Source: Streptomyces aquilus (GTDB lineage Bacteria > Actinomycetota > Actinomycetes > Streptomycetales > Streptomycetaceae). Taken from it: a stretch of 64,000 nucleotides of DNA. The notes beneath the pieces are model-generated. The model did not search any database. It was not told where the DNA came from and saw only the letters and a program-made list of their open reading frames with translations. The DNA lies in contig NZ_CP034463.1 in the NCBI RefSeq assembly GCF_003955715.1, positions 3,720,001 through 3,784,000 of the forward strand, given 5' to 3'. Shown one piece after another: positions 1-64,000 of this stretch (positions are counted from its first letter, which is position 1; each line of letters starts with the position of its first letter). The position numbers and the translations under genes were made by a program.

Positions 1-1144
1 TGCCGGCGCCGGTCGCCCCGCCCGGTCCGCCGGGTACGACGGCGAAGGTCCCGGCGTTCTTCAGCCCGCCGAAGTCCTCTTCCGGGATGCCGGCGAGGAT
101 GTCGCCGTACCCGTCGCCGTTGCTGTCCCCGATGGACACCGTCCAGCCGAAGTCGTCCCCGGTCTCCTGGGCGCCGGGCACGCCCGGGGTGTCCTGGGTG
201 ATGACCCGGGGTGCGGTGTCGGGCAGGCCCTGCCGGCCCGCGCGGACGACACGGAGGCCGTTCTCGCCCAGGACCAGGTCGGCGCGGCCGTCGCCGTCGA
301 GGTCGCCGAGGGCGATGGCGTCCTGTCTGCGCAGGGCGAGGGCCGTCAACTGGGCGCCCGGGCGCAGGCCCTCGCGGCTGCCGTGCGCGTAGTAGACGTA
401 GTTTCCGTAGTCGGTCTCGCTGTCCCAGTCGTGTTCCCGGGCGATGACCGCGAGGTCGTCGGTCCCGTCGCCGTCGGTGTCCCCGGCGGCGACGGCGACG
501 ATCAGCAGGTCGTGGTCGGTGAAGGGGGCGTTCTCCTGGGTCGCGGCGGGGCGTCCGTCGCGGCCGAAGGGGCCGAGGAGGACACGGCCGTCGCGGGCGA
601 GGTCCTGGTGGCCGTCACCGTCGAAGTCACCGGCGACGGTCAGCGGGGCCTGGAGGCGGCCGGTGCCCTCGGCGGGCAGCACCGTGCCGGAGGTGAGACC
701 GGCGGGGCCGCCCCAGAGCACGGTCCGGGTGCCGGAGTGTTCGACGCCGTCCCGCTGCCACTGCTCGGCGAGGGTCTCGACGAGCAGGTCGGTGTACCCG
801 TCGCCGTCGAGGTCGGCCGCGGCCAGCCGGGAGCCGAAGAGGTCACCGGCCTCGGGGCTGCCGGGGATGCCGGCGGAGGCCTGGCTGTAGACCTTCTTGG
901 CGGAGGTCCGCAGACCGCTCGCCGAGCCGAACAGGACGGCGACGTATCCCGCCTTGGCCTTGCCGCCGACCGTCGCGTAGGGCGCGGCGACGGCGAGGTC
1001 CCCGTAGCCGTCGCCGTTGAAGTCCTGCCGTACGCCGGCCGCCGGAGCGGTCGCCTGGGCGGCGGGCAGGGCGCCGCACGTGGCGACGATCAGGCTGATC
1101 GCGACAACGACGGCGCGCCGGGGTCTGTGACTAGGCAGGGACAT
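1..1144 (-). CDS. secreted FG-GAP/VCBS repeat protein, 3' part outside the window
   Basis: Reads from ATG at 1144 leftward with no stop before the window edge, so the C-terminus is missing. The start is preceded by GGAG six bases upstream. The product opens with a basic stretch, a hydrophobic core and an Ala-rich site (PAAQA) typical of a Sec signal peptide. It then runs as repeats of the calcium-binding pattern DxNGDGxxD, the first at about residues 42-50, as in integrin-alpha-like FG-GAP domains. Such proteins are exported and fold into a seven-bladed propeller; the ligand cannot be told from sequence. It lies just downstream of obg on the same strand with about 165 bp between, probably its own unit. 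The repeat family is clear, the role is not. Confidence 0.85.
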   Translation of the reverse strand, partial: MSLPSHRPRRAVVVAISLIVATCGALPAAQATAPAAGVRQDFNGDGYGDLAVAAPYATVGGKAKAGYVAVLFGSASGLRTSAKKVYSQASAGIPGSPEAGDLFGSRLAAADLDGDGYTDLLVETLAEQWQRDGVEHSGTRTVLWGGPAGLTSGTVLPAEGTGRLQAPLTVAGDFDGDGHQDLARDGRVLLGPFGRDGRPAATQENAPFTDHDLLIVAVAAGDTDGDGTDDLAVIAREHDWDSETDYGNYVYYAHGSREGLRPGAQLTALALRRQDAIALGDLDGDGRADLVLGENGLRVVRAGRQGLPDTAPRVITQDTPGVPGAQETGDDFGWTVSIGDSNGDGYGDILAGIPEEDFGGLKNAGTFAVVPGGPGGATGAG

Positions 1145-1288
1145 ACGAACTCCGTTGGCCGCGAGGGCAGTCGACCACGGAGAGGATCAACGGGGAGATC
1201 CCAAGATCCTCATCCGTGCTGCCCTGTACGACACACCGGAACGGCGGTTGGTTGCCCTGCCGTAGGCCGCGGCTTTTCCCGCCGTTAA

Positions 1289-1310
1289 CCCTTCACACCT
1301 TCAGGAAGGG
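1289..1310 (-). terminator. weak hairpin just after obg
   Basis: A 6-bp inverted repeat (CCCTTC / GAAGGG, 10-base loop) sits directly after the obg stop codon. There is no clear T-run, so termination is only a possibility. Confidence 0.3.
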
Positions 1311-2756
1311 CTACTTCTCGAACGGGTCGAAGTCGTCGTACTCCCGCTCCGACTCGTCCCGTTCGGCCTGCTTGTCGCGGCGGCGCTGGGCCGCCGGACG
1401 CGGGGCCTCGAGACGGTGGTCCTCACCGCGGCGGCCGAGCATCTCGGCACCCGCCATGACGGTGGGCTCCCAGTCGAAGACGACGGCGTTGTCCTCGGGG
1501 CCGATGGCGACGCCGTCGCCGGAGCGGGCGCCCGCCTTCATCAACTCCTCCTCGACACCGAGGCGGTTGAGCCGGTCGGCGAGGTAGCCGACGGCCTCGT
1601 CGTTGTTGAAGTCGGTCTGCCGCACCCAGCGTTCGGGCTTCTCGCCACGCACCCGGTACAGCCCGTCCTCCTCGCGGGTGACGGTGAAGCCCGCGTCGTC
1701 GACGGCCTTCGGCCGGATGACGATCCGCGTCGCCTCCTCCTTCGGCTTCGCGGCCCGCGCCTTGGCGACCACGTCGGCCAGCGCGAACGACAGCTCCTTC
1801 AGCCCCATGTGAGCCACGGCGGACACCTCGAAGACGCGGTAGCCGCGCTCCTCCAGCTCCGGGCGGACCATCTCGGCGAGGTCCTTGCCGTCCGGGACGT
1901 CGATCTTGTTCAGGACGACCATGCGGGGCCGCTTGTCGAGCCCGGCGCCGTACTGCCGCAGCTCCTCCTCGATGATGTCGAGGTCGGAGACGGGGTCGCG
2001 GTCGGACTCCAGGGTCGCCGTGTCCAGCACGTGCACCAGCACGCTGCACCGCTCCACGTGCCGCAGGAACTCCAGGCCGAGGCCCTTGCCCTGGCTGGCG
2101 CCCGGGATCAGACCGGGCACGTCGGCGATGGTGTAGACGGTCGAGCCGGCGGTGACCACACCGAGGTTCGGGACCAGGGTGGTGAAGGGGTAGTCGGCGA
2201 TCTTCGGCTTGGCCGCGCTCAGCACCGAGATCAGCGAGGACTTGCCCGCGCTCGGGTAGCCGACCAGCGCCACGTCGGCGACCGTCTTCAGCTCCAGGAC
2301 GACGTCCTGCATGTCCCCCGGCTCACCGAGCAGCGCGAAGCCGGGCGCCTTGCGGCGGGCCGAGGCCAGCGCCGCGTTGCCGAGGCCGCCGCGGCCGCCC
2401 TGGGCGGCGACGTACGAGGTGCCGTGGCCGACCAGGTCGGCGAGGACGTTGCCCGCCTTGTCGAGGACGACGGTGCCGTCCGGTACGAACAGGACGAGGT
2501 CCTGGCCGTCCTTGCCGGAGCGGTTGCCGCCCTCGCCGGGCTTGCCGTTGGTGGCCTTGCGGTGCGGGGAGTGGTGGTATTCGAGCAGCGTGGTCACGGA
2601 CTGGTCGACGGTGAGGATCACGTCCCCGCCGCGTCCGCCGTTGCCGCCGTCGGGTCCGCCGAGCGGCTTGAACTTCTCACGGTGGACGGAGGCACAGCCG
2701 TGGCCTCCGTTACCCGCGGCGACGTGCAGTTCGACGCGGTCCACGAAGGTGGTCAT
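1311..2756 (-). CDS. obg: Obg family GTPase (CgtA/ObgE)
   Basis: A 481-residue GTPase matching the usual actinobacterial Obg length. The N-terminal glycine-rich Obg fold (residues 1-160, many GGxGG turns) precedes a GTPase domain. G1 is GYPSAGKS at about 166, the switch region TTLVPNLG follows, and NKID is the guanine-specificity motif. A C-terminal OCT domain and an acidic/basic tail (DDFDPFEK) follow. Obg binds the 50S subunit and acts in ribosome maturation and stress signalling; in Streptomyces it influences the onset of aerial growth. It is third in rplU-rpmA-obg, the standard bacterial order. A 118-bp gap with a strong hairpin separates it from rpmA, so its expression may be tuned separately. 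Confidence 0.97.
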
Positions 2757-2807
2757 GGTTCGGTGCCTCCAGAAAACGAACGGGATGTCTCTTACGTAAC
2801 ACGCGAA

Positions 2808-2847
2808 AGGCGGACCCGCCTTCCCGACCGGGAAGTGAGGTCCGCCT
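2808..2847 (-). terminator. hairpin between rpmA and obg
   Basis: Nested inverted repeat: AGGCGGACC at 2808-2816 pairs with GGTCCGCCT at 2839-2847, and TTCCC/GGGAA pairs inside it. It has no T-tract and sits within an operon, so partial termination or mRNA processing between the ribosomal genes and obg is more likely than a full stop. Confidence 0.5.
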
Positions 2848-2874
2848 CGCGAAGCGTTCGGTCTAAGCCCTGAT

Positions 2875-3129
2875 TCAGGCGACCGGAACGATGTTCACGA
2901 CCTTGCGGCCACGGTGCGTGCCGAACTGCACCGCACCGGCGTTCAGCGCGAACAGCGTGTCGTCGCCGCCACGGCCGACGCCCGCGCCGGGGTGGAAGTG
3001 CGTGCCGCGCTGGCGGACGAGGATCTCACCAGCGGAAACGACCTGACCGCCGAAGCGCTTCACGCCGAGCCGCTGAGCGTTGGAGTCGCGACCGTTCCGG
3101 GTGGACGATGCGCCCTTCTTGTGTGCCAT
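2875..3129 (-). CDS. rpmA: 50S ribosomal protein L27
   Basis: 84 residues, the normal size for L27. It begins [16 protein letters not shown] and contains the conserved [10 protein letters not shown] segment near residue 40. L27 is a late-assembled large-subunit protein whose N-terminal tail reaches the peptidyl-transferase centre. The mature-type N-terminus with HKKGA is present directly after Met, with no Firmicutes-style cleavable leader. It follows rplU with a 14-bp gap and is co-transcribed with it and obg. Confidence 0.98.
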
Positions 3130-3143
3130 TTCTCCTCAGTCCC

Positions 3144-3464
3144 TTACTTCGCAGCCGTGGGGATCTCAGTGACCTTGATCGCCGTGTACTGCTGGCGGTG
3201 GCCCTGGCGACGGCGGTAACCGGTCTTGTTCTTGTAGCGCAGAATGTCGATCTTCTGGCCCTTGTGGTGGTCCACGACCTCGGCCTGGACCTTGATGCCG
3301 GCCAGCACCCACGGGTCGCTGGTCACAGCGTCGCCGTCGACAACGAGCAGGGTCGAGAGCTCGACCGTGTCGCCAACCTGGGCGGTGGAAATCTTGTCAA
3401 CCTCAACGATGTCGCCGACAGCAACCTTGTGCTGGCGACCACCGCTGCGCACGATGGCGTACAC
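3144..3464 (-). CDS. rplU: 50S ribosomal protein L21
   Basis: 106 residues starting at GTG 3464 (product begins [14 protein letters not shown]). The open frame extends further upstream, but conservation begins exactly at YAIVRSGG, so this start is chosen. The C-terminal [17 protein letters not shown] segment is the L21 signature near residues 80-96. L21 binds 23S rRNA next to L20. First gene of rplU-rpmA-obg, transcribed from the promoter at 3582-3610 with a leader of about 110 nt, long enough for autogenous control, although no specific leader motif was identified. Confidence 0.97.
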
Positions 3465-3581
3465 GCGGATCTCACTCTCTCGCTCGGGAACGGCACCCCC
3501 GCAGTCCAGCCGCCCGGCAGAACGAGCGGCCTCTCCCGGCCGCAAGGCCCGAGAGGATGAGGTTTACGGGGATGTGGCGCG

Positions 3582-3610
3582 CCCATATCCAAGGACACGC
3601 CGACGGTCAA
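3582..3610 (-). promoter_or_regulatory. vegetative-type promoter for rplU-rpmA-obg
   Basis: On the minus strand TTGACC (3605-3610) and TATGGG (3582-3587) are separated by exactly 17 bases, a good fit to HrdB-type housekeeping promoters. The start site would fall near 3575. Confidence 0.7.
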
Positions 3611-3614
3611 GGTT

Positions 3615-3650
3615 ACGGGGCCGCTGCCGAACGGGTCAAACCGGCCCCGT
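3615..3650 (-). terminator. hairpin after rfbC
   Basis: ACGGGGCCG (3615-3623) pairs with CGGCCCCGT (3642-3650), just past the rfbC stop at 3656. It could end the rhamnose operon before the rplU promoter. T-tract weak. Confidence 0.5.
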
Positions 3651-3655
3651 CCCGG

Positions 3656-4249
3656 TCACCCGCCGAGACCGGCCCGGTACGCCACGCACTCCTCGTACGA
3701 GGGCAGCAGCCCCTGCTCACGGGCCTGGGCCAGGCTCGGCGCCTGCTCGTCCTTGGCGGACAGCAGCGGGGCGAGGTCGGCGGGCCACTCGATGCCGAGC
3801 TCCGGGTCGAGCGGGTGGATGCCGTGCTCCCGCTCGGGGGCGTAGCCCTCGGAGCACAGGTAGACCACGGTCGCGTCGTCGGTCAGCGCCATGAAGCCGT
3901 GGCCGAGGCCCTCGGAGAGGTAGACGGCGTGGTGGTCCTGGTCGTCGAGGCGGACGATCTCCCACCGGCCGAAGGTGGGCGAGCCGACCCGGATGTCCAC
4001 GATCACGTCGAGGACCGCGCCGCGCACGCACTTGACGTACTTGGCCTGACCGGGCGGCACGTCCGCGAAGTGGATGCCGCGCAGGGTGCCCCGGCTGGAG
4101 ACGGACATGTTGGCCTGGGCGAGGGTGAGCGGGTGGCCGGCCGCCTCGGTGAAGAGGGGGGCCTTGAACCACTCGTGGAAGCTGCCCCGGCCGTCGGGGA
4201 AGACCTTCGGCTCGTGCACCCAGGAGCCGGAAATCGAAAGAGGTCGCAT
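3656..4249 (-). CDS. rfbC: dTDP-4-dehydrorhamnose 3,5-epimerase
   Basis: 197 residues from ATG 4249 (MRPLSISGSW), which has GAGGA six bases upstream; an adjacent in-frame GTG at 4252 would leave only 3 bases to the same site. RmlC signatures: TLRGIHFADVP with the catalytic His near residue 58, the phosphate-binding RGAVLDVIVDIRVGSPTFG stretch, and SEGLGHGFMAL near 125. The cupin enzyme epimerises C3 and C5 of dTDP-4-keto-6-deoxyglucose, step three of dTDP-L-rhamnose synthesis. It is the last gene of the rfb operon and is separated from the glycosyltransferase by the 37-bp tandem repeat, which may affect its translation. Confidence 0.96.
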   Translation of the reverse strand: MRPLSISGSWVHEPKVFPDGRGSFHEWFKAPLFTEAAGHPLTLAQANMSVSSRGTLRGIHFADVPPGQAKYVKCVRGAVLDVIVDIRVGSPTFGRWEIVRLDDQDHHAVYLSEGLGHGFMALTDDATVVYLCSEGYAPEREHGIHPLDPELGIEWPADLAPLLSAKDEQAPSLAQAREQGLLPSYEECVAYRAGLGG

Positions 4250-4258
4250 CACAGGTCC

Positions 4259-4285
4259 TCAGCTCTTGTCCTGCGGAGGTCGCAT
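4259..4285 (-). other. mini-cistron 2 (8 codons) in the 37-bp repeat
   Basis: Identical to mini-cistron 1. It begins at ATG 4285 and its TGA lies just before the GAGGACC ribosome-binding site of rfbC, so terminating ribosomes would stop close to the rfbC start. Confidence 0.45.
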
Positions 4286-4334
4286 CACAACGCCCTCAGC
4301 TCTTGTCCTGCGGAGGTCGCATCACAACGCCCTC
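4261..4334 (-). repeat. two perfect 37-bp tandem copies between glycosyltransferase and rfbC
   Basis: Copies at 4261-4297 and 4298-4334 are identical; flanking partial matches lie in the last codons of the glycosyltransferase and in the rfbC start region. Each copy carries GAGGGC-like bases, an ATG and a TGA. The unit therefore looks derived from the natural junction of the two genes. Confidence 0.95.
4296..4322 (-). other. mini-cistron 1 (8 codons) in the 37-bp repeat
   Basis: ATG at 4322, preceded by GAGGGCGTTGTG, opens an 8-codon frame MRPPQDKS ending in TGA. The first three residues match the RfbC start (MRP) and the last two match the end of the glycosyltransferase (KS). It could act as a re-initiation relay; whether it is translated is unknown. 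Confidence 0.45.
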
Positions 4335-6336
4335 AGCTTTTCTTCTGCGGGTTCGTCAGGGCCCGCTTGACGCGTCCGGCGACCCGGCGCCACAGCGGCC
4401 GCGGCGGGGCGGGCTGCTTGGGCTTCGGCGCCGGTTTCGGGGCGGGCTTCGCCGGCGGGATGTGCCGGTCGATGACCTTAGCGGTGCCGTCGGCCGCGAC
4501 GACCACGTCGACGGGGAGACGGGTCCACTTCGGCTCGCCCCGGTCGGCGGACGGCAGCCCGATCCGGACCGCCCAGCGCGCCCCGGTGAGCCGCTCGACC
4601 GGCAGCTCCGCGGTCACGGTACGGCCGTCCGCCACGGCGTCGGCGGCGAACTTGCCGACGCCCTTGCGCTCGAAGCGCAGCTGTACGGCCTCCTCGCCGG
4701 TCACCGCGAGCGGCAGCGGAAGCCGGACGGTCGCCCCCTCGGCCACCACCGCCGCGGCCGGGTCCACCAGCACCACGGCCTCGCGCTCCAGCTTGTTGGT
4801 GTGCTGGTCGACGTCGAGGGAGAGGTTCCCCGGCCCGTCGGTCCAGTACGGCAGCACGAGCCGGCGCGGCTCACCGGTGAGCGCGGCCAGCCGCCCGGGC
4901 TCCACGCCCTCGCCGTGCACCGCGCCGATCCGGCACTCCTTGCTCCAGCCGCCGGCCTTGATGCGCAGGTAGAAGTCCCAGATTCCCTTGGTCAGGGGCG
5001 AGCCCGCGGCGGCGGTCTCCGGGTCGAGCACGGCGGTCGCGGTGATCCGCTGCCGGAAGGCGCCTTCCGCTTCGGCGTCGACCTCGTGCCGCTCGCTCTT
5101 CAGCGGCAGGTAGTACTGGGTGGCGTCGTCGCGGTTGCGGACCACCAGGTCGACATCGCTGTCGTCGACACGCGCGTCCAGCGTGATGCCCTGCCCGTCC
5201 AGCGCCTCGCGTGCCTTCTCGGTCAGCGGCAGGTCGAGCACGTCACGCCCGTCCTCGTGGCGGAAGAGGAGAGGGGCGCCGCCGGACTCGTACTCGGCAC
5301 CGAAGCCGATGGTCAGCGAGCCGTTCTCCCAGGTCAGGGAGGTCAGCTCGCCGGTGGGCCGGATCGCGGCCTCCCACTGGGCGAGTGCGCGGATGTCGTC
5401 GTGGAGGTCGGCGGCGACCAGGCCCGCGACGACCCGCTGCATGGGGGCGAGGTGGGTGAGGACGCCGGGTCCGAAGCGCTCGACGACCACCTTGCGGATC
5501 TCGCGGTAGAGCTCCTCGGCGTAGTCCTCGGGGAGCTTCAGCAGCCGGTTGCCGCGCAGCCGCTCGACCATCTCGACGCGCAGCCAGCGGCTGAACAGCC
5601 GGTCGCGCAGGGGGCCGGGCTCGGTGAGCTCCTCGACCACGTCGAGGGCCTCGCGGAGGTTGCCGAAGTAGCCGGCCGGGTCGAAGCGCTGGAAGCCCGC
5701 GTTGGAGCCGTCGTCGCGGGTGATGTGGTAGTAGCACGGGTAGTCGCCGAGGACGGCGACGCTCTTGGCCCGCAGGTACGCCTCGACGACGAAGACGTGG
5801 TCCTCCAGGCGCCGGCGCCCCTCCTTGAAGCGGAGGCCGTGCTCGGCGAGGAACTCCCGCCGGAACATCTTGTGCGGGGTGAGGCTGTCGATCAGCGGCG
5901 CGTTCTCGACGGTGGCCCGCGGCCGGTTGACCCGGAACAGCTCCTGCGGCACCGGCCGTCCGATGCCCACCATCTTGCCCACGACGACATCGGCGTCGTT
6001 CGCCGTGCCGTACGCGTACATCCGCTCCAGGGCCTCGTCGCCGAGCCAGTCGTCGTGGTCGACGAACATGACGTACTCGCCCCGAGCGGCGTCGATCCCG
6101 GTGTTGCGGGGCTTTCCGGACCAGCCGGAGGCCTCCTGGTGGACGACGTGGAGGTGCGGGTGCTCGGCGGCGAGCGCGTCCAGCCGGGCCGGGGTGTCGT
6201 CGGTGGAGCCGTCGTCGACGAAGAGGACCTCGAACTCGTCCGTCGGCAGGCTCTGCCGCAGCAGACCGCCGATGCAGTCCTCGACGTACTTGCCGGGGTT
6301 GTGGACCGCGATGACCACGCTGACCTTGACGGTCAC
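4333..6336 (-). CDS. GT2 family glycosyltransferase with large C-terminal region
   Basis: 667 residues starting at GTG 6336. The N-terminal 230 residues are a GT-A fold: VSVVIAVHNPG at the nucleotide site, FVDDGSTDDT near 41-50, and MFVDHDDW near 91 as the metal-binding DxD equivalent. The remaining 430 residues are predicted mainly beta-rich, ending in a Lys/Pro basic tail (APKPAPKPKQP), and resemble the C-terminal portions of teichoic-acid or rhamnan glycosyltransferases. No membrane segment. Its start overlaps the rfbD stop by 4 bp (GTGA), so it is translationally coupled to dTDP-rhamnose synthesis; a rhamnosyltransferase for a wall polymer is the natural inference, but the acceptor is unknown. 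Confidence 0.9.
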   Translation of the reverse strand: MTVKVSVVIAVHNPGKYVEDCIGGLLRQSLPTDEFEVLFVDDGSTDDTPARLDALAAEHPHLHVVHQEASGWSGKPRNTGIDAARGEYVMFVDHDDWLGDEALERMYAYGTANDADVVVGKMVGIGRPVPQELFRVNRPRATVENAPLIDSLTPHKMFRREFLAEHGLRFKEGRRRLEDHVFVVEAYLRAKSVAVLGDYPCYYHITRDDGSNAGFQRFDPAGYFGNLREALDVVEELTEPGPLRDRLFSRWLRVEMVERLRGNRLLKLPEDYAEELYREIRKVVVERFGPGVLTHLAPMQRVVAGLVAADLHDDIRALAQWEAAIRPTGELTSLTWENGSLTIGFGAEYESGGAPLLFRHEDGRDVLDLPLTEKAREALDGQGITLDARVDDSDVDLVVRNRDDATQYYLPLKSERHEVDAEAEGAFRQRITATAVLDPETAAAGSPLTKGIWDFYLRIKAGGWSKECRIGAVHGEGVEPGRLAALTGEPRRLVLPYWTDGPGNLSLDVDQHTNKLEREAVVLVDPAAAVVAEGATVRLPLPLAVTGEEAVQLRFERKGVGKFAADAVADGRTVTAELPVERLTGARWAVRIGLPSADRGEPKWTRLPVDVVVAADGTAKVIDRHIPPAKPAPKPAPKPKQPAPPRPLWRRVAGRVKRALTNPQKKS

Positions 6337-7229
6337 GCCGGGTCCTCCTTCGTCTGGACCCGGTGGATCTCCGGGAAGGCCTCGGTGAGCGCCGCACGCC
6401 AGTCCCGCAGGGGCGTGAGGCCGGCCGCCGCGAAGCGGTCGTGGCCGAGGACGCTGTAGGCCGGGCGGGGGGCGGGGCGGACGAAGGCCTCGCTGGTGGT
6501 GGGGCGGACCCGGTCGGGGTCGGTGCCGAGCAGCCGGAAGATCTCCCGGGTGAGGCCGTACCAGGTCGTCTCGCCGGAGCTGGTGCCGTGGTAGACGCCG
6601 GCCGGGGCGGTGCCGGCCAGGGCGCCGCGGCCCAGCTCGTACAGCAGCCCGGCGAGATCGGCGCTCCAGGTGGGCTGGCCGCGCTGGTCGTCGACGACGT
6701 CCAGGGTGTCCTTGAGCCCCTCCAGCTTGATCATCGTACGGACGAAATTGGGGCCGCCCGTGCCGTACAGCCAGGCCGTGCGCACCACATAGCCGCGCTC
6801 GATGCCGAGCACGGCCCGCTCGCCGGCGAGCTTGGTGCGGCCGTAGGCGCTGCGCGGGGCGGTGGGGGCGTCCTCCGCGTACGGGGTCGTCGCGTCGCCC
6901 GCGAAGACGTAGTCCGTGGAGATGTGCAGGAGGACGGCGCCGGTGGCGGCGCAGGCGGCGGCGAGATGGGCGGGGCCGTCGCCGTTGATGCGCAGGGCCT
7001 CCTCCTCGCGGCTCTCGGCGTCGTCGACGGCGGTCCAGGCCGCGCAGTTGACGACGACCGCGGGCCGGTGCGTCTCGATCGTGCCGCGCACGGCGGCGGC
7101 GTCGGTGAGGTCGAGGGCGGCGCGGTCGAGGGCGACGGTCTGCTCGCCGGCCTCGGCGAGCCGGGCCAGGACGTCCTGGCCGAGCATGCCGCCCGCGCCG
7201 GTGACCAGCCAGATGCGGTTGTCGGTCAC
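6333..7229 (-). CDS. rfbD: dTDP-4-dehydrorhamnose reductase
   Basis: 298 residues from GTG 7229, which overlaps the rfbB stop as GTGA. The frame is open further upstream, but the overlap and the NRIWLVTGAGGMLGQ start fit RmlD. The N-terminal GxxGxxG NADPH site is at about 9-15, STDYVFAG near 105, and the catalytic YGRTK (YxxxK) near 128. The extended SDR reduces dTDP-4-keto-rhamnose to dTDP-L-rhamnose, the final step. Fits the operon order A-B-D-GT-C. Confidence 0.96.
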   Translation of the reverse strand: MTDNRIWLVTGAGGMLGQDVLARLAEAGEQTVALDRAALDLTDAAAVRGTIETHRPAVVVNCAAWTAVDDAESREEEALRINGDGPAHLAAACAATGAVLLHISTDYVFAGDATTPYAEDAPTAPRSAYGRTKLAGERAVLGIERGYVVRTAWLYGTGGPNFVRTMIKLEGLKDTLDVVDDQRGQPTWSADLAGLLYELGRGALAGTAPAGVYHGTSSGETTWYGLTREIFRLLGTDPDRVRPTTSEAFVRPAPRPAYSVLGHDRFAAAGLTPLRDWRAALTEAFPEIHRVQTKEDPA

Positions 7230-8215
7230 AGCGCGGCCCGCTCCTTCAGCGGCTCCCACCAGGCGCGGTTGTCTCTGTACCACTGCACGGTCTCCGCGAG
7301 GCCCTGCCGGAAGCTCTTGCGGGGTTCGTAGCCGAGCTCCTCGCGGATCTTCGTGCAGTCGACCGAGTAGCGGCGGTCGTGGCCCTTGCGGTCCTCGACG
7401 TACTCGACACTGGTCTCCCAGTCCGCGCCGCAGGCCTCCAGGAGCAGCCCGGTGAGCTCCTTGTTGGAGAGCTCGGTGCCGCCGCCGATGTTGTAGACCT
7501 CGCCGGCCCGGCCCTTGGTGCGCACCAGCTCGATGCCCTGGACGTGGTCGTCGATGTGCAGCCAGTCGCGGACGTTGCCGCCGTCGCCGTAGAGCGGGAC
7601 CTTCTTGCCGTCGAGGAGGTTGGTCACGAAGAGCGGGATGACCTTCTCGGGGAAGTGGTGGTGCCCGTAGTTGTTGGAGCAGCGGGTCACCCGCACGTCC
7701 AGGCCGTGGGTGCGGTGGTACGACAGCGCGATCAGGTCGCTGGAGGCCTTCGCGGAGGAATACGGCGAGTTCGGCTGGAGCGGGTGCGTCTCCGGCCAGG
7801 AACCCTCGTCGATGGAGCCGTAGACCTCGTCTGTGGAGATGTGCACGAAGGTCTTGATGCCCGCGCGGTGGGCGGCGTCGATGAGCGTGTGCGTGCCGAC
7901 GACGTTCGTACGGACGAACTCGGCGCCGCCGTCGATGGACCGGTCGACGTGCGACTCGGCGGCGAAGTGCACCACCTGGTCGTGCTCGGCCATCAGCTTG
8001 CCGACCAGCTCGGGGTCGCAGATGTCGCCCTGCACGAAGGAGAACCCGGGGTGCTCGCGCACCTCGTCGAGGTTGGCCGGGTTGCCCGCGTACGTCAGCT
8101 TGTCGAGGACGGTGATCTCGACGTCACCGGGGCCCTCGGGTCCGAGCACCGTACGGACGTAGTGCGAGCCGATGAAACCGGCACCGCCGGTCACCAGGAT
8201 CTTGGTGGTCGTCAT
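7226..8215 (-). CDS. rfbB: dTDP-glucose 4,6-dehydratase
   Basis: 329 residues from ATG 8215, overlapping the rfbA stop by 4 bp (ATGA). The Rossmann GGAGFIGSHY motif lies near 10-19; STDEVYG near 125 contributes the catalytic Thr/Asp/Glu; YSSAK near 150 is the YxxxK pair. The enzyme converts dTDP-glucose to dTDP-4-keto-6-deoxyglucose, the second rhamnose step and a branch point for deoxysugars. All motifs intact and length normal. Confidence 0.97.
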   Translation of the reverse strand: MTTTKILVTGGAGFIGSHYVRTVLGPEGPGDVEITVLDKLTYAGNPANLDEVREHPGFSFVQGDICDPELVGKLMAEHDQVVHFAAESHVDRSIDGGAEFVRTNVVGTHTLIDAAHRAGIKTFVHISTDEVYGSIDEGSWPETHPLQPNSPYSSAKASSDLIALSYHRTHGLDVRVTRCSNNYGHHHFPEKVIPLFVTNLLDGKKVPLYGDGGNVRDWLHIDDHVQGIELVRTKGRAGEVYNIGGGTELSNKELTGLLLEACGADWETSVEYVEDRKGHDRRYSVDCTKIREELGYEPRKSFRQGLAETVQWYRDNRAWWEPLKERAAL

Positions 8216-9279
8216 GAGGAGATCTGCACCTTGCTGTGATCACCGAGCACGAGCCGGTGGGCCGACGGGTTACGGGGAGCGGGCGTGACCTCGACGTCAC
8301 GTCCGATGAGCGAGGCCTCCACCCGGCGCACACCGGTCACGGACGAGCCGCGCAGCACGATGGAATACTCGATTTCGCTGTCCTCGATCCGGCAGTCCTC
8401 GGACACCGAGGTGAACGGGCCGATGTACGCGTCGCTGACGACCGTCCCGGCCCCGATGATCACGGGTCCGACGATCCGGCTGCCGGTGACCCGGGCGCCC
8501 GCCTCGATGCGGACCCGGCCGATGATCTCGCTGTCCTCGTCGACCGTGCCCTCGTTCGACGGGGGGACGGTCTCCAGGACCGAGCGGTTGACCTCCAGCA
8601 TGTCGGCGACGTTGCCGGTGTCCTTCCAGTAGCCGGAGATCGTGGTGGAGCGGACGTCGCGCTTCTCGTCGATCAGCCACTGGATGGCGTGCGTGATCTC
8701 CAACTCGCCGCGCCAGGACGGCTCGATGGAGCGGACGGCCTCGTGTATGGCCGGGGTGAAGAGGTAGACGCCGACGAGCGCCAGGTCGCTCTTGGGCTGC
8801 TTCGGCTTCTCCTCCAGGCCCACCACCCGTCCCTGGGCGTCGAGTTCCGCGACACCGAAGGACGTCGGGTTGGGCACCTGGGTCAGCAGGATCTGCGCCT
8901 CGGGCCGCTCGGCCCGGAACTCCTCCACCAGACCGGTGATGCCGCCGACGATGAAGTTGTCGCCGAGGTACATGACGAAGTCGTCGTCGCCGAGGAACTC
9001 CCGCGCGATCAGCACCGCGTGGGCCAGCCCGAGCGGCGCGTCCTGCGGGATGTAGGTGACCTCGATGCCGAACCGCGAGCCGTCGCCGACCGCTTCCCGG
9101 ATCTCGTCGGCGGTGTCGCCGACCACGATGCCGACTTCGGTGATCCCGGCGTCGGCGATCGCTTCCAGGCCGTAGAAGAGCACGGGCTTGTTGGCGACCG
9201 GCACGAGCTGTTTGGCCGAGGTGTGGGTGATCGGGCGGAGGCGAGTGCCCGCTCCCCCGGAGAGCACGAGTGCCTTCAC
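8212..9279 (-). CDS. rfbA: glucose-1-phosphate thymidylyltransferase (long form)
   Basis: 355 residues, GTG start at 9279. The first ~240 residues are a nucleotidyltransferase with LSGGAGTRLRP at 7-17, KQLVPVANKP, and YLGDNF near 105. The rest forms a left-handed beta-helix with IGxGxxV hexapeptides (GPVIIGAGTVVSDAYIG). This long architecture is the StrD/AcbA-like form seen in actinomycetes, rather than the 290-residue E. coli RmlA. It makes dTDP-glucose and is first gene of the operon. Upstream, two GGTGATTCA direct repeats (9378-9386 and 9398-9406), 20 bp apart, might be regulator sites. Confidence 0.95.
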   Translation of the reverse strand: MKALVLSGGAGTRLRPITHTSAKQLVPVANKPVLFYGLEAIADAGITEVGIVVGDTADEIREAVGDGSRFGIEVTYIPQDAPLGLAHAVLIAREFLGDDDFVMYLGDNFIVGGITGLVEEFRAERPEAQILLTQVPNPTSFGVAELDAQGRVVGLEEKPKQPKSDLALVGVYLFTPAIHEAVRSIEPSWRGELEITHAIQWLIDEKRDVRSTTISGYWKDTGNVADMLEVNRSVLETVPPSNEGTVDEDSEIIGRVRIEAGARVTGSRIVGPVIIGAGTVVSDAYIGPFTSVSEDCRIEDSEIEYSIVLRGSSVTGVRRVEASLIGRDVEVTPAPRNPSAHRLVLGDHSKVQISS

Positions 9280-9377
9280 GTGTTAAGCCCCAATGACTGT
9301 GCCGAGAAGGGGGTGAAACCCCAACTGTCAGGATTTGTCGTCGATCTCGGTTTACATCGTAACCATGCTGGCGGAAA

Positions 9378-9406
9378 GGTGATTCACCGCAGCTAGGGGT
9401 GATTCA
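9378..9406. promoter_or_regulatory. paired 9-bp direct repeats upstream of rfbA
   Basis: GGTGATTCA occurs at 9378-9386 and 9398-9406, two helical turns apart, about 100 bp before the rfbA start. A possible operator; no known regulator was recognised. Nothing else is evident in 9280-9470. Confidence 0.3.
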
Positions 9407-9472
9407 ACGCCTGTTCGCACTTTCGACACTTGTATGACGACCCGAACTCCGTCGGGGTTGCCCAGGTAACAA

Positions 9473-9522
9473 GAAAAAAACATGAAGCCGCCCCCGGCCG
9501 TGGGACCGGGGGCGGCTTCATG
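9473..9522 (-). terminator. rho-independent terminator of rne
   Basis: A perfect 17-bp inverted repeat (9481-9497 with 9506-9522, 8-base loop) follows the rne stop. A run of seven T on the minus strand (9474-9480) comes right after it. Strong canonical terminator. Confidence 0.9.
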
Positions 9523-9542
9523 AGTGCGCGGCTTTCGGAGCG

Positions 9543-12500
9543 TCAGCTCTCGTCGGCCGTCGTCGAGACGGACGAGAGCGGCTGCTGCTCGGCCGCCGCC
9601 GTCTTCTTCGCGGCCGCCTTCTTGGCGGTCGTCTTCTTGGCGACGGTCTTCTTCGCCGCGGTCTTCTTGGCCGCCGTCTTCTTGGTGGCGGCCTTCTTCG
9701 CCGTCGCCTTCTTGGCCGTCTTACGGGCCGTCTTCTTGGCGGGGGCCTCGGTCTCCTCCGCGGCCACGGTCTCCGTCTCCGTCGCCGTCGGCACGACCAC
9801 GACGGCGGCCTCCTCGGGCGCGGTCGGCGCGGTGGCCTTGCGCACGGCGCGGCGCCGCGGACGGGCCGGGGCGGCGCTCTCGGCGGGCGCCTCCGGCTGG
9901 GCCTCGGGCTGCTCCACCGGCGCCTCGACCGCGGGAGCGGCCTCGGCGACGGTCACCACGGCGGCCTCGGCACCCGCGGGCGACCCGGCGGGCGCGGACA
10001 CCTTGCGGGTGGCACGGCGGCGGGTACGGCCCTTGGGCGCGGCCTCCTCGACGACCGGGTCCTCGGCGGCGACCGGCTCGGCGTGCGCCTCGGCGGCCGG
10101 CTCCGGCTGCACCGGACGCTCGACCTCCTCCGCGACGGTGACGTCCTGCGCGGTCGGGACGGTCTCCTCGACCTGCCCCTCCGGCTCGCGCTGCTCGGAC
10201 CTGTCGGCCCGCTCGGACGCCCTCTCGCGACGCGGCGCACCGGCCGGAGCGGACGCCCGACGGCTCGCCCGGCGCCGCGAACGGCCCCGGGTGGCCGCGG
10301 CCTCCGCCTCGGCGGCGCTGCTGTACAGCTCCTCGTCCGGCTCGAAGGGCGCGGGCAGCGCGACCGGCTCGGCGAGCTCGGCGGCGACCTCGGCCTCGGT
10401 CTCCACCTCGTCGTGGTCGGCGGCCTCGGCCGCTTCCGCCGCCACCGCGGCCTCGTGCACGTGCTCGATGCCGCCGCGGCCGCGCTTCTTGCGCTTGCCG
10501 CCACCGCCGACGGAGGTCGGCTGCTCCATGTGGACGATGACACCGCGGCCGTTGCAGTGGACGCAGGTCTCGGAGAACGACTCGAGGAGGCCCTGGCCGA
10601 CCCGCTTGCGGGTCATCTGGACCAGGCCCAGCGAGGTCACCTCGGCGACCTGGTGCTTGGTCCGGTCCCGGCCCAGGCACTCAAGCAGGCGCCGCAGCAC
10701 CAGGTCCCGGTTGGACTCCAGCACCATGTCGATGAAGTCGATGACGATGATGCCGCCGAGGTCGCGCAGCCGCAGCTGACGCACGATCTCCTCGGCCGCC
10801 TCCAGGTTGTTCCTGGTGACCGTCTCCTCGAGGTTGCCGCCCTGACCGGTGAACTTGCCGGTGTTGACGTCGACGACGACCATCGCCTCGGTCCGGTCGA
10901 TGACCAGCGAACCGCCGCTGGGCAGCCAGACCTTGCGGTCCAGCGCCTTGGCGAGCTGCTCGTCGATCCGGTACGTGGCGAAGACGTCGACCTCGCTGGT
11001 CCACTTCGACAGCCGGTCGGCGAGGTCGGGCGCGACGTGCGAGACGTAGCCGTGGATGGTCTCCCACGCGTCGTCGCCGCTGACGACGACCTTGGTGAAG
11101 TCCTCGTTGAAGATGTCGCGGACGACCCGGACGGTCATGTCCGGCTCGCCGTACAGCAGCGTCGGCGCGTTGCCGTTCTTGGTCTTCTTCTGGATGTCCT
11201 CCCACTGCTGCTGCAGTCGCTCGACATCGCGGCGCAGTTCGTCCTCGCTGGCGCCCTCCGCGGCGGTGCGCACGATGACGCCCGCGTCCTCGGGGACGAT
11301 CTTCTTGAGGATGGTCTTCAGCCGGGCCCGCTCGGTGTCGGGCAGCTTGCGGCTGATGCCGGTCATCGAGCCCTCGGGGACGTACACGAGGTAGCGGCCC
11401 GGCAGGGAGACCTGGCTGGTCAGACGGGCGCCCTTGTGGCCGATCGGGTCCTTCGTCACCTGGACGAGCACCGACTGGCCGGACTTCAGGGCGGACTCGA
11501 TGCGCCGCGGCCCGTTGGCCATGCCCAGCGCCTCGAAGTTGACCTCACCGGCGTACAGGACCGCGTTGCGCCCCTTGCCGATGTCGATGAACGCGGCCTC
11601 CATGGACGGCAGCACGTTCTGGACCTTGCCCAGGTACACGTTGCCGACGTACGAGGTGGCCTGCTCCTTGTTGACGTAGTGCTCGACGAGCACGCCGTCC
11701 TCCAGGACGCCGATCTGCGTGCGCTCACCGCTCTGCCGGACGACCATCACGCGCTCGACGGCCTCGCGGCGGGCCAGGAACTCGGCCTCGGTGATGATCG
11801 GGACGCGGCGGCGGCCCTGCTCGCGGCCTTCCCGACGCCGCTGCTTCTTGGCTTCCAGACGGGTCGAGCCCTTGATGGACTGCACCTCGTCGGACGGCTC
11901 CGCCTTCGGGCGCGGCTCGCGCACCTTGACGACGGTCCGCTCGGGGTCGCCGTCACCGGGCTCGGCGTCCGGGGAGGCGTCACCGGCACGACGACGACGG
12001 CGCCGGCGGCGACGGCTGCTGGAGGACGAGGAACCGCCCTCGTCGCCGTGCTCGTCCTCGGCGTCCTCCTCGATCTGCTCGGCGGTGTCCGCAGCTTCCT
12101 GATCGGCCCGGTCGTCCTGATCGGCGGCGAACTCGTCGCCCTCCTCGCCCTCGGCCTCGGAGTCGGCGGACTCGCCACGGCGCCGGCGACGGCCGCCACG
12201 ACGACGGCGACGACGGGACCCGGTCTCCTCGGACTCCTCCGAGTCGCCCTCGACGCCGTCCTCGGCCTCGGCGTCGGCCTCCTCGGCCTCGTCCTCGGTC
12301 TCGACGACCTGCGGCGCCTCGGTCTCCGCGGGCTCACCCCGGCGGCGGCGACGGCGCCGCGAGGCGACCGGCTCCTCCTGGGGCTCCTCGGCGGCGGGCT
12401 CCTCGGGCTCCTCGACCTCCGCCTCGGCGGCGGCCGCGGCGGCGGCCCGCTCGGGCGTCTGGAACTGCGGCTCGGTGAACACGGGCGCCTGGAACACGGC

Positions 12501-13511
12501 CACGGCGGGCCGCGCGGGGCGGCGCGGCGAGTCCTCCTCGGCGGCCTCGTCACCGGCGGCCCGCGCGGGCTCGGAGAACCCGGTGGCGGCGCGGCGCACG
12601 GAACGCCGGCGGGCGCGGCGCGGGGCGGCCTCCTCGGCGGCGGGGGCCTCGGCAGCGGCTTCCTCGGCGGGCTTGGTCTCTTCGTCAGCGCTCACGGGCG
12701 CCTCCACGGTCTCGGGCGCCTCGGCGGGCGCGGCCACTCGACGCGTGGCACGCCGACGACCCCGACGCGGGGCCTCTTCCTCGACGGCGGCCTCGGGGGC
12801 GGCGTCGGCATCGGCCTCGGAAACGGCCGCGGGAGCAGGCTCGGAGACAGCCGCGGGAGCGGGCTCGGAAACGGCCTCAGGGGCGGCCTCGGTGCCGGTG
12901 GCGACCGGCGCACCGGCGGGCGCGGAGGCCCGGCGGGTGGCACGCCGACGCGTACGCGGCGCAGGCGCCTCTTCGGTCACCGTCTCCTCGACAGCCTCGG
13001 CCTCGGCCTCGGCCTCCGGTTCGGCCGCGGGTACGACGGTCTCGGCAGCCGGGGTCTCGGCGGCGGCCGGGGACCCGGTGGGCGCGGAGGCCCGGCGGGT
13101 GGCGCGGCGACGCCGCGGCGCGGGCGCTTCTTCGGTGGTTTCGGCGGCCGGGGTCTCGACAGCGGCGGCCTCGGCGGGCGCGCTCTCCTCGGCCACCGGC
13201 ACGACCGTCTCGGCGACGGCGGTGTCAGCGGCGGGGGACCCGGTGGGCGCGGACGCCCGGCGGGTGGCACGCCGACGCGTACGCGGCGCGGGTGCCTCTT
13301 CGGTCACCGTCTCCTCGGTCACCGTCGGCTCTTCCGCGGCGGTCTCGGCGGCGGCCGGTATGGCCGGCGTCACCTCGTCCGGCGCTTCGGCCGCGGCGGC
13401 GACCGGCGGACCCGCCGGCCGGGATGCGGCACGGCGCCGGCGGCGCGGCGGCAGGGTGTCGCTGGGGGTGTTGAGTTCGGAACCCTCGGTGGGTTCGGTC
13501 GGCTCGAGCAT
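9543..13511 (-). CDS. rne: RNase E/G family endoribonuclease
   Basis: 1322 residues from ATG 13511 (MLEPTEPTEG), with GGGAG about 10 bases upstream; the frame is open further but upstream sequence does not look coding. Streptomyces-type order: a long disordered N-terminal part (1 to ~575), a central S1/RNase H/DNase I-like catalytic core (~585-980), then a C-terminal tail. Catalytic aspartates lie in VVDVNTGKF (~880) and IDFIDM (~924); the zinc-link is CVHCNGRG (~982). Both flanks repeat a basic motif of the type TRRRATRRxSAPxGxP between Glu/Ala-rich spacers. The last ~55 residues are histone-H1-like KKTAAKK repeats. Roles: mRNA decay and rRNA processing. Confidence 0.97.
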   Translation of the reverse strand: MLEPTEPTEGSELNTPSDTLPPRRRRRAASRPAGPPVAAAAEAPDEVTPAIPAAAETAAEEPTVTEETVTEEAPAPRTRRRATRRASAPTGSPAADTAVAETVVPVAEESAPAEAAAVETPAAETTEEAPAPRRRRATRRASAPTGSPAAAETPAAETVVPAAEPEAEAEAEAVEETVTEEAPAPRTRRRATRRASAPAGAPVATGTEAAPEAVSEPAPAAVSEPAPAAVSEADADAAPEAAVEEEAPRRGRRRATRRVAAPAEAPETVEAPVSADEETKPAEEAAAEAPAAEEAAPRRARRRSVRRAATGFSEPARAAGDEAAEEDSPRRPARPAVAVFQAPVFTEPQFQTPERAAAAAAAEAEVEEPEEPAAEEPQEEPVASRRRRRRRGEPAETEAPQVVETEDEAEEADAEAEDGVEGDSEESEETGSRRRRRRGGRRRRRGESADSEAEGEEGDEFAADQDDRADQEAADTAEQIEEDAEDEHGDEGGSSSSSSRRRRRRRRRAGDASPDAEPGDGDPERTVVKVREPRPKAEPSDEVQSIKGSTRLEAKKQRRREGREQGRRRVPIITEAEFLARREAVERVMVVRQSGERTQIGVLEDGVLVEHYVNKEQATSYVGNVYLGKVQNVLPSMEAAFIDIGKGRNAVLYAGEVNFEALGMANGPRRIESALKSGQSVLVQVTKDPIGHKGARLTSQVSLPGRYLVYVPEGSMTGISRKLPDTERARLKTILKKIVPEDAGVIVRTAAEGASEDELRRDVERLQQQWEDIQKKTKNGNAPTLLYGEPDMTVRVVRDIFNEDFTKVVVSGDDAWETIHGYVSHVAPDLADRLSKWTSEVDVFATYRIDEQLAKALDRKVWLPSGGSLVIDRTEAMVVVDVNTGKFTGQGGNLEETVTRNNLEAAEEIVRQLRLRDLGGIIVIDFIDMVLESNRDLVLRRLLECLGRDRTKHQVAEVTSLGLVQMTRKRVGQGLLESFSETCVHCNGRGVIVHMEQPTSVGGGGKRKKRGRGGIEHVHEAAVAAEAAEAADHDEVETEAEVAAELAEPVALPAPFEPDEELYSSAAEAEAAATRGRSRRRASRRASAPAGAPRRERASERADRSEQREPEGQVEETVPTAQDVTVAEEVERPVQPEPAAEAHAEPVAAEDPVVEEAAPKGRTRRRATRKVSAPAGSPAGAEAAVVTVAEAAPAVEAPVEQPEAQPEAPAESAAPARPRRRAVRKATAPTAPEEAAVVVVPTATETETVAAEETEAPAKKTARKTAKKATAKKAATKKTAAKKTAAKKTVAKKTTAKKAAAKKTAAAEQQPLSSVSTTADES

Positions 13512-13771
13512 GCGGGCGTTTCTCCCGTCAGGCTCCCGGGCGCCGCGCCTGGTCCGGCGATGCCGGTGACGTCCGCGGCTCGCGCGTTGCGCGGTGCCGC
13601 CGTCCGGGGCGCGGGCGCCGCACGGGAGCTCTCTGTGTCCTGTCTCGCCGGTTCCGTACACCCTCTTGGGTACGGCCTGGCGAAAGTCTTCTGGTCGGTG
13701 CGCTGCCCGACCCAGGTGGCTCCCGAGTACGAGGGCGGCGCTACGACGTCCGTCCTTTCGCGGGACCTTCC
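13512..13771. other. 260-bp gap upstream of rne
   Basis: Region between the DUF2344 gene and rne, probably holding the rne promoter and 5' leader. It is GC-rich with several short inverted repeats. No convincing -35/-10 pair or ORF was recognised. Confidence 0.5.
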
Positions 13772-14530
13772 CTACGCCGGCGCCTTCGCGGCGGCAGCGG
13801 CCGTTGTGGGGGCCTCAGCTGCCTCGCGGTCGGGCGCGAGCGGGTCGGTCACCTCGCCGGTCTCTTCATCGAACAGCCCCTGCGCCAGCCTGGTCACCGC
13901 TGCGGGGACCGGCGGCGCCAGGTCGGCCACGGCGCGGAGACCGGACAGGACGTCGTCGGGTCGTACGGCAGGCGTCACGTGCCGAACAACCAGCCGCAGT
14001 ATCGCACAGGGCTGGTCCGTCGGCCTATCAGCCTGGGGACTGTGCGTCTCCAGCCGTACGACTGCGGAGCGGGCGTCGAAAGAACGGATGCCGTTCTTGG
14101 TCTTGCGCTGGACCTCGACGGCGTCGGCGGCGTTGAAGGCGACAACGGCCTTCTCGGCCTCCGCCGGCTCCACTCCGTCGAGCCGCAGCTCCCACACCGA
14201 GGCGGTCAGCCGGTCGGCGAGCCCGGACGTCCGGGCCTCGACCGCGTCGACGATGTCGAGGCCGAGGGGCATCGACTCGTCGAGCAGAACCCTGAGCTTC
14301 TCGGGGTCCCGCGCCTCGGTGAGGGCGATCTCCAGATACTCCGCCTCACTGCCCGTGCCGGTGGGTGCGGCATTGGCGTACGACACCTTCGGATGCGGCG
14401 TGAACCCCGCCGAGTACGCCATCGGCACCTCGGCACGGCGCAGCGCACGCTCGAAGGCGCGCTGGAAGTCACGGTGGCTGGTGAACCGGAGGCGGCCGCG
14501 CTTGGTGTAACGCAGTCGGATGCGCTGCAC
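13772..14530 (-). CDS. TIGR03936/DUF2344 radical-SAM-associated protein
   Basis: 252 residues from GTG 14530. It shows the family start RIRLRYTKRGRLRFTSHRDF and the AYSAGFTPHPKVSYANAAPTGTGSEAEYLEI segment. In many bacteria this protein sits beside, or is fused to, the TIGR03960 radical SAM protein; here the partner (23120-25084) lies 8.5 kb away beyond an island. The start is uncertain: no ribosome site precedes GTG 14530, whereas an in-frame CTG at 14572 (GKRQPEG next) has AAGGA 10 bases upstream inside the preceding gene's end. Biochemical role unresolved; a link to RNA modification is only inferred from the partnership. Confidence 0.9.
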   Translation of the reverse strand: MQRIRLRYTKRGRLRFTSHRDFQRAFERALRRAEVPMAYSAGFTPHPKVSYANAAPTGTGSEAEYLEIALTEARDPEKLRVLLDESMPLGLDIVDAVEARTSGLADRLTASVWELRLDGVEPAEAEKAVVAFNAADAVEVQRKTKNGIRSFDARSAVVRLETHSPQADRPTDQPCAILRLVVRHVTPAVRPDDVLSGLRAVADLAPPVPAAVTRLAQGLFDEETGEVTDPLAPDREAAEAPTTAAAAAKAPA

Positions 14531-14578
14531 CGCGGGTGCGGGCGGCGGGCCTTCGGGCTGTCGCTTGCCCAGTGTCGT

Positions 14579-15739
14579 TCAGTCCTTCGTGAGAGCGGTC
14601 GTACTCCTACCAAGAGTACGTGTCTCGAGCCCCGTCGGTTCCCGCCGGTCCACGGCGACCGTCTCCCGGGGCTCGCCGAAGAGCATGCGCCGGAAGTCGG
14701 CGCGCGCCTGCCGCGCGGTCTCCCGTACGGAGGCGAGCGCCTCCCGCGTGGCCCTCCCGACACCACGGGCGACCTCGGCGACGGGCCGCAGCACGGCATC
14801 ACGTACGACATGTCCGACCGGGGTGAGCAGGGTCCGGTACGTCCAGCGCACCGGCTCGACGAAGACCCACCGGAAGAGGGCGGCGAGGAACCGTCCGACG
14901 GCGAGCGAGACGTGCCCGGCGATCCGCCAGGCGTGCCCGAGCGCGTCCCCCACCTCCCGCCCGACCACGGCGAGGAACCGCCCGACCGGCGTGAGCACCC
15001 AGCGCCACAGGGCGAGCACCGGCAGCACGAACGCCACGCGCGTGACCCAGTACAGCGCGAGCCCGATCCCCCGGAGCAGCCACATCACGCCGTGCCCGAC
15101 CGGCGTGAGGACCCACTCGTACAGCCACACGGCGGGCACGACGACGAGACAGCGCACCAGCCAGGCGACGGCCGTGTACACGCCGATCCCGACGGCGGCG
15201 ATCCCGCGCCCGATCCCCCGGAGCAGCCACATCACCCCGTGTCCGGACGGTGTGAGGATCCACCGGTACAGCCAGACAGCGGGTACGACGACGAGGTACC
15301 GCAGGAGCCAGGCCCCCGCGGCGTACAGTCCGGCCGCGAGTGCGGCGAACCCGCGTCCGACCCCTCGGGCGGCCCACGCGATGGCGTGCCCCACGGGCGT
15401 GAGCACGTACCGGTACAGCCACACGGCGGGTACGACGACCAGCACGTTCCCGAGCCACGCGAGCCCCTTGCCGAGGGGTACGAGCACATACCGCCACAGG
15501 CCCAGAAGCGGCCACACGAACAGGATGCGCCCTGTCCACTCGAGCACCCACTCCAGGGCGCGGCCCAGCGGCCGCAGCACGGTGTCGTTCAGGAACCGTC
15601 CGGCGACGACGAGCGCGTCCCACGCCATGCGCACGGGCACGACCAACACGAGCACGACGATCCGCACCGGGATGCGGATGGCCGTCACGAGGCACCCCTC
15701 CGGCTGTCGGGGCTCAGGCAGCGGCTTCTGCGGTTCCAT
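14579..15739 (-). CDS. LTPVG-repeat multi-pass membrane protein
   Basis: 386 residues if read from ATG 15739 (MEPQKPLPEP); a GTG at 15799 would add 20. No convincing ribosome site marks either. After RIPVRIVVLVLVVPVRM the protein is built from repeats of about 49 residues centred on PAVWLYRxVLTPVGHG followed by WLLRGIGRG. At least six copies occur, degenerating toward the C-terminus, which ends in a soluble Arg-rich tail. Regular Trp/Val segments separated by LTPVG turns suggest helical hairpins in or on the membrane. Adjacent to DUF2344 on the same strand, 6 bp from its possible CTG start. Family and function not recognised. Confidence 0.85.
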   Translation of the reverse strand: MEPQKPLPEPRQPEGCLVTAIRIPVRIVVLVLVVPVRMAWDALVVAGRFLNDTVLRPLGRALEWVLEWTGRILFVWPLLGLWRYVLVPLGKGLAWLGNVLVVVPAVWLYRYVLTPVGHAIAWAARGVGRGFAALAAGLYAAGAWLLRYLVVVPAVWLYRWILTPSGHGVMWLLRGIGRGIAAVGIGVYTAVAWLVRCLVVVPAVWLYEWVLTPVGHGVMWLLRGIGLALYWVTRVAFVLPVLALWRWVLTPVGRFLAVVGREVGDALGHAWRIAGHVSLAVGRFLAALFRWVFVEPVRWTYRTLLTPVGHVVRDAVLRPVAEVARGVGRATREALASVRETARQARADFRRMLFGEPRETVAVDRREPTGLETRTLGRSTTALTKD

Positions 15740-15814
15740 ACCGGACAAGACGCCGCGGCCCGCGCCCTGGATGCACCCGGTGGGTTGCGATGCCGTCACG
15801 GCGCTTGTCCGCTG

Positions 15815-15853
15815 GACCGTTTTACCTATTTGCTAGACCGTTTTACCTATTTG
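15815..15853. repeat. two 18-bp direct repeats 21 bp apart
   Basis: GACCGTTTTACCTATTTG occurs at 15815-15832 and 15836-15853, joined by CTA. This AT-rich spot lies in the divergent gap between the LTPVG protein and the collagen-like gene. The 21-bp period equals two helical turns, so a regulator-binding site or duplicated promoter element is plausible. Confidence 0.85.
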
Positions 15854-15959
15854 ACGGCGCGTCCGTCGCGCGCACGTCGGCTGTCGAGGGCGGCCGGGTC
15901 ACGCTCGCACCGAGGTCCGGGAACTCCCCCGGACCCGTTTGGTGCCAAGGAGCATGCCT

Positions 15960-16799
15960 ATGAGTCCTCGACACACTCCCTCGCTGCTGGGGCCGCCGGC
16001 CCGGGCGAGGTTCCAGAAGGCCGGGGTGCTGACCTCCCTCGCCCTGGTCGTCGCCGGCGGACTGGTCACCCCGGCCGCGGCGGCCGCTCGGGCGGTGTCC
16101 GAGAGACCGGCGGCGACGCCGCGGACGGGCGACAACTGCAAGCCGCACAAGCCGCATCGCTCGACGGCGGGCGCGGAGGCGTACACCGGCAAGGACAAGT
16201 GCAAGGGCGCCACCGGGGCGACGGGCCCCAAGGGCGCCACGGGGCCGAAGGGCCCGACGGGCGCGAAGGGAGCCACCGGGGCGACCGGACCCGCGGGTGC
16301 GACGGGCGCCACCGGAGCCACCGGTCCTTCGGGCGAGAACGGCACGCCGGGTGCCACGGGCGCGACCGGTGCGACGGGAGCGACCGGTGCCACCGGCGCG
16401 CCCGGCCTGTGCGTCGACATCGACGCCACCCGGGACGAGAACAACTTCGAGCTGCGGGCCGCGCTGTCCCCGGCGACCGCCGGCGACCCGGTCACCAGGG
16501 CCTACGCGGGCATTCGCGACCTTCAGCCGCAGCCCGGGCCGTACCTGTGGACGGACCTCAGCCAGCTCGACAACTACCCGTCGAACGCCTGCGCGATCTC
16601 CATCGCGCAACAGGCCCTGGGCGGGATGGACACGGAAGGGGACGTCAACATCGACGTCATCACCACGGCCGGTGCGATCTGGGAGACCACGTGTGACGTG
16701 AGCACCAGCGACATCACGCTGACCTGTGAGGACGACTGGACCCTGGTGAACCGGCAGCCCGCGCCCGGCGCCGTGAACGGCGGGACCGTCGTCCCGTAG
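15960..16799 (+). CDS. secreted collagen-like Gly-Ala-Thr repeat protein
   Basis: 279 residues from ATG 15960, chosen because AAGGAG lies seven bases upstream; an ATG at 15954 is too close. A Sec signal ([19 protein letters not shown], ~20-40) is followed by about 22 uninterrupted Gly-X-Y triplets, mostly GAT with a few GPK, GPS and GTP (~82-148). A C-terminal globular domain of ~130 residues contains three Cys (LCVDI, NACAI, TTCDV). Bacterial collagens of this type form triple helices; Thr in Y can be stabilised by glycosylation. Two glycosyltransferases lie immediately downstream, which may or may not be linked. Convergent with the GT-C gene. Confidence 0.9.
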
Positions 16800-16811
16800 C
16801 ACCGCCGCAAG

Positions 16812-16849
16812 GGGGTGTCCGGCAGCATGTCAGGACTGCCGGGCGCCCC
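16812..16849. terminator. hairpin between the convergent collagen-like and GT-C genes
   Basis: 16812-16825 pairs with 16836-16849 (14 bp, two G-U wobbles as RNA, 10-base loop). It overlaps the 3' end of the minus-strand gene and could serve both directions. Confidence 0.6.
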
Positions 16850-18365
16850 CTGCCGCGCCGACGCGCTCCAGCAGACTCACCGTCATCCCCGTCACCGGCG
16901 TGCTCGTCGAGATCCTGTACCGGCTGCGCAGGGCCCCCGCCTGCGCCGGGTCGATCGCGTTGAAGGGGAAGTCGGTGCCCTGCGTCAGCAGCCAGATGCG
17001 GCGCTCGCCCTTCAGACACAGCTCCGGGACGGAGCACTGGGCCGGGTAGAGGTCGTCGATCTGGGCCGGCGTCCGCGTCCGAAAGACGTCCCGCAGCTCC
17101 AGGTCACGCGGCAGGTAGTAGCGCACACCACCGTCGAGCTGCCAGCTGTCGAAACGGTCGTAGACGACCGCGTCCCCGGGCCGGTGGAGCCGCTCGATCA
17201 CCTCGGCCGCCGCCGCGTAGTCGAGGGGCACCGGGGCGTTGTGCTCGAAGGGCTGCCGCAGCTGCCGCTGGTCCGGCAGGGCGAGCAGCGCCAGCGCCAC
17301 GACGGCCACCGCTGCCGCCTTCCAGGAACGCCGGGCCGCGGCCAGCCCCGAGCCGGCCGGCAGCGCCCAGGCCGGGAGGGTGAACAGGACGTAGACGCCG
17401 CGGAAGTAGGAGACCTCGCCGTGCGAGGCGGCCCAGACCAGGGCCGGGGGCAGCAGCGCCCAGGTGCCGCACAGCAGCAGGGGTGCCCTGCGCTCCGAGC
17501 GGGCCGCCAGGGCGAGCGCGATGAGGGCTCCGGCGCACAGCGCGGAGGCGAAGACCTCGCCGGGGAGGGAGAGCAGTGCCCAGCCGTCGGGCGCCGGGAC
17601 CCAGTACAGCTGGCGTCCGGCCTGGGAGCGGCCGAGCAGGGCGAGCGGGGTGACCGTCGCTGCGGCCGCCGTCAGGGCGAGGCCGGCCCGCCACCACAGG
17701 GAGCGGTCGCGGCGCGCGTGGGCGGCGAGCAGACAGAGGTGGGCGATCACGACGGAGAGCGCGATCAGGTGCAGCAGCCCGGTGAGGGCCAGCGCGAGCG
17801 CGTAGGCGGCCCAGCGCCAGGGGCCGCGCGGCCGGTCCAGGGCGCGGAGCAGCAGGAGCGTGGCGCCGGCGACGGCCAGCATCACCAGCGCGTACGAGCG
17901 GGCTTCCTGGCCGTAGCGGCTCACGGCCGGGACGAGCGCGAAGAGGAACCCGGCCAGAATTCCGGCCCGATATCCGAAGAGCCGGTTCCCGAGGAGTGCC
18001 ACGACGGCCGCCGTCCCCGCCACCGCGAACAGGGAAGGAAGCCGCAGCGAAAGAACGGAATCCCCGAAGAGCTTCACCCATCCGTGCATCAGCAGGTAAT
18101 AGGTGCCGTGTACGGCGTCGACATTGCGCAGCGTGGCGAGAATCCGGCCGGTGTCCCGGCTGGCCATGTCCCAGGTGACCAGCTCGTCGCGGCCGAGCAG
18201 CGGACCGGTCAGCCCGAAGCCGCCCAGGCCCAGGGTGAGGGCGAACGGCGCCGCCCACAGCAGCACGCGGCCGCGCACGGACACGTCCGCGACAGCGGGA
18301 CGGAATTCTTCGCGAGGCGGGGGAAGCTGCGCGGCGATGACCATGGGAATACCTATACCTGCCAT
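16830..18365 (-). CDS. GT-C family (GT39/ArnT-like) membrane glycosyltransferase
   Basis: 511 residues from ATG 18365; ATG 18344 (MVIAAQLPPP) is an equally good start and gives 504. It has about ten hydrophobic helices. The acidic pair in the first external loop (LLGRDELVTWD, ~60) is the GT-C catalytic signature, and the following GTYYLLMHGWVKLFGDS segment matches dolichyl/decaprenyl-phosphate-sugar-dependent transferases. These enzymes move a lipid-linked sugar to an acceptor on the outer membrane face. The last ~110 residues are soluble and periplasm-like. Between a collagen-like protein and a cytosolic GT2; substrate unknown. Confidence 0.88.
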   Translation of the reverse strand: MAGIGIPMVIAAQLPPPREEFRPAVADVSVRGRVLLWAAPFALTLGLGGFGLTGPLLGRDELVTWDMASRDTGRILATLRNVDAVHGTYYLLMHGWVKLFGDSVLSLRLPSLFAVAGTAAVVALLGNRLFGYRAGILAGFLFALVPAVSRYGQEARSYALVMLAVAGATLLLLRALDRPRGPWRWAAYALALALTGLLHLIALSVVIAHLCLLAAHARRDRSLWWRAGLALTAAAATVTPLALLGRSQAGRQLYWVPAPDGWALLSLPGEVFASALCAGALIALALAARSERRAPLLLCGTWALLPPALVWAASHGEVSYFRGVYVLFTLPAWALPAGSGLAAARRSWKAAAVAVVALALLALPDQRQLRQPFEHNAPVPLDYAAAAEVIERLHRPGDAVVYDRFDSWQLDGGVRYYLPRDLELRDVFRTRTPAQIDDLYPAQCSVPELCLKGERRIWLLTQGTDFPFNAIDPAQAGALRSRYRISTSTPVTGMTVSLLERVGAAGGARQS

Positions 18366-18447
18366 TCCACCAGTGGCTGCTTGCACGCACCCCCGGCGCC
18401 GGATAATTTCACCGGGCGGTCCTTTTCCGCAGAGAAAAGAAAATGCC

Positions 18448-19581
18448 ATGAATAACACAAACGCGGTCTGCCTCAATATGATCGTCAAGGACGAGGCGCA
18501 TGTGATCCGACGCTGCCTCGAGTCCGTACGACCCCTCGTCGACAGCTGGGTGATCCTGGACACCGGCTCGACCGACGGCACCCAGGACATCGTCCGCGAG
18601 ACCCTCGCCGACCTGCCCGGGGCGCTGTACGAGAGCCCTTTCCGCGGCTTCGGCGCGAGCCGTACGGAGGCGATCGAGCGGGCCCGGGAGCGGGCGGGCC
18701 ATCTGCTGTTCATCGACGCCGACGACGTCCTGGAGACCGACCCCGGCTTCACCCTGCCGGCGCTCACCCACGACTGCTACGACATGCAGGTGCGCCACGG
18801 CCCGGTCGTCCACTGGCGCCCGACGCTGGTGTCGGCCCGCCTCCCCTGGCGGTACGTCGGCGTGCTGCACGAACACCTGGAGTGCGACACGGAGTTCAGC
18901 CGGGCCACCCTCGACGGCGTCCGCATGGTCATCATGGGCGGCGGAGGCCGGTCACAGGGCAGCGCGCGCACGAAGTACCTGCGGGACGCGGCGCTCCTCA
19001 AGGACGGCCTCGCCAAGGAACCCGGCAACACCCGGTACGCCTTCTACCTCGCCCAGAGCTGGCGGGACGCCGACGAACCGGCGAAGGCGCTGGCCGCCTA
19101 CGACCGCCGCGCGGCCATGGACGGCTTCGCCGAGGAGGCGTTCTGCTCCCGGCTCTACGCGGCCCGCCTCGCCCTGGAGCTGAAGCGCCGTATGCCCGAG
19201 GTCATGTCCCGCTTCCTGGACGCCCACGAACACCGGCCCACCCGAGCCGAGCCCCTCGGCGAACTCGCCCACCTGTGCCGGACCCGCGGCGAACGCTGGC
19301 CGCTCGCGTACCTGTTCGCACGACGCGCGGCGGAGCTCCCGCCACCCGACGACATCCTCTTCGTCGAACACGGCTGGTACGACTGGCGGGCCCTGGACGA
19401 GCTGGCGGTGGCAGCGTACTGGATGGGCGCCTACCGCGAGTCACTGGAGGCCTGCGAGCAACTCCTGGACGGCGGAAAACTACCGCCGCAGCACCGCGAA
19501 CGGGTGACCGCCAACCACGAATTCGCCCGTACCAAACTGGCCGTGAGCTCGCCCTCCGGAAAGGCCCCGAACGGAAGGTGA
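18448..19581 (+). CDS. GT2 glycosyltransferase with TPR-like C-terminus
   Basis: 377 residues from ATG 18448, preceded by a purine-rich AGAGAAAAGAAA. The first ~220 residues are a compact SunS/WaaE-type GT2: CLNMIVKDEAHVIRRCL, then ILDTGSTDGTQDI and the metal site FIDADDV. The C-terminal half (EEAFCSRLYAARLALEL and following) is alpha-helical with TPR-like spacing, a layout found in cytosolic glycosyltransferases that modify peptides or lipids. Divergent from the GT-C gene with ~80 bp shared upstream. Ends 54 bp before the displaced radical SAM tail. Acceptor unknown. Confidence 0.88.
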   Translation: MNNTNAVCLNMIVKDEAHVIRRCLESVRPLVDSWVILDTGSTDGTQDIVRETLADLPGALYESPFRGFGASRTEAIERARERAGHLLFIDADDVLETDPGFTLPALTHDCYDMQVRHGPVVHWRPTLVSARLPWRYVGVLHEHLECDTEFSRATLDGVRMVIMGGGGRSQGSARTKYLRDAALLKDGLAKEPGNTRYAFYLAQSWRDADEPAKALAAYDRRAAMDGFAEEAFCSRLYAARLALELKRRMPEVMSRFLDAHEHRPTRAEPLGELAHLCRTRGERWPLAYLFARRAAELPPPDDILFVEHGWYDWRALDELAVAAYWMGAYRESLEACEQLLDGGKLPPQHRERVTANHEFARTKLAVSSPSGKAPNGR

Positions 19582-19634
19582 CCTCTGCTCCGAGGACACC
19601 CCCGCTCGTCTCACCACAGCCACCCTGACCCACG

Positions 19635-19745
19635 TCAGTGCGAGTGCCCACTCCCAGCAGACGCCGACGCCGCGTTCTTGACCGTCAGCGGCAGCAGCTT
19701 CTTTCCGGTCGGGCCGATCTGGATGTGGGTGTCCATCTGCGGGCA
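19635..19745 (-). pseudogene. displaced 3' end of the radical SAM gene (repeat copy 1)
   Basis: This frame encodes CPQMDTHIQIGPTGKKLL, then [18 protein letters not shown] and a stop, clearly the C-terminus of a TIGR03960 protein. It has no upstream coding sequence; homology stops abruptly at the Cys codon (19745). Its 74-bp core (19672-19745) matches the tail of the functional gene (23151-23224) at 62 of 74 positions by hand count, without gaps. It is best read as the original gene end pushed 3.4 kb away by insertions. Confidence 0.85.
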
Positions 19746-19775
19746 AAGGCGTATGACGGAACCTGCGCGGTCGGG

Positions 19776-20189
19776 TCAGACAGCAACACCCGGGATCAGC
19801 GCCACCAGCCCGGAAATAAAGCTGCCCACCGCCGCAAGGGTCACGAGGGCTGCTTTGCCATCCGAGAACAACCCGGAGCAGAACTCGCGCACGCGGCGCC
19901 GGAGGATCAGCATCTTGAGCTTCTGCCAGCGATGTTGATGGATGTGGCAGCCCATGAGGATGCCGGTGGCGTTGTTACGGCAGCCGTCGGTCCGTCCTCG
20001 CACCGGGGCTCCGCAGGTCACCGGAGCTTGGAAGAAAGACCACAGCAGGACCGAGGCCGACAGGACGATGATCACCACTGGGCCGGCTGCCGCGTTGATC
20101 CACGCCGCGATGAGAAGCGCCCCGGCCAGGACGCCCCACCACTGCCCTAAACCACCGAACCGACTGCGTATCGCCCCCGAAGTCGCCAT
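19776..20189 (-). CDS. small membrane protein with a Cys/His motif
   Basis: 137 residues from ATG 20189, no clear ribosome site. Two adjacent hydrophobic helices (~16-34, ~36-53) and a third at 112-134 flank a cytosolic loop. That loop holds C59, C70, C81 and H82/H84/H86 in the pattern CGAPVRGRTDGC...GCHIHQHRWQK. Similar CxAxTRxGxxC...CxxH motifs occur in many small actinobacterial and phage-associated proteins and may bind zinc. It lies between repeat copies 1 and 2, so it is the cargo of the outer module. Base composition is visibly less GC-rich than the flanks. Function unknown. Confidence 0.7.
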   Translation of the reverse strand: MATSGAIRSRFGGLGQWWGVLAGALLIAAWINAAAGPVVIIVLSASVLLWSFFQAPVTCGAPVRGRTDGCRNNATGILMGCHIHQHRWQKLKMLILRRRVREFCSGLFSDGKAALVTLAAVGSFISGLVALIPGVAV

Positions 20190-20263
20190 GCCAGTAATCG
20201 TGGCTACAGACCGCGCAAATCATGCGCCCAGTAGACGATATGACCGAAAGGAGGCCCCGGGGC

Positions 20264-20464
20264 TCATACCCACTCCACCAAAGCGGCGATCCGCGACGGG
20301 TCGCCAGGGCCTGGAGGTGGCGTCCGACGGGACGTCGACAACGCTGCGGGGCGAGAAGTCGAAGCGCCAGCTGCAACAAGCGCCGCCTGCAACTCCTTCT
20401 CCCTCGCCCCTGCCAGCGCCTCAATCACCTGATCGAGTGCCTCGCTCGCCTCAGTGCGCGTGAC
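20264..20464 (-). pseudogene. degenerate relative of the small VEWV ORF
   Basis: The frame reads VTRTEASEALDQVIEALAGA, continues as REKELQAALVAAGA, and ends in ALVEWV and a stop. This aligns along its length with the intact ORF at 22933-23136. The frame is open to 20500, but no ATG, GTG or TTG occurs at the aligned start position; the first usable codon is GTG within DQVIEAL. It is therefore probably decayed, or starts at an unusual codon such as CTG 20488. Confidence 0.6.
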
Positions 20465-20487
20465 CGCTCGAAGCGGGCGCCGGACCA

Positions 20488-20561
20488 GCGTTCTTGATCG
20501 TCAAGGGGCAGCAACTTCGTACCTCGGCCCGATTTGTATCGCCGTGCCCATCTGCGGTCGA
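20488..20561 (-). repeat. radical SAM tail repeat, copy 2 (diverged)
   Basis: It shares with copies 1 and 3 the blocks GCGTTCTTGA, GGCAGCA, GGCCCGATTTGTAT (copy 3) and CCATCTGCGG. It has small indels that break the radical SAM frame. The right edge of homology falls at the same CATCTGCGG as in the other copies. It lies between the Mrr-TerD gene and the degenerate small ORF. Confidence 0.8.
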
Positions 20562-20590
20562 ACGCAGACTTACAGATGAGCACAGAGAGG

Positions 20591-22651
20591 TCACTCCACG
20601 ACGATGCCGTAGTCCTGCACAAGTTGCTCCAATCCCCCCGTGTAGCCCTTGCCGCCAAGCACGAAGTCCCAGTCCCCGCTGGCCCTGCGCCGAAATGACC
20701 CGAGCACGAGGGCGGTCTCCCCAGGACGCCCGTCGGAGACCTCAAGTCGGCCGAGTTCTGCCATCGCCGGGTCGAGCAAACGGATACACGCATCCGTGAA
20801 CCCGGACAGATCCGCCTGCGGATTGACCTCTGGGTCGACGGCCGCCACCAGGACGAAGCGGTCGGCATTCTCCGGCAGCGAGTCGAAGGAGACTCGGATT
20901 GCCGCTTTGTCCGGCGCCGTAGCAGGGAGCGCACACACCGAGCGATCTGGCGTCTGCTGGTTGTTGAAGAAGACGAAGTGGTCGTCGCTGAGGACTCGAT
21001 TCCCGGAGCAGACAAGCGCGCAGACGTCGAGCGCAACCCGGCCGGACCAGGACATGCCCAACACGTTGTAGTCGTCGGGCGGGGTCGTAGCGCTCGGAGG
21101 CACCGATTGCCGTGTTGGGGCTGCTCGTCCACCCTCCCCCAGGCGTCCGCGCAGTCCATGCCGGTGGAGCAGGTCAATGAGTTCGCCGCCCGAGATGAGT
21201 TCCAACGGTTTGCCGTTGGCGAAGGTGTGCGAGCCGGGACCGAACCCCGCTGTCGTCACCAGGACCCCCTTGTTGGCGCCGGCGTCCTGCACAGTGCCGT
21301 ACAGGTCACGGACGGCCGTGGGGGGCACGGTGTTGCGGTAGCGCTTCACCTGAACGACGATCTTGCCGCCCCGTATGGGCGTGGGATCAACGGCATCAAC
21401 ATCCACGCCACCGTCGTTCGAGCGTTGGGTCGTCACGGCCTGCATCCCCATGGCCCGAAAGAGATCGGCAACAAGAGACTCGAAGGCGATCGGATCCATT
21501 TCGTAGAGATCCGGTTCCTCGTCGCCTCCGTGAGCAACGACGCGGTTTCCGACATCCTGCGGTTTGCGGGCAGGACGGACGGGGCCGAGTTGGTCCGGTC
21601 GAGTCGCAAGTTGCCCCCGAAGGGCGTCAGTCAAGCAACTGACCGCCTCCACCTGCTCCAAGTGCAACCCGGTGAACACGGATCGCTGCGCCATCGCAGT
21701 CGCCAGGTAGATGTGCGCTAGTCGTCCCGTCGCCGGATCGTGGTCGTCCACGAACCCGTTCAACGCCACGGACTCCAATGCGTTGAACTCATCCGCCGCG
21801 AATAGTTCATGCAACACGAGCAGCATGCACTGCGCGAGAACCTCGCGGTACAACGCGCGACGCTGGCCCGCAGGACGTGGCGTTTCCTTGTCCTGATCAA
21901 TAGACGCCATGTACCGCACCGACTTCGCCTCAGGGACAATCCCGTATCCCGGCAACTCCCAGTCGAGCACCAGTTGTCGTGCCCCCGGGTCGTAAGCCGC
22001 CGCAACCTGCCGGGGGAACCCTTCGGGCCAAGCCGTCGACGAGTAGAGGGCCGCCGTGAAGTATTCGACGACCGAACCCGGCTCCCTTTGCCGAACCCCT
22101 TCGGTCACCTCGGTGATGCCAGCGTTGTACCGACGCACCTCCGACCGCTGCGCCTCCGCCCACTGCTCGTATTGACGCTGCTGGGCGGCTAACTGCTGCT
22201 GCCGTTGAGCCTCAGCGGCCTGCGCCGCATGCCAGTCACGCTCAAAACGGGCACGCGCTTCGGCCTCTGCATGCGCACGTCGACTCGCGGTCCACCCGCC
22301 CTGGGCCTGGTACTGATTCGGGTCCGGCATGGGCACGGGCACTGCCAGTGGCCCCGGCGAGAAGGGTTGCAGCGCTTCGGAGCGCATCAACGAAGCCGCC
22401 CTGAAGGCCGGGGCCCGGCAACCGGCAGCAAGCACACCTTGCAGCGACGCGACCTGTGCGTCCAACTCCTCGGTGCGCTGCCTTGCCTCTGCTTGCCGAT
22501 ACTCGCGATGAGCCTGCGCAGTATGTCGCTGGTAGGCACGCGCTTGTCTCGCCCGCTCCCGCTGCTGTCTGGCCTCAGCCTCCAGCTGCCGCTGTTGCTG
22601 ACGTTGCATATCAGCCCAGACGCCAACAAAACCGCTAGAACGACGACTCAT
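20591..22651 (-). CDS. coiled-coil / Mrr-type nuclease / TerD fusion protein
   Basis: 686 residues from ATG 22651 (MSRRSSGFVG); GGAGGG lies ~10 bases upstream. Residues ~15-190 are Gln/Arg/Ala-rich coiled coil. A middle region (~200-360) is unrecognised. An Mrr-like PD-(D/E)xK nuclease follows: FESLVADLFRAMG (~384), GGVDVDA (~412), VVQVKRY (~435). The C-terminal TerD domain (~530-686) shows LGMSWSG, SDDHFVFFNN, ETALVLGSFRR and GYTGGLEQLVQDYGI, although the usual DLD calcium site is replaced by ALDV. TerD and restriction domains are both linked to phage and chemical stress defence. The gene sits alone between repeat copies 2 and 3, so it is the inner module's cargo. Confidence 0.85.
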   Translation of the reverse strand: MSRRSSGFVGVWADMQRQQQRQLEAEARQQRERARQARAYQRHTAQAHREYRQAEARQRTEELDAQVASLQGVLAAGCRAPAFRAASLMRSEALQPFSPGPLAVPVPMPDPNQYQAQGGWTASRRAHAEAEARARFERDWHAAQAAEAQRQQQLAAQQRQYEQWAEAQRSEVRRYNAGITEVTEGVRQREPGSVVEYFTAALYSSTAWPEGFPRQVAAAYDPGARQLVLDWELPGYGIVPEAKSVRYMASIDQDKETPRPAGQRRALYREVLAQCMLLVLHELFAADEFNALESVALNGFVDDHDPATGRLAHIYLATAMAQRSVFTGLHLEQVEAVSCLTDALRGQLATRPDQLGPVRPARKPQDVGNRVVAHGGDEEPDLYEMDPIAFESLVADLFRAMGMQAVTTQRSNDGGVDVDAVDPTPIRGGKIVVQVKRYRNTVPPTAVRDLYGTVQDAGANKGVLVTTAGFGPGSHTFANGKPLELISGGELIDLLHRHGLRGRLGEGGRAAPTRQSVPPSATTPPDDYNVLGMSWSGRVALDVCALVCSGNRVLSDDHFVFFNNQQTPDRSVCALPATAPDKAAIRVSFDSLPENADRFVLVAAVDPEVNPQADLSGFTDACIRLLDPAMAELGRLEVSDGRPGETALVLGSFRRRASGDWDFVLGGKGYTGGLEQLVQDYGIVVE

Positions 22652-22864
22652 GCGCTGCAAGCCCTCCCCAGGACGTCGGCACCGCCGACCAGAGCTCTGG
22701 TTGCCCCCACAACCAGGAGTGATGAGACGACTGTATCCAGCAACGGCCGCCTCGCCTACAGACTTGCCAAATGCGACCCACTTCGACTATCCGCGCAGGT
22801 CACACCCTTAGAGCGTAACCAAAGGTTCATCAGTCGGCACTGCGGGATCGACACCAAAAGCGAT
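22652..22864. other. gap upstream of the Mrr-TerD gene
   Basis: About 210 bp of relatively AT-rich sequence with no ORF. It must contain the promoter of the Mrr-TerD gene, since a terminator (22865-22894) isolates it from upstream. No clear -35/-10 pair could be fixed. Confidence 0.5.
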
Positions 22865-22894
22865 GAGCCCCCTTCCTTAAACGGAAGGAGGCTC
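22865..22894 (-). terminator. terminator after the small VEWV ORF
   Basis: GAGCC(C)CCTTCC at 22865-22876 pairs with GGAAGG(A)GGCTC at 22883-22894, loop TTAAAC. A short T-run (TTTT at 22856-22859) follows on the minus strand. It would end the radical SAM / small ORF transcript. Confidence 0.7.
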
Positions 22895-22932
22895 AGCAGC
22901 TTGCACGGCCGCGTACCCGAGGCCCGGAAAGG

Positions 22933-23136
22933 TCAGACCCATTCGACTTCAGAATGGATACCCGAGGACCCTCCAGGCTCTGGCAGAGGCGTTCGAGGGC
23001 GGCTCTCCAGCATCAGCTGCCGACGACGCGACACGCCAGCGGTGGTGAGCACAGCTGCAATCTCGACCTGGCTCGCCCCCGACAAGGCTTCAACCACCCG
23101 GTCAAGCGCCTCGCTCACCTCAGTGGACGTGACCAC
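22933..23136 (-). CDS. small VEWV protein overlapping the radical SAM stop
   Basis: 67 residues from GTG 23136, overlapping the radical SAM 3' end by 17 bp, which implies translational coupling. It reads VVTSTEVSEALDRVVEAL, then a Ser/Arg and Pro-rich middle, ending SEVEWV. A homologue follows repeat copy 2 (20264-20464). Conservation is strongest in EVSEALDxVxEAL and at the VEWV end. N-terminal half likely helical, C-terminal half disordered. The repeated position directly inside the repeat suggests a role in the mobile unit (for instance directionality or target recognition), but too small for a recombinase. No family recognised. Confidence 0.6.
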   Translation of the reverse strand: MVTSTEVSEALDRVVEALSGASQVEIAAVLTTAGVSRRRQLMLESRPRTPLPEPGGSSGIHSEVEWV

Positions 23137-25084
23137 TAGGCGCCGGCGCAGCGTTCTTGACAGCAAGAGGCAGCAGCTTCTTGCCGGTCGGCCCGATTTG
23201 TATAGCCGTGTCCATCTGCGGGCACACGCCGCAGTCGAAGCAGGGCGTCCAGCGGCAGTCGTCGACCTCGGTCTCGTCGAGGGCGTCCTGCCAGTCCTCC
23301 CAGAGCCAGTCCTTGTCCAGGCCGGAGTCGAGGTGGTCCCAGGGGAGGACCTCCTCGTAGGTGCGCTCGCGGGTCGTGTACCAGTCGACGTCCACGCCGA
23401 AGGGGGCGAGGGCCTTGTCGGCGCACGCCATCCAGCGGTCGTAGGAGAAGTGCTCGCGCCAGCCGTCGAAGCGGCCGCCGTCCTCGTAGACCGCGCGGAT
23501 GACCGCGCCGATGCGGCGGTCGCCGCGGGACAGCAGGCCCTCGACGATGCCGGGCTTGCCGTCGTGGTAGCGGAAGCCGATCGAGCGGCCGTACTTCTTG
23601 TCGCCGCGGATCTTGTCGCGCAGCTTCTCCAGGCGGGCGTCCGTCTCCTCCGCCGAGAGCTGCGGGGCCCACTGGAACGGGGTGTGCGGCTTGGGGACGA
23701 AACCGCCGATCGAGACCGTGCAGCGGATGTCGTTGGAGCGAGACACCTCACGGCCCTTGGCGATGACGTTCGCGGCCATGTCGGCGATCTGGAGGACGTC
23801 GTCGTCGGTCTCCGTCGGCAGGCCGCACATGAAGTACAGCTTCACCTGGCGCCAGCCGTTGCCGTAGGCCGTCGCGACCGTACGGATGAGGTCCTCTTCC
23901 GAGACCATCTTGTTGATGACCTTGCGCATGCGTTCCGAGCCGCCTTCGGGCGCGAAGGTCAGGCCCGAACGGCGGCCGTTCCTCGTCAGCTCGTTCGCCA
24001 GGTCCACGTTGAAGGCGTCGACGCGGGTGGAGGGGAGCGAGAGGCCGATCTTGTCTTCCTCGTAGCGGTCCGCCAGGCCCTTGGCGATGTCGCCGATCTC
24101 CGAGTGGTCCGCGGAGGACAGGGAGAGGAGGCCGACCTCCTCGAAGCCCGTCGCCTTCAGGCCCTTCTCGACCATCTCGCCGATGCCCGTGATCGAGCGC
24201 TCGCGCACCGGGCGGGTGATCATGCCCGCCTGGCAGAAGCGGCAGCCGCGGGTGCAGCCGCGGAAGATCTCGACCGACATGCGCTCGTGGACCGTCTCGG
24301 CCAGGGGGACGAGGGGCTGCTTGGGGTAGGGCCACTCGTCGAGGTCCATGACCGTGTGCTTGGACACACGCCACGGAACACCCGACTTGTTGGGGACCAC
24401 GCGCGCGATACGGCCGTCGGGGAGGTACTCGACGTCGTAGAACGCCGGGATGTAGACGGAACCCGTCTTCGCTAGGCGGAAGAGGACCTCCTCGCGGCCG
24501 CCCGGCTGTCCCTCCGCCTTCCACTCACGGATGATCCGCGTCATGTCGAGGACGGCCTGCTCGCCGTCGCCGATGATCGCCGCGTCGATGAAGTCCGCGA
24601 TCGGCTCCGGGTTGAAGGCCGCGTGGCCGCCGGCGAGCACGATCGGGTCGTCCAGGCCGCGGTCCTTCGACTCCAGCGGGATGCCGGCCAGGTCCAGCGC
24701 CGTCAGCATGTTCGTGTAGCCCAGCTCCGTGGAGAAGGACAGGCCGAACACGTCGAAGGCCTTCACCGGGCGGTGGCTGTCCACCGTGAACTGCGGGACG
24801 CCGTGCTCCCGCATCAGCGCCTCCAGGTCCGGCCACACGCTGTACGTGCGCTCGGCGAGGACGCCCTCCTGTTCGTTCAGCACCTCGTAGAGGATCATGA
24901 CGCCCTGGTTGGGCAGCCCGACCTCGTAGGCGTCCGGGTACATGAGCGCCCAGCGGACGTCACTGGACTCCCAGGGCTTGACCGTGGAGTTGAGCTCGCC
25001 GCCGACGTACTGGATCGGCTTCTGCACATGCGGGAGCAGAGCTTCGAGCTGCGGGAACACCGACTCGGCGGTTTCGGCTGACAT
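23120..25084 (-). CDS. TIGR03960 B12-binding-domain radical SAM protein
   Basis: 654 residues from ATG 25084 (MSAETAESVFP), with GGAAG six bases upstream; an earlier GTG at 25117 lacks support. The N-terminal cobalamin-binding-like domain (~20-200; GGHAAFNPEPIADF) precedes the radical SAM core with CTRGCRFC (CxxxCxxC) near 264-271. A C-terminal Cys cluster (CFDCGVC) is near 615. Usual partner of TIGR03936, here at 13772. The last 34 residues (from CPQMDTAIQIG) lie in repeat copy 3 and differ in sequence from the displaced original end at 19635-19745. The current tail therefore seems to have been donated by the inserted module, leaving the enzyme intact. Substrate unknown. Confidence 0.93.
   Translation of the reverse strand: MSAETAESVFPQLEALLPHVQKPIQYVGGELNSTVKPWESSDVRWALMYPDAYEVGLPNQGVMILYEVLNEQEGVLAERTYSVWPDLEALMREHGVPQFTVDSHRPVKAFDVFGLSFSTELGYTNMLTALDLAGIPLESKDRGLDDPIVLAGGHAAFNPEPIADFIDAAIIGDGEQAVLDMTRIIREWKAEGQPGGREEVLFRLAKTGSVYIPAFYDVEYLPDGRIARVVPNKSGVPWRVSKHTVMDLDEWPYPKQPLVPLAETVHERMSVEIFRGCTRGCRFCQAGMITRPVRERSITGIGEMVEKGLKATGFEEVGLLSLSSADHSEIGDIAKGLADRYEEDKIGLSLPSTRVDAFNVDLANELTRNGRRSGLTFAPEGGSERMRKVINKMVSEEDLIRTVATAYGNGWRQVKLYFMCGLPTETDDDVLQIADMAANVIAKGREVSRSNDIRCTVSIGGFVPKPHTPFQWAPQLSAEETDARLEKLRDKIRGDKKYGRSIGFRYHDGKPGIVEGLLSRGDRRIGAVIRAVYEDGGRFDGWREHFSYDRWMACADKALAPFGVDVDWYTTRERTYEEVLPWDHLDSGLDKDWLWEDWQDALDETEVDDCRWTPCFDCGVCPQMDTAIQIGPTGKKLLPLAVKNAAPAPSGHVH
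23151..23224 (-). repeat. radical SAM tail repeat, copy 3 (in the functional gene)
   Basis: The copy still joined to the full-length gene. With copy 1 it defines the outer limits of a 3.4-kb insert; homology with copies 1 and 2 ends at the CPQM codons on the right. Candidate attachment site. Confidence 0.8.
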
Positions 25085-25160
25085 CTCGCACTTCCGTGGA
25101 CTGACAGGGGTGACCATCTAGCCTAACGCGAGCGCGGCCACTCCTCGGACGCCCGAAGGG

Positions 25161-26663
25161 TCACAGGTCGTCCGCACCGTCCTTGATCCCGTCCCAGAAC
25201 CCGGGCAGGTCCGCCTCCACGGCCGCCGCCCGCCGCTCCTCCCGCCCGTACAGCAGCCCGTACGTGAACGCGCTCTCCCCCGCCGCGTGCGCCACCGCGG
25301 ACAGCTCGCTCAGGGTTCCGCGGGCCATGACGCTGTCCTGGTGCTCCCCGAGCAGGTTCTGGAGCCCCTTCATGGCCTTGGTCAGGGACTTGGCGGACGC
25401 GCCGAGGGCAGGGGTCGCCGTCTCCGCCGCGTACCGGGTGCGCTTGGTCTTCTTGCGGGCCTCGTGGAGGGCGACGTCCCGGTCGGTGCCGGGCTCCAGC
25501 TCCAGCGCCTGCTCGACGAGCGCGGACACCTTGCCGAAGGACTTCCGTACGGCCTTCGGCAGCACCTTGCCGGGCTTCTTCCCGGCGGCCTTCAGCAGCG
25601 GCGGTTCGGCGAGCACCCCGTCCAGGGCGTCCAGCAGGGCCAGGTAGCGGCGGGAGTCGAGGACGCCGATCAGCCGCGCGCTCGCCCCGCCGGGCCGGTC
25701 GCCCGCCCAGTGGCCCAGCCGCCGCGCGACCGGGCCGTGGACCAGCGTGGCGGGCAGCTCGTCGAGGGCCGCCGTCAGCCGTTCGCTCAGCACCTCCCGG
25801 TCCCGGTCCTCCCCCAGCTCGCCGGCCAGCCACTTCAGGTCCTCACCGATCGGGTCGGTGACCTCCCGGTCCAGGACCTTGCCGTACGACTTGAACGTGC
25901 TGCGCAGCCGGCGCGTGGCGACGCGCATGCTGTGGACGGAGTCCTCGGCGTCCTGGCGCACGGCGGGGTCGAGCTCGACGATCGCGTCCCGCTGGGCGCG
26001 GATGTACGCGAGGACGTGGTCGCCCGCGGTCACCGGGTTGTCGACGGACGCCGGTACGCGCTTCTTCGGGGCGGTCTCCGCCAGGGCACGCGCGAGCTTC
26101 GACGCCGACTTCGAGGGCCGCACCCCCGCCTTGCGCAACCGCTTCTCCACCTGGTCGAGGAAGGCCGGGTCGCCGCCGTCCGCCAGCTCCACCTCCAGCT
26201 CGGTCCACTGGGCGCTGGCGTCGCCCCCGGCGAGCCGCTGGGCGTGCACGGCGTCCACGCTGACCTCGGCGAGCAGCTGCCCGTCGGCGTCCATGAGGTC
26301 GCGCACATCGCGGTCGGAGCGCAGCCGGACCACGGGGACCAGCTCGCTCTCGCGCACCCGGGAGCGGACCAGTCCGGCGAGGGTGTCGGGCAGGGTGTCG
26401 GAGAGGGGCGCCTGGATCTCGTCCCGTACGCCGGGCGCGACGGGGAACTTCAGGTGCCAGCCGGCGTCGTGGCCTCCCGTGCGGCGGCGCAACGTGATCG
26501 AGGACGCTGCGAGGCGTTCGTCATGGGTGTCGTAGTAGGTGGCGTCGAGGTGGGCCACACCTTTGTCGATGACGGCCGCGACCCCGGCGACACCGGTCAG
26601 GTCGGGCAGCCCACTGTCGTCGGACTCGTACTTTCGCTCGATCTCGCGCTTTGTGTCCGCCAT
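25161..26663 (-). CDS. CYTH and CHAD domain protein
   Basis: 500 residues from ATG 26663. Residues 1-200 are a CYTH domain with the diagnostic EIERKYE (ExExK) at 7-13 and further acidic/basic strands (LRRRTGGHDAGWHLKFP). Residues ~215-500 form a CHAD domain: helical, with conserved His and Arg/Lys such as VHSMRVATRRLRSTFKSY and LHEARKKTKRTRYAAE. CYTH folds hydrolyse triphosphates and CHAD domains bind polyphosphate, so this is likely a polyphosphate-associated or short-chain triphosphatase. Monocistronic, 36 bp upstream of the radical SAM start. Confidence 0.92.
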   Translation of the reverse strand: MADTKREIERKYESDDSGLPDLTGVAGVAAVIDKGVAHLDATYYDTHDERLAASSITLRRRTGGHDAGWHLKFPVAPGVRDEIQAPLSDTLPDTLAGLVRSRVRESELVPVVRLRSDRDVRDLMDADGQLLAEVSVDAVHAQRLAGGDASAQWTELEVELADGGDPAFLDQVEKRLRKAGVRPSKSASKLARALAETAPKKRVPASVDNPVTAGDHVLAYIRAQRDAIVELDPAVRQDAEDSVHSMRVATRRLRSTFKSYGKVLDREVTDPIGEDLKWLAGELGEDRDREVLSERLTAALDELPATLVHGPVARRLGHWAGDRPGGASARLIGVLDSRRYLALLDALDGVLAEPPLLKAAGKKPGKVLPKAVRKSFGKVSALVEQALELEPGTDRDVALHEARKKTKRTRYAAETATPALGASAKSLTKAMKGLQNLLGEHQDSVMARGTLSELSAVAHAAGESAFTYGLLYGREERRAAAVEADLPGFWDGIKDGADDL

Positions 26664-26736
26664 GAACCGAATCTAGACCGAGTCGGGGCGGGAGGGCAGA
26701 GGGCACCAGGCCCGAATGCCGAGGAAAAGCCGGGAA

Positions 26737-27345
26737 TCAGGAGGTGAGCAGCGCCCTCATCGCCTCACTGTCCGAGAACGGCGCGTCCTGCGCCGTACGG
26801 GACAGGAGTAGCACGTGGGCGTCCTCGAACTGGTCGTACGACATCGGTTCGGGGCCCTGCCCCACGATCACCACGTTGTGCTCCAGACGCCAGCTGACGT
26901 ACCGCGTGTGGAACCGGGGCTGGCGTATGTCGTGGTGCGGGAGGCCGAGGCGGTCGGTGAAGCGCTGGACGACGGTGGCGTGGTGGGCGTCGAACTCCGG
27001 CCGCCAGGCGCCTTCCTGACTCGTCCAGCCGGGCACGCCGGCCCAGATGTCCTCGTCGAGCAGGCCGCCGTCGACCGTGTAGAGGTAGGCGAAGGGCAGG
27101 TGGAGGGTCCCGTCGCCGTCGGCGGTGACGAAGTGGCCGTGCGGGGTGACATGGGTGGCCTCGGGGACGTCGGGCGTGTCCTCGTACGCCGGCCCGCCGA
27201 CCGCCTCCGACCAGTCCGGCCAGCCGGCCTCACGCAGCCGGGCCGCCACGCTCTCGGCGTCGGTCAGGTCCAGCTCCGCCAGGGCCAGCAGCCGGTCGAC
27301 CAGCTCCTCGTCGACCGGGCACACGGCCACGTACTCCTCGGACAC
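26737..27345 (-). CDS. uncharacterised soluble protein
   Basis: 202 residues from GTG 27345, GGAG five bases upstream. Acidic, no signal or membrane segment. Trp/Tyr-rich central part (YLYTVDGGLLDEDIWAG, SWRLEHNVVIVGQGPEP). Lies between CYTH-CHAD and rodA on the same strand, 21 bp from rodA. I do not recognise a family; it looks like the conserved Streptomyces hypothetical usually found at this site. Confidence 0.8.
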   Translation of the reverse strand: MSEEYVAVCPVDEELVDRLLALAELDLTDAESVAARLREAGWPDWSEAVGGPAYEDTPDVPEATHVTPHGHFVTADGDGTLHLPFAYLYTVDGGLLDEDIWAGVPGWTSQEGAWRPEFDAHHATVVQRFTDRLGLPHHDIRQPRFHTRYVSWRLEHNVVIVGQGPEPMSYDQFEDAHVLLLSRTAQDAPFSDSEAMRALLTS

Positions 27346-27366
27346 TCCGCTCCCCCTGTGACGCCG

Positions 27367-28563
27367 CTAGGCCGACATCGGCCGCTGCACCTTGATCGAC
27401 TGCAAGAGTCCCACCGCGACCCACACGGCGAACATGGAGGTTCCGCCGTAGGACACGAACGGCAGCGGCAGACCGGTGACCGGCATGATGCCCAGCGTCA
27501 TCCCGACGTTCTCGAAGGACTGGAACGCGAACCAGGCCACGATCCCCGCCGCGACGATCGTGCCGTACAGCTCGGTCGTCTCCCGGGCGATCCGGCAGGC
27601 CCGCCACAGCACCACGCCGAGCAGCACGATGATCAGGCCCGCACCGACGAAGCCCAGTTCCTCGCCCGCGACCGTGAAGACGAAGTCCGTCTGCTGCTCG
27701 GGCACGAACTGGCCGGTGGTCTGCGAGCCGTGGAACAGCCCCGCGCCCGTCAGACCCCCCGAACCGATCGCGATCCGCGCCTGGTTGGTGTTGTAGCCGA
27801 CGCCCGCCGGGTCGAGGCTGGGGTTGGCGAACGCGGCGAAGCGGGCGATCTGGTAGTCGTCCAGGATGCCGAGCTGCCAGACGGCGATCGCGCCGATCGC
27901 GCCGGTGCCGAGGAGCCCGAACACCCAGCGGTTGGAGGCGCCGGAGGCGAGCAGCACGCCCAGCACGATGATGACCATGACCATGACCGATCCGAGGTCG
28001 GGCATCAGCATGACGATCAGCATCGGCACGGCGGCCAGGCCCAGCGCCTGGAGCACGGTCCGGTGGTCCGGGTAGGGCTTGTCGCCCGCGTCGACCCGCG
28101 CCGCCAGCAGCATCGCCATGCCCAGGATGATCGTGATCTTCACGAACTCCGAGGGCTGGAGGGAGAAGCCGCCGCCGAGGACGATCCAGGAGTGGGCGCC
28201 GTTGACCGTGGAGCCCAGCGGGGTGAGCACCATGAGGATCAGGAACACCGAGGCGCCGTAGAGGATCGGCACGGCCGTTCGCAACGCCTGGTGGCCCAGC
28301 CACACCGTGCCGATCATCAGGGCGAACCCGATGCCGGTGTTCATGATGTGCCGGATCAGGAAGTAGTACTGGTCGCCCTGGTTGATCTCGGTGCGGTTGC
28401 GGGTCGCCGAGAAGACCAGCAGCGAGCCGATGCCCGACAGCGCGAGCGCCGCGAACAGTATCGGCCAGTCCAGCCGGCGGGCGAGCGAGTCACGGGCGAA
28501 CAGCCGGGTCCAGCCCGCGCGCTCGGGGCCGTACCCGGAGACGGAGAAGCTGTTGCCGGTCAT
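27367..28563 (-). CDS. rodA: SEDS peptidoglycan polymerase RodA/FtsW
   Basis: 398 residues from ATG 28563, which overlaps the mrdA stop as ATGA; an in-frame GTG at 28569 is less likely. Ten membrane helices; SEDS signatures include GAHSWIVLGGGFSLQPSEFVKI and PVTGLPLPFVSYGGTS near the C-terminus. SEDS proteins polymerise lipid II and work with a class B PBP, here encoded immediately upstream. In Streptomyces this paralogue serves spore-wall and shape functions together with Mre proteins. Confidence 0.95.
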   Translation of the reverse strand: MTGNSFSVSGYGPERAGWTRLFARDSLARRLDWPILFAALALSGIGSLLVFSATRNRTEINQGDQYYFLIRHIMNTGIGFALMIGTVWLGHQALRTAVPILYGASVFLILMVLTPLGSTVNGAHSWIVLGGGFSLQPSEFVKITIILGMAMLLAARVDAGDKPYPDHRTVLQALGLAAVPMLIVMLMPDLGSVMVMVIIVLGVLLASGASNRWVFGLLGTGAIGAIAVWQLGILDDYQIARFAAFANPSLDPAGVGYNTNQARIAIGSGGLTGAGLFHGSQTTGQFVPEQQTDFVFTVAGEELGFVGAGLIIVLLGVVLWRACRIARETTELYGTIVAAGIVAWFAFQSFENVGMTLGIMPVTGLPLPFVSYGGTSMFAVWVAVGLLQSIKVQRPMSA

Positions 28564-30815
28564 GTGCACATCCTCCGGCTTCCCCTGCGGCGGCGCCGCC
28601 TGCGGGTGTTGCGGTTGCCGCTCGTCGGCTGCTCGACGGTCGCCGCCAGGGTGGTCTCCTCCGGCTTGGGGGCGCCTTCCTGGCTGACCCGCTGCTGCTT
28701 GGCCGGGTCCTTGGCGACCTTCGGCGACTTGATGGTGCCGTCCGTGCGGACCTTCGGCAGGCTCTTCTGCGGGGTGGGCAGCAGCGCGTTCTTCTTGTTG
28801 ATGGTGCCGTCGTCGGAGACGCCGTACAGCGCGTCGTAGATGTTGCGCACGGCCGGACCCGAGGCGCCGGAGCCCGTACCACCCTGGGAGATCGTCATCA
28901 CGATCGAGTAGTCCTTGGTGTACGTGGCGAACCAGGACGTCGTCTGCTTGCCGTAGACCTCGGCCGTACCCGTCTTGGCGTGCATCGGGATCTTCTCCTG
29001 CGGCCAGCCGACCTGCGCGAAGCGCCAGGCGGCCGTACCGCGGGTGGCCACGCCCGCGAGGGCGTCGTCCATCTTGGCCAGCGTGGTCTTGCTTATCGGC
29101 AGCTTGCCGTGGGACTTGGGCGCGATCTCGTCGACGCTCTTGCCGTCGGCGCTGACGATGGCCTTGCCGACCGTCGGGTTGTACAGGGTGCCGCCGTTGG
29201 AGATCGCCGCGTAGATCGTGGCCATCTGGATCGGGGTGACCATGGTGTCGCCCTGGCCGATGGAGTAGTTGATCTCGTCACCGGCACGCATCTTGTTGCC
29301 TTCGAGGCAGTTCTCGTACGAGATCTTCTCGACGTACGTGCCGTCCTTCTTGCCGGTCTTGCACCAGGCGTCCTTGTTGGCCTCCCAGTACGCCTGCTTC
29401 CACTGGCGGTCGGGGACGCGGCCGGTGACCTCGTTGGGCAGGTCGATGCCGGTGGTCTTGCCGAGGCCGAACTGGTGGGCGGCCTTGAAGAAGTAGTCCT
29501 TCGGCTGGCCCTTCTTCGGGTTGATGCCGCCGTCCCGCTGCCACTCCCTGTGCGCGAGGCCGTAGAAGACGGTGTCGCAGGAGACCTCCAGCGCGCGGCC
29601 GAGGTTGATGGGGCCGAAGTTCTCCGACTCGAAGTTCTTGAAGACCTGGCCGCCGACCGAGTACGAGCTCGTGCACGGGTAGCGGCCGTCGAAGTCGTAG
29701 CCCGCCTCGACGGCGGCGGCCGTGGAGATCACCTTGAAGGTGGAGCCGGGTGCCGACTGGCCCTGGATGGCCCGGTTGAGCAGCGGGTAGTTGGAGTCCT
29801 TGCCCGTCAGCTTCTTGTAGTCCTTGGCGGAGATGCCGCCGACCCAGGCGTTGGGGTCGTAGGTCGGGTTGGAGGCCATGGCGACGATCCGGCCGGTCTT
29901 GGCCTCCATGACGACGACGGCACCGGAGTCCGCCTTGTAGTTCTCGCCGGTGTTGTCGTCGAACTGCTTGCGGGCCTCCTTCATCGCGTCGTTCAACTCG
30001 TACTCCGCGACGCGCTGGACGCGGGAGTCGATGCTGGTGACGAGATTGGCGCCGGGCTGGGCCTCGTCGGCCTCGGCCTGGCCGATCACGCGGCCCAGGT
30101 TGTCCACCTCGTAGCGGGTGACGCCGGCCTTGCCGCGCAGCTCCTTGTCGTACTCACGCTCGAGTCCCGAGCGGCCGACCTGGTCGGAGCGCAGATAGGG
30201 CGAGTCGGTGTCCTGGGCCTTGGTGATCTCCTCGTCGGTGACCGGGGAGAGGTAGCCGAGGACCTGGGCGGTGTTGGCCTTGCCGGGGCTCGGGTAGCGG
30301 CGCACGGCCTCGGGCTCGGCGGTGATGCCGGGGAAGTCCTCGGCGCGCTCGCGGATCTGCAGGGCCTGCTTGGCGGTGGCCTCGTCGGTGATGGGGATGG
30401 GCTGGTACGGCGAGCCGTTCCAGCAGGGTTGCGGGGTCTCGGCGTCGCACAGGCGGACCTTCTGCATGACGTCCTCGGGCTTCATGCCGAGGACCTTGGC
30501 CAGCTTGGTGAGGACGGCCTTGCCGTCGTCCCTCATCTTCAGCAGGTCCGTGCGGGAGGCGGAGACCACCAGCCGGGTCTCGTTGTCCGCGATCGGCACG
30601 CCGCGCGCGTCCAGGATCGAGCCGCGGACGGCGGGCTCGACGACCTGCTGGACGTGGTTGCCGGACGCCTCCTTCGCGTACTCGTCGCCCTCGCGGATCT
30701 GGAGGTACCACAGGCGCCCGCCGAGGGTGCCGAGGAGGGACAGGACGAGGATCTGGATCACGATGAGCCTGATCTGGACCCGTGGGGTCCGACCGGTCTC
30801 GGGGATGTTGGTCAC
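28560..30815 (-). CDS. mrdA: class B penicillin-binding protein 2
   Basis: 751 residues, GTG start at 30815. One N-terminal membrane anchor (IRLIVIQILVLSLLGTLGG, ~17-35), a PBP dimerisation domain, then the transpeptidase. The active-site SAPGSTFK is near 355 (SxxK), and KTGTAEVYG near 613 is the third motif. A Lys/Pro-rich C-terminal tail of ~80 residues ends in an Arg cluster. It cross-links glycan strands made by RodA. Overlaps rodA by 4 bp. The 180-bp gap from mreD may carry a separate promoter. Confidence 0.95.
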   Translation of the reverse strand: MTNIPETGRTPRVQIRLIVIQILVLSLLGTLGGRLWYLQIREGDEYAKEASGNHVQQVVEPAVRGSILDARGVPIADNETRLVVSASRTDLLKMRDDGKAVLTKLAKVLGMKPEDVMQKVRLCDAETPQPCWNGSPYQPIPITDEATAKQALQIRERAEDFPGITAEPEAVRRYPSPGKANTAQVLGYLSPVTDEEITKAQDTDSPYLRSDQVGRSGLEREYDKELRGKAGVTRYEVDNLGRVIGQAEADEAQPGANLVTSIDSRVQRVAEYELNDAMKEARKQFDDNTGENYKADSGAVVVMEAKTGRIVAMASNPTYDPNAWVGGISAKDYKKLTGKDSNYPLLNRAIQGQSAPGSTFKVISTAAAVEAGYDFDGRYPCTSSYSVGGQVFKNFESENFGPINLGRALEVSCDTVFYGLAHREWQRDGGINPKKGQPKDYFFKAAHQFGLGKTTGIDLPNEVTGRVPDRQWKQAYWEANKDAWCKTGKKDGTYVEKISYENCLEGNKMRAGDEINYSIGQGDTMVTPIQMATIYAAISNGGTLYNPTVGKAIVSADGKSVDEIAPKSHGKLPISKTTLAKMDDALAGVATRGTAAWRFAQVGWPQEKIPMHAKTGTAEVYGKQTTSWFATYTKDYSIVMTISQGGTGSGASGPAVRNIYDALYGVSDDGTINKKNALLPTPQKSLPKVRTDGTIKSPKVAKDPAKQQRVSQEGAPKPEETTLAATVEQPTSGNRNTRRRRRRRGSRRMCT

Positions 30816-30996
30816 TGCGGCTGCCGCCCCCTCTCAGTGCGCCGAGTTGTGTGCGCGTACGAATGATGAACGGCTGACCTGTGAGACGGCGTTCCGCCCT
30901 GGCAAACCCGTTCGAGTGATCCATCCACCAGCGCGCTCCGCGCGCGGGCGCCCGAGACGGCCACAGACACCTGATGGGCCCTCAACACACCCGCCC

Positions 30997-31674
30997 TCAC
31001 AGCCGCTTGACCCCCTTGATGCGGCCGACCCGCGCGGTGCGCGTCCGCGCCTTGGTCTTCAGCGAGCCGAGCCCGCCCCGCTGACCGCCGATCTTCAGCC
31101 CCGTCCCGGACGACAGCCACCCCGACGAGATGTCGGTGGCCTTCGCGGCGGAGTTGGTCTCCGCGAGCGGGTCGTTCTCGGCGCGGCGGGCGAGCGCCAT
31201 GATGCCGGGGACGACGAAGGGCGCGAGGAGCAGGTCGTAGAGCGCGGCCGTGAACAGCAGGCTGCCGAGGCCGACATGACGGGCGGCGGTGTCGCCGACG
31301 AGGGCGCCGACACCGGCGTACAGCAGTGTCGTGCCGAGGGCGGCGACGACCACGACGACCATCGGGCCGGTGGCCGACTTCAGGCGGCCGTTCTCCGGCT
31401 TGGCGAGGCCGGCGAGATAGCCGATGACGCACAGCACCAGCGCGTAGCGGCCGGCCGCGTGGTCCGCGGGCGGCGCGAGGTCGGCGAGGAGTCCCGCGCC
31501 GAACCCGACGAGGGCGCCGCCGACATGGCCGTAGACCATGGCGAGGCCCAGGACGGTCAGCAGGAGCACGTCGGGGACGGCGCCCGGCAGATGGAGTCTG
31601 GACAGGACGCTGACCTGGAGGACCAGGGCGACGACGACGAGGGAGGTGGAGAGCAGGATCCGGTTGACACGCAA
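30997..31674 (-). CDS. mreD: rod shape-determining protein MreD
   Basis: 225 residues, TTG start at 31674 with GGAG upstream, 13 bp after mreC. Five to six hydrophobic helices in the first 170 residues, with the family's LLADLAPPADHAAGRYAL turn, then a basic cytosolic tail (TKARTRTARVGRIKGVKRL) longer than in E. coli. MreD links MreC to the elongation machinery in the membrane. Context decides the call, since MreD is poorly conserved. Confidence 0.93.
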   Translation of the reverse strand: MRVNRILLSTSLVVVALVLQVSVLSRLHLPGAVPDVLLLTVLGLAMVYGHVGGALVGFGAGLLADLAPPADHAAGRYALVLCVIGYLAGLAKPENGRLKSATGPMVVVVVAALGTTLLYAGVGALVGDTAARHVGLGSLLFTAALYDLLLAPFVVPGIMALARRAENDPLAETNSAAKATDISSGWLSSGTGLKIGGQRGGLGSLKTKARTRTARVGRIKGVKRL

Positions 31675-31687
31675 GGGGAATCAGCTC

Positions 31688-32635
31688 CTACTGCTCTTGC
31701 TCGAACTGGCCGTCGGCATTGGCGTTCGCCGAGGGGGTGACCGTGACGGTGACGGTCGGGGTGGGGGTCGGCTTCGGCTTCTTCGGCAGCACCGTGTCCC
31801 GCGGGTCCTTCTTCGGGGCCTCGACGACGACACCGACGACGTCGAGCTTGGTGAAGCTGACGTACGGCGTCACGTAGAGCGTGCGGGTCAGGCCGCCGCC
31901 GGAGGGGTCGACGCGGGAGACGACACCGACCGGGACGCCGGGCACGAACGGCTTGTCGGCCTGGGAGCCGAAGGTGACCAGGCGGTCGCCCTTCTTCACC
32001 TCGGCCTTGCCGTTGAGGAGTTCGACGCGCAGCGGGCGGTCGCCCTGCCCGGAGGCGAAGCCGAGCTCGTCGCCGGCCTCCATGCGGGTGCCGACGGTGA
32101 AGTCGGGGTCGTTGGCGAGGAGCACGGTGGCGGTGTTCGGGCCGACCGTCGTCACGCGGCCGACCAGTCCGTCGCCGTTGAGGACCGTCATGTCGCGCTT
32201 GATGCCGTCGTTGGAGCCGACGTCGATGGTGATGGTCCAGGAGAAGCCCTGGGCCGCTCCTATGGCGATCACCTCGGCGCCCTTGATGCCGTACTGGCCC
32301 TCGGCGGCGATGCCCATCAACTTGTTGAGCTGCTTGAGGCGGCTGGCGTTGCGGTCGTCGCTGCCGAGCTTCGCCTTGAGGGCCGCGTTCTCCTTCTCCA
32401 GCGCGGCGAGCCGGTCGTGGCGCTCACCGGAGTCGCGGATCGAGGAGATCGCGTTGCCGACCGGGTTCACCGCGGCGGAGACGCCGTCCTCGATCGGGCC
32501 GAAGACCGTGGCCGCGGCCTGGCGGGCACCGTCGACCGGTGAGTCCTCCCCGCCGCGGATGTCCACCGTGATCAGTGCGAACGCGATGGCGATCAGCAGC
32601 ACCAGGAGCAGCCGGCTCTCTCGTGTGTCCCTCAC
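31688..32635 (-). CDS. mreC: rod shape-determining protein MreC
   Basis: 315 residues from GTG 32635 (RDTRESRLLLVLL); a TTG at 32659 would add 8. One N-terminal membrane helix (~8-26), a coiled coil (ERHDRLAALEKENAALKAKL, ~70-100) and the beta-rich MreC domain (~120-280, with DGLVGRVTTVGPNTATVLLANDPDFTVG). It ends in a Pro/Thr tail (PKPTPTPTVTVTVTP) facing the wall. Scaffolds the elongasome. Follows mreB after a hairpin gap. Confidence 0.94.
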   Translation of the reverse strand: MRDTRESRLLLVLLIAIAFALITVDIRGGEDSPVDGARQAAATVFGPIEDGVSAAVNPVGNAISSIRDSGERHDRLAALEKENAALKAKLGSDDRNASRLKQLNKLMGIAAEGQYGIKGAEVIAIGAAQGFSWTITIDVGSNDGIKRDMTVLNGDGLVGRVTTVGPNTATVLLANDPDFTVGTRMEAGDELGFASGQGDRPLRVELLNGKAEVKKGDRLVTFGSQADKPFVPGVPVGVVSRVDPSGGGLTRTLYVTPYVSFTKLDVVGVVVEAPKKDPRDTVLPKKPKPTPTPTVTVTVTPSANANADGQFEQEQ

Positions 32636-32740
32636 GTGCGGCGGCCGTGCCTTCCTCAATAGGAATGTGCAGTGTTCAGGAATGTGCGGGTGTGTACGCG
32701 CGGATGTGTATGCGCGAGCTTATGCCTCTATATCAACGAT

Positions 32741-32774
32741 CCGCCGTACGAGAGGAGATCATCTCGTACGGCGG
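32741..32774 (-). terminator. perfect hairpin between mreB and mreC
   Basis: CCGCCGTACGAGA (32741-32753) pairs perfectly with TCTCGTACGGCGG (32762-32774), loop GGAGATCA. It follows the mreB stop but has no T-run. Probably attenuates read-through into mreC, allowing higher mreB expression. Confidence 0.7.
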
Positions 32775-32789
32775 AATCGAAGAGTTACC

Positions 32790-33821
32790 TCATCTGCGCG
32801 GCTGGGCGTCCAGCACCTGCTGGAGCGCCTCGAACTCCTCCACGCACTTGCCGGAGCCGAGCGCCACGCTGTCGAGGGGGTCCTCGGCGATGTGGATCGG
32901 CATGCCGGTCTCGCGGCGCAGCCGCTCGTCGAGACCGCGCAGCAGGGCGCCGCCGCCGGTCAGAACGATTCCGCGGTCCATGATGTCGCCGGACAGCTCG
33001 GGCGGGCACTTGTCGAGGGTCGTCTTCACCGCGTCCACGATCGCGTTGACGGGTTCCTCGATCGCCTTGCGGACTTCGGCGGCCGAGATGACGACGGTCT
33101 TGGGCAGCCCGGAGACGAGGTCCCGGCCGCGGATTTCGGTGTGCTCGTCAGCGTCGAGGTCGTACGCCGAACCGATCGTGATCTTGATCTGCTCGGCCGT
33201 CCGCTCACCGAGGAGGAGGGAGTACTCCTTCTTGATGTGCTGGATGATCGCGTTGTCCAGTTCGTCGCCCGCGACGCGGATCGACTGGGCGGTGACGATC
33301 CCGCCGAGCGAGATGACCGCGACCTCCGTCGTGCCGCCGCCGATGTCGACCACCATGTTGCCCGTGGCCTCGTGGACCGGCAGGCCGGAGCCGATGGCCG
33401 CGGCCATGGGCTCCTCGATGATGTGCACCTGGCGGGCGCCGGCCTGGGACGACGCCTCGATGACGGCACGGCGCTCGACGCCGGTGATGCCCGAGGGCAC
33501 ACAGACGACGACCCGCGGACGAGCCAGATACCGCCGCTTGTGGATCTTCAGGATGAAGTAGCGGAGCATCCGCTCGGTGATCTCGAAGTCGGCGATCACG
33601 CCGTCCTTCAGCGGACGGACGGCAACGATGTTGCCGGGCGTGCGCCCGATCATCTTCTTCGCTTCGGCGCCGACCGCCAGGATGCCACCGGTGTTGGTGT
33701 TGATCGCGACGACGGACGGCTCGTTGAGTACGATCCCGCGACCCCTGACGTACACCAGCGTGTTGGCGGTCCCGAGGTCGACAGCCATGTCACGGCCGAT
33801 GAACGACATTGAGTTCCCCAT
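32790..33821 (-). CDS. mreB: actin-like MreB
   Basis: 343 residues from ATG 33821 (MGNSMSFIG); the second ATG at 33809 has the better spaced GGGGA site and gives 339. Actin/Hsp70 nucleotide motifs: [11 protein letters not shown] (phosphate 1), [18 protein letters not shown] (phosphate 2), [14 protein letters not shown] (adenosine). Forms filaments guiding wall synthesis; in Streptomyces mainly active at sporulation. First gene of the mreBCD-mrdA-rodA cluster. Confidence 0.97.
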
Positions 33822-34028
33822 CAGGATTCGTCTGGCCTTCCTGGGAGCTTTTGAGGGCTTTTCAGGTCGGCGAAGTGGGTGCTGTGACGTGAAGGCTTCC
33901 ATCGTAGTGGCGCCCGCACGAACACTGCGTAAGGGTCTCCGCCATTGTCAGCAGATGCCGACGGTGTTCGCTTCTGGAGAGGGGCGTTCGGGGGTGCTCG
34001 TTCCCTCGATCGGCACGCATATGCCAAG

Positions 34029-34056
34029 AAAGTCCGGAGGCGGCCCCCCGGACTTT
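34029..34056 (-). terminator. terminator of ndk
   Basis: AAAGTCCGG (34029-34037) pairs with CCGGACTTT (34048-34056) 18 bp past the ndk stop; TTTCTT follows on the minus strand. Confidence 0.75.
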
Positions 34057-34073
34057 CACCAACGGCACACGCG

Positions 34074-34487
34074 TCAGGCGCGACCCGGGAAGAAGATCTT
34101 CACCTCGCGCTCGGCGGACTCCTCGGAGTCGGAGGCGTGGATGAGGTTCTCACGGACGATCACACCGAAGTCGCCGCGGATCGAACCGGGGGCGGCGGCG
34201 ATCGGGTCGGTCGGACCGGCCAGCGCGCGCACGCCCTCGATGACCCGCTCACCCTCGACGATCAGCGCCACGACCGGGCCGGAGGCCATGAACTCCACCA
34301 GCGGCTCGTAGAAGGGCTTGCCCTTGTGCTCGCCGTAGTGCTGCTCCAGCGTCTCCTGGTCCAGCGTGCGCAGCTCCAGCGCCGTGATCTGCCAGCCGGC
34401 CTTGCGCTCGATACGGCTGATGATCTCGCCGGTCAGGCCACGACGGACGGCGTCGGGCTTGAGGAGGACGAGGGTGCGCTGCGTCAC
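34074..34487 (-). CDS. ndk: nucleoside diphosphate kinase
   Basis: 137 residues, GTG start with AAGGAG seven bases upstream. TLVLLKPDAVRRGL at the N-terminus, RALAGPTDP near 90, and the active-site NLIHASDSEESAEREV with the phosphohistidine near 117. Transfers the gamma phosphate between nucleoside triphosphates. Full length with all catalytic residues. Confidence 0.98.
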   Translation of the reverse strand: MTQRTLVLLKPDAVRRGLTGEIISRIERKAGWQITALELRTLDQETLEQHYGEHKGKPFYEPLVEFMASGPVVALIVEGERVIEGVRALAGPTDPIAAAPGSIRGDFGVIVRENLIHASDSEESAEREVKIFFPGRA

Positions 34488-34561
34488 GAGGGGGCTCCTT
34501 AGTCGAGCGTGTCAAGCGTGGTGCGGGAAGACCGAGGTTACAGGGCGTGTCCGGCCGGCTG

Positions 34562-34924
34562 TCACGCAGCGTCAGGTGTAGGGGTCTCCGCCTGCGCCTG
34601 CGCCGCGAATCTGGCCTTCGCCTCGTCGATCTTCCGGCCGTAGTGCACCGAGGCCCACCACAGGGCGGCGAAGACCGCGCCCAGGAAGAACATCGTCGGC
34701 ACGACGAACCCGGAGGCGATGAGGGCGACCTGCAGCACCCAGCCCAGCGCGATGCCGCCCGGCCGGGTCACCACGCCGCACAGCGCCAGACACAGGAACA
34801 TGGCGATCCCGCTGACGGTCCACACCGTGGACATGGACAGGTCGTCGTCCTTCATCGCGACCAGGGCGGCGAAGCCGATGACGAAGAACTCGCCGATCAG
34901 GGTCGAAGAACAGAGCGTACGCAC
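34562..34924 (-). CDS. DUF4233 small membrane protein
   Basis: 120 residues from GTG 34924, 6 bp after folC. Four hydrophobic helices and a short basic/acidic cytosolic tail (EAKARFAAQAQAETPTPDAA). The RxLCSSTLIGEFFVI start and the CGVVTRPGGIALGWVLQ middle are typical of the actinobacterial DUF4233 family, regularly found just after folC. Function unknown; co-transcription with folC is likely. Confidence 0.88.
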   Translation of the reverse strand: MRTLCSSTLIGEFFVIGFAALVAMKDDDLSMSTVWTVSGIAMFLCLALCGVVTRPGGIALGWVLQVALIASGFVVPTMFFLGAVFAALWWASVHYGRKIDEAKARFAAQAQAETPTPDAA

Positions 34925-34930
34925 GGGTGG

Positions 34931-36418
34931 TCAGCCCCTCCCCAGAAGCAGTCGGGCCTCGCCGACAGTGATGACGGAACCGGTGACGAGCACACCGCCG
35001 CCCGCGAACTCGCCCTCCTCCTCGGCCAGCGTGATCGCGGCCTCCAGGGCGTCGGGCAGCCGCGGCTCGACCTGGACGCGCTCCTCGCCGAACACCTCGA
35101 CGGCGATCGCGGCCAGCTCGTCGGCGTCCATGGCGCGGTGGCTGGAGTTCTGCGTGATCACGACCTCCGCGAAGATCGGCTCGAAGGCCTCCAGGAGCCC
35201 CCGTACGTTCTTGTCGCCGCTCGCCCCGACCACACCGATCAGCCGGCTGAAGTCGAAGGCCTCACCGACCGCCTCGGCGGTGGCGCGGGCACCCGCCGGG
35301 TTGTGGGCGGCGTCCAGCACGACGGTGGGAGACCGCCGTACGACCTCCAGCCTGCCCGGCGAGGACACGGCAGCGAAGGCCTTGCGGACGGTGTCGATGT
35401 CGAGCGGCTCGGGCCGCTGCGAGCCGACGCCGAAGAACGCCTCGACGGCGGCGAGCGCGACGGCGGCGTTGTGCGCCTGGTAGGGGCCGTGCAGCGGGAG
35501 GTAGACCTCCTCGTACTCCCCGCCGAGCCCGCGCAGCGTCAGCAGCTGCCCGCCGACGGCGACCTGCCGCGCGACGACCCCGAACTCGAGCCCTTCCCGA
35601 GCGACCGTGGCGTCGACCTCGACCGCCTTCTTGAGCAGCACCTGAGCGGCGTCGACCGGCTGCTGGGCCAGGATGACCGTCGCGTCCTGCTTGACGATGC
35701 CGGCCTTCTCCTTGGCGATCTCGCCGGGCGTCTCGCCGAGCCGGTCGGTGTGGTCGAGATCGATGGGCGTGACGACGGCGACGTCACCGTCGATGACGTT
35801 GGTGGCGTCCCAGGTGCCGCCCATGCCGACCTCGACGACGGCCACGTCCACGGGCGCGTCCGCGAAGGCGGCGTACGCCATGCCGGTCAGCACCTCGAAG
35901 AACGACAGCCGGTACTCCTGCCGCGCGTCCACCATCTCGACGTACGGCTTGATGTCCTCGTACGTCTCGATGAAGCGCTCGGCGGAGATCGGCGCCCCGT
36001 CGAGGCTGATGCGCTCGGTGACGGACTGCACGTGAGGGCTGGTGTACCGCCCCGTACGCAGCTCGAAGGCGCCGAGCAGGGCCTCGATCATGCGGGCCGT
36101 GGAGGTCTTGCCGTTCGTCCCCGTGATGTGGATCGACGGGTACGACCGCTGCGGCTCGCCCAGGACGTCCATCAGCGCGGCGATGCGGCTGACGGAGGGC
36201 TCCAGCTTGGTCTCGCCCCAGCGCGTGGCGAGCTCCGCCTCGACGTCCCTGAGGGCCTTGTCGAGCTCGGGGTCCTCGGGGCGGGTCGGCACCTGTGCCT
36301 CGGGCGGGGTGCCCTGGGTGCGCAGGGTGCGGCTGCCGGCCTCGATGACCGCGAGGTCGGGGTCGCGGTCGGTCTCTGCCGAGATGATCTCGTCGAAGGG
36401 GTCGTCGCTGTCGCTCAC
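34931..36418 (-). CDS. folC: bifunctional folylpolyglutamate / dihydrofolate synthase
   Basis: 495 residues, GTG start at 36418. After an acidic N-terminal extension of ~50 residues the Mur-ligase-like core begins: HITGTNGKTSTARMIE (P-loop, ~99-114), SPHVQSVTERI, VVEVGMGGTWDATN, and DAAHNPAGARA in the C-terminal domain. Adds glutamate to folates. Downstream of valS, 171 bp gap with a terminator for valS. Confidence 0.95.
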   Translation of the reverse strand: MSDSDDPFDEIISAETDRDPDLAVIEAGSRTLRTQGTPPEAQVPTRPEDPELDKALRDVEAELATRWGETKLEPSVSRIAALMDVLGEPQRSYPSIHITGTNGKTSTARMIEALLGAFELRTGRYTSPHVQSVTERISLDGAPISAERFIETYEDIKPYVEMVDARQEYRLSFFEVLTGMAYAAFADAPVDVAVVEVGMGGTWDATNVIDGDVAVVTPIDLDHTDRLGETPGEIAKEKAGIVKQDATVILAQQPVDAAQVLLKKAVEVDATVAREGLEFGVVARQVAVGGQLLTLRGLGGEYEEVYLPLHGPYQAHNAAVALAAVEAFFGVGSQRPEPLDIDTVRKAFAAVSSPGRLEVVRRSPTVVLDAAHNPAGARATAEAVGEAFDFSRLIGVVGASGDKNVRGLLEAFEPIFAEVVITQNSSHRAMDADELAAIAVEVFGEERVQVEPRLPDALEAAITLAEEEGEFAGGGVLVTGSVITVGEARLLLGRG

Positions 36419-36540
36419 GGGGTCAGTCTACGGACGGGGGGTGACAGCTCGCCTATGGAGTGGGGTGGCTTGTCTTGTTCGGCGGGTGCGGGTGGTTCGT
36501 GGCCGGTCGCGCAGTTCCCCGCGCCCCTTGGGTACGCGAA

Positions 36541-36570
36541 GGCTCCCGGAACCAAATGGTTCCGGGAGCC
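36541..36570 (-). terminator. terminator of valS, next to a common Streptomyces repeat
   Basis: GGCTCCCGGAACC (36541-36553) and GGTTCCGGGAGCC (36558-36570) form a perfect 13-bp stem with an AAAT loop. Just beyond it, at 36509-36528, lies GCGCAGTTCCCCGCGCCCCT, a short element I recall as highly abundant between Streptomyces genes. Confidence 0.85.
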
Positions 36571-36589
36571 CTCGGCGTCGTAGAAACCC

Positions 36590-39214
36590 TTACGCGGGCG
36601 GCAGCTTGTCCAGCTGGGACTGGATCCTTGCGATGTCCTCGTCCGCCTTCGCCAGGCGGCCGCGGATCTTGTCCACCACGTTGTCCGGGGCCTTGGCCAG
36701 GAACGCTTCGTTGCCGAGCTTGGCCGTGGCCTGGGCCTTCTCCTTCTCCGCCGCGGCGAGGTCCTTGGCGAGGCGCTTGCGCTCCGCAGCGACGTCGATC
36801 GTGCCGGAGAGGTCGAGGGCGACCGTGGCGCCCGCGACCGGGAGGGTCGCCGTCGCGGAGAAGCTCTCGCCCTCCGGCTGGAGGCGCAGGAGCTGGCGGA
36901 TGGCGGCCTCGTGGGGCGCCAGCGCCGTGCCGTCGAGCGTGAGGCGGGCCGGGACGCGCTGGCCGGGCTGGAGGCCCTGGTCGGCGCGGAAGCGGCGGAC
37001 CTCGGTGATGACGGACTGGAGACTCTCGATCTCGGTCTCGGCCGCCGCGTCACGGAAGCCGCTGTCGGTCGGCCACTCGGCGATGACAACCGACTCCCCA
37101 CCGGTGAGGGTGGTCCACAGGGTCTCCGTGACGAACGGGACCACCGGGTGCAGCAGCTTCAGCGTGACGTCGAGGACCTCGCCCAGGACCCGCTTGCTGA
37201 CCTCGGCCGGCTCGCCGCCCGCCTGGAACGTCGTCTTGGACAGCTCGACGTACCAGTCGAAGACCTCGTCCCACGCGAAGTGGAAGAGGGCGTCGGAGAG
37301 CTTCGCGAACTGGAAGTCCTCGTAGAGGGCGTCGACTTCGGCGACGACCGAGTTGAGGCGGGAGAGGATCCAGCGGTCCGTCGCCGACATCGCGGAGGCG
37401 TCCGGGAGGGGGCCCTCCACCGTCGCGCCGTTCATCAGCGCGAAGCGCGTGGCGTTCCAGATCTTGTTGGCGAAGTTCCGGGAGCCCTGGACCCAGTCCT
37501 CGCCGATCGGGACGTCGACGCCCGGGTTGGCACCGCGCGCGAGGGTGAACCGGAGCGCGTCGGAGCCGTACTTGTCCATCCAGTCCAGCGGGTTGACCGC
37601 GTTCCCGAAGGACTTCGACATCTTCTTGCCGAACTGGTCGCGGACCATGCCGTGCAGGGCGATGGTGTGGAACGGCGGCGTGCCGTCCATCGCGTACAGG
37701 CCGAACATCATCATCCGGGCGACCCAGAAGAAGAGGATGTCGTAGCCGGTGACCAGGACGGAGTTCGGGTAGAACTTCGCGAGCGACTCGGTCTGCTCGG
37801 GCCAGCCGAGCGTGGAGAACGGCCACAGGCCCGAGGAGAACCAGGTGTCGAGGACGTCGGTGTCCTGACGCCAGCCCTCGCCGCTCGGCGGCTCCTCGTC
37901 GGGCCCGACGCAGACGACCTCACCCTCCGGCCCGTACCAGACGGGAATCCGGTGGCCCCACCACAACTGCCGTGAGATGCACCAGTCGTGGAGGTTGTCG
38001 ACCCAGTCGAAGTACCGCTTCTCCATCTCCTGCGGATGGATCTTGACGCGCCCGTCGCGGACGGCGTCGCCGGCGGCCTTCGCGAGCGGGCCGACCTTGA
38101 CCCACCACTGCATGGACAGGCGCGGCTCGATGGTGGTCTTGCAGCGCGAGCAGTGGCCGACGGAGTGGACGTAGGGCCGCTTCTCGGCGACGATCCGGCC
38201 CTCGGCGCGCAGCGCGGCGACGATGGCGGAGCGGGCCTCCAGGCGGTCCAGGCCCTGGAAGGGACCGTGGGCCGTGATGACGGCGTGCTCGTCCATGATC
38301 GTGATGGCCGGCAGGTCGTGCCGCTGGCCGATCTCGAAGTCGTTCGGGTCGTGGGCCGGGGTCACCTTGACGGCGCCGGTGCCGAACTCGGGGTCGACGT
38401 GGGTGTCGGCGACGACCGGGATGGAGCGGTCGGTCAGCGGGAGCTTGATGAGCTTGCCGACCAGGTGCTTGTAGCGCTCGTCGTCGGGGTGAACGGCGAC
38501 GGCGGTGTCACCGAGCATGGTCTCGGCACGGGTCGTGGCGACGACGATGGTGTCGTCCCCCTCCCCGTACTTCATGCTGACCAGCTCGCCGTCGTCGTCC
38601 TGGTACTCGACCTCGATGTCCGAGATGGCCGTGAGGCACCGCGGGCACCAGTTGATGATGCGCTCGGCGCGGTAGATCAGCTCGTCGTCGTAGAGCCGCT
38701 TGAAGATGGTCTGGACGGCCTGCGACAGCCCTTCGTCCATGGTGAAGCGCTCACGCGACCACGCGACACCGTCACCGAGGCGCCGCATCTGCCCGGAGAT
38801 CTGCCCGCCGGACTCGCCCTTCCACTGCCAGACCCGCTCGACGAAGGCCTCACGGCCGAGGTCGTGACGGGACTTGCCTTCCTTCCCGAGCTCCCTCTCG
38901 ACGACGTTCTGGGTGGCGATACCGGCGTGGTCCATGCCGGGCTGCCACAGCGTCTCGAAGCCCTGCATGCGCTTACGGCGGGTCAGGGCGTCGATGAGGG
39001 TGTGCTCGAAGGCGTGCCCGAGGTGCAGGCTGCCCGTGACGTTCGGCGGCGGGATGACGATGGTGTACGGCGGCTTGTCGCTCTTCTCGTCCGCCTCGAA
39101 GTAACCACGCTCTACCCAGCGCTCGTACAGCGGCCCCTCTACATCGGCCGGCGCGTACTGGGTCGGCAGTTCGGTGTCGGGCGCTGGTGGCTGCTGCTGA
39201 GCGTTCTCGGTCAC
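36590..39214 (-). CDS. valS: valyl-tRNA synthetase
   Basis: 874 residues, class I. HIGH motif as HLGH in [16 protein letters not shown] (~57-70), the editing CP1 insertion ([17 protein letters not shown]), KMSKS in [13 protein letters not shown] near 533, and a C-terminal coiled-coil arm ([18 protein letters not shown]) that binds tRNA. Charges tRNA-Val and hydrolyses mischarged Thr. No T-box-like leader seen in the 135-bp upstream gap, which is divergent from the PYG-rich protein. Confidence 0.98.
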
Positions 39215-39351
39215 GGGGTCAGTTTAGGGGTGTCCCGGGCGTGTCCCGAAACGCGTTTGTTCTGTAACGGTGGGCCCCCCGATGCGGTACCTGCGCCCTG
39301 CCTGCGCAAGGATGTCGGGAACACATAAGTATCTGGAGGGGAACCCAGGAA

Positions 39352-40272
39352 ATGAGCTACAACCAGCCGGGCCCGTACGGCGGGCAGCCCCAGCAGCCCG
39401 GACCGTACGGCCAGCCGGGTCCGTACGGCCAGCAGCCGCCGCAGGCCCCCCAGCCCGGCTATGGCTACCCTCAGCAGCCGACCGCGCCCCAGCCGGGCTA
39501 CGGCTACCCGCAGCAGCCCCCGCAGGGCGTCCCGCCCCAGGGCCAGCCCCCGTACGGCCAGCAGCCCCCCTACGGCCAGCCCCCGTACGGCGTCCCGCAG
39601 CCCCCGGCACCGGGCGGCGGCAAGAAGAAGCTCGGCATCATCATCGGCGCGGTGGCCGTGGTGGCGGCTGTCGCGGTGGGGGCGGCGCTGCTGCTCAAGG
39701 GGAGCAGCAGCGGGTCGGACATCGCGGATGACGGTACGTACAAGCTGACGGCACCGGCGACGGTCCTCAACAGCGAGTACAAGAAGGGCGACGACGCCGA
39801 GGCCGACACCCTCACCGAGAGCGACGTCAAGGACGCCGAGTCGTGGGGCGTCAAGGGTGCGAAGGACGTCAGCGCAAGCTACGACGCGGGCACGGGCATG
39901 ACCGTGAAGACCCTGGGTTTCGCGGGTGTCTACGGCAGCATCGAGGACCCGGAGAAGGTCGTCGACGCGATGTTCGCCCAGCTGAAGACGGAGTCCAAGA
40001 AGGACAAGGACTCCGGCGTCACCCTTGTGGGCTCCCCCACGGAGCAGAAGCCTGCCGGGTTCGAGAACGGCATCATGAAGTGCCAGGAGATGGAGTCCAG
40101 CGAGTCCGGCCAGAAGATCACCATGCCGGTCTGCGTCTGGGGTGACCACAGCACGCTCGCGTACGTGGTGTCGTACGACATGGCCGACCTGGTCGCGGGC
40201 AAGAGCGCCACGATGACGGAGGCGGCCGAACTCGCCGCCAAGCTCCGCCAGGACGTGCGCGTGAAGGCCTGA
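39352..40272 (+). CDS. Pro/Tyr/Gly/Gln-rich tail-anchored membrane protein
   Basis: 306 residues from ATG 39352 with GGAGG upstream. Residues 1-90 are repeats of PYGQQP/PGYGYPQQP, a low-complexity cytosolic tail. One membrane helix (LGIIIGAVAVVAAVAVGAALLL, ~96-117) leads to a ~185-residue external domain with two Cys (MKCQEM, VCVWGD). This layout is frequent in Streptomyces between valS and clpX. The tail may support phase separation or protein contacts (inference). Function unknown. Confidence 0.88.
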   Translation: MSYNQPGPYGGQPQQPGPYGQPGPYGQQPPQAPQPGYGYPQQPTAPQPGYGYPQQPPQGVPPQGQPPYGQQPPYGQPPYGVPQPPAPGGGKKKLGIIIGAVAVVAAVAVGAALLLKGSSSGSDIADDGTYKLTAPATVLNSEYKKGDDAEADTLTESDVKDAESWGVKGAKDVSASYDAGTGMTVKTLGFAGVYGSIEDPEKVVDAMFAQLKTESKKDKDSGVTLVGSPTEQKPAGFENGIMKCQEMESSESGQKITMPVCVWGDHSTLAYVVSYDMADLVAGKSATMTEAAELAAKLRQDVRVKA

Positions 40273-40285
40273 CGTTCGTCAACTG

Positions 40286-40321
40286 CGAAGGGGCCCCGGT
40301 CAGTTGACCGGGGCCCCTTCG
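40286..40321. terminator. bidirectional terminator between the membrane protein and clpX
   Basis: 17-bp arms 40286-40302 and 40305-40321 (CGAAGGGGCCCCGGTCA and complement). Lies between convergent genes; T-rich on the plus side (TTCGTGTCT). Confidence 0.9.
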
Positions 40322-40343
40322 TTCGTGTCTCTGTCCGCGGCCG

Positions 40344-41633
40344 TTACGCCGTCTTCTGCTCCCCCGACCCCCGCCCGCCCCGCGCATCCCGCGGGATCAG
40401 CGTCGGGTTGACGTTGGAGTGGACGACGTCCGCCGTGATGACGACCCGCGCCACGTCCTTGCGGGACGGGATCTCGTACATCACGCCCTGGAGGACTTCC
40501 TCCATGATGGCGCGCAGGCCTCGCGCGCCGGTCTGGCGGAGGATGGCCTGGTCGGCGATGGCTTCCAGGGCCTCGCGCTCGAAGTCCAGCTCCACGCCGT
40601 CGAGTTCGAAGAGGCGCTGGTACTGCTTCACGAGTGCGTTGCGGGGCTCGACCAGGATCTGGAGCAGGGCCTCGCGGTCGAGGTTGTGGACCGAGGTGAT
40701 GACCGGGAGGCGGCCGATGAACTCGGGGATCATCCCGAACTTCACCAGGTCCTCCGGCATGACGTCCTCGAACTGGTCCTTGGCCTCCAGCTCGCGCTTC
40801 GAGCGGATCGTCGCGCCGAAGCCGATGCCCTTGGCGCCGGCCCGCGATTCGATGAGCTTCTCCAGGCCCGCGAAGGCACCGCCCACGATGAACAGGACGT
40901 TCGTCGTGTCGATCTGGATGAACTCCTGGTGGGGGTGCTTGCGGCCGCCCTGCGGGGGGACCGACGCCGTCGTGCCCTCCAGGATCTTCAGCAGCGCCTG
41001 TTGGACTCCCTCACCGCTCACATCCCGCGTGATCGACGGGTTTTCGCTCTTTCGAGCCACCTTGTCGATCTCGTCGATGTAGATGATGCCCGTCTCGGCC
41101 TTCTTGACGTCGTAGTCCGCAGCCTGGATGAGCTTCAGGAGGATGTTCTCGACGTCCTCGCCTACGTAACCCGCCTCGGTGAGCGCCGTGGCGTCCGCGA
41201 TCGCGAACGGGACGTTCAGCATGCGGGCGAGGGTCTGGGCGAGGAGTGTCTTGCCGGAGCCCGTGGGCCCGAGCAGCAGGATGTTGGACTTCGCCAACTC
41301 GATCGCGTCGTCACGGCCGTTGGCGCCGCCGTTCTCGCCGGCCTGGACGCGCTTGTAGTGGTTGTAGACCGCCACGGAGAGGGCCTTCTTCGCCGCCTCC
41401 TGGCCGACCACGTAGCCCTCGAGGAACTCGTAGATCTCGCGGGGCTTGGGGAGTTCCTCCCAGCGCACCTCGCTGGTCTCCGCGAGTTCTTCCTCGATGA
41501 TCTCGTTGCAGAGATCGATGCACTCGTCGCAGATGTAGACACCGGGCCCTGCGATGAGCTTCTTGACCTGCTTCTGGCTCTTGCCGCAGAACGAGCACTT
41601 GAGCAGATCGCCGCCGTCACCGATGCGTGCCAC
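40344..41633 (-). CDS. clpX: ATP-dependent Clp protease ATP-binding subunit ClpX
   Basis: 429 residues, GTG start. N-terminal C4 zinc domain ([10 protein letters not shown]...ICDEC, ~13-38). AAA+ module: Walker A GPTGSGKT (~122), Walker [11 protein letters not shown] (~188), and the ClpP-docking IGF loop (KGIGFGATI, ~265). Unfolds substrates and feeds them to ClpP. Order clpP1-clpP2-clpX on this strand. Confidence 0.98.
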
Positions 41634-41822
41634 GGTGTGCTTCCCCTTCGCCTGGGAGACGACTGGACGCTTTCGAGTCCAGCGGCTCCTGGTGCTGCCT
41701 TAATCCGACGGTACCTTGCCTGGCCCCCCGTTCGGGCCCCCCTTGGCCGGGTTCACTTTGACGTGCAGCGTGTCAAAGCACACGAACCATGCCAAGGGGC
41801 GGCAGACGATACAGCAGCCGCG

Positions 41823-42503
41823 TCAGCGGACTGCGGCGTTGTTCATCTTCCGGGTGGAGATGATCTGGTCGATCAGGCCGTACGAGAGCGCCTCCTCGGC
41901 CGTGAGGATCTTGTCGCGCTCGATGTCCTCACGGATCTTCTCGATCGGCGTGGTGGAGTGCTTGGCCAGCATCTCCTCCAGCTGCGAGCGCATCCGCAGG
42001 ATCTCGTTGGCGGCGATCTCCAGGTCGGAGACCTGACCGCGGCCGGTCTCGCTGTACGGCTGGTGGATCAGGACGCGGGCGTTCGGCAGCGCCATGCGCT
42101 TGCCCGGCGTACCGGCGGCCAGCAGGATCGCGGCGGCGGAGGCCGCCTGGCCCATGCAGACCGTCTGGATGTCGGGCTTCACGAACTGCATCGTGTCGTA
42201 GATCGCCGTGAGGGCGGTGAAGGAGCCGCCCGGGCTGTTGATGTAGACCGAGATGTCCCGGTCGGGGTCCATCGACTCCAGGCACAGCAGCTGCGCCATG
42301 ACGTCGTTGGCGGAGGCGTCGTCGATCTGGACGCCGAGGAAGATCACGCGCTCCTCGAAGAGCTTCGCGTACGGGTCGTACTCGCGAATGCCCTGCGAGG
42401 TGCGCTCGACGAAGCGCGGGATGACGTACCGGGACTCCGCCGAGGGGCCCGTGTACTCGGCGCGCGTGCGGTCGTACAGGCCGCTGCCGGGGTGGTCGTT
42501 CAC
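41823..42503 (-). CDS. clpP2: Clp protease proteolytic subunit ClpP2
   Basis: 226 residues. Serine nucleophile in [14 protein letters not shown] (~120), His in [10 protein letters not shown] (~145), and the handle-helix region after. N-terminal extension with [15 protein letters not shown]. Forms a mixed heptameric ring with ClpP1 in actinobacteria. 70 bp downstream of clpP1, so co-transcribed. Confidence 0.97.
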
Positions 42504-42573
42504 TGTCTGTCTCCTAGGAGCTGAGGCGGTCGGCTGGGGGCTCTGCGGGCCGCTGCGGGCCCTGCTGCGGGGC

Positions 42574-43191
42574 TCAGGCCCCGGTGCCGCCGCCGCCCGG
42601 CATGTTGGCGGCCGTGGTGATGACCTCGTCGATGAGGCCGTACTCCTTGGCCTCCTCCGCGTCGAACCAGCGGTCGCGGTCGGAGGCGCGGGTGATCTCC
42701 TCGAACGACTGGCCCGTGTGCTGAGCCGTGAGCTCGGCCATGCGCTTCTTGGTGTGCAGCAGCCGCTCAGCGTGGATCTTGATGTCCGAGGCCGAGCCGG
42801 CGAGGCCGGCGGACGGCTGGTGGATCAGGATCTCGGCGTTCGGCAGCGCGAAGCGCTTGCCGGGGGTGCCCGCGCTGAGCAGGAACTGGCCCATGGAGGC
42901 GGCGAGGCCCATGGCGATCGTCACCACGTCGTTCTTGATGTACTGCATGGTGTCGTAGATCGCCATGCCGGCCGTGATCGAACCGCCCGGGCTGTTGATG
43001 TAGAGGTAGATGTCCTTGTCCGGGTCCGCGGCAAGGAGCAGCAGCTGTGCGGTGATCTTGTTCGCGATGTCGTCGTCGACCGGCTGGCCGAGGAAGATGA
43101 TCCGCTCGTTGAGCAGCCGGTTGTAGACCTGGTCGCCGAGGCCACCACCGATGGAAGGCTCGCCGGCGGCGGAGGGCATCAGATTCGTCAC
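42574..43191 (-). CDS. clpP1: Clp protease proteolytic subunit ClpP1
   Basis: 205 residues from GTG 43191 (product [12 protein letters not shown]); AGGTGG lies four bases upstream. Catalytic Ser in [13 protein letters not shown] (~97), His in [10 protein letters not shown] (~122), Asp later. The N-terminal propeptide-like stretch [18 protein letters not shown] fits self-processing. First of clpP1-clpP2; the upstream ClgR-like box suggests induction by ClgR under proteolytic stress. Confidence 0.97.
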
Positions 43192-43299
43192 GTATCCACC
43201 TGCTCGTCTTACGACGGCGCCGGGCCGTCTCACGTTTCCCTGCGTGTTCCCTGCGGGGCTTGGAGCCGCTCGGGGACTCCACTCCCCTCGTATTCATGG

Positions 43300-43305
43300 A
43301 CCCTA
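43300..43305 (-). promoter_or_regulatory. -10 element of clpP1
   Basis: TAGGGT on the minus strand, with no good -35 at 17 bp (TTCCCC region), as expected for an activator-dependent promoter. TSS would be near 43293, giving a leader of about 100 nt. Confidence 0.45.
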
Positions 43306-43343
43306 ACGCGCTGGTCCCTTCGGGGAATCCCGGATACCGGGCT

Positions 43344-43357
43344 GTTCGCCGGGGGCG
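43344..43357. promoter_or_regulatory. ClgR-like box upstream of clpP1
   Basis: GTTCGCCGGGGGCG fits GTTCGC-N5-GCG, described for ClgR sites at Streptomyces clpP1. It lies 153-166 bp from the start codon and about 55 bp upstream of the inferred TSS, a suitable activator position. Confidence 0.65.
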
Positions 43358-43386
43358 TAGCGCGGGACGGCCTGGCGGGAAGGCGG

Positions 43387-43422
43387 ACGGGCCCCGGGTC
43401 ATGAGTGACCCGGGGCCCGTCC
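43387..43422 (-). terminator. terminator of tig
   Basis: Perfect 16-bp arms 43387-43402 and 43407-43422 (GACGGGCCCCGGGTCA and complement), loop TGAG, 25 bp after the tig stop. Confidence 0.85.
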
Positions 43423-43446
43423 TACGACCTACGAGGTGCCGTGGGC

Positions 43447-44844
43447 TCAGCCCTCGGTCTTCTCGGTGTCGGCCTCGGTGGCGTCGGCCTCCGTGGCCTC
43501 GGCGGCGACCTCGGCGGCCTCCTCGACCTCGTCCTCGTCGTCCAGGTCGATGACCTCGCCGTTGGTGTCCTTCACCGTGGCGGCCTCGACCACGACGGCC
43601 AGGGCCTTGCCGCGGGCGACCTCGCCGACGAGGAGCGGAACCTGGCCGCCCTCGACGACCGCCTGGGCGAACTGGTCGGGGGACATGCCGGAGGAGGCGG
43701 CGCGGCGCATGAGGTGCTCGGTGAGCTCCTCCTGGTTCACGTTCAGCTTCTCGCGCTTGACCAGGGCGTCCAGGACGAACTGGGTCTTGATGCCCTTGAC
43801 CGCGGCTTCCTTGGTCTCGGCGTCGAACTCCTCGGCCGTCTTGCCCTGGATCTCGAGGTACTTCTCGAGGTCGAGGCCCATCTGGCCGAGCTGGTGGTGC
43901 TCCAGGTTGTGCTTGCGGGTGTTGATCTCGTCCTCGAGCAGCTTCTCGGGGACGGGCACCTCGACGAGCTCCAGGAGCTTCTCCAGGACGCGCTCCTGGG
44001 CCTGGGTGGCCTGGTCGTACTGCTTCATGTTCTCGAGGCGCTTGCGGCTGTCGGCCTTCAGCTCGTCGAGGGTGTCGAACTCGGAGGCGAGCTGCGCGAA
44101 CTCGTCGTCCAGCTCGGGCAGTTCGCGGGCGGCGACCTGGGTGACCTTGACGGTGACCTCGGCCTCCTTGCCGGCCGCGGAGCCGCCCTTGAGCTCGGAG
44201 GTGAACGTGGCCTCGGCCCCGGCCTCCAGGCCCTTCACGGCGTCGTCGATGCCGTCGAGGAGCTCGCCGGAGCCGATGGTGTAGGAGACACCGCTGGCGA
44301 TGCCGTCCTCCAGCACCTCTCCGTCGACCTTGGCCTCCAGGTCGATCGTGACGACGTCGCCGTCCTCGGCGGCGCGCTCGACCGGGGAGGTGGCGGCGAA
44401 GCGCTCACGGAGCTGCTCGACGGACTTGTCGACGTCCTCGTCGGTGACCTCGACGGCGTCGACCTCGACCTCGATGCCGGAGAAGTCCGGGATCTCCAGG
44501 GCGGGGCGGATGTCGACCTCGGCGGTGAAGTTCAGCGTGTCGCCGTCCTTCAGCTCCGTGATGTCGACCTCGGGCTGGCCGAGGACGTCCAGGTCGGCCT
44601 CGTTGACCGCCTCGGTGTAGAACTTCGGAAGCGCGTCGTTGACCGCCTCCTCCAGGACCGCACCGCGGCCGAACCGCTGGTCGATGACGCGGGCCGGGAT
44701 CTTGCCCTTGCGGAAGCCCTTCACCGTGACCTGCTGGTTGATCTTCTTGTACGCCGCGTCGAGGCTGTCCTTGAGCTCCTCGAAGGGCACCTCGATGCTG
44801 AGCCGAACCCGGGTCGGGTTCAGGGTCTCCACGGCGCTCTTCAC
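43447..44844 (-). CDS. tig: trigger factor chaperone
   Basis: 465 residues, GTG start. N-terminal ribosome-binding domain with the signature GFRKGKIP (~43-50), FKBP-type PPIase domain (~150-245; [19 protein letters not shown]), and long helical arms. Ends in an acidic Glu/Asp/Ala tail (~425-465) typical of actinobacteria. Nascent-chain chaperone. Close to clpP1 on the same strand but separated by a terminator. Confidence 0.97.
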
Positions 44845-45012
44845 GGTTCGGTCTCCTTGGGGGCTGACTTCTTGGATTCTGCCGGGGCCAGAACGGCTCC
44901 GGCGGATTCGCCGCCCGGGAGGACGTCGTCAGGGTCAGACGAGAGACACACGGGCATGCAGCTTGCATAGTAACCGCAGCCGCGACACGCCCCAAAAGGC
45001 GATCAAGAAAGG

Positions 45013-45089
45013 TGGTCGGGGTGGCGGGATTTGAACCCACGGCCTTCCGCTCCCAAAGCGGACGCGCTACCAAGCTGCGCCACACCCCG
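45013..45089 (-). tRNA. tRNA-Pro (TGG anticodon)
   Basis: 77 nt including an encoded CCA. Acceptor stem CGGGGTG pairs with CACCCCG; D-loop AGCTTGGTAGC; anticodon loop TTTGGGA with TGG; T-arm GGTTCAAATCC. Cloverleaf intact. Confidence 0.97.
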
Positions 45090-45242
45090 TCTGGTGCGAC
45101 ACGTAGGGTACATGCCCGCAGGCCATGGGATCGCCGCATTTACGGGGCCGCGCGGCAAGGCGGACCGGGGTGTGCGGCGAAGGGGGCCGACCCGCTACGA
45201 TGCCTTCTGTGCCGCGGTCACCTGACCTGCGGCGCGTCGCGT

Positions 45243-45316
45243 GCGGGCGTAGCTCAATGGTAGAGCCCTAGTCTTCCAAACTAGCTACGCGGGTTCGATT
45301 CCCGTCGCCCGCTCCA
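45243..45316 (+). tRNA. tRNA-Gly (TCC anticodon)
   Basis: 74 nt including CCA. Acceptor GCGGGCG/CGCCCGC, D-arm AGCTCAATGGTAGAG, anticodon loop CTTCCAA (TCC), T-arm GGTTCGATTCC. Divergent from tRNA-Pro. tRNA ends are common integration sites; no attachment repeat of this one was seen within the window. Confidence 0.97.
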
Positions 45317-45322
45317 CACGAC

Positions 45323-45363
45323 TCAGGGCCAGGTCAGAGGATGATTCCTCCGCCTGGCCCTGA
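45323..45363 (+). terminator. terminator of tRNA-Gly
   Basis: TCAGGGCCAGG (45323-45333) pairs with CCTGGCCCTGA (45353-45363), extended by an inner AGAGG/CCTC stem. Confidence 0.75.
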
Positions 45364-45532
45364 TCGCGTTCCGGGGTCGCGTTCAGTCCTGCGTGTCCCC
45401 CGCGTGCCTCTTCGGCTTTCGGGCTTGTCGACAGGTGCGGCCTCACCTTTCGCTACTCCCCGTCCTTGCCCCAGCGGGCCACGGTCGCGCGGGAACCCCC
45501 GTCAGCTCTGCGACTCAGCGGTAGGGCACGTC

Positions 45533-45581
45533 GGCTTCGACGGCTTCGACGGCTTCGACGGCTTCGACGGCTTCGACGGCT
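45533..45581. repeat. tandem 9-bp repeat GGCTTCGAC, five copies
   Basis: Five exact units at 45533-45577 plus GGCT. It lies in a 530-bp stretch (45364-45893) downstream of tRNA-Gly that otherwise shows no credible gene. Read on the plus strand the repeat gives an Asp-Gly-Phe pattern. Confidence 0.95.
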
Positions 45582-45810
45582 CAGCGGACGAACCCGGGCG
45601 TCCAGCCGTTCCAACTCTGCGACAAGCCGAACGCGCTCCCGCCCCGGCTCCATCAGCTGTCGAACCGCCCTGGCGCGGGCGTCCTCAGGGGTACGACCCT
45701 GCTGGGCTCCTGCCTCCGGCGGGGGATCGGCCCGCACCGGGATGGAGGGGGCGCCTGGAGGCTCCGCTTCACACCGATCCGAGCCAAAACACGAAATCGC
45801 AAGGAAAACC

Positions 45811-45838
45811 TTGAGAGATGCTGTCCGGCGCCTAGTCT
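45811..45838 (+). promoter_or_regulatory. possible promoter for the 45894 gene
   Basis: TTGAGA (45811-45816), 16-base spacer, TAGTCT (45833-45838). Spacing one base short of ideal. Confidence 0.45.
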
Positions 45839-45893
45839 CATTGGGTGAGGGGAGGCGTGCAGCGACGATCCCACCGGTGCACGACCTATAAAG

Positions 45894-46430
45894 ATGATCA
45901 ATTTGCTGATAGGGGCATTGGGTGGGGCGTTGAGCACCATCCTTGTGTCCGCCTGTGTCGCGTGCACCCGTGGCGGACAACAACTCTTGACCTGGTTACT
46001 GTCCTATCCGCAACGGCGTCGAGTAAAAAGCCAGGCCCAGGCAGGATTGGGACAAGGGAGCCGGGCCTGGCTCACCGGCCCGATCGAGGACGACACCTTC
46101 GACACCGAGATCAATGTCGAAGGCAGAGTCCTTGACCTGCCTCAAGATCATGAAGTGTGGATCGTGCACCGCATTCCCAACAGCACTGAGGTCTGGCCGA
46201 AGGAAAAGCTGACCTTGGACGCAAGTGGGTGGTTCAAGGTGACCACGTTGGAAGGGGGAAGGTCCCGTTCCATGGCTGTAGTTGTATTGCTGACGTCGAA
46301 GCACGTGAGCCAAGAGTTCGACGCGTGGTTTCAGCAAGGACGACAAACCGGCCGCTTTCCGAGCGTTGAGCTTCCGTCCTCTGCTCGCGTGCTGGCCAGC
46401 GCTGTTGTTCGCAGCCAACCTGTGCCTTAG
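45894..46430 (+). CDS. single-pass membrane protein with C-terminal beta-sandwich-like domain
   Basis: 178 residues from ATG 45894. A hydrophobic N-terminus (INLLIGALGGALSTILVSACVAC) anchors a soluble domain. That domain has the spacing V.G.V..LP...EVWIVHR....VWP..KLTLD..GWF.V.T and then EFDAWFQQGRQTGRFPSVELP. I have seen this pattern at the C-terminus of many bacterial membrane and conflict-type effector proteins, but cannot name the family. Lower GC than neighbours, right after a tRNA, suggesting acquisition. Convergent with the next gene, 13 bp apart. Confidence 0.7.
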   Translation: MINLLIGALGGALSTILVSACVACTRGGQQLLTWLLSYPQRRRVKSQAQAGLGQGSRAWLTGPIEDDTFDTEINVEGRVLDLPQDHEVWIVHRIPNSTEVWPKEKLTLDASGWFKVTTLEGGRSRSMAVVVLLTSKHVSQEFDAWFQQGRQTGRFPSVELPSSARVLASAVVRSQPVP

Positions 46431-46443
46431 CGGGCTGAAGCGA

Positions 46444-46977
46444 TCAGACCGGCCCACCACTTCTCTCTAGATCGCGCAAGAGTTCTGGGGAGTCGGCTAC
46501 AGCCCGACGCGTCCGCTCCTTAGCTGCCGCAAGTCGTCCCTTCCGGAACCACCGTGACCGTTGGGGATGCCACAGAGCTTGGTAGATCATCTCGGCGGCC
46601 TCGTTCAGGCCTTGCAGATGATGGCGTTCCAGCCACCCACCGCCCTCATCAGGGCCGCCGTGCCGATCGTAGTTACGACGACTCTGCCCGTAGAAGGCCA
46701 ACCTCGTAGTCACGTACCAAATCGATAGTTCACGAGGTACCCCAGCGATCATCGAGGCCGATTCGAACGCATGCAGAGCCCTCCGGAGCCGAGGCCAGAC
46801 CTCGGGGTCGTCCGCACGCCAGACAAGCTCATCCAGTTCCGTCATGGCGCTCCGAACATCGGCACGAGCTTTACGACGTTCGGGGCCCGCACTCACGTAT
46901 TGGGCTACCACTTGGCCCGCAACGCCACCGACGCTGCCCGCACCAAGCAGTTGCAACCACCCAACAAGATCAGCCAT
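46444..46977 (-). CDS. small helical protein of unknown function
   Basis: 177 residues from ATG 46977 (MADLVGWLQLLGAGSVGG); an upstream GTG would add 25 but is less convincing. One weak N-terminal hydrophobic stretch (~6-25), then charged helices rich in Arg and Trp (ELDELVWRADDPEVWPRLRRALHAFESASM; WHPQRSRWFRKGRLAAAKERT). No family recognised. Convergent with the preceding membrane protein; both look like recently acquired orphans. Confidence 0.65.
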   Translation of the reverse strand: MADLVGWLQLLGAGSVGGVAGQVVAQYVSAGPERRKARADVRSAMTELDELVWRADDPEVWPRLRRALHAFESASMIAGVPRELSIWYVTTRLAFYGQSRRNYDRHGGPDEGGGWLERHHLQGLNEAAEMIYQALWHPQRSRWFRKGRLAAAKERTRRAVADSPELLRDLERSGGPV

Positions 46978-47173
46978 CAGACGACCGTAACAGGCAACTT
47001 GAACCGGTCCGCCCGGCAGAGTCGGAGAGAAGTTGCGGCCCCGATCACCCACCCCTTAAGGATGGGGCTCGATCGCAAACTGCCATGCCACGCGTCGACC
47101 AACAACACGGACAACGGCACGTGGAGTCGATCCGCTCCCCGGCGAGCCCGTCGTACAAGATCTTCGTACCTGG

Positions 47174-49315
47174 TCAGAGGGTCCGTACATCCACCGTGTA
47201 GACCGAGCGCAGGCCGTACGGGACGTAGAGCGCGTCGCCCACCAGGGTGAGTGGGGCGCCGGTCGGGGAGCCGTCCACGGCGGCTTCGTCGCGGCCGTCG
47301 AGGGTGCCGTCCACCTTGCCGGTCGTCCGGTTGACGGCGGCGAGGCGGCCGCTGGGGGACGCCAGGTACAGGTGGGTGCGGGAGGCGATGGGCGGGCCCG
47401 CGAGTTCTACGCCGGAGTTGCCCTCCCACAGCTGGCGGCCGGTGTCGGGGTCGACCGCGCGGATGCCGCCGTTGGAGAGGGTGAAGTAGAGGGTGCCGCC
47501 CGTGAGGGTGGGGGTCGCGGCCTCGGGCTGGGGCCTGGCGAGCCTCACCGTGGTGACGATGTGCGTGGACGTCTTGATCAGGGTCAGGGTGCGGCGGGGG
47601 CCGGTGGTGTTGAGCAGCAGCAGGCGGCCGGCGCGCCGGCCGACGATGTCGACGTCGCCCTTGAGCCTGACGGTCCAGCGGGGCTTTCCGGTGTCCGGGT
47701 CGAGCTGGCTGACGCTCGTGTTCTCGATGACGTCGGACGTGTACTTCGCGGTGAGCAGGTACGCCTGTCCGCCCGCGCTGCGCAGCAGGCTCATGTACTG
47801 GTTCGGGTTCGGCAGGGGGCGCTTCCAGCGGACCTCGCCGGTCTCGGCGTCGAGGAGGGCGTACTGGTCGCCCGTCTTGCCGTAGACGGTGACGACGCCC
47901 GCGGGGACGGCGGCGGAGGCGCCCTGGTCGCTGCTCGGCTCGGTGCCGTCCGTGCTGTCGGCGGTGACCGTCTGCCAGGCGACCTCGCCGGTCCCGGCGT
48001 CCAGGGCCTGGATCGAGTAGCGGGTCGCGTACGCCGCCTCGCCGCGGCCGGGCCGGTCGTCGGCGCCGTAGACGTACACGCGGCCGTCGTGGGAGCCGAT
48101 GATCGTGCCCGCGCCGGAGCCGCTGCTGCCGAAGTCGGCGTCCTCGGCGGTCGGGTCCATGGGCCGGCCCCAGGTGTTGGCGCCGTCGGCCAGCGCGAAG
48201 CGGGTGGCCATGATCTCGTCGCCCGCGCAGACCAGGGAGGTGCCGGAGGCGACGCAGCGGTTGAAGAGGGCGGTGGGACCCATCGGGTCCTTGTCGACAC
48301 TGGGGTCCTTCGCCTGCCGGTGCCAGGCCTCCCAGCCCGCGGGAAGGCTTTCCGGGGCGGCGGCGTCGTCGTCGGTGAGGGCGAGGGTGGTGGTGGCCAC
48401 GGCGGCGAGGAGGGCCGCGCCGAGCGCGGTGAGCAGCCGGAGGCGGGTGCGGCGCCGGCGGGGGCGCGGGGCGTCCAGGAGGGTCGGGGGGCCGGGGTTG
48501 GGCAGAGTGCCGTCCCGCAGGAGGCGGAGCAGTTCGTCCACGCTGGGACGGGACTTGGGCTCCTTCTCCAGGCAGAGGCGGATGAAGGGGAGCAACTCCT
48601 CGGGTACGTCGGTGAGTTCCGGGGCGCCTTCCACCACGCGGATCGCCGTCTCGTAGGGGCTCGGGCTGTCGAAGGGGCCCTTGCCTGAGGCGGCGAAGGC
48701 GACCACCGCGCCGAGGGAGAAGATGTCCGCCGCGGGGCCCACCTCGTGCGGGGCGGAGAACTGTTCCGGGGACATGAAGGGCGGTGTGCCCATCACGCGG
48801 CCGGTCTGCGTGAGGGCGTCGGAGGCGCCGAGTCCGGTGGCGCGGGAGATGCCGAAGTCGATGACGCGGGGGCCGTCGTCGGCGAGCATCACGTTGGCCG
48901 GTTTCAGGTCCCGGTGGACGACGCCGACGCGGTGGATGTCACGGAGGGCCTCGGCGAGACCCGCGGCCAACTCCCGGGCACGGGACGGCGGCAGCGGACC
49001 GTGCAGGCGGATGTGGGTGCCGAGATCGGCGCCCGGTATGTAGAGCGTGGCCATCCAGGGGCGCGGCGCGTCGGCGTCCGCGTCCACCACGGGTGCGGTG
49101 AAGGCGCCGCTGACCTGGCGGGCGGCGTCCACCTCGCGGCGGAACCGGGCGCGGAACTCGTCGTCGTCCGCGTACTGGGCGTGCACCACCTTGACCGCGA
49201 GGCGGCGGCCGGAGGCGGAGCGGGCGAGGTAGACCACGCCCATGCCACCGCTGCCCAGCCGGTCCTCGATGCGGTAACCGCCCACCTCCGCCGGGTCCGA
49301 GTCGCGCAGCGCCAT
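47174..49315 (-). CDS. Ser/Thr protein kinase with extracellular PQQ-type propeller
   Basis: 713 residues, start ATG 49315. Kinase domain ~14-270: glycine loop LGSGGMGVVY, lysine in LAVKVV, HRDLKPANV, VIDFGIS, and SPEQFS in place of APE. A membrane helix (LLTALGAALLAAVATTTLAL, ~293-312) leads to repeats of the PQQ/WD type (VSQLDPDTGKPRWTV; RAVDPDTGRQLWEG; AVNRTTGKVDGTLDG). Sensor kinases of this layout are common in Streptomyces; the propeller presumably detects an external ligand. Confidence 0.93.
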   Translation of the reverse strand: MALRDSDPAEVGGYRIEDRLGSGGMGVVYLARSASGRRLAVKVVHAQYADDDEFRARFRREVDAARQVSGAFTAPVVDADADAPRPWMATLYIPGADLGTHIRLHGPLPPSRARELAAGLAEALRDIHRVGVVHRDLKPANVMLADDGPRVIDFGISRATGLGASDALTQTGRVMGTPPFMSPEQFSAPHEVGPAADIFSLGAVVAFAASGKGPFDSPSPYETAIRVVEGAPELTDVPEELLPFIRLCLEKEPKSRPSVDELLRLLRDGTLPNPGPPTLLDAPRPRRRRTRLRLLTALGAALLAAVATTTLALTDDDAAAPESLPAGWEAWHRQAKDPSVDKDPMGPTALFNRCVASGTSLVCAGDEIMATRFALADGANTWGRPMDPTAEDADFGSSGSGAGTIIGSHDGRVYVYGADDRPGRGEAAYATRYSIQALDAGTGEVAWQTVTADSTDGTEPSSDQGASAAVPAGVVTVYGKTGDQYALLDAETGEVRWKRPLPNPNQYMSLLRSAGGQAYLLTAKYTSDVIENTSVSQLDPDTGKPRWTVRLKGDVDIVGRRAGRLLLLNTTGPRRTLTLIKTSTHIVTTVRLARPQPEAATPTLTGGTLYFTLSNGGIRAVDPDTGRQLWEGNSGVELAGPPIASRTHLYLASPSGRLAAVNRTTGKVDGTLDGRDEAAVDGSPTGAPLTLVGDALYVPYGLRSVYTVDVRTL

Positions 49316-49421
49316 CCCCGTACGTCCCCCCGTCCGTCACCGGCCCCCGTGACCGGGCTGGTCAGCCTAGGGCCTGTCCGGCGGATCATGCCGCAGGCCC
49401 TGGCCCGGCGGTTCAACGGGG

Positions 49422-49616
49422 TCAGAACTGGATCGAGTTGATGGTCTCCGCTATCGAGTTGAGGAAGCGCTGGATGTCGTCGGCCATGCCCGTCGAGGCG
49501 AGGAAGAAGCCGAACAGCACGGCCACGATCGCGGGTCCTGCCTTGAGCGACCCGCCACGGATCAACACCACCATGATGATCGCCAACAGCAGCACCACTG
49601 ACAGCGAAATGGCCAC
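49422..49616 (-). CDS. small two-helix membrane protein
   Basis: 64 residues, GTG start at 49616. Two hydrophobic helices (ISLSVVLLLAIIMVVLI and PAIVAVLFGFFLA) and a C-terminal amphipathic helix (DDIQRFLNSIAETINSIQF). The family is recurrent in Streptomyces; function unknown. Its size and composition agree with a real gene. Confidence 0.75.
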   Translation of the reverse strand: MAISLSVVLLLAIIMVVLIRGGSLKAGPAIVAVLFGFFLASTGMADDIQRFLNSIAETINSIQF

Positions 49617-50137
49617 AACTGATCACACCCTAGGTCGGTCCGCTCTCCCGGCCCGGGGGTGCCAGCCCCGCGCACCCCCGCCAGAACCATCGTGCCACCA
49701 ACCAAGCCGCTGTATGCGGCAGGTGAGACATCGTTGACCACACCTGTGCCCGAACTGTGCGGCGCCGTCCGGGTCCGTGGCCAACACCCCGGGTTCCGTA
49801 CAGCAATTCGAGCGCCCACTCACACGGGGATCGCACAGGGAATTCGACCGGATCGTTTCGGTCTCCACACATCGCGTTCGCAGGTAATTCGAAAATGAGC
49901 GGCGGCCCCAACCACCGCGCAGGAAGCGGACATTCCACAGGAGTCGCCTGCTGGTCATATGCCCTATTTAGTCGGGATGAATCCCACCAATACGACCCTT
50001 GCGGTGACGTCTGGGCCTCTCCATTCGCTGTGTTCACCGTCACGTGGAGAATGGCGTCGGCTTGCCGAAATATCGGGTACCCGAAGCCGATAACCAGGAA
50101 TGACGTGGCCGGTTTTACGAAATCGCACAGACAACGC
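49617..50137. other. 520-bp gap with no credible gene
   Basis: Comparatively AT-rich. An open frame on the minus strand (49630-50043) exists but its product has no coding-like composition. It probably holds the promoters of the two flanking divergent genes. Confidence 0.5.
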
Positions 50138-50143
50138 TAGGGT
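50138..50143 (+). promoter_or_regulatory. -10 TAGGGT placing the start on the ATG
   Basis: TAGGGT ends seven bases before ATG 50151, and there is no good ribosome-binding site, so the acyltransferase mRNA may be leaderless. The -35 is weak (TACGAA at 17 bp). Confidence 0.45.
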
Positions 50144-50150
50144 GCCTCAG

Positions 50151-51320
50151 ATGTTCCACGCCGCCTCGCCCCGAGTGCCGCTCCCGCCGGCACAGTCGTC
50201 GGCACCCGGAGTGCCGAGCCCCCGCTCACCGCTCACTCAGCAGCAGCCTCGGCACAAGCCACAGGGCAAGCAGCGTGACGCGTTCTTCGACAACGCCAAG
50301 TACCTGGCGATCGTGCTCGTCGCGGTCGGTCACGCCTGGGAGCCACTCAAGGGCGACAGCCGCATCCTGGAGGGCGTGTACACGGTCGTGTACTCCTTCC
50401 ACATGCCGGCGTTCATCATCATCTCCGGCTTCTTCTCCCGCAGTTTCGACATGCGCCCCGACCGGCTCAAGCGGCTGATCACGGGCGTGGCGGTGCCGTA
50501 CATCCTGTTCGAGACGGCGTACGTCCTCTTCGAGCGCGCGGCGGGCGACGACCCGGGCAAGGACATCAGTCTGCTCGACCCCTGGTATCTGACCTGGTTC
50601 CTGTGCGCGTTGTTCGTCTGGCGGATGTGCACCCCGATCCTGAAGATGATCCGCCGGCCGCTCCCCGTCGCCCTCGGCATCGCCATGCTGGCGTCCGTGG
50701 CGCCGTCGATCGGCAACGACCTGGACCTCCAGCGGGTGCTCCAGTTCCTGCCGTACTTCGTCCTCGGGCTGTGCATGAAGGCCGAGCACTTCCACATGGT
50801 CCGCACCTGGCGGATGCGCATCCTGGCCGTGCCGGTGTTCGCGGCCGCGCTCGCCGTCGGCTGGTGGGCGGTGCCGCGCATGAACACCGCGTGGTTCTAC
50901 CACCGGGACGCCGCCCAGGACCTGGGTGCCCCGTGGTGGGTCGGTCCGGTGATGGTGCTCGCGATGTTCGGCTGCTCGCTGCTGCTGACCGCCTGCTTCT
51001 TCGCCTGGGTGCCGCGCCGGAAGATGTGGTTCACGGCGCTCGGTGCGGGCACGCTCTACGGCTATCTGCTGCACGGCTTCCTGGTGAAGGCCGGTGACTA
51101 CCAGGGCTGGTTCGACCACGCGTGGCTGCACCGGCCGGCCGGTGAGATCTTCGTGAGCGTGGTCGCCGCCGCGGTCGTCACGGTGCTGTGCACCGCGCCG
51201 GTGCGGCGGGTGTTCCGGTTCGCGATGGAGCCGAAGATGGAGTGGGCGTTCAGGAAGGACGCCGCGGAGGTGGCGCGGGAGCGGCAGCGGCAGGAGCACC
51301 GCGAGAAGGTCCCGGCCTAA
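50151..51320 (+). CDS. acyltransferase 3 family membrane protein
   Basis: 389 residues from ATG 50151. A disordered Pro/Gln N-terminus (~1-40) precedes RDAFFDNAKYLAIVLVAVGHAW, with the family's catalytic His in helix 1 (VGHAWE), then FHMPAFIIISGFFSRS. Ten helices; C-terminal basic/acidic cytosolic tail. These enzymes transfer acyl groups to sugars or wall polymers at the membrane. Monocistronic. Confidence 0.9.
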   Translation: MFHAASPRVPLPPAQSSAPGVPSPRSPLTQQQPRHKPQGKQRDAFFDNAKYLAIVLVAVGHAWEPLKGDSRILEGVYTVVYSFHMPAFIIISGFFSRSFDMRPDRLKRLITGVAVPYILFETAYVLFERAAGDDPGKDISLLDPWYLTWFLCALFVWRMCTPILKMIRRPLPVALGIAMLASVAPSIGNDLDLQRVLQFLPYFVLGLCMKAEHFHMVRTWRMRILAVPVFAAALAVGWWAVPRMNTAWFYHRDAAQDLGAPWWVGPVMVLAMFGCSLLLTACFFAWVPRRKMWFTALGAGTLYGYLLHGFLVKAGDYQGWFDHAWLHRPAGEIFVSVVAAAVVTVLCTAPVRRVFRFAMEPKMEWAFRKDAAEVARERQRQEHREKVPA

Positions 51321-51775
51321 CCCTCGTTCCGTACCAGACCGAGAAGTGTGCGCATGCGCGCGTACTTCTCGGTCAGTCGTTTCCGGGTCGGTTCGTCCAG
51401 CACCGCGAGGCGGGTCGGGTCGGCGTTGTGGGCCAGGTCCGCCTCCTTCACCAGCAGGGCGCCGGGCGTGGCGAGGATGCGGGCCGCGTAGGTCTCGGGC
51501 GGCTCCCCCGCGCGCTTGGTGACGGCACGCACGATGTCCTTCGTACGACGACTCAGCGCGGCCTCGGTCAGCCACTGTTCGGAGAGGGCGTCGTCCTCCA
51601 CGGCGTCGTGCAGCCAGGCCGCCGCGATCTGGTCGGCGTCGCCGCCCTGGGTGCGGACGCCCTCGGCGACGGCCTGGAGGTGTTCGGCGTAAGGGCGTCC
51701 GGCCTTGTCGGTCTGGCCCTCGTGAGCCGTGCGGGCGAGGGCCTCGATCTCGGCGAGCGTCAGTGGTTCGGTCAC
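51317..51775 (-). CDS. HD-domain phosphohydrolase, small alarmone-hydrolase-like
   Basis: 152 residues from GTG 51775, overlapping the ABC permease stop as GTGA. HARTAHEGQ-type entry (ARTAHEGQTDKAGRPYAEHL, ~14-33) and AAWLHDAVEDDALSEQWL (~55-72) match the metal-binding HD signature of RelA/SpoT and Mesh1-like hydrolases (LHDVVEDT). Small, no synthetase or TGS domain. Possible (p)ppGpp or nucleotide hydrolase; alternatively a generic HD phosphatase. Its coupling to an ABC exporter is unusual. Confidence 0.85.
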   Translation of the reverse strand: MTEPLTLAEIEALARTAHEGQTDKAGRPYAEHLQAVAEGVRTQGGDADQIAAAWLHDAVEDDALSEQWLTEAALSRRTKDIVRAVTKRAGEPPETYAARILATPGALLVKEADLAHNADPTRLAVLDEPTRKRLTEKYARMRTLLGLVRNEG

Positions 51776-54201
51776 TCGTCCAGTGTCTCCCTGCGGAGTG
51801 CCGCCTTGGCCGGGAGGGTGACCGCGGTCAGGCCGAGTGCGACGATCGTTCCCGCGAAGGCTCCGTAGGTCAGAGGCGGGATGTAAGGGCCCTGTCCCGT
51901 CAGCCCGTTCATCATCGGCACCAGCGTGGCGAGGGCGATGGCGGTGCCGAGGGCGATGCCCGCGAGGGCGACCAGCAGGGCCTCCCAGCGGATCATCCGC
52001 ATTACCTGGCGGCGGGTGGAGCCGATGAGGCGGAGCGTGCCGAGTTCGCGGCGGCGGTCGAGGACCGTCATCACCAGGGTGTTGACGGCGGCGACGGCCG
52101 CGAAGCCGCCGAGGACGGCCGCCATGAGGTTGTTCGCCCAGGCGTTGAGCTCGCGGTCCACGGACTGGGCGGTGGTGTAACCGGAGCGGTCCTGGACGGT
52201 GCCGAGCGTCTTGAGGGCGGCGGTCGTGCCGCCCTTGGTCCACAGTTCCGTGTCGTAGGCGGAGGTGACGTGGCCGGCCAGGTCGGCACGGCTCAGGGTG
52301 ACCTGGGCGAGGCCCAGGCCGCGGCCGTACGTCGCCACGACGCGCGGCGCGGCCTTCGTGCCGTCGGGGAGGCGGAGGTGGAGACGGTCGCCGACCCGGA
52401 CGTCCGCGGTGTCGGCGAGGGACGCGTCGACCGCGATCTCGCCCTGGGTGAGGGACAGTCGCCCCGTCCTGACGTCCAGATCCTGTACGGCGGCCAGGTC
52501 CCGGGCGGAGCCGGTGACGCCCTGCGCGGTGGCCGCCTCCAGGGCGCCGCCCGCACCGGGGACCAGCACGGAGGTCTTCAACAGGCCCACGGCGGCGGTC
52601 ACTTCGGGGGTGCCCGCGGCCCGTCGTACGGCGTCGGGGGCGAGGCCGGGGCCGCCGTCCGGGGCGGTGACGATGTGGTCGGCGGTGATGCCGTCGCGCT
52701 GCTGCTGGGCGGTGACGTGGTCCTCGCTGGTGTGCAGGAAGACCAGCACCGAGGAGAACGCCATCGCGAGCACGATCGGGGTGATCGCGGAGGCCAGACG
52801 GCGGGCGTTGGTACGGGAGTTGGCGGCGGCCAGCGCCGCGGAGGCGCCGGCGCCGCGCAGCGGGAGGCCGAACAGGGCCGCGCAGGCACGCGCGACCAGC
52901 GGGCCGAGCAGGCCCACGGCGAGCATGAACAGCACGACGACGCCGAGCGCCGCGTTGGCCGCGTCCTCGCCGGTGAGGGAGGCGGCCAGGGCCGCGCAGA
53001 CACACCCGCCCGCGACCGCGGCGAGGCCGAGCGGGGTGCGGATCCAGCCGACGCGCAGCCGCTCCACGCTCGCCTCGCTCAGCGCCTGGCCCGGCTTGAT
53101 GCGGGAACTGCGGTGGGCGGCGAGGTAGCCGGAGAGGAGGGCGGTCAGGAGGACGGCGCCGGTCGCGGAGACCAGGGGGATCCAGGAGACGGCCAGGTCG
53201 ACCTGTTCCGGGACCGCGCCCCGGTCGCGGAGTTGGTCCAGCCACCAGGCCGCGAGGGCCGTGCCCGGCAGACAGCCGAGGGCGGCCGCGAGCGGGGCGG
53301 CGAGGAGGGTCTCGGTGGCGATGGTGCGGCGGATCTGGCGCGGGGTGGTGCCGATGGCGCGCAGCAGCGCGAACTCGCGGGCGCGCTGGCCGACGGCCAG
53401 GGCGATGGTGCCGGCGGCCGTGAACATGGCGACGACCGTGGCGATGCCCCCGAAGGAGCCGCCGATGCCGGTGAGGACCTCTTTGGCCTCGTCGAGGGTG
53501 GGGTCCGCGACGGTGCCGCGGCCGTCACCGGTGTGGATCTCGGCCTGGCCGCCCAGGGCGTGTGCCACCTGGGCCGCCAGGGTGCCGGTGGTGACGCCGG
53601 GCTTCGGGAGGACGGCGATGGCGTCGATACGGCCCGGGTGCCCTGAGAGGCGTACGGCTTCCGGGTCGGTGAACCACACGCCGGGGGCGGCGGTCGTGCC
53701 GGAGACGCGGTAGGTGTGGGTGCCGTCCGGGGTGGTGAGGGTGACGCGGGTGCCGGCCTCTGCCCGGCTCAGCACCACCTCGCCGGGGCCCGGGGCACGG
53801 CCCGCCGTGAGGCATTCGCCGGTGAAGGCGGTCGCGGACCAGTTGTGGGCGTCGAGGGGGCCGTGCGGGCCGGTGACCGGGAAGGTGACGTCGGGTACGG
53901 CGGTGCGGGCGCCGGGGGCGATGGCCGCCTTGGCGACCAGGGCGGCGTCGAGGCGGGCGCGGTCGGGGACCGGCTCGCTGTCGGCGCTGTCGCCCCTGCC
54001 GTAGTGGGCCCGTTGGTCGGCGGCGGCCACGACGGGTGCGCCCGCGTAGCGGCCGGGCGGGACCTCGGCGCGGACGCCGGTCTCCAGGAGGATGCCGCAG
54101 GCCGAGACGATCGCGGCGGCCATGACGAGGGCCACGAAGGTGCCGACGAACGCGGAGGGGCGGAAGCGGAGGGCGGCGCGGGCCAGGCCGTTGGGACGCA
54201 T
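51772..54201 (-). CDS. FtsX-like ABC transporter permease
   Basis: 809 residues from ATG 54201, which shares one base with the ATPase stop (TGATG). MacB/FtsX architecture: N-terminal helix (AFVGTFVALVMAAAIVSAC, ~18-36), a large external domain, three helices, then a second external domain and three more helices with IGSTRRQVMRMIRWEALLVALAG. Two FtsX domains. Functions with the ATPase to export antimicrobial peptides or lipoproteins. Confidence 0.93.
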   Translation of the reverse strand: MRPNGLARAALRFRPSAFVGTFVALVMAAAIVSACGILLETGVRAEVPPGRYAGAPVVAAADQRAHYGRGDSADSEPVPDRARLDAALVAKAAIAPGARTAVPDVTFPVTGPHGPLDAHNWSATAFTGECLTAGRAPGPGEVVLSRAEAGTRVTLTTPDGTHTYRVSGTTAAPGVWFTDPEAVRLSGHPGRIDAIAVLPKPGVTTGTLAAQVAHALGGQAEIHTGDGRGTVADPTLDEAKEVLTGIGGSFGGIATVVAMFTAAGTIALAVGQRAREFALLRAIGTTPRQIRRTIATETLLAAPLAAALGCLPGTALAAWWLDQLRDRGAVPEQVDLAVSWIPLVSATGAVLLTALLSGYLAAHRSSRIKPGQALSEASVERLRVGWIRTPLGLAAVAGGCVCAALAASLTGEDAANAALGVVVLFMLAVGLLGPLVARACAALFGLPLRGAGASAALAAANSRTNARRLASAITPIVLAMAFSSVLVFLHTSEDHVTAQQQRDGITADHIVTAPDGGPGLAPDAVRRAAGTPEVTAAVGLLKTSVLVPGAGGALEAATAQGVTGSARDLAAVQDLDVRTGRLSLTQGEIAVDASLADTADVRVGDRLHLRLPDGTKAAPRVVATYGRGLGLAQVTLSRADLAGHVTSAYDTELWTKGGTTAALKTLGTVQDRSGYTTAQSVDRELNAWANNLMAAVLGGFAAVAAVNTLVMTVLDRRRELGTLRLIGSTRRQVMRMIRWEALLVALAGIALGTAIALATLVPMMNGLTGQGPYIPPLTYGAFAGTIVALGLTAVTLPAKAALRRETLDE

Positions 54202-54965
54202 CAGGCGGCTGCCTTCACGTCGGCGCGGTGGGCCGCGAGGGTCTGCATGCGGGTGGCGATCTGGTCGGGGGTCGGGCGGTCCAGGTGGGTGGTGAGTTCG
54301 CCGTCCGCCAGGAACAGGACGCGGTCGGCCCAGGACGCCGCCGTGGGGTCGTGGGTGACCATGACGACCGTGGCGCGCTCGGTGTCGACGGCATGGCGCA
54401 GCAGGGCGAGGATCTCGGCCGCGGTGGTGGTGTCCAGGGCGCCGGTCGGTTCGTCGGCGAAGACCACGTCGGGGCGGGTGACGAGGGCGCGGGCGATGGC
54501 GACGCGCTGCTGCTGGCCGCCGGAGAGCTGGCCGGGGCGGCGGCGGGCCTTGTCGGCGAGGCCGACCTGGGCGAGGACCTCGGCGGTGCGGCGGCGGTCG
54601 GGGCGGTGGCCCGCGAGGCGCGTCGGGAGGGCGACGTTCTGCTCGACCGTGAGGGACGGGAGCAGGTTGAAGGCCTGGAAGACGAAGCCGAGGCGGGTGC
54701 GGCGCAGGGCGGTGAGCTTGTTCTCCTTCATGCCGGTGATCTCCGTGCCGCCGAGGCGGACCGTGCCGGCGGTGGGGCGGTCGAGGCCGGCGGCGCACTG
54801 GAGGAACGTGGACTTGCCGGAGCCGGAAGGGCCCATGACCGCGGTGAAGGTGCCCGGCGGGAGGGTGAGGTCGATGCCGCGGAGGGCGTGGACGGCGGTG
54901 CGGCCACGGCCGTAGCGCCGGGTGACTCCGTGGAGTTCGACGGCCCATTCGCCGGGGGTGGACAT
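54201..54965 (-). CDS. ABC transporter ATP-binding protein (MacB/LolD type)
   Basis: 254 residues from ATG 54965 (MSTPGEWAVEL), GGAAG nine bases upstream; longer frames are open but unsupported. Walker A GPSGSGKST (~46), signature LSGGQQQRVAIARAL (~146), Walker B VVFADEPTGALD, and H-loop VTHDPTAA. Pairs with the permease; operon ATPase-permease-HD. Confidence 0.95.
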   Translation of the reverse strand: MSTPGEWAVELHGVTRRYGRGRTAVHALRGIDLTLPPGTFTAVMGPSGSGKSTFLQCAAGLDRPTAGTVRLGGTEITGMKENKLTALRRTRLGFVFQAFNLLPSLTVEQNVALPTRLAGHRPDRRRTAEVLAQVGLADKARRRPGQLSGGQQQRVAIARALVTRPDVVFADEPTGALDTTTAAEILALLRHAVDTERATVVMVTHDPTAASWADRVLFLADGELTTHLDRPTPDQIATRMQTLAAHRADVKAAA

Positions 54966-55077
54966 GGGGGATTTCTTCCGGTCCGAGGTCATGTTCTTGA
55001 CGCTACGGAGCGGGGGCGGGCGGGGCGATGAGGGCGGCTGGCGAATCGGGGCGGGGGAAAACCCCACCTCGACGCGG

Positions 55078-56265
55078 CTACGGCAGGGTCGGCTGGGCCG
55101 TCGCCGTGGGGCCTTCCCGGCAGATCAGGAGCAGGGCCCGGTCGTCGTTGACGTCCTTCGCCACTGCCTCGATCAGGTGCCAGGCGGCGCCGTGGAAGCC
55201 GCCGGCCACATAGCGGTCGGCTTCGCCGGTCAGGCGGTCTATGCCTTCGACGATGTCCCGGTCCGACGTCTCGACCAGGCCGTCCGTGAAGAGCATCAGG
55301 ACGTCGCCGGGGCGCAGGGTGCCCTTCACGGGGTCGAACTGGGCGCCGTCGTAGACCCCGAGGAGGGGGCCTTCCGCCGCCTTCTCCTCCCAGCGGCCGC
55401 TGCCCGCGCTGAGCTGGAGGCCCGGCGGGTGACCCGCGGAGTAGAGCTCGTAGTCGCCGGAGTCGAGGTCCAGGACCAGGTGGATGGAGGTGGCGAAGCC
55501 CTCGTCCCAGTCCTGGCGCAGGAGGTAGCCGTTGGCGGCGGGCAGGAACGCGTGCGGCGGCAGGCTCCCCAGGAGGCCGCCGAAGGCGCCGGACAGGAGC
55601 AGGGCGCGGCTGCCCGCGTCCATGCCCTTGCCGGAGACGTCCGTGAGGACGACCTCCATCGTGCGGCCGCCGTTGGTGCGGGCCGCGACCACGAAGTCGC
55701 CGGAGAAGGACTGGCCGCCCGCCGGACGCAGGGCCATCTCGCGGTGCCAGCCGGGCGGGAGCTTGGGGAGCTTGCTCTGGACGCGGATGCGTTCGCGCAG
55801 GTCGAAGAGCATGGTGCCGCCGCGCCGCCAGGGCACGCCGACCCGGCTGCGGAACTGGGCGATGAGGAGGCCGAAGAACCCGCATGCGGCCACGACCAGC
55901 ACGATGCCGGGGGTGACCCTCGACGGTCCCTCCGTGTACGGGCCGAGCTGCACGGACTCCACGATCAGTGCCGTCGCCGCCGCCGCGTACAGGCCCAGCA
56001 GGCTGGCCGGGCGCAGCAGCAGTCCGCCCGCGACGATCGGGAGGACCAGTGCGGCCGGTGAACACCACACCGAGTTCATCAGGGTGGTGGCCGCGATCAG
56101 CGGGATCGTGAGGAGCAGACCGGCCAGTGCGACCCAGTCCGAGCCGTCCCCGCGGAAGTAGTCCACGGCGCTTCTGCGCAGGCCGACGCGGGCCCGGTGC
56201 CACTGCATCTTCAACCGGGCCGTGAACGTGTCGGCCGCCGCGCGCCGCTCTCGTCCTGCTGCCAT
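55078..56265 (-). CDS. PP2C-type (SpoIIE) phosphatase with membrane sensor
   Basis: 395 residues. Three to four helices (~45-140) then the SpoIIE domain (~165-390): GQSFSGDFVVAAR, VLTDVSGKGMDAG with metal-binding Asp, LYSAGHPPGLQL, LMLFTDGLVETSDRD. These dephosphorylate anti-anti-sigma factors. No anti-sigma partner nearby. GNAT gene diverges on the other side. Confidence 0.92.
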   Translation of the reverse strand: MAAGRERRAAADTFTARLKMQWHRARVGLRRSAVDYFRGDGSDWVALAGLLLTIPLIAATTLMNSVWCSPAALVLPIVAGGLLLRPASLLGLYAAAATALIVESVQLGPYTEGPSRVTPGIVLVVAACGFFGLLIAQFRSRVGVPWRRGGTMLFDLRERIRVQSKLPKLPPGWHREMALRPAGGQSFSGDFVVAARTNGGRTMEVVLTDVSGKGMDAGSRALLLSGAFGGLLGSLPPHAFLPAANGYLLRQDWDEGFATSIHLVLDLDSGDYELYSAGHPPGLQLSAGSGRWEEKAAEGPLLGVYDGAQFDPVKGTLRPGDVLMLFTDGLVETSDRDIVEGIDRLTGEADRYVAGGFHGAAWHLIEAVAKDVNDDRALLLICREGPTATAQPTLP

Positions 56266-56427
56266 TAGTTCGGGACCCTATCCATCGGACCAGCTGCTTG
56301 GCACGGGAGGTCCCACTTGTCCCCCGTCCGAGGTTCAACTTCACAGTGAACTTCACGGAAAGCCACCCTGCGGCCACCAAGGAGAAATTCCCTGGCTCGT
56401 CCCGCAATGCCCTGGTAGGCATGGTCC

Positions 56428-57669
56428 ATGGCTTCTGACTTGGCGATCGACGTGCGGGTGCTGCGGCAGGACGAATGGGACGAGTGGTACGACAACCTGA
56501 TCCGGGCCTTCGGCGGAGTCCCGGAGGCAGCCGAGGAACGGGAGCTGTGGAACGCGCTCACCGAACTCGACCGTTCCATCGGCGCCTGGGACGGGGACGA
56601 GTGCGTCGGTACGGCGGGTGCGTTCAGCTTCCGGCTGACCGTGCCGGGCGGCGCCTCGGTGCCGGCCGCGGGCGTGACCATGGTCAGTGTGGCCGCGACC
56701 CATCGTCGGCGCGGGGTGCTGCGGTCGATGATGCGGCGTCAGCTGGACGACGTACGGGAATGGGGCTGGCCGCTGGCCGTCCTGACCGCGAGCGAGCCGG
56801 CGATCTACGGCCGGTTCGGGTACGCGCCGGCGACGTTCCACGTCAACGCCGAGATCGACACCACCCGGGTACGGCTGTCCGTGCCGCCCGGTACCGATGA
56901 CGTACGCGTGCGGTACGCGAAGCCGGCCGACGTGCTCGACGCCTGTGAGGCGGTGTACGCGCGGCTGGTGCCGCAGCGGCCGGGCATGGTGGCGCGGCTT
57001 CCCGGGTGGGAGCGGCTCGGGCTGCTCGATCCCGAGAGCGACCGGGAGGGGGCCTCGCCGCTGCAGAGCGTGGTCGCGGAGCGGGACGGCGAGGTCGTCG
57101 GGTACGCGCGCTTCCATGTGAAGCCGGAGTGGGACGCCGCCGGGCCCAAGGGGACCGTGGTGCTGCGGGACGTACAGGCGCTGGATCCGGCCGCGCACGC
57201 GGCGCTGTGGCGGTTCCTGTTCGGGATCGATCTGACGTCGAAGGTGCATGCGCGGGGGCGGCCGGTCGACGAGGTCTGGCAGCAGCTGGTCTCCGACCTC
57301 CGGCGCTGCGAGCCGCGGCTGCGGGACTCGCTGCATGTCCGGCTGGTGGACGTGGGGGCCGCCCTGGAGGCGCGGACCTATCAGGCGCCGGTGGACGTGG
57401 TGTTCGACGTCGAGGACGACTTCTGCCCCTGGAACACGGGGCGTTGGCGGCTCAGCGGGGACGCGAAGGGCGCGACCTGCGAGCGGACCGAGGACGCGGC
57501 CGATCTGGCGCTGTCCGTACGGGAGTTGGGGGCCGCGTATCTCGGCGGGGTGAGCCTGGCCGCGCTGGGGGCCGCGGGGCGGGTGCGGGAGCTGCGGCAG
57601 GGGGCGCTGACGGAGGCGGCGGTCGGGTTCGGGTCGCCGGTGGCGCCCTGGCTGCCGCACGGGTTCTGA
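56428..57669 (+). CDS. Eis-type GNAT N-acetyltransferase
   Basis: 413 residues, ATG 56428. Two GNAT-related domains plus a C-terminal sterol-carrier-like domain, the Eis layout. AcCoA-binding HRRRGVLRSMMRRQL (~95-110), YGRFGYAPAT (~126-135). Eis acetylates amines such as aminoglycosides or protein lysines; natural substrate unknown. The C-terminal part ends normally at PHGF. Confidence 0.9.
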   Translation: MASDLAIDVRVLRQDEWDEWYDNLIRAFGGVPEAAEERELWNALTELDRSIGAWDGDECVGTAGAFSFRLTVPGGASVPAAGVTMVSVAATHRRRGVLRSMMRRQLDDVREWGWPLAVLTASEPAIYGRFGYAPATFHVNAEIDTTRVRLSVPPGTDDVRVRYAKPADVLDACEAVYARLVPQRPGMVARLPGWERLGLLDPESDREGASPLQSVVAERDGEVVGYARFHVKPEWDAAGPKGTVVLRDVQALDPAAHAALWRFLFGIDLTSKVHARGRPVDEVWQQLVSDLRRCEPRLRDSLHVRLVDVGAALEARTYQAPVDVVFDVEDDFCPWNTGRWRLSGDAKGATCERTEDAADLALSVRELGAAYLGGVSLAALGAAGRVRELRQGALTEAAVGFGSPVAPWLPHGF

Positions 57670-57677
57670 CGCACCCG

Positions 57678-58499
57678 CTAACGGGTCTGACAGCCCGGAC
57701 ACCAGAAGAGGTTGCGGGCGGCGAGGTCGGCGGTGCGGATCTCGCCGCCACAGATGTGGCAGGGCAGGGTCGCCCGGCGGTAGACGTACACCTCGCCGCC
57801 GTGGTCGTCGACGCGGGGCGGGCGGCCCATCGCCTCCGGGGTGTGCTCGGGGCGGACGGTGTCGATGCGGTTGTGGCGCACGCCCTCGCGCATGAGGTCG
57901 ACGAGATCCCGCCAGATCGCGTCCCACTCGCGCGCGGTGACATCCTTCCCCGCCCGGTAGGGGTCGATGCCGTGCCGGAAGAGGACCTCGGCGCGGTAGA
58001 CGTTGCCGACGCCGGCGATGACCTTCTGGTCCATCAGGAGCGCGGCGATCGTCGTACGGCTGCGGGAGATGCGCCGGTACGCCGTCTGCGGGTCGGCGTC
58101 CTCGCGGAGCGGGTCGGGGCCCAGGCGACCGTGTATCGCGTCCTTCTCGGCGTCCGTGATGAGGGCGCAGGTCGTCGGGCCGCGCAGGTCGACGTACGAC
58201 GTGGCGTTCGCGAGCCTCAGCCGGACGGTGTCGGTGGGCGGCGGCGCGGGGGCGTCGCCGAAGGCCACCTTGCCGAAGAGGCCGAGGTGGATGTGGACCC
58301 AGTCGGTGTCCCGGCCGGTGCCCCGGAAGCCCAGGAAGAGGTGCTTGCCGTGGGCTTCGGTACGGGTGAGTCCGGCGCCGTCCAGGAGGGCGGCGGCGTC
58401 GGAGAACTTGCCCTGGGGGCTGGTGACGCGGGGCGCCGTGCCGCAGAAGCGGTCGGCGTAGTCGGCCGCCAACCGGTGGATCGTGTGCCCCTCTGGCAC
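57678..58499 (-). CDS. nei: Fpg/Nei family DNA glycosylase
   Basis: 273 residues from GTG 58499 so that Pro2-Glu3 follow the initiator (PEGHTIHRLA). Pro2 is the Schiff-base nucleophile and Glu3 the general acid. H2TH motif at IAGVGNVYRAEVLF (~163-176); zinc finger CHIC...CPGC at the C-terminus. Removes oxidised bases. Closer to Nei2 than MutM. Convergent with the GNAT gene; rpiB 34 bp upstream. Confidence 0.92.
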   Translation of the reverse strand: MPEGHTIHRLAADYADRFCGTAPRVTSPQGKFSDAAALLDGAGLTRTEAHGKHLFLGFRGTGRDTDWVHIHLGLFGKVAFGDAPAPPPTDTVRLRLANATSYVDLRGPTTCALITDAEKDAIHGRLGPDPLREDADPQTAYRRISRSRTTIAALLMDQKVIAGVGNVYRAEVLFRHGIDPYRAGKDVTAREWDAIWRDLVDLMREGVRHNRIDTVRPEHTPEAMGRPPRVDDHGGEVYVYRRATLPCHICGGEIRTADLAARNLFWCPGCQTR

Positions 58500-58533
58500 G
58501 GTGCCTGTTCCTTCCAGCCCCCTGGGGCGTGCG

Positions 58534-59022
58534 TCAGTCCTGCTGCGGGTGGTGCGCCGGGATCGGCGGGAGGTCGCCGGTCGTCTCGTAGTCGGCCAGC
58601 ATGTCGATGCGGCGGATGTGGCGCTCGTCACCGGAGAACGGCGTGGCGAGGAAGGTCTCGACGAACTTCGTCGCCTCGTCCTGGGTGTGCATCCGGGCGC
58701 CCACCGCGACGACGTTGGCGTTGTTGTGCTGGCGGCCGAGCGACGCCGTCTCCTCGCTCCAGGCGAGAGCGGCGCGGACGCCCTTGACCTTGTTCGCGGC
58801 GATCTGCTCGCCGTTGCCCGAGCCGCCGATCACGATGCCGAGGGCGTCGGGGTCGGCCGCCGTGCGCTCCGCGGCGCGGAGGCAGAACGGCGGGTAGTCG
58901 TCCTGGGCGTCGTAGATGTGGGGGCCGCAGTCGACGGCCTCGTGGCCGGCGGCCTTGAGCCACTCGACGAGGTGGTTCTTGAGTTCGAAGCCCGCATGGT
59001 CGGAGCCGAGATACACGCGCAT
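58534..59022 (-). CDS. rpiB: ribose-5-phosphate isomerase B
   Basis: 162 residues. GSDHAGFELK at the N-terminus and GGSGNGEQIAANKVKGVRAAL (~68-88). The GNGEQ loop with Glu instead of the E. coli active-site Cys is the actinobacterial type, as in M. tuberculosis RpiB. His in HNNANVVAVGAR (~103). Interconverts ribose-5-P and ribulose-5-P. Confidence 0.96.
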   Translation of the reverse strand: MRVYLGSDHAGFELKNHLVEWLKAAGHEAVDCGPHIYDAQDDYPPFCLRAAERTAADPDALGIVIGGSGNGEQIAANKVKGVRAALAWSEETASLGRQHNNANVVAVGARMHTQDEATKFVETFLATPFSGDERHIRRIDMLADYETTGDLPPIPAHHPQQD

Positions 59023-59237
59023 GGGATGAGTGTGACATGGCTGTTTCGGGGCAGCCGCTCTGGGTGTCCGGGAGGAAAATTACCGCCCTAATCAAGACCC
59101 AACCATGGAAGCTCAAGAAAACCTCAAGTAACAATCCGGATTCATAGGTTCACGAATTCCTTTGCCTCCGATTCACTGGACCGATCCGTACGCAACCCGT
59201 ACGGGGACCGCTCACCCGGCGCAAAGGAATTCCCCCC

Positions 59238-60659
59238 ATGACTGGTCTCCAGGCCGGACTCAAGAACCGACATCTGTCGATGATCGCCATCGGCGGTGTG
59301 ATCGGGGCCGGACTGTTCGTCGGCTCCAGTTCCGGCATCGCCACCGCAGGACCCGGCATCCTCCTGTCGTACGCACTCGTCGGCACGCTCGTGGTGCTGG
59401 TGATGCGGATGCTCGGCGAGATGTCGGCCGCCAACCCGACCTCGGGTTCGTTCTCCGCCCACGCCGACCGGGCGCTCGGGCGCTGGGCCGGCTTCTCCAT
59501 CGGCTGGCTCTACTGGTTCTTCTGGGTCGTGGTGCTCGCGGTGGAGGCCACCGCCGGTGCCAAGATCCTCGAAGGATGGATCCCCGCCGTCCCGCAGTGG
59601 GGATGGGCGCTGATCGTGATGGTGGTGCTGACCGCCACGAACCTGGTGTCCGTCGGCTCCTACGGCGAGTTCGAGTTCTGGTTCGCCGGGATCAAGGTCG
59701 TCGCCATCGGGGCGTTCATCGTCATCGGCGGGCTCGCGGTCTTCGGTGTGCTGCCGGGCGTCGACGCCGACAAGGCCGGCCTGTCCAACCTCACCGACCA
59801 CGGCGGCTTCCTGCCCAACGGGCCCGGCGCCATCCTCACCGGTGTCCTGCTCGTCGTCTTCTCCTTCATGGGCAGCGAGATCGCCACGCTGGCCGCCGGC
59901 GAGTCCGAGAACCCGCAGCGGGCCGTCACCAAGTCGACCAACAGCATCATCTGGCGGATCGGCGTCTTCTACCTCGGCTCGATCTTCGTCGTCGTGACGC
60001 TGCTGCCGTGGGACGACCCGTCCATCAAGGAGTCCGGCTCCTACGTCGCCGCCCTCGACTCCCTCGGGATCGCGCACGCCGGTCAGATCATGAACTTCAT
60101 CGTGCTGACGTCGGTGCTGTCCTGTCTCAACTCCGGGCTCTACACGGCCTCGCGGATGGCCTTCTCGCTCGGTGAGCGGGGGGACGCGCCGAAGTCGTTC
60201 GCGCGGACGACCTCGCGCGGTGTGCCGATGACGGCCATCCTCGCGTCCGTGATCTTCGGCTTCGTGGCCGTGTTCTTCAACTACCTCTCGCCGGACACGA
60301 TCTTCCTCTTCCTCGTCAACTCCTCCGGCGCGGTCGCGCTGTTCGTGTGGCTGGTCATCTGCTTCTCGCAGCTGCGGATGCGGAAGATCATCCAGGCCGA
60401 GGCGCCGGAGAAGCTGGTCGTGAAGATGTGGCTGTACCCGTATCTGACCTGGGCGACGGCCGGGCTGATCGTCTTCGTGCTCGGTTACATGCTGACCGAC
60501 ACGGAGGGGGCGAGCAGTGGGCGTACGACCGTGCTGCTGTCGTTGCTCGTCGCCGCGTTCGTGCTGGGGGTCGCCGTGCTCAAGGAGCGGGTGCGGGGCG
60601 GGCGTTCCTCGGACGTCGCCGGCGGAACGGATGTGCAGGACAAGATCAAGGTCGGTTGA
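59238..60659 (+). CDS. APC family amino-acid permease
   Basis: 473 residues, AAAGGA upstream. Twelve helices; consensus GGVIGAGLFVGSSSGI in helix 1 (~19-34) and FSFMGSEIATLAAGESENP in helix 6. Closest in style to GabP/proline-specific permeases. Divergent from rpiB. Confidence 0.92.
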   Translation: MTGLQAGLKNRHLSMIAIGGVIGAGLFVGSSSGIATAGPGILLSYALVGTLVVLVMRMLGEMSAANPTSGSFSAHADRALGRWAGFSIGWLYWFFWVVVLAVEATAGAKILEGWIPAVPQWGWALIVMVVLTATNLVSVGSYGEFEFWFAGIKVVAIGAFIVIGGLAVFGVLPGVDADKAGLSNLTDHGGFLPNGPGAILTGVLLVVFSFMGSEIATLAAGESENPQRAVTKSTNSIIWRIGVFYLGSIFVVVTLLPWDDPSIKESGSYVAALDSLGIAHAGQIMNFIVLTSVLSCLNSGLYTASRMAFSLGERGDAPKSFARTTSRGVPMTAILASVIFGFVAVFFNYLSPDTIFLFLVNSSGAVALFVWLVICFSQLRMRKIIQAEAPEKLVVKMWLYPYLTWATAGLIVFVLGYMLTDTEGASSGRTTVLLSLLVAAFVLGVAVLKERVRGGRSSDVAGGTDVQDKIKVG

Positions 60660-60675
60660 CGCGTCGTCCTGGATC

Positions 60676-60719
60676 CTTCACGGTGCTGTGGCTTCTTCGG
60701 CTGCTACAGCACCGTGAAG
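60676..60719. terminator. convergent terminator of permease and kinase
   Basis: CTTCACGGTGCTGT (60676-60689) pairs with ACAGCACCGTGAAG (60706-60719). The right arm is inside the kinase's last codons. Confidence 0.8.
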
Positions 60720-62905
60720 CTGTTTTTGGCCTTCTCGTACGTCTTGAGTGCCTGCGTCTCCGTCTGCGGCTGGTACCACGTGTTCACCTGGTACGACTTG
60801 CCGTCCGCGTTGAAGCCGAGCAGGCGGGCGTGCCAGGGGACGCCCTTGAGCGTGAACGTGTATTCCCAGACCACCGCCGGGTGGCCCTGGAACTCCGTGT
60901 CCTCCAAGCGGATCTTTCGGTAGTCCTGGCCCTGGTGGGCGTTCTGCTCCGAGGTCTTCCAGGTGTCCATCAGGTCGCCTCGGGCGAGGGCGGACAGCGC
61001 GGCGAGTTCCTGGGTGCCGTCGGGGGAGGTGTAGTGCACCTCCGCACCTGTCTTCACATCTCTGCGCCACCCCTGGGGGGTTGCCCAGGCGAAGCCGCCG
61101 GCTTCTCGGTGGGCGCCGGGTGGGAGGGACCGGGGGCGTGAGGTGCCTTCGACTGTGGGGGACGGGGAGGCGGAGGCGGGGGCTGTCGAGGTGGGTGTCG
61201 GGGTGGGGGTGCCTTGTGCCTCGTCTTTCGTGCCGGGTGAGTTGGCGTTCAGCAGGATCACGGTGGTGATCACCGCGGCGGCTGTGGTGAGGGCTGCGAC
61301 GGTGAGGAGGCGGGTGCGGGTTCGTGGGTGGGGGCGGTGTGGGGGTGCTGGGAGGGGGCGTCGTTCGGTGACGGCCTCTGAGCGGATGAGGGAGATGCCG
61401 CCGTGAGCCTCTGAGGAGGCGTTGTGGGTGGGGGCGGGAGCCGGGCCTTCGGCCCGGATCGATTTCCCACCCGCACCACCCGTGCGACTTTCGTGGTCGG
61501 GTGCGGGTGGCCCCTGTGGGGGTTGGACGCCGGTGGCGGGTGCGGGGTTGTGGGTGGGGGCGAAGGGCGCCGGTCGGGGTTGGGCGTCGGCTGCGGGTGC
61601 GGGGTCGTAGGGGGGAGCGAAGGGTCCCTGGCGGGGTGGGGCGTCGGCGGCATGCGCAGGGGCCGGTGGGCCCTCGCCGGGGTCGGGGCCCGCGGCGGGT
61701 GCGGGATCGTGGATGGGAGCGAACGGCGCCTGGCCGGACTGGGCGTCTGCGGCATCCGTGGGGGGCGGTGGGCCCTTGTGGGGCTCGGTGCCGGGGGTGG
61801 GTGGTGGAGTGGCGTCTGTGTGTGGTGGCTTGTGGGTGTCGGGGTGGGGTGGTTTCCGGTCGGGTGTGGGGGTGGGCGGCAGGTGGGCCGGGAGTTGTGA
61901 GGCGTTCAGGTAAGGGGGCGTGGGGAGTTCTGGCCTCGGCCAGGGGAAGACCGGGGTGGGTGTGTCCTGGACGGGGGTTGGGGTTGAGGGGGGTTCGTCG
62001 GCCTCCCTTCCCACCCGTACCGTCGGTGTCGGTGGTGGGAATGCCGTCGGGGTGAGTGCCTCTTCCGCCTCGTCCAGGCCTGGGCGCAGGTCCGGATCCT
62101 TGTCCAGGAGTGCGGCCAGGATGGGGCGCAACGGTCCTGCCCCGGCGGGGAGTTCGGGCTCCTCGTACAACACCGCGTGGAGGGTTGCGAGGGTGGTGTC
62201 CCGGGAGAAGGGGGACCGGCCGCCCAGGGCCGCGCACAGCGTCGCGCCCAGTGACCAGATGTCGGACGGTGGGCCCTGCGGGCGGCCCGCGATGCGTTCG
62301 GGGGCCATGTAGTCGGGGGAACCGACCAGCATGCCGACCATGGTGAGCGCCTTGGCGTCCTGGATGGCCGCGATGCCGAAGTCCGTGAGGACCACGCGGT
62401 GGCCGGCGCCCTCCACCAGCACGTTGCCCGGCTTGATGTCCCGGTGCAGGACGCCGCGTGCGTGCACCTGCCGCAGCGCCGTCACCAGTCCGATGCCGAT
62501 CCGGGCCGCCTCCCGGGGGCCGAGCGGGCCGTCCTCCGCCATCATCCGTTCCAGGGAGCGGCCCGCCACCAACTCCATGACGATCCACAGGCGTTCGCCC
62601 TCGTCCACGACGTCGTAGATCCGCACGACGTTGGGATGGTCGATGCGTGCCGTCGCGCGGGCCTCGCGCAGGGTGCGTTCACGGCGGGTGCGGGTGTCCT
62701 CCGCGTCGAGACCGTCGATGCGCATTTCCTTGACCGCGACCTGCCGGTCGAGCATTTCGTCGGCGGCCCGCCACACCCGCCCCATTCCCCCCTGACCGAT
62801 ACTCTCGACCAGGCGATATCGGCTCGCCACGAGGATCCCCGGCGCCCCGCCGCTCCGGGTGTTTCCCGTGTTCCCCGTGTTCCCCGCGCTTCCCGCGTTT
62901 CCCAT
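60704..62905 (-). CDS. PknB-type Ser/Thr kinase with Pro-rich linker
   Basis: 733 residues from ATG 62905 (MGNAGSAGNTG; NTG repeats before the kinase); longer frame to 62950 is open. Kinase ~30-285: GQGGMGRVW, VAVKEM, HRDIKPGNV, LTDFGIA, APERIAG. Long Pro/Ala/Thr linker (~300-555) with degenerate repeats such as PFAPTHNPAPA. Membrane helix (LLTVAALTTAAAVITTVILL), then an external domain with GFAWATPQGWRR and VWEYTFTLKGVPWHAR, a fold shared by many Streptomyces kinases. Signal unknown. Confidence 0.92.
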   Translation of the reverse strand: MGNAGSAGNTGNTGNTRSGGAPGILVASRYRLVESIGQGGMGRVWRAADEMLDRQVAVKEMRIDGLDAEDTRTRRERTLREARATARIDHPNVVRIYDVVDEGERLWIVMELVAGRSLERMMAEDGPLGPREAARIGIGLVTALRQVHARGVLHRDIKPGNVLVEGAGHRVVLTDFGIAAIQDAKALTMVGMLVGSPDYMAPERIAGRPQGPPSDIWSLGATLCAALGGRSPFSRDTTLATLHAVLYEEPELPAGAGPLRPILAALLDKDPDLRPGLDEAEEALTPTAFPPPTPTVRVGREADEPPSTPTPVQDTPTPVFPWPRPELPTPPYLNASQLPAHLPPTPTPDRKPPHPDTHKPPHTDATPPPTPGTEPHKGPPPPTDAADAQSGQAPFAPIHDPAPAAGPDPGEGPPAPAHAADAPPRQGPFAPPYDPAPAADAQPRPAPFAPTHNPAPATGVQPPQGPPAPDHESRTGGAGGKSIRAEGPAPAPTHNASSEAHGGISLIRSEAVTERRPLPAPPHRPHPRTRTRLLTVAALTTAAAVITTVILLNANSPGTKDEAQGTPTPTPTSTAPASASPSPTVEGTSRPRSLPPGAHREAGGFAWATPQGWRRDVKTGAEVHYTSPDGTQELAALSALARGDLMDTWKTSEQNAHQGQDYRKIRLEDTEFQGHPAVVWEYTFTLKGVPWHARLLGFNADGKSYQVNTWYQPQTETQALKTYEKAKNSFTVL

Positions 62906-63061
62906 ATTCCCCGGCAATCCGTCGCACCCCCTCCACCGTGCACCGGTCAACGCCTACTTCAACACAATGGTCACACTTCGCGCCGTACCAGCATAGTGCG
63001 GAGAAATCTTGTGGTAGCTCTTCAAGTACTGCGAATTCAGGCGCAGCCAAGGGGGACGAAC

Positions 63062-63781
63062 ATGAGTTCTCGTCGCATGACGACCATCGCGGGATCGCTG
63101 GTCACGGCATCTTTCTCGGCCGTGCTGATCCTTTCCGGCACCGCCGGCGCGGATGACCAGGGGCCCGGAAGCAGCAAGGGGGGAAAGGTTGTCGACGAGG
63201 CGCCGGACGGCGTGAAGCTGACCACGCTGCTGCCCGAACAGATCTCGGTCGACAACAAGTCCGAGAAGACGGACATCACCGCCACGGTGAAGAACGAAGG
63301 GACCAAGGACAGCGGAAAGATCCAGCTTTTGGTCGTCGGTTTCGACGGCCTCACGGTCAATAGCGTTCAAGGCTGCTCCTCGATTGCCGAAAGCGATCTG
63401 CCGGAGGGCTCGAACAGCGGTTTCGTCTGCCCGATCGACAATCTCGCGGCCGGTAAGTCGAAGTCGTACGCCGTCGACGCGTCGTTCGATCTCGACAAGA
63501 CCGGGAAGATCTGTCTGCCGGTGCAGACCGGCGACGGGAAGAAGACGTACTGGCAGCAGGGCCCGGTTCCGTTCGGTACGACGAATCCGTCGCCGAACGC
63601 CCCGGCCACCCCGCTGCTCCTCGGTACCGACAACAAGCCGGTGGGGCCCGGCGGTGACCAGCTGCCGAAGACCGGTGTCGCGCGCGATCTGCTCCCGGCG
63701 GGGGCGGCCGGCGCGGCTCTGATGGCGGCCGGTGTGGCCGGGCTGTGGTGGTCGACGCGGCGGCCGCGGCAGGAGATCTGA
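63062..63781 (+). CDS. LPxTG-type surface protein
   Basis: 239 residues, GGGGGACGAAC before ATG. Signal peptide (~8-30), an Ig-like domain with VDNKSEKTDITATVKNEGT, two Cys (QGCSSI, FVCPID), Pro-rich spacer, then LPKTGVARD (~204), a hydrophobic helix and RRPRQEI tail: a sortase sorting signal. Divergent from the kinase gene. Confidence 0.9.
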   Translation: MSSRRMTTIAGSLVTASFSAVLILSGTAGADDQGPGSSKGGKVVDEAPDGVKLTTLLPEQISVDNKSEKTDITATVKNEGTKDSGKIQLLVVGFDGLTVNSVQGCSSIAESDLPEGSNSGFVCPIDNLAAGKSKSYAVDASFDLDKTGKICLPVQTGDGKKTYWQQGPVPFGTTNPSPNAPATPLLLGTDNKPVGPGGDQLPKTGVARDLLPAGAAGAALMAAGVAGLWWSTRRPRQEI

Positions 63782-63820
63782 CCGGACGGACACCGACAGA
63801 CACTGACGGACACATGGCGG

Positions 63821-63920
63821 CATAACCTGACGGCGGGTGTCAGGTTATGCCGCCGTCCGTCACGCGGCCGCATAACCTGACGGCGGGTGTCAGGTTATGC
63901 CGCCGTCCGTCACGCGGCCG
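63821..63920. repeat. two perfect 50-bp tandem copies containing a stem-loop
   Basis: 63821-63870 and 63871-63920 are identical. Each holds CATAACCTGAC / GTCAGGTTATG with a 7-base loop; with flanking GGCGG/CCGCC the stems extend to 16 bp. Lies 40 bp past the LPxTG gene and probably serves as a duplicated terminator for both converging genes. Confidence 0.95.
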
Positions 63921-64000
63921 ACCGGAAGCTGTCCGTCGCCGGGAATCTCCCACGCGTTGAGCAGTGGGGGTGGGTCGGCACCGGGCGTCGGTGCCGTCTC
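63890..64000 (-). CDS. C-terminal fragment of a gene continuing past the window
   Basis: 36 codons read from the right edge: ETAPTPGADPPPLLNAWEIP then GDGQLPVGRVTDGGIT and TGA at 63890-63892. The stop and last residues lie within the second 50-bp repeat copy. Composition looks coding, no family can be assigned. Confidence 0.45.
   Translation of the reverse strand, partial: ETAPTPGADPPPLLNAWEIPGDGQLPVGRVTDGGIT

Follow-up and report, generated by a model that had tools for sequence, protein, structure and literature searches.

Accretion of modules at one gene end is already known from SCC and pseudo-SCC islands, CIMEs and the ssrA islands of Dehalococcoides. The SCC and pseudo-SCC islands of staphylococci are inserted at the 3' end of rlmH by the serine recombinases CcrAB and CcrC, can stack at this site and include recombinase-free members; none of them is known to retain a directionality factor (RDF) gene. 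The Dehalococcoides islands lie in tandem at one gene 3' end with direct repeats of the gene end, and 15 of them, without an integration module, were interpreted as possible cis-mobilizable elements (PMC3146451); in the portion of that article consulted there is no mention of RDF retention in the module-less islands. In Vibrio cholerae PLE, the integrase comes from the island and the RDF from the phage (PMC6002521). The closest described systems are phage phiJoe and the SCO2603-type serine-integrase elements, whose attB lies near the end of an SCO2606-like radical SAM gene (Fogg et al., 2017, PMC5311408).

The locus described here lies in a 64,000-nucleotide stretch of the Streptomyces aquilus chromosome (the window). 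With a probability of about 0.86, positions 19635–23224 consist of two modules without an integrase, arranged in tandem and derived from serine-integrase elements of the phiJoe/SCO2603 type; the site, the carriage of a gene tail, the RDF homology, the anatomy of the modules and the absence of an integrase are read directly from the sequence. The array resembles SCC in that serine recombinases, a gene 3' end as target, stacking and recombinase-free members are involved, but membership was rejected, the target gene being TIGR03960 and not rlmH, and the integrase of the relatives being of phiJoe type and not CcrAB or CcrC. The modules have gene tails at both ends and neither an integrase of this type nor transfer genes (the latter sought in the two cargo ORFs), which agrees with the definition of CIMEs, yet they keep an RDF, which is atypical for these. 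The Dehalococcoides islands are alike in forming a tandem array at a gene 3' end with module-less members, and differ in their RNA gene target, Ccr-like recombinase and 20-bp repeat (PMC3146451, consulted in part). In PLE, the integrase and the RDF are also divided between two genetic elements, but the split is the reverse of that in the window, whose modules carry the RDF and no integrase (PMC6002521, in the part consulted). Finally, the gene, the attB, the RDF family beside an att half, the variable cargo and a site that is often occupied are all shared with the phiJoe/SCO2603-type elements (from the part of PMC5311408 consulted), whereas the modules of the window are integrase-less and in tandem. 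The features, all on the minus strand, are as follows.

23120–25117, minus: radical SAM gene (TIGR03960; SCO2606-like), the insertion target, identified by NCBIfam, Pfam and Streptomyces relatives
23220–23221, minus: crossover dinucleotide predicted by homology, CC on the coding strand, inside the CPQM codons
23120–23224, minus: tail copy 1, a replacement 3' end of element type and present functional C-terminus (Gln CAA, 'ATACAAATCGG' type)
22933–23118, minus: RDF1 (VEWV ORF 1), 61 aa, GTG start 1 nt past the radical SAM stop
22864–22895, minus: terminator-like hairpin 3' of RDF1 (1 found; shuffles mean 0.4, sd 0.6)
20591–22660, minus: module 1 cargo, type IV restriction-like fusion of an Mrr nuclease with TerD (E 6e-31 for Mrr_cat and 6e-23 for TerD)
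20451–20560, minus: tail copy 2, of element type with a frameshift, forming the array's internal junction (repeat alignment)
20264–20467, minus: RDF2 (VEWV ORF 2), HMM match E 6.7e-25
19776–20189, minus: module 2 cargo, 137-aa Cys/His membrane protein with homologues in integrase-bearing elements
19635–19745, minus: tail copy 3, the original 3' end, native in type and now displaced (terminal attB half), including the stop (CAG-type sequence)

The assignment of the target gene to TIGR03960 in the first-pass annotation is borne out by the NCBIfam model (708 bits; cut-off 462), and its Pfam domains are Radical_SAM_N2 and Radical_SAM. The three direct copies of its tail reported there are real: positions 19654–19750 and 23133–23229 are 80% identical over 97 nt, and a second repeat pair (20524–20565 and 23188–23229) is 88% identical. 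As also stated there, the CPQM codons are the common edge of homology, and copy 3 encodes a complete C-terminus and a stop; copy 2 is frameshifted by a 2-bp loss. The repeat length of about 74 bp was too short, since the repeat spans about 105–111 bp, starting at the CPQM codons and including the stop, and in copies 1 and 2 the homology extends on through the small ORF. A search of the whole genome with the 97-nt tail gave three strong matches (E 1e-44, 5e-19 and 2e-18), all in the window, and a fourth that is a 16-nt chance match (E 0.88).

The junction falls on the CPQM codons, which align with the core of the phiJoe attP, and the crossover was predicted by alignment by eye to the annotated central dinucleotide of that attP. 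Beyond it, the phiJoe attP reads on in frame as CPQMDTWPQLAPPGGKMLPLTVRQGSDLRERP and a stop that overlaps the following gene, gp52. Accession by accession, the 54 phage records (42 phage names) that have the tail are also those with a phiJoe-type integrase, and the tail with its stop was read in phiJoe and in 9 of 10 further phages examined. A replacement gene tail in attP finds no mention in the part of PMC5311408 consulted. The unknown mechanism that had been implied gives way to a described one, the site being the published attB of phiJoe/SCO2603-type integrases (PMC5311408, in that same part). The modules of the window have a gp52-type RDF gene beside an att half-site and, as first noticed, no integrase. 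None of phiJoe type was found in the rest of the genome either, where the best match (26% identity, E 5e-14) lies about 1.8 Mb away; the modules are therefore not classed as autonomous members of the phiJoe/SCO2603 type.

In the parent element, the left half of attP would lie beside int, and the right half would supply, in frame, a substitute for roughly the final 30 radical SAM codons, ending in a stop that adjoins or overlaps the start of the RDF. When attP recombined with the attB inside the CPQM codons, the new tail would be swapped in and the old one pushed downstream, so that the host gene would keep a full C-terminus; a further insertion at the occupied junction would stack another module. 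What is new here is the carriage of the tail in attP, together with many orphan RDFs just behind the stop of the host gene. A spare gene end in attP would explain how serine integrases can repeatedly target the end of a housekeeping gene's coding sequence without shortening the protein.

The types of the tails speak to the origin of the repeats. First tails are of element type in 56 of 82 loci with an RDF (native in 26) and in 3 of 70 without. By position, the element type makes up 48 of 71 first copies and 23 of 31 internal ones (5 native), while terminal tails are native in 33 of 46 cases and of element type in 6 (internal versus terminal, p 6e-8). The native-type first and internal tails and the element-type terminal ones imply that tails have also been exchanged or that the typing is crude. 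To the left of the crossover, loci with and without an RDF both differ by 0.085 from the native consensus; to the right, the values are 0.217 and 0.116, respectively. If the gene end had simply been duplicated in tandem at the locus, with no site-specific recombination involved, direct repeats such as those seen, 80–88% identical, would be left, but such an origin is very improbable, given that first and internal copies are mostly of element type and terminal ones mostly native, that one junction is used across genomes and that the tail is carried by phages; it was rejected on the tail typing. Site-specific insertion at the gene 3' end, each module arriving with a gene tail of its own, as first proposed, is thus supported.

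The two small ORFs were described in the first-pass annotation as homologous, and they are (53% identity over 66 aa). Judged by profile comparison, they belong to the gp52 RDF family: hhalign of the two families gives a probability of 97.3 and E 2.1e-11, with 60 of 62 columns aligned, and the family traits (about 60 aa, a conserved N-terminal stretch, a variable middle and a C-terminal IEW, VEW or VRW) are present. Pairwise identity to gp52 is low (22–28%), and tblastn of the first ORF against phages and plasmids gave no match; the link to phages was reached through phiJoe gp52 and profiles. A PHROG search matched the RDF of an integrase-bearing module to phrog_11213 (gp52 family, E 5e-5) and neither RDF ORF of the window. 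The radical SAM message is probably still the template from which RDF1 is translated. Decay is probable for RDF2, since GCG stands at the position of the GTG start of RDF1. On the RDF tree there are 13 changes between presence and absence of int, which only suggest repeated loss or exchange of int on a poorly resolved tree (67 columns; 2 starred of 74 inner branches).

The RDF starts 1–2 nt past the stop of the target gene in 55 of 70 first modules, and its pooled dN/dS hardly differs between modules lacking int (0.54) and those that have it (0.58), so that the classes are not separated. These figures, and the inhibition of integration by gp52 in vitro (in the part of PMC5311408 consulted), could mean that the RDF is kept as a guard that would be co-expressed with the radical SAM gene and would block phiJoe-type integration or drive excision. 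This is unlikely, as autonomous elements and phages already have the RDF behind the stop and passed this placement on, some RDFs are decaying and, to judge from the arrays, new insertions next to an RDF module still occur. It is similarly improbable that the orphan RDF modules amount to a standing anti-integration device with restriction-type cargo (Mrr-TerD); if they did, an incoming phiJoe-type phage or element would meet a directionality factor and be blocked or ejected.

Among 392 genomes of the same genus, RDF matches were found in 89, and the strong set holds 92 matches (E up to 3.6e-9) from 68 genomes, in 73 clusters. In the regions studied, 91 of these 92 abut a gene-tail repeat, so the VEWV ORFs do not lie mostly away from radical SAM tails. 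Neither of the two outcomes that the first-pass annotation had named as refutations, this one and plain duplication, was therefore borne out. Autonomous elements have the order tail-RDF-cargo-int-tail; int accompanies 29 of the 73 clusters, downstream and opposite in all 29. The integrase set comprised 55 rows, each of at least 43% identity or a fragment of such a match, more distant integrases being left out. Of 71 delimited modules, 47 are int-less (six of these end at a weak tail, E above 1e-5, including the frameshifted copy 2 of the window) and 24 have an integrase or a piece of it, which, with the RDF family of the VEWV ORFs, also counters an unknown mechanism. As predicted, empty, single-module and multi-module genomes were all found, with varied cargo (25 of 71 and 25 of 84 families listed in the Pfam tallies), and accretion, at least two modules, is seen in 19 of 81 regions including the window. 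The survey thus yields ready sets of genomes with int, without int and with an empty site. The glycosyltransferase at 18514–19581 was tried as a fixed flank for comparing empty sites and rejected; by tblastn it lies downstream in only 9 of 161 regions (including the window), at varied distances.

No integrase-bearing neighbour is present in the window; eight other arrays have int or part of it. In six of these eight (L148, L153, L155, L159, L167 and L227) the module nearest the gene is int-less and the farthest one has int, with only part of int in L155 and L227, and the order is reversed in L180 and L197. By eye, there is no close match to any int-bearing attP left arm before copies 2 and 3. 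A weak motif, unlike the int-type arm, is common to the left junctions of the int-less modules (p 6e-15 when compared with random positions, a value not drawn from independent data, as these sequences are related). Short or weak RDFs make up 10 of 40 int-less RDFs, in a classification that ignored the start codon and so counted the RDF2 of the window as intact, and seven further int-less modules have no RDF.

The cargo of module 1 is matched by mREase_IV in PADLOC (E 2.9e-58), and the RDF-cargo spacer aligns with those of six other Mrr-TerD modules (61–67% identity). The layout is kept in the window, L153, L159, L182, L219 and L226, and partly in L019. An integrase-bearing parent of this module was not found: integrase-bearing modules gave no Mrr-TerD match, and no mREase_IV among 49 of their 54 ORFs (the cargo scans covered these and 64 of 68 int-less ORFs of at least 90 aa, leaving out six int-bearing modules above 12 kb). 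Module 1, RDF plus Mrr-TerD, recurs as a unit without int and appears to have been int-less for long. Its Mrr-TerD gene is 0.75–0.76 identical in nucleotides to those of L219, L182, L159 and L226, against 0.915–0.94 for the host gene, and this far greater divergence fits simple vertical descent poorly; vertical inheritance was set aside on the weak correlation between module and host-gene identities (Spearman 0.31, p 0.06), which is not decisive.

Int-less modules could be non-autonomous satellites that keep both att halves and an RDF and depend for integration and excision on the integrases of phages or neighbours acting in trans. This is possible, though on the whole doubtful. Their abundance, their gene-side position in most mixed arrays, the left-junction motif of their own, and a Mrr-TerD layout that is conserved while identities mismatch vertical descent all point that way. 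Against it, the motif is weak and unlike the int-type arm, the RDF is short, weak or missing in the modules counted above, the S. aquilus genome has no phiJoe-family integrase, and any movement is predicted from sequence comparison. Module 1 may have been already int-less on arrival and moved in trans by the integrase of another element. With this large natural set of modules that have a directionality factor and no integrase, dead deletion products, hitch-hikers in trans and guards become testable alternatives.

Descent from phiJoe/SCO2603-type elements has against it the native-type first and internal tails and element-type terminal ones, the left arms before copies 2 and 3, the lack of an integrase-bearing parent for the Mrr-TerD module, and the low identity of the VEWV ORFs to gp52 with no phage match by tblastn. 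The cargo of module 2 matches no Pfam family at E 1, and its homologues adjoin the RDF in the integrase-bearing L164 (92%), L172 (85%) and L149 (79%); module 2 is therefore probably a deletion derivative whose integrase end was lost. Mrr-TerD was also considered as a cargo special to this site and rejected, since 153 of 382 genomes have a match to its C-terminal 309 aa (E at most 1e-30), and among the matches listed many lie on other contigs than the listed tail or megabases from it (G211, G267, G244, G226, G255 and G208).

The site at which the array is built is a known integration target. According to the available sections of Fogg et al. (2017, PMC5311408), the phiJoe integrase and SCO2603-type mobile elements use an attB whose distance to the end of an SCO2606-like radical SAM gene is generally 74 bp; elements differing in content frequently occupy this site, and in S. 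coelicolor a plasmid with the phiJoe integrase gene integrates, with low frequency, at either of the two junctions of the occupied site. The same attB is targeted by phiJoe, phiOZJ and phiWTR (available part of PMC12924846). The annotated attP core of phiJoe, read on the opposite strand, aligns with TGCC-CC-CAGATGGACAC in the CPQM codons of the radical SAM gene, and the homology among the three copies of the gene end in the window stops at that same point. The features concerned are the following:

23120-25117, minus strand, radical SAM gene (TIGR03960, 708 bits), 3' limit at 23120
20451-20560, tail copy 2, frameshifted
19635-19745, tail copy 3, full C-terminus and stop still encoded
13772-14530, TIGR03936 gene
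9543-13661, ribonuclease E gene

Sequence comparison found two further downstream repeats of the 3' end of the radical SAM gene, and the order in the sense of transcription is gene, tail 1, RDF1, Mrr-TerD fusion, tail 2, RDF2, 137-aa membrane protein, tail 3. The RDFs are the small ORFs with VEWV ends behind tails 1 and 2 (mutual identity of 53%), followed by the Mrr-TerD cargo in module 1 and the membrane protein in module 2. The anatomy described in the first-pass annotation is right, but its repeat of about 74 bp was too short: the repeat starts at the CPQM codons, includes the stop and, for copies 1 and 2, extends across the small ORF as well. RDF1 starts with GTG at 23118 and has a terminator-like hairpin 3' of it; in RDF2 this position reads GCG, and with tail 2 frameshifted as well, module 2 looks to be decaying.

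The phage itself carries a replacement for the gene end. From its core onward, the phiJoe attP encodes, in frame with the host gene, a complete tail whose stop codon overlaps the beginning of gp52, which is the published RDF of phiJoe (available part of PMC5311408). With the phiJoe tail as tblastn query, 54 of 50,697 phage records matched, all from Streptomyces phages; the phiJoe integrase (E 1e-60 or better) also matched 54, and the two sets are identical accession by accession (42 phage names, as 12 phages have two records each). The whole tail with its stop could be read in phiJoe, and likewise in nine of ten further phages fetched; the tenth, phiScoe2, was overlooked by the pattern used, its tblastn match beginning at tail residue 2. 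In L115:11302-11625 and in L238-L247 (ten other actinophages), the attP of phiJoe-type phages encodes a full substitute for the C-terminus of a housekeeping protein of the host, and at most of the 54 tail matches no annotated feature names it. No mention of this carriage was found in the available sections of Fogg et al. (2017), nor any title or abstract opening describing it in the partly covered literature searched.

The assignment of the VEWV ORFs as RDFs rests on profile comparison, in which the alignment of module ORFs with phage RDFs spans almost their full length (probability 97.3, E 2.1e-11). The phage RDFs end in IEWV, IEWT, IEWA, VRWV and similar, and the RDF of one integrase-bearing element matches phrog_11213, the gp52 family (E 5e-5). 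The two ORFs of the window had no PHROG match, and single VEWV sequences are too distant from gp52 for detection by tblastn. Counted from the first base of the stop codon of the radical SAM gene, the RDF start codon follows after 4 or 5 nt in 55 of 70 first modules.

The survey covered 392 genomes of the genus, the nearest named loci being mostly Streptomyces. The RDF profile (E 1e-3) matched in 89 genomes, against 72 with a single-sequence search, and 75 had at least two tail matches at E 0.01. The 92 RDF matches (E up to 3.6e-9) group into 73 clusters, 29 of which have a whole or partial phiJoe-type integrase within 60 kb, always downstream of the RDF and on the opposite strand (29/29). In the 80 regions fetched plus the window, 92 RDF matches have E under 1e-8, and 91 of them abut a tail. 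These sequences hold 111 modules, of which 71 have tails on both sides: 24 with integrase (two only partial; median length 6659 bp) and 47 without (2371 bp; six ending at a weak tail match). At least two modules occur in 19 regions, window included. Among the 80 named loci of the radical SAM comparison, an RDF stands beside the tail in 10 and is absent from 70. In four regions (L166, L178, L200 and L213, position about 2300 each) a tail-plus-RDF module has no radical SAM gene within 2.3 kb on its upstream side; these are apparently secondary insertion sites, and in L166 and L178 the left flank resembles attB (TTCGACTG...). A second clade of integrases, with about 46-52% identity to that of phiJoe, lies away from radical SAM tails among the matches listed in several genomes (e.g., G234:C1:5390250, G164:C1:331103, G315:C12:132952).

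The exchange point can be seen in the divergence from the native consensus. In the 60 bases left of the anchor, loci with and without RDF are equally distant from it (0.085 each), while to the right the values are 0.217 and 0.116, the change beginning after ATGGACAC. An element-type tail is found at the gene in 56/82 loci with RDF versus 3/70 of the named loci without (p 2e-17), and in one of three further regions without RDF. Within arrays, 23 of the 31 internal tails belong to the element type, 5 are native and 3 other; of the 46 terminal tails, 33 are native, 6 element-type and 7 other (p 6e-8); related genomes are not independent, and both p values serve only as a guide. The window conforms, with copies 1 and 2 of the ATACAAATCGG type and copy 3 of the native ATCCAGATCGG type. 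Contrary to this simple picture, 26 of the 82 loci with RDF have a native-type first tail, suggesting that tails are exchanged or that the typing is imperfect.

No phiJoe-type integrase was found in a whole-genome search of the window's genome. Homologues of the module 2 membrane protein lie 170-289 bp behind the RDF in the integrase-bearing loci L164 (92%), L172 (85%) and L149 (79%; the same locus as L009), and also in the integrase-less array L153 (93% over 104 aa). The best reading of module 2 is that of an element which lost its integrase end by deletion. A stretch in L219 (4842-7920), in which no integrase was found, has an integrase-type left arm at its end (GGTTTTAAGCTCGTTGG) and is possibly an intermediate of integrase loss.

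The cargo scan of integrase-less modules covered 64 of 68 ORFs. Six are Mrr-TerD (Pfam Mrr_cat and TerD, PADLOC mREase_IV), and the remaining cargo is varied (e.g., N6_Mtase, DUF347, MerB, YceI, P450); DUF6879, DUF2199 and DUF5753 are common to both kinds of module. Within integrase-bearing modules Mrr-TerD had no match, and a complete PADLOC listing for 49 of the 54 ORFs in these modules contains no mREase_IV. The Mrr-TerD of module 1, with a related RDF-to-ORF spacer, also occurs in L153, L159, L182, L219, L226 and L019, and its ORF ends about 30 bp ahead of the next tail in the window and in all of these except L226 and L019. The gene is widespread (153/382 genomes), and between the window and L219, L182, L159 and L226 its nucleotide identity is 0.75-0.76, far lower than the 0.915-0.94 of the host gene. 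The integrase-less Mrr-TerD unit is therefore probably of old origin; either it was acquired on more than one occasion or it evolves fast.

The RDFs persist without integrase: one stands at the tail in 40 of the 47 delimited integrase-less modules (none in 7), 30 of the 40 being near full length without stops, and in 22 of the 24 integrase-bearing ones. Pooled dN/dS is 0.54 and 0.58, respectively. Retention and dN/dS fit either recent integrase loss or an RDF that still has some use; both kinds of RDF are intermixed on a tree of poor resolution.

Islands that stand in tandem at the 3' end of a gene, some of them lacking a recombinase, are known, for example as SCC composite islands. The Dehalococcoides ssrA islands are likewise so arranged, as are the CIMEs mentioned with them (available part of PMC3146451). 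What is new here is the carriage of the tail in attP and the many RDF-bearing modules without integrase. One contig filed as a Hamadaea MAG (L005) carries a radical SAM gene whose protein product shares 95% identity with that of the window and is possibly a misbinned Streptomyces contig. The neighbours at 14579-19581, between the array and the TIGR03936 and ribonuclease E genes, are not fixed, since the glycosyltransferase (18514-19581) was found downstream in only nine regions, at varied distances.
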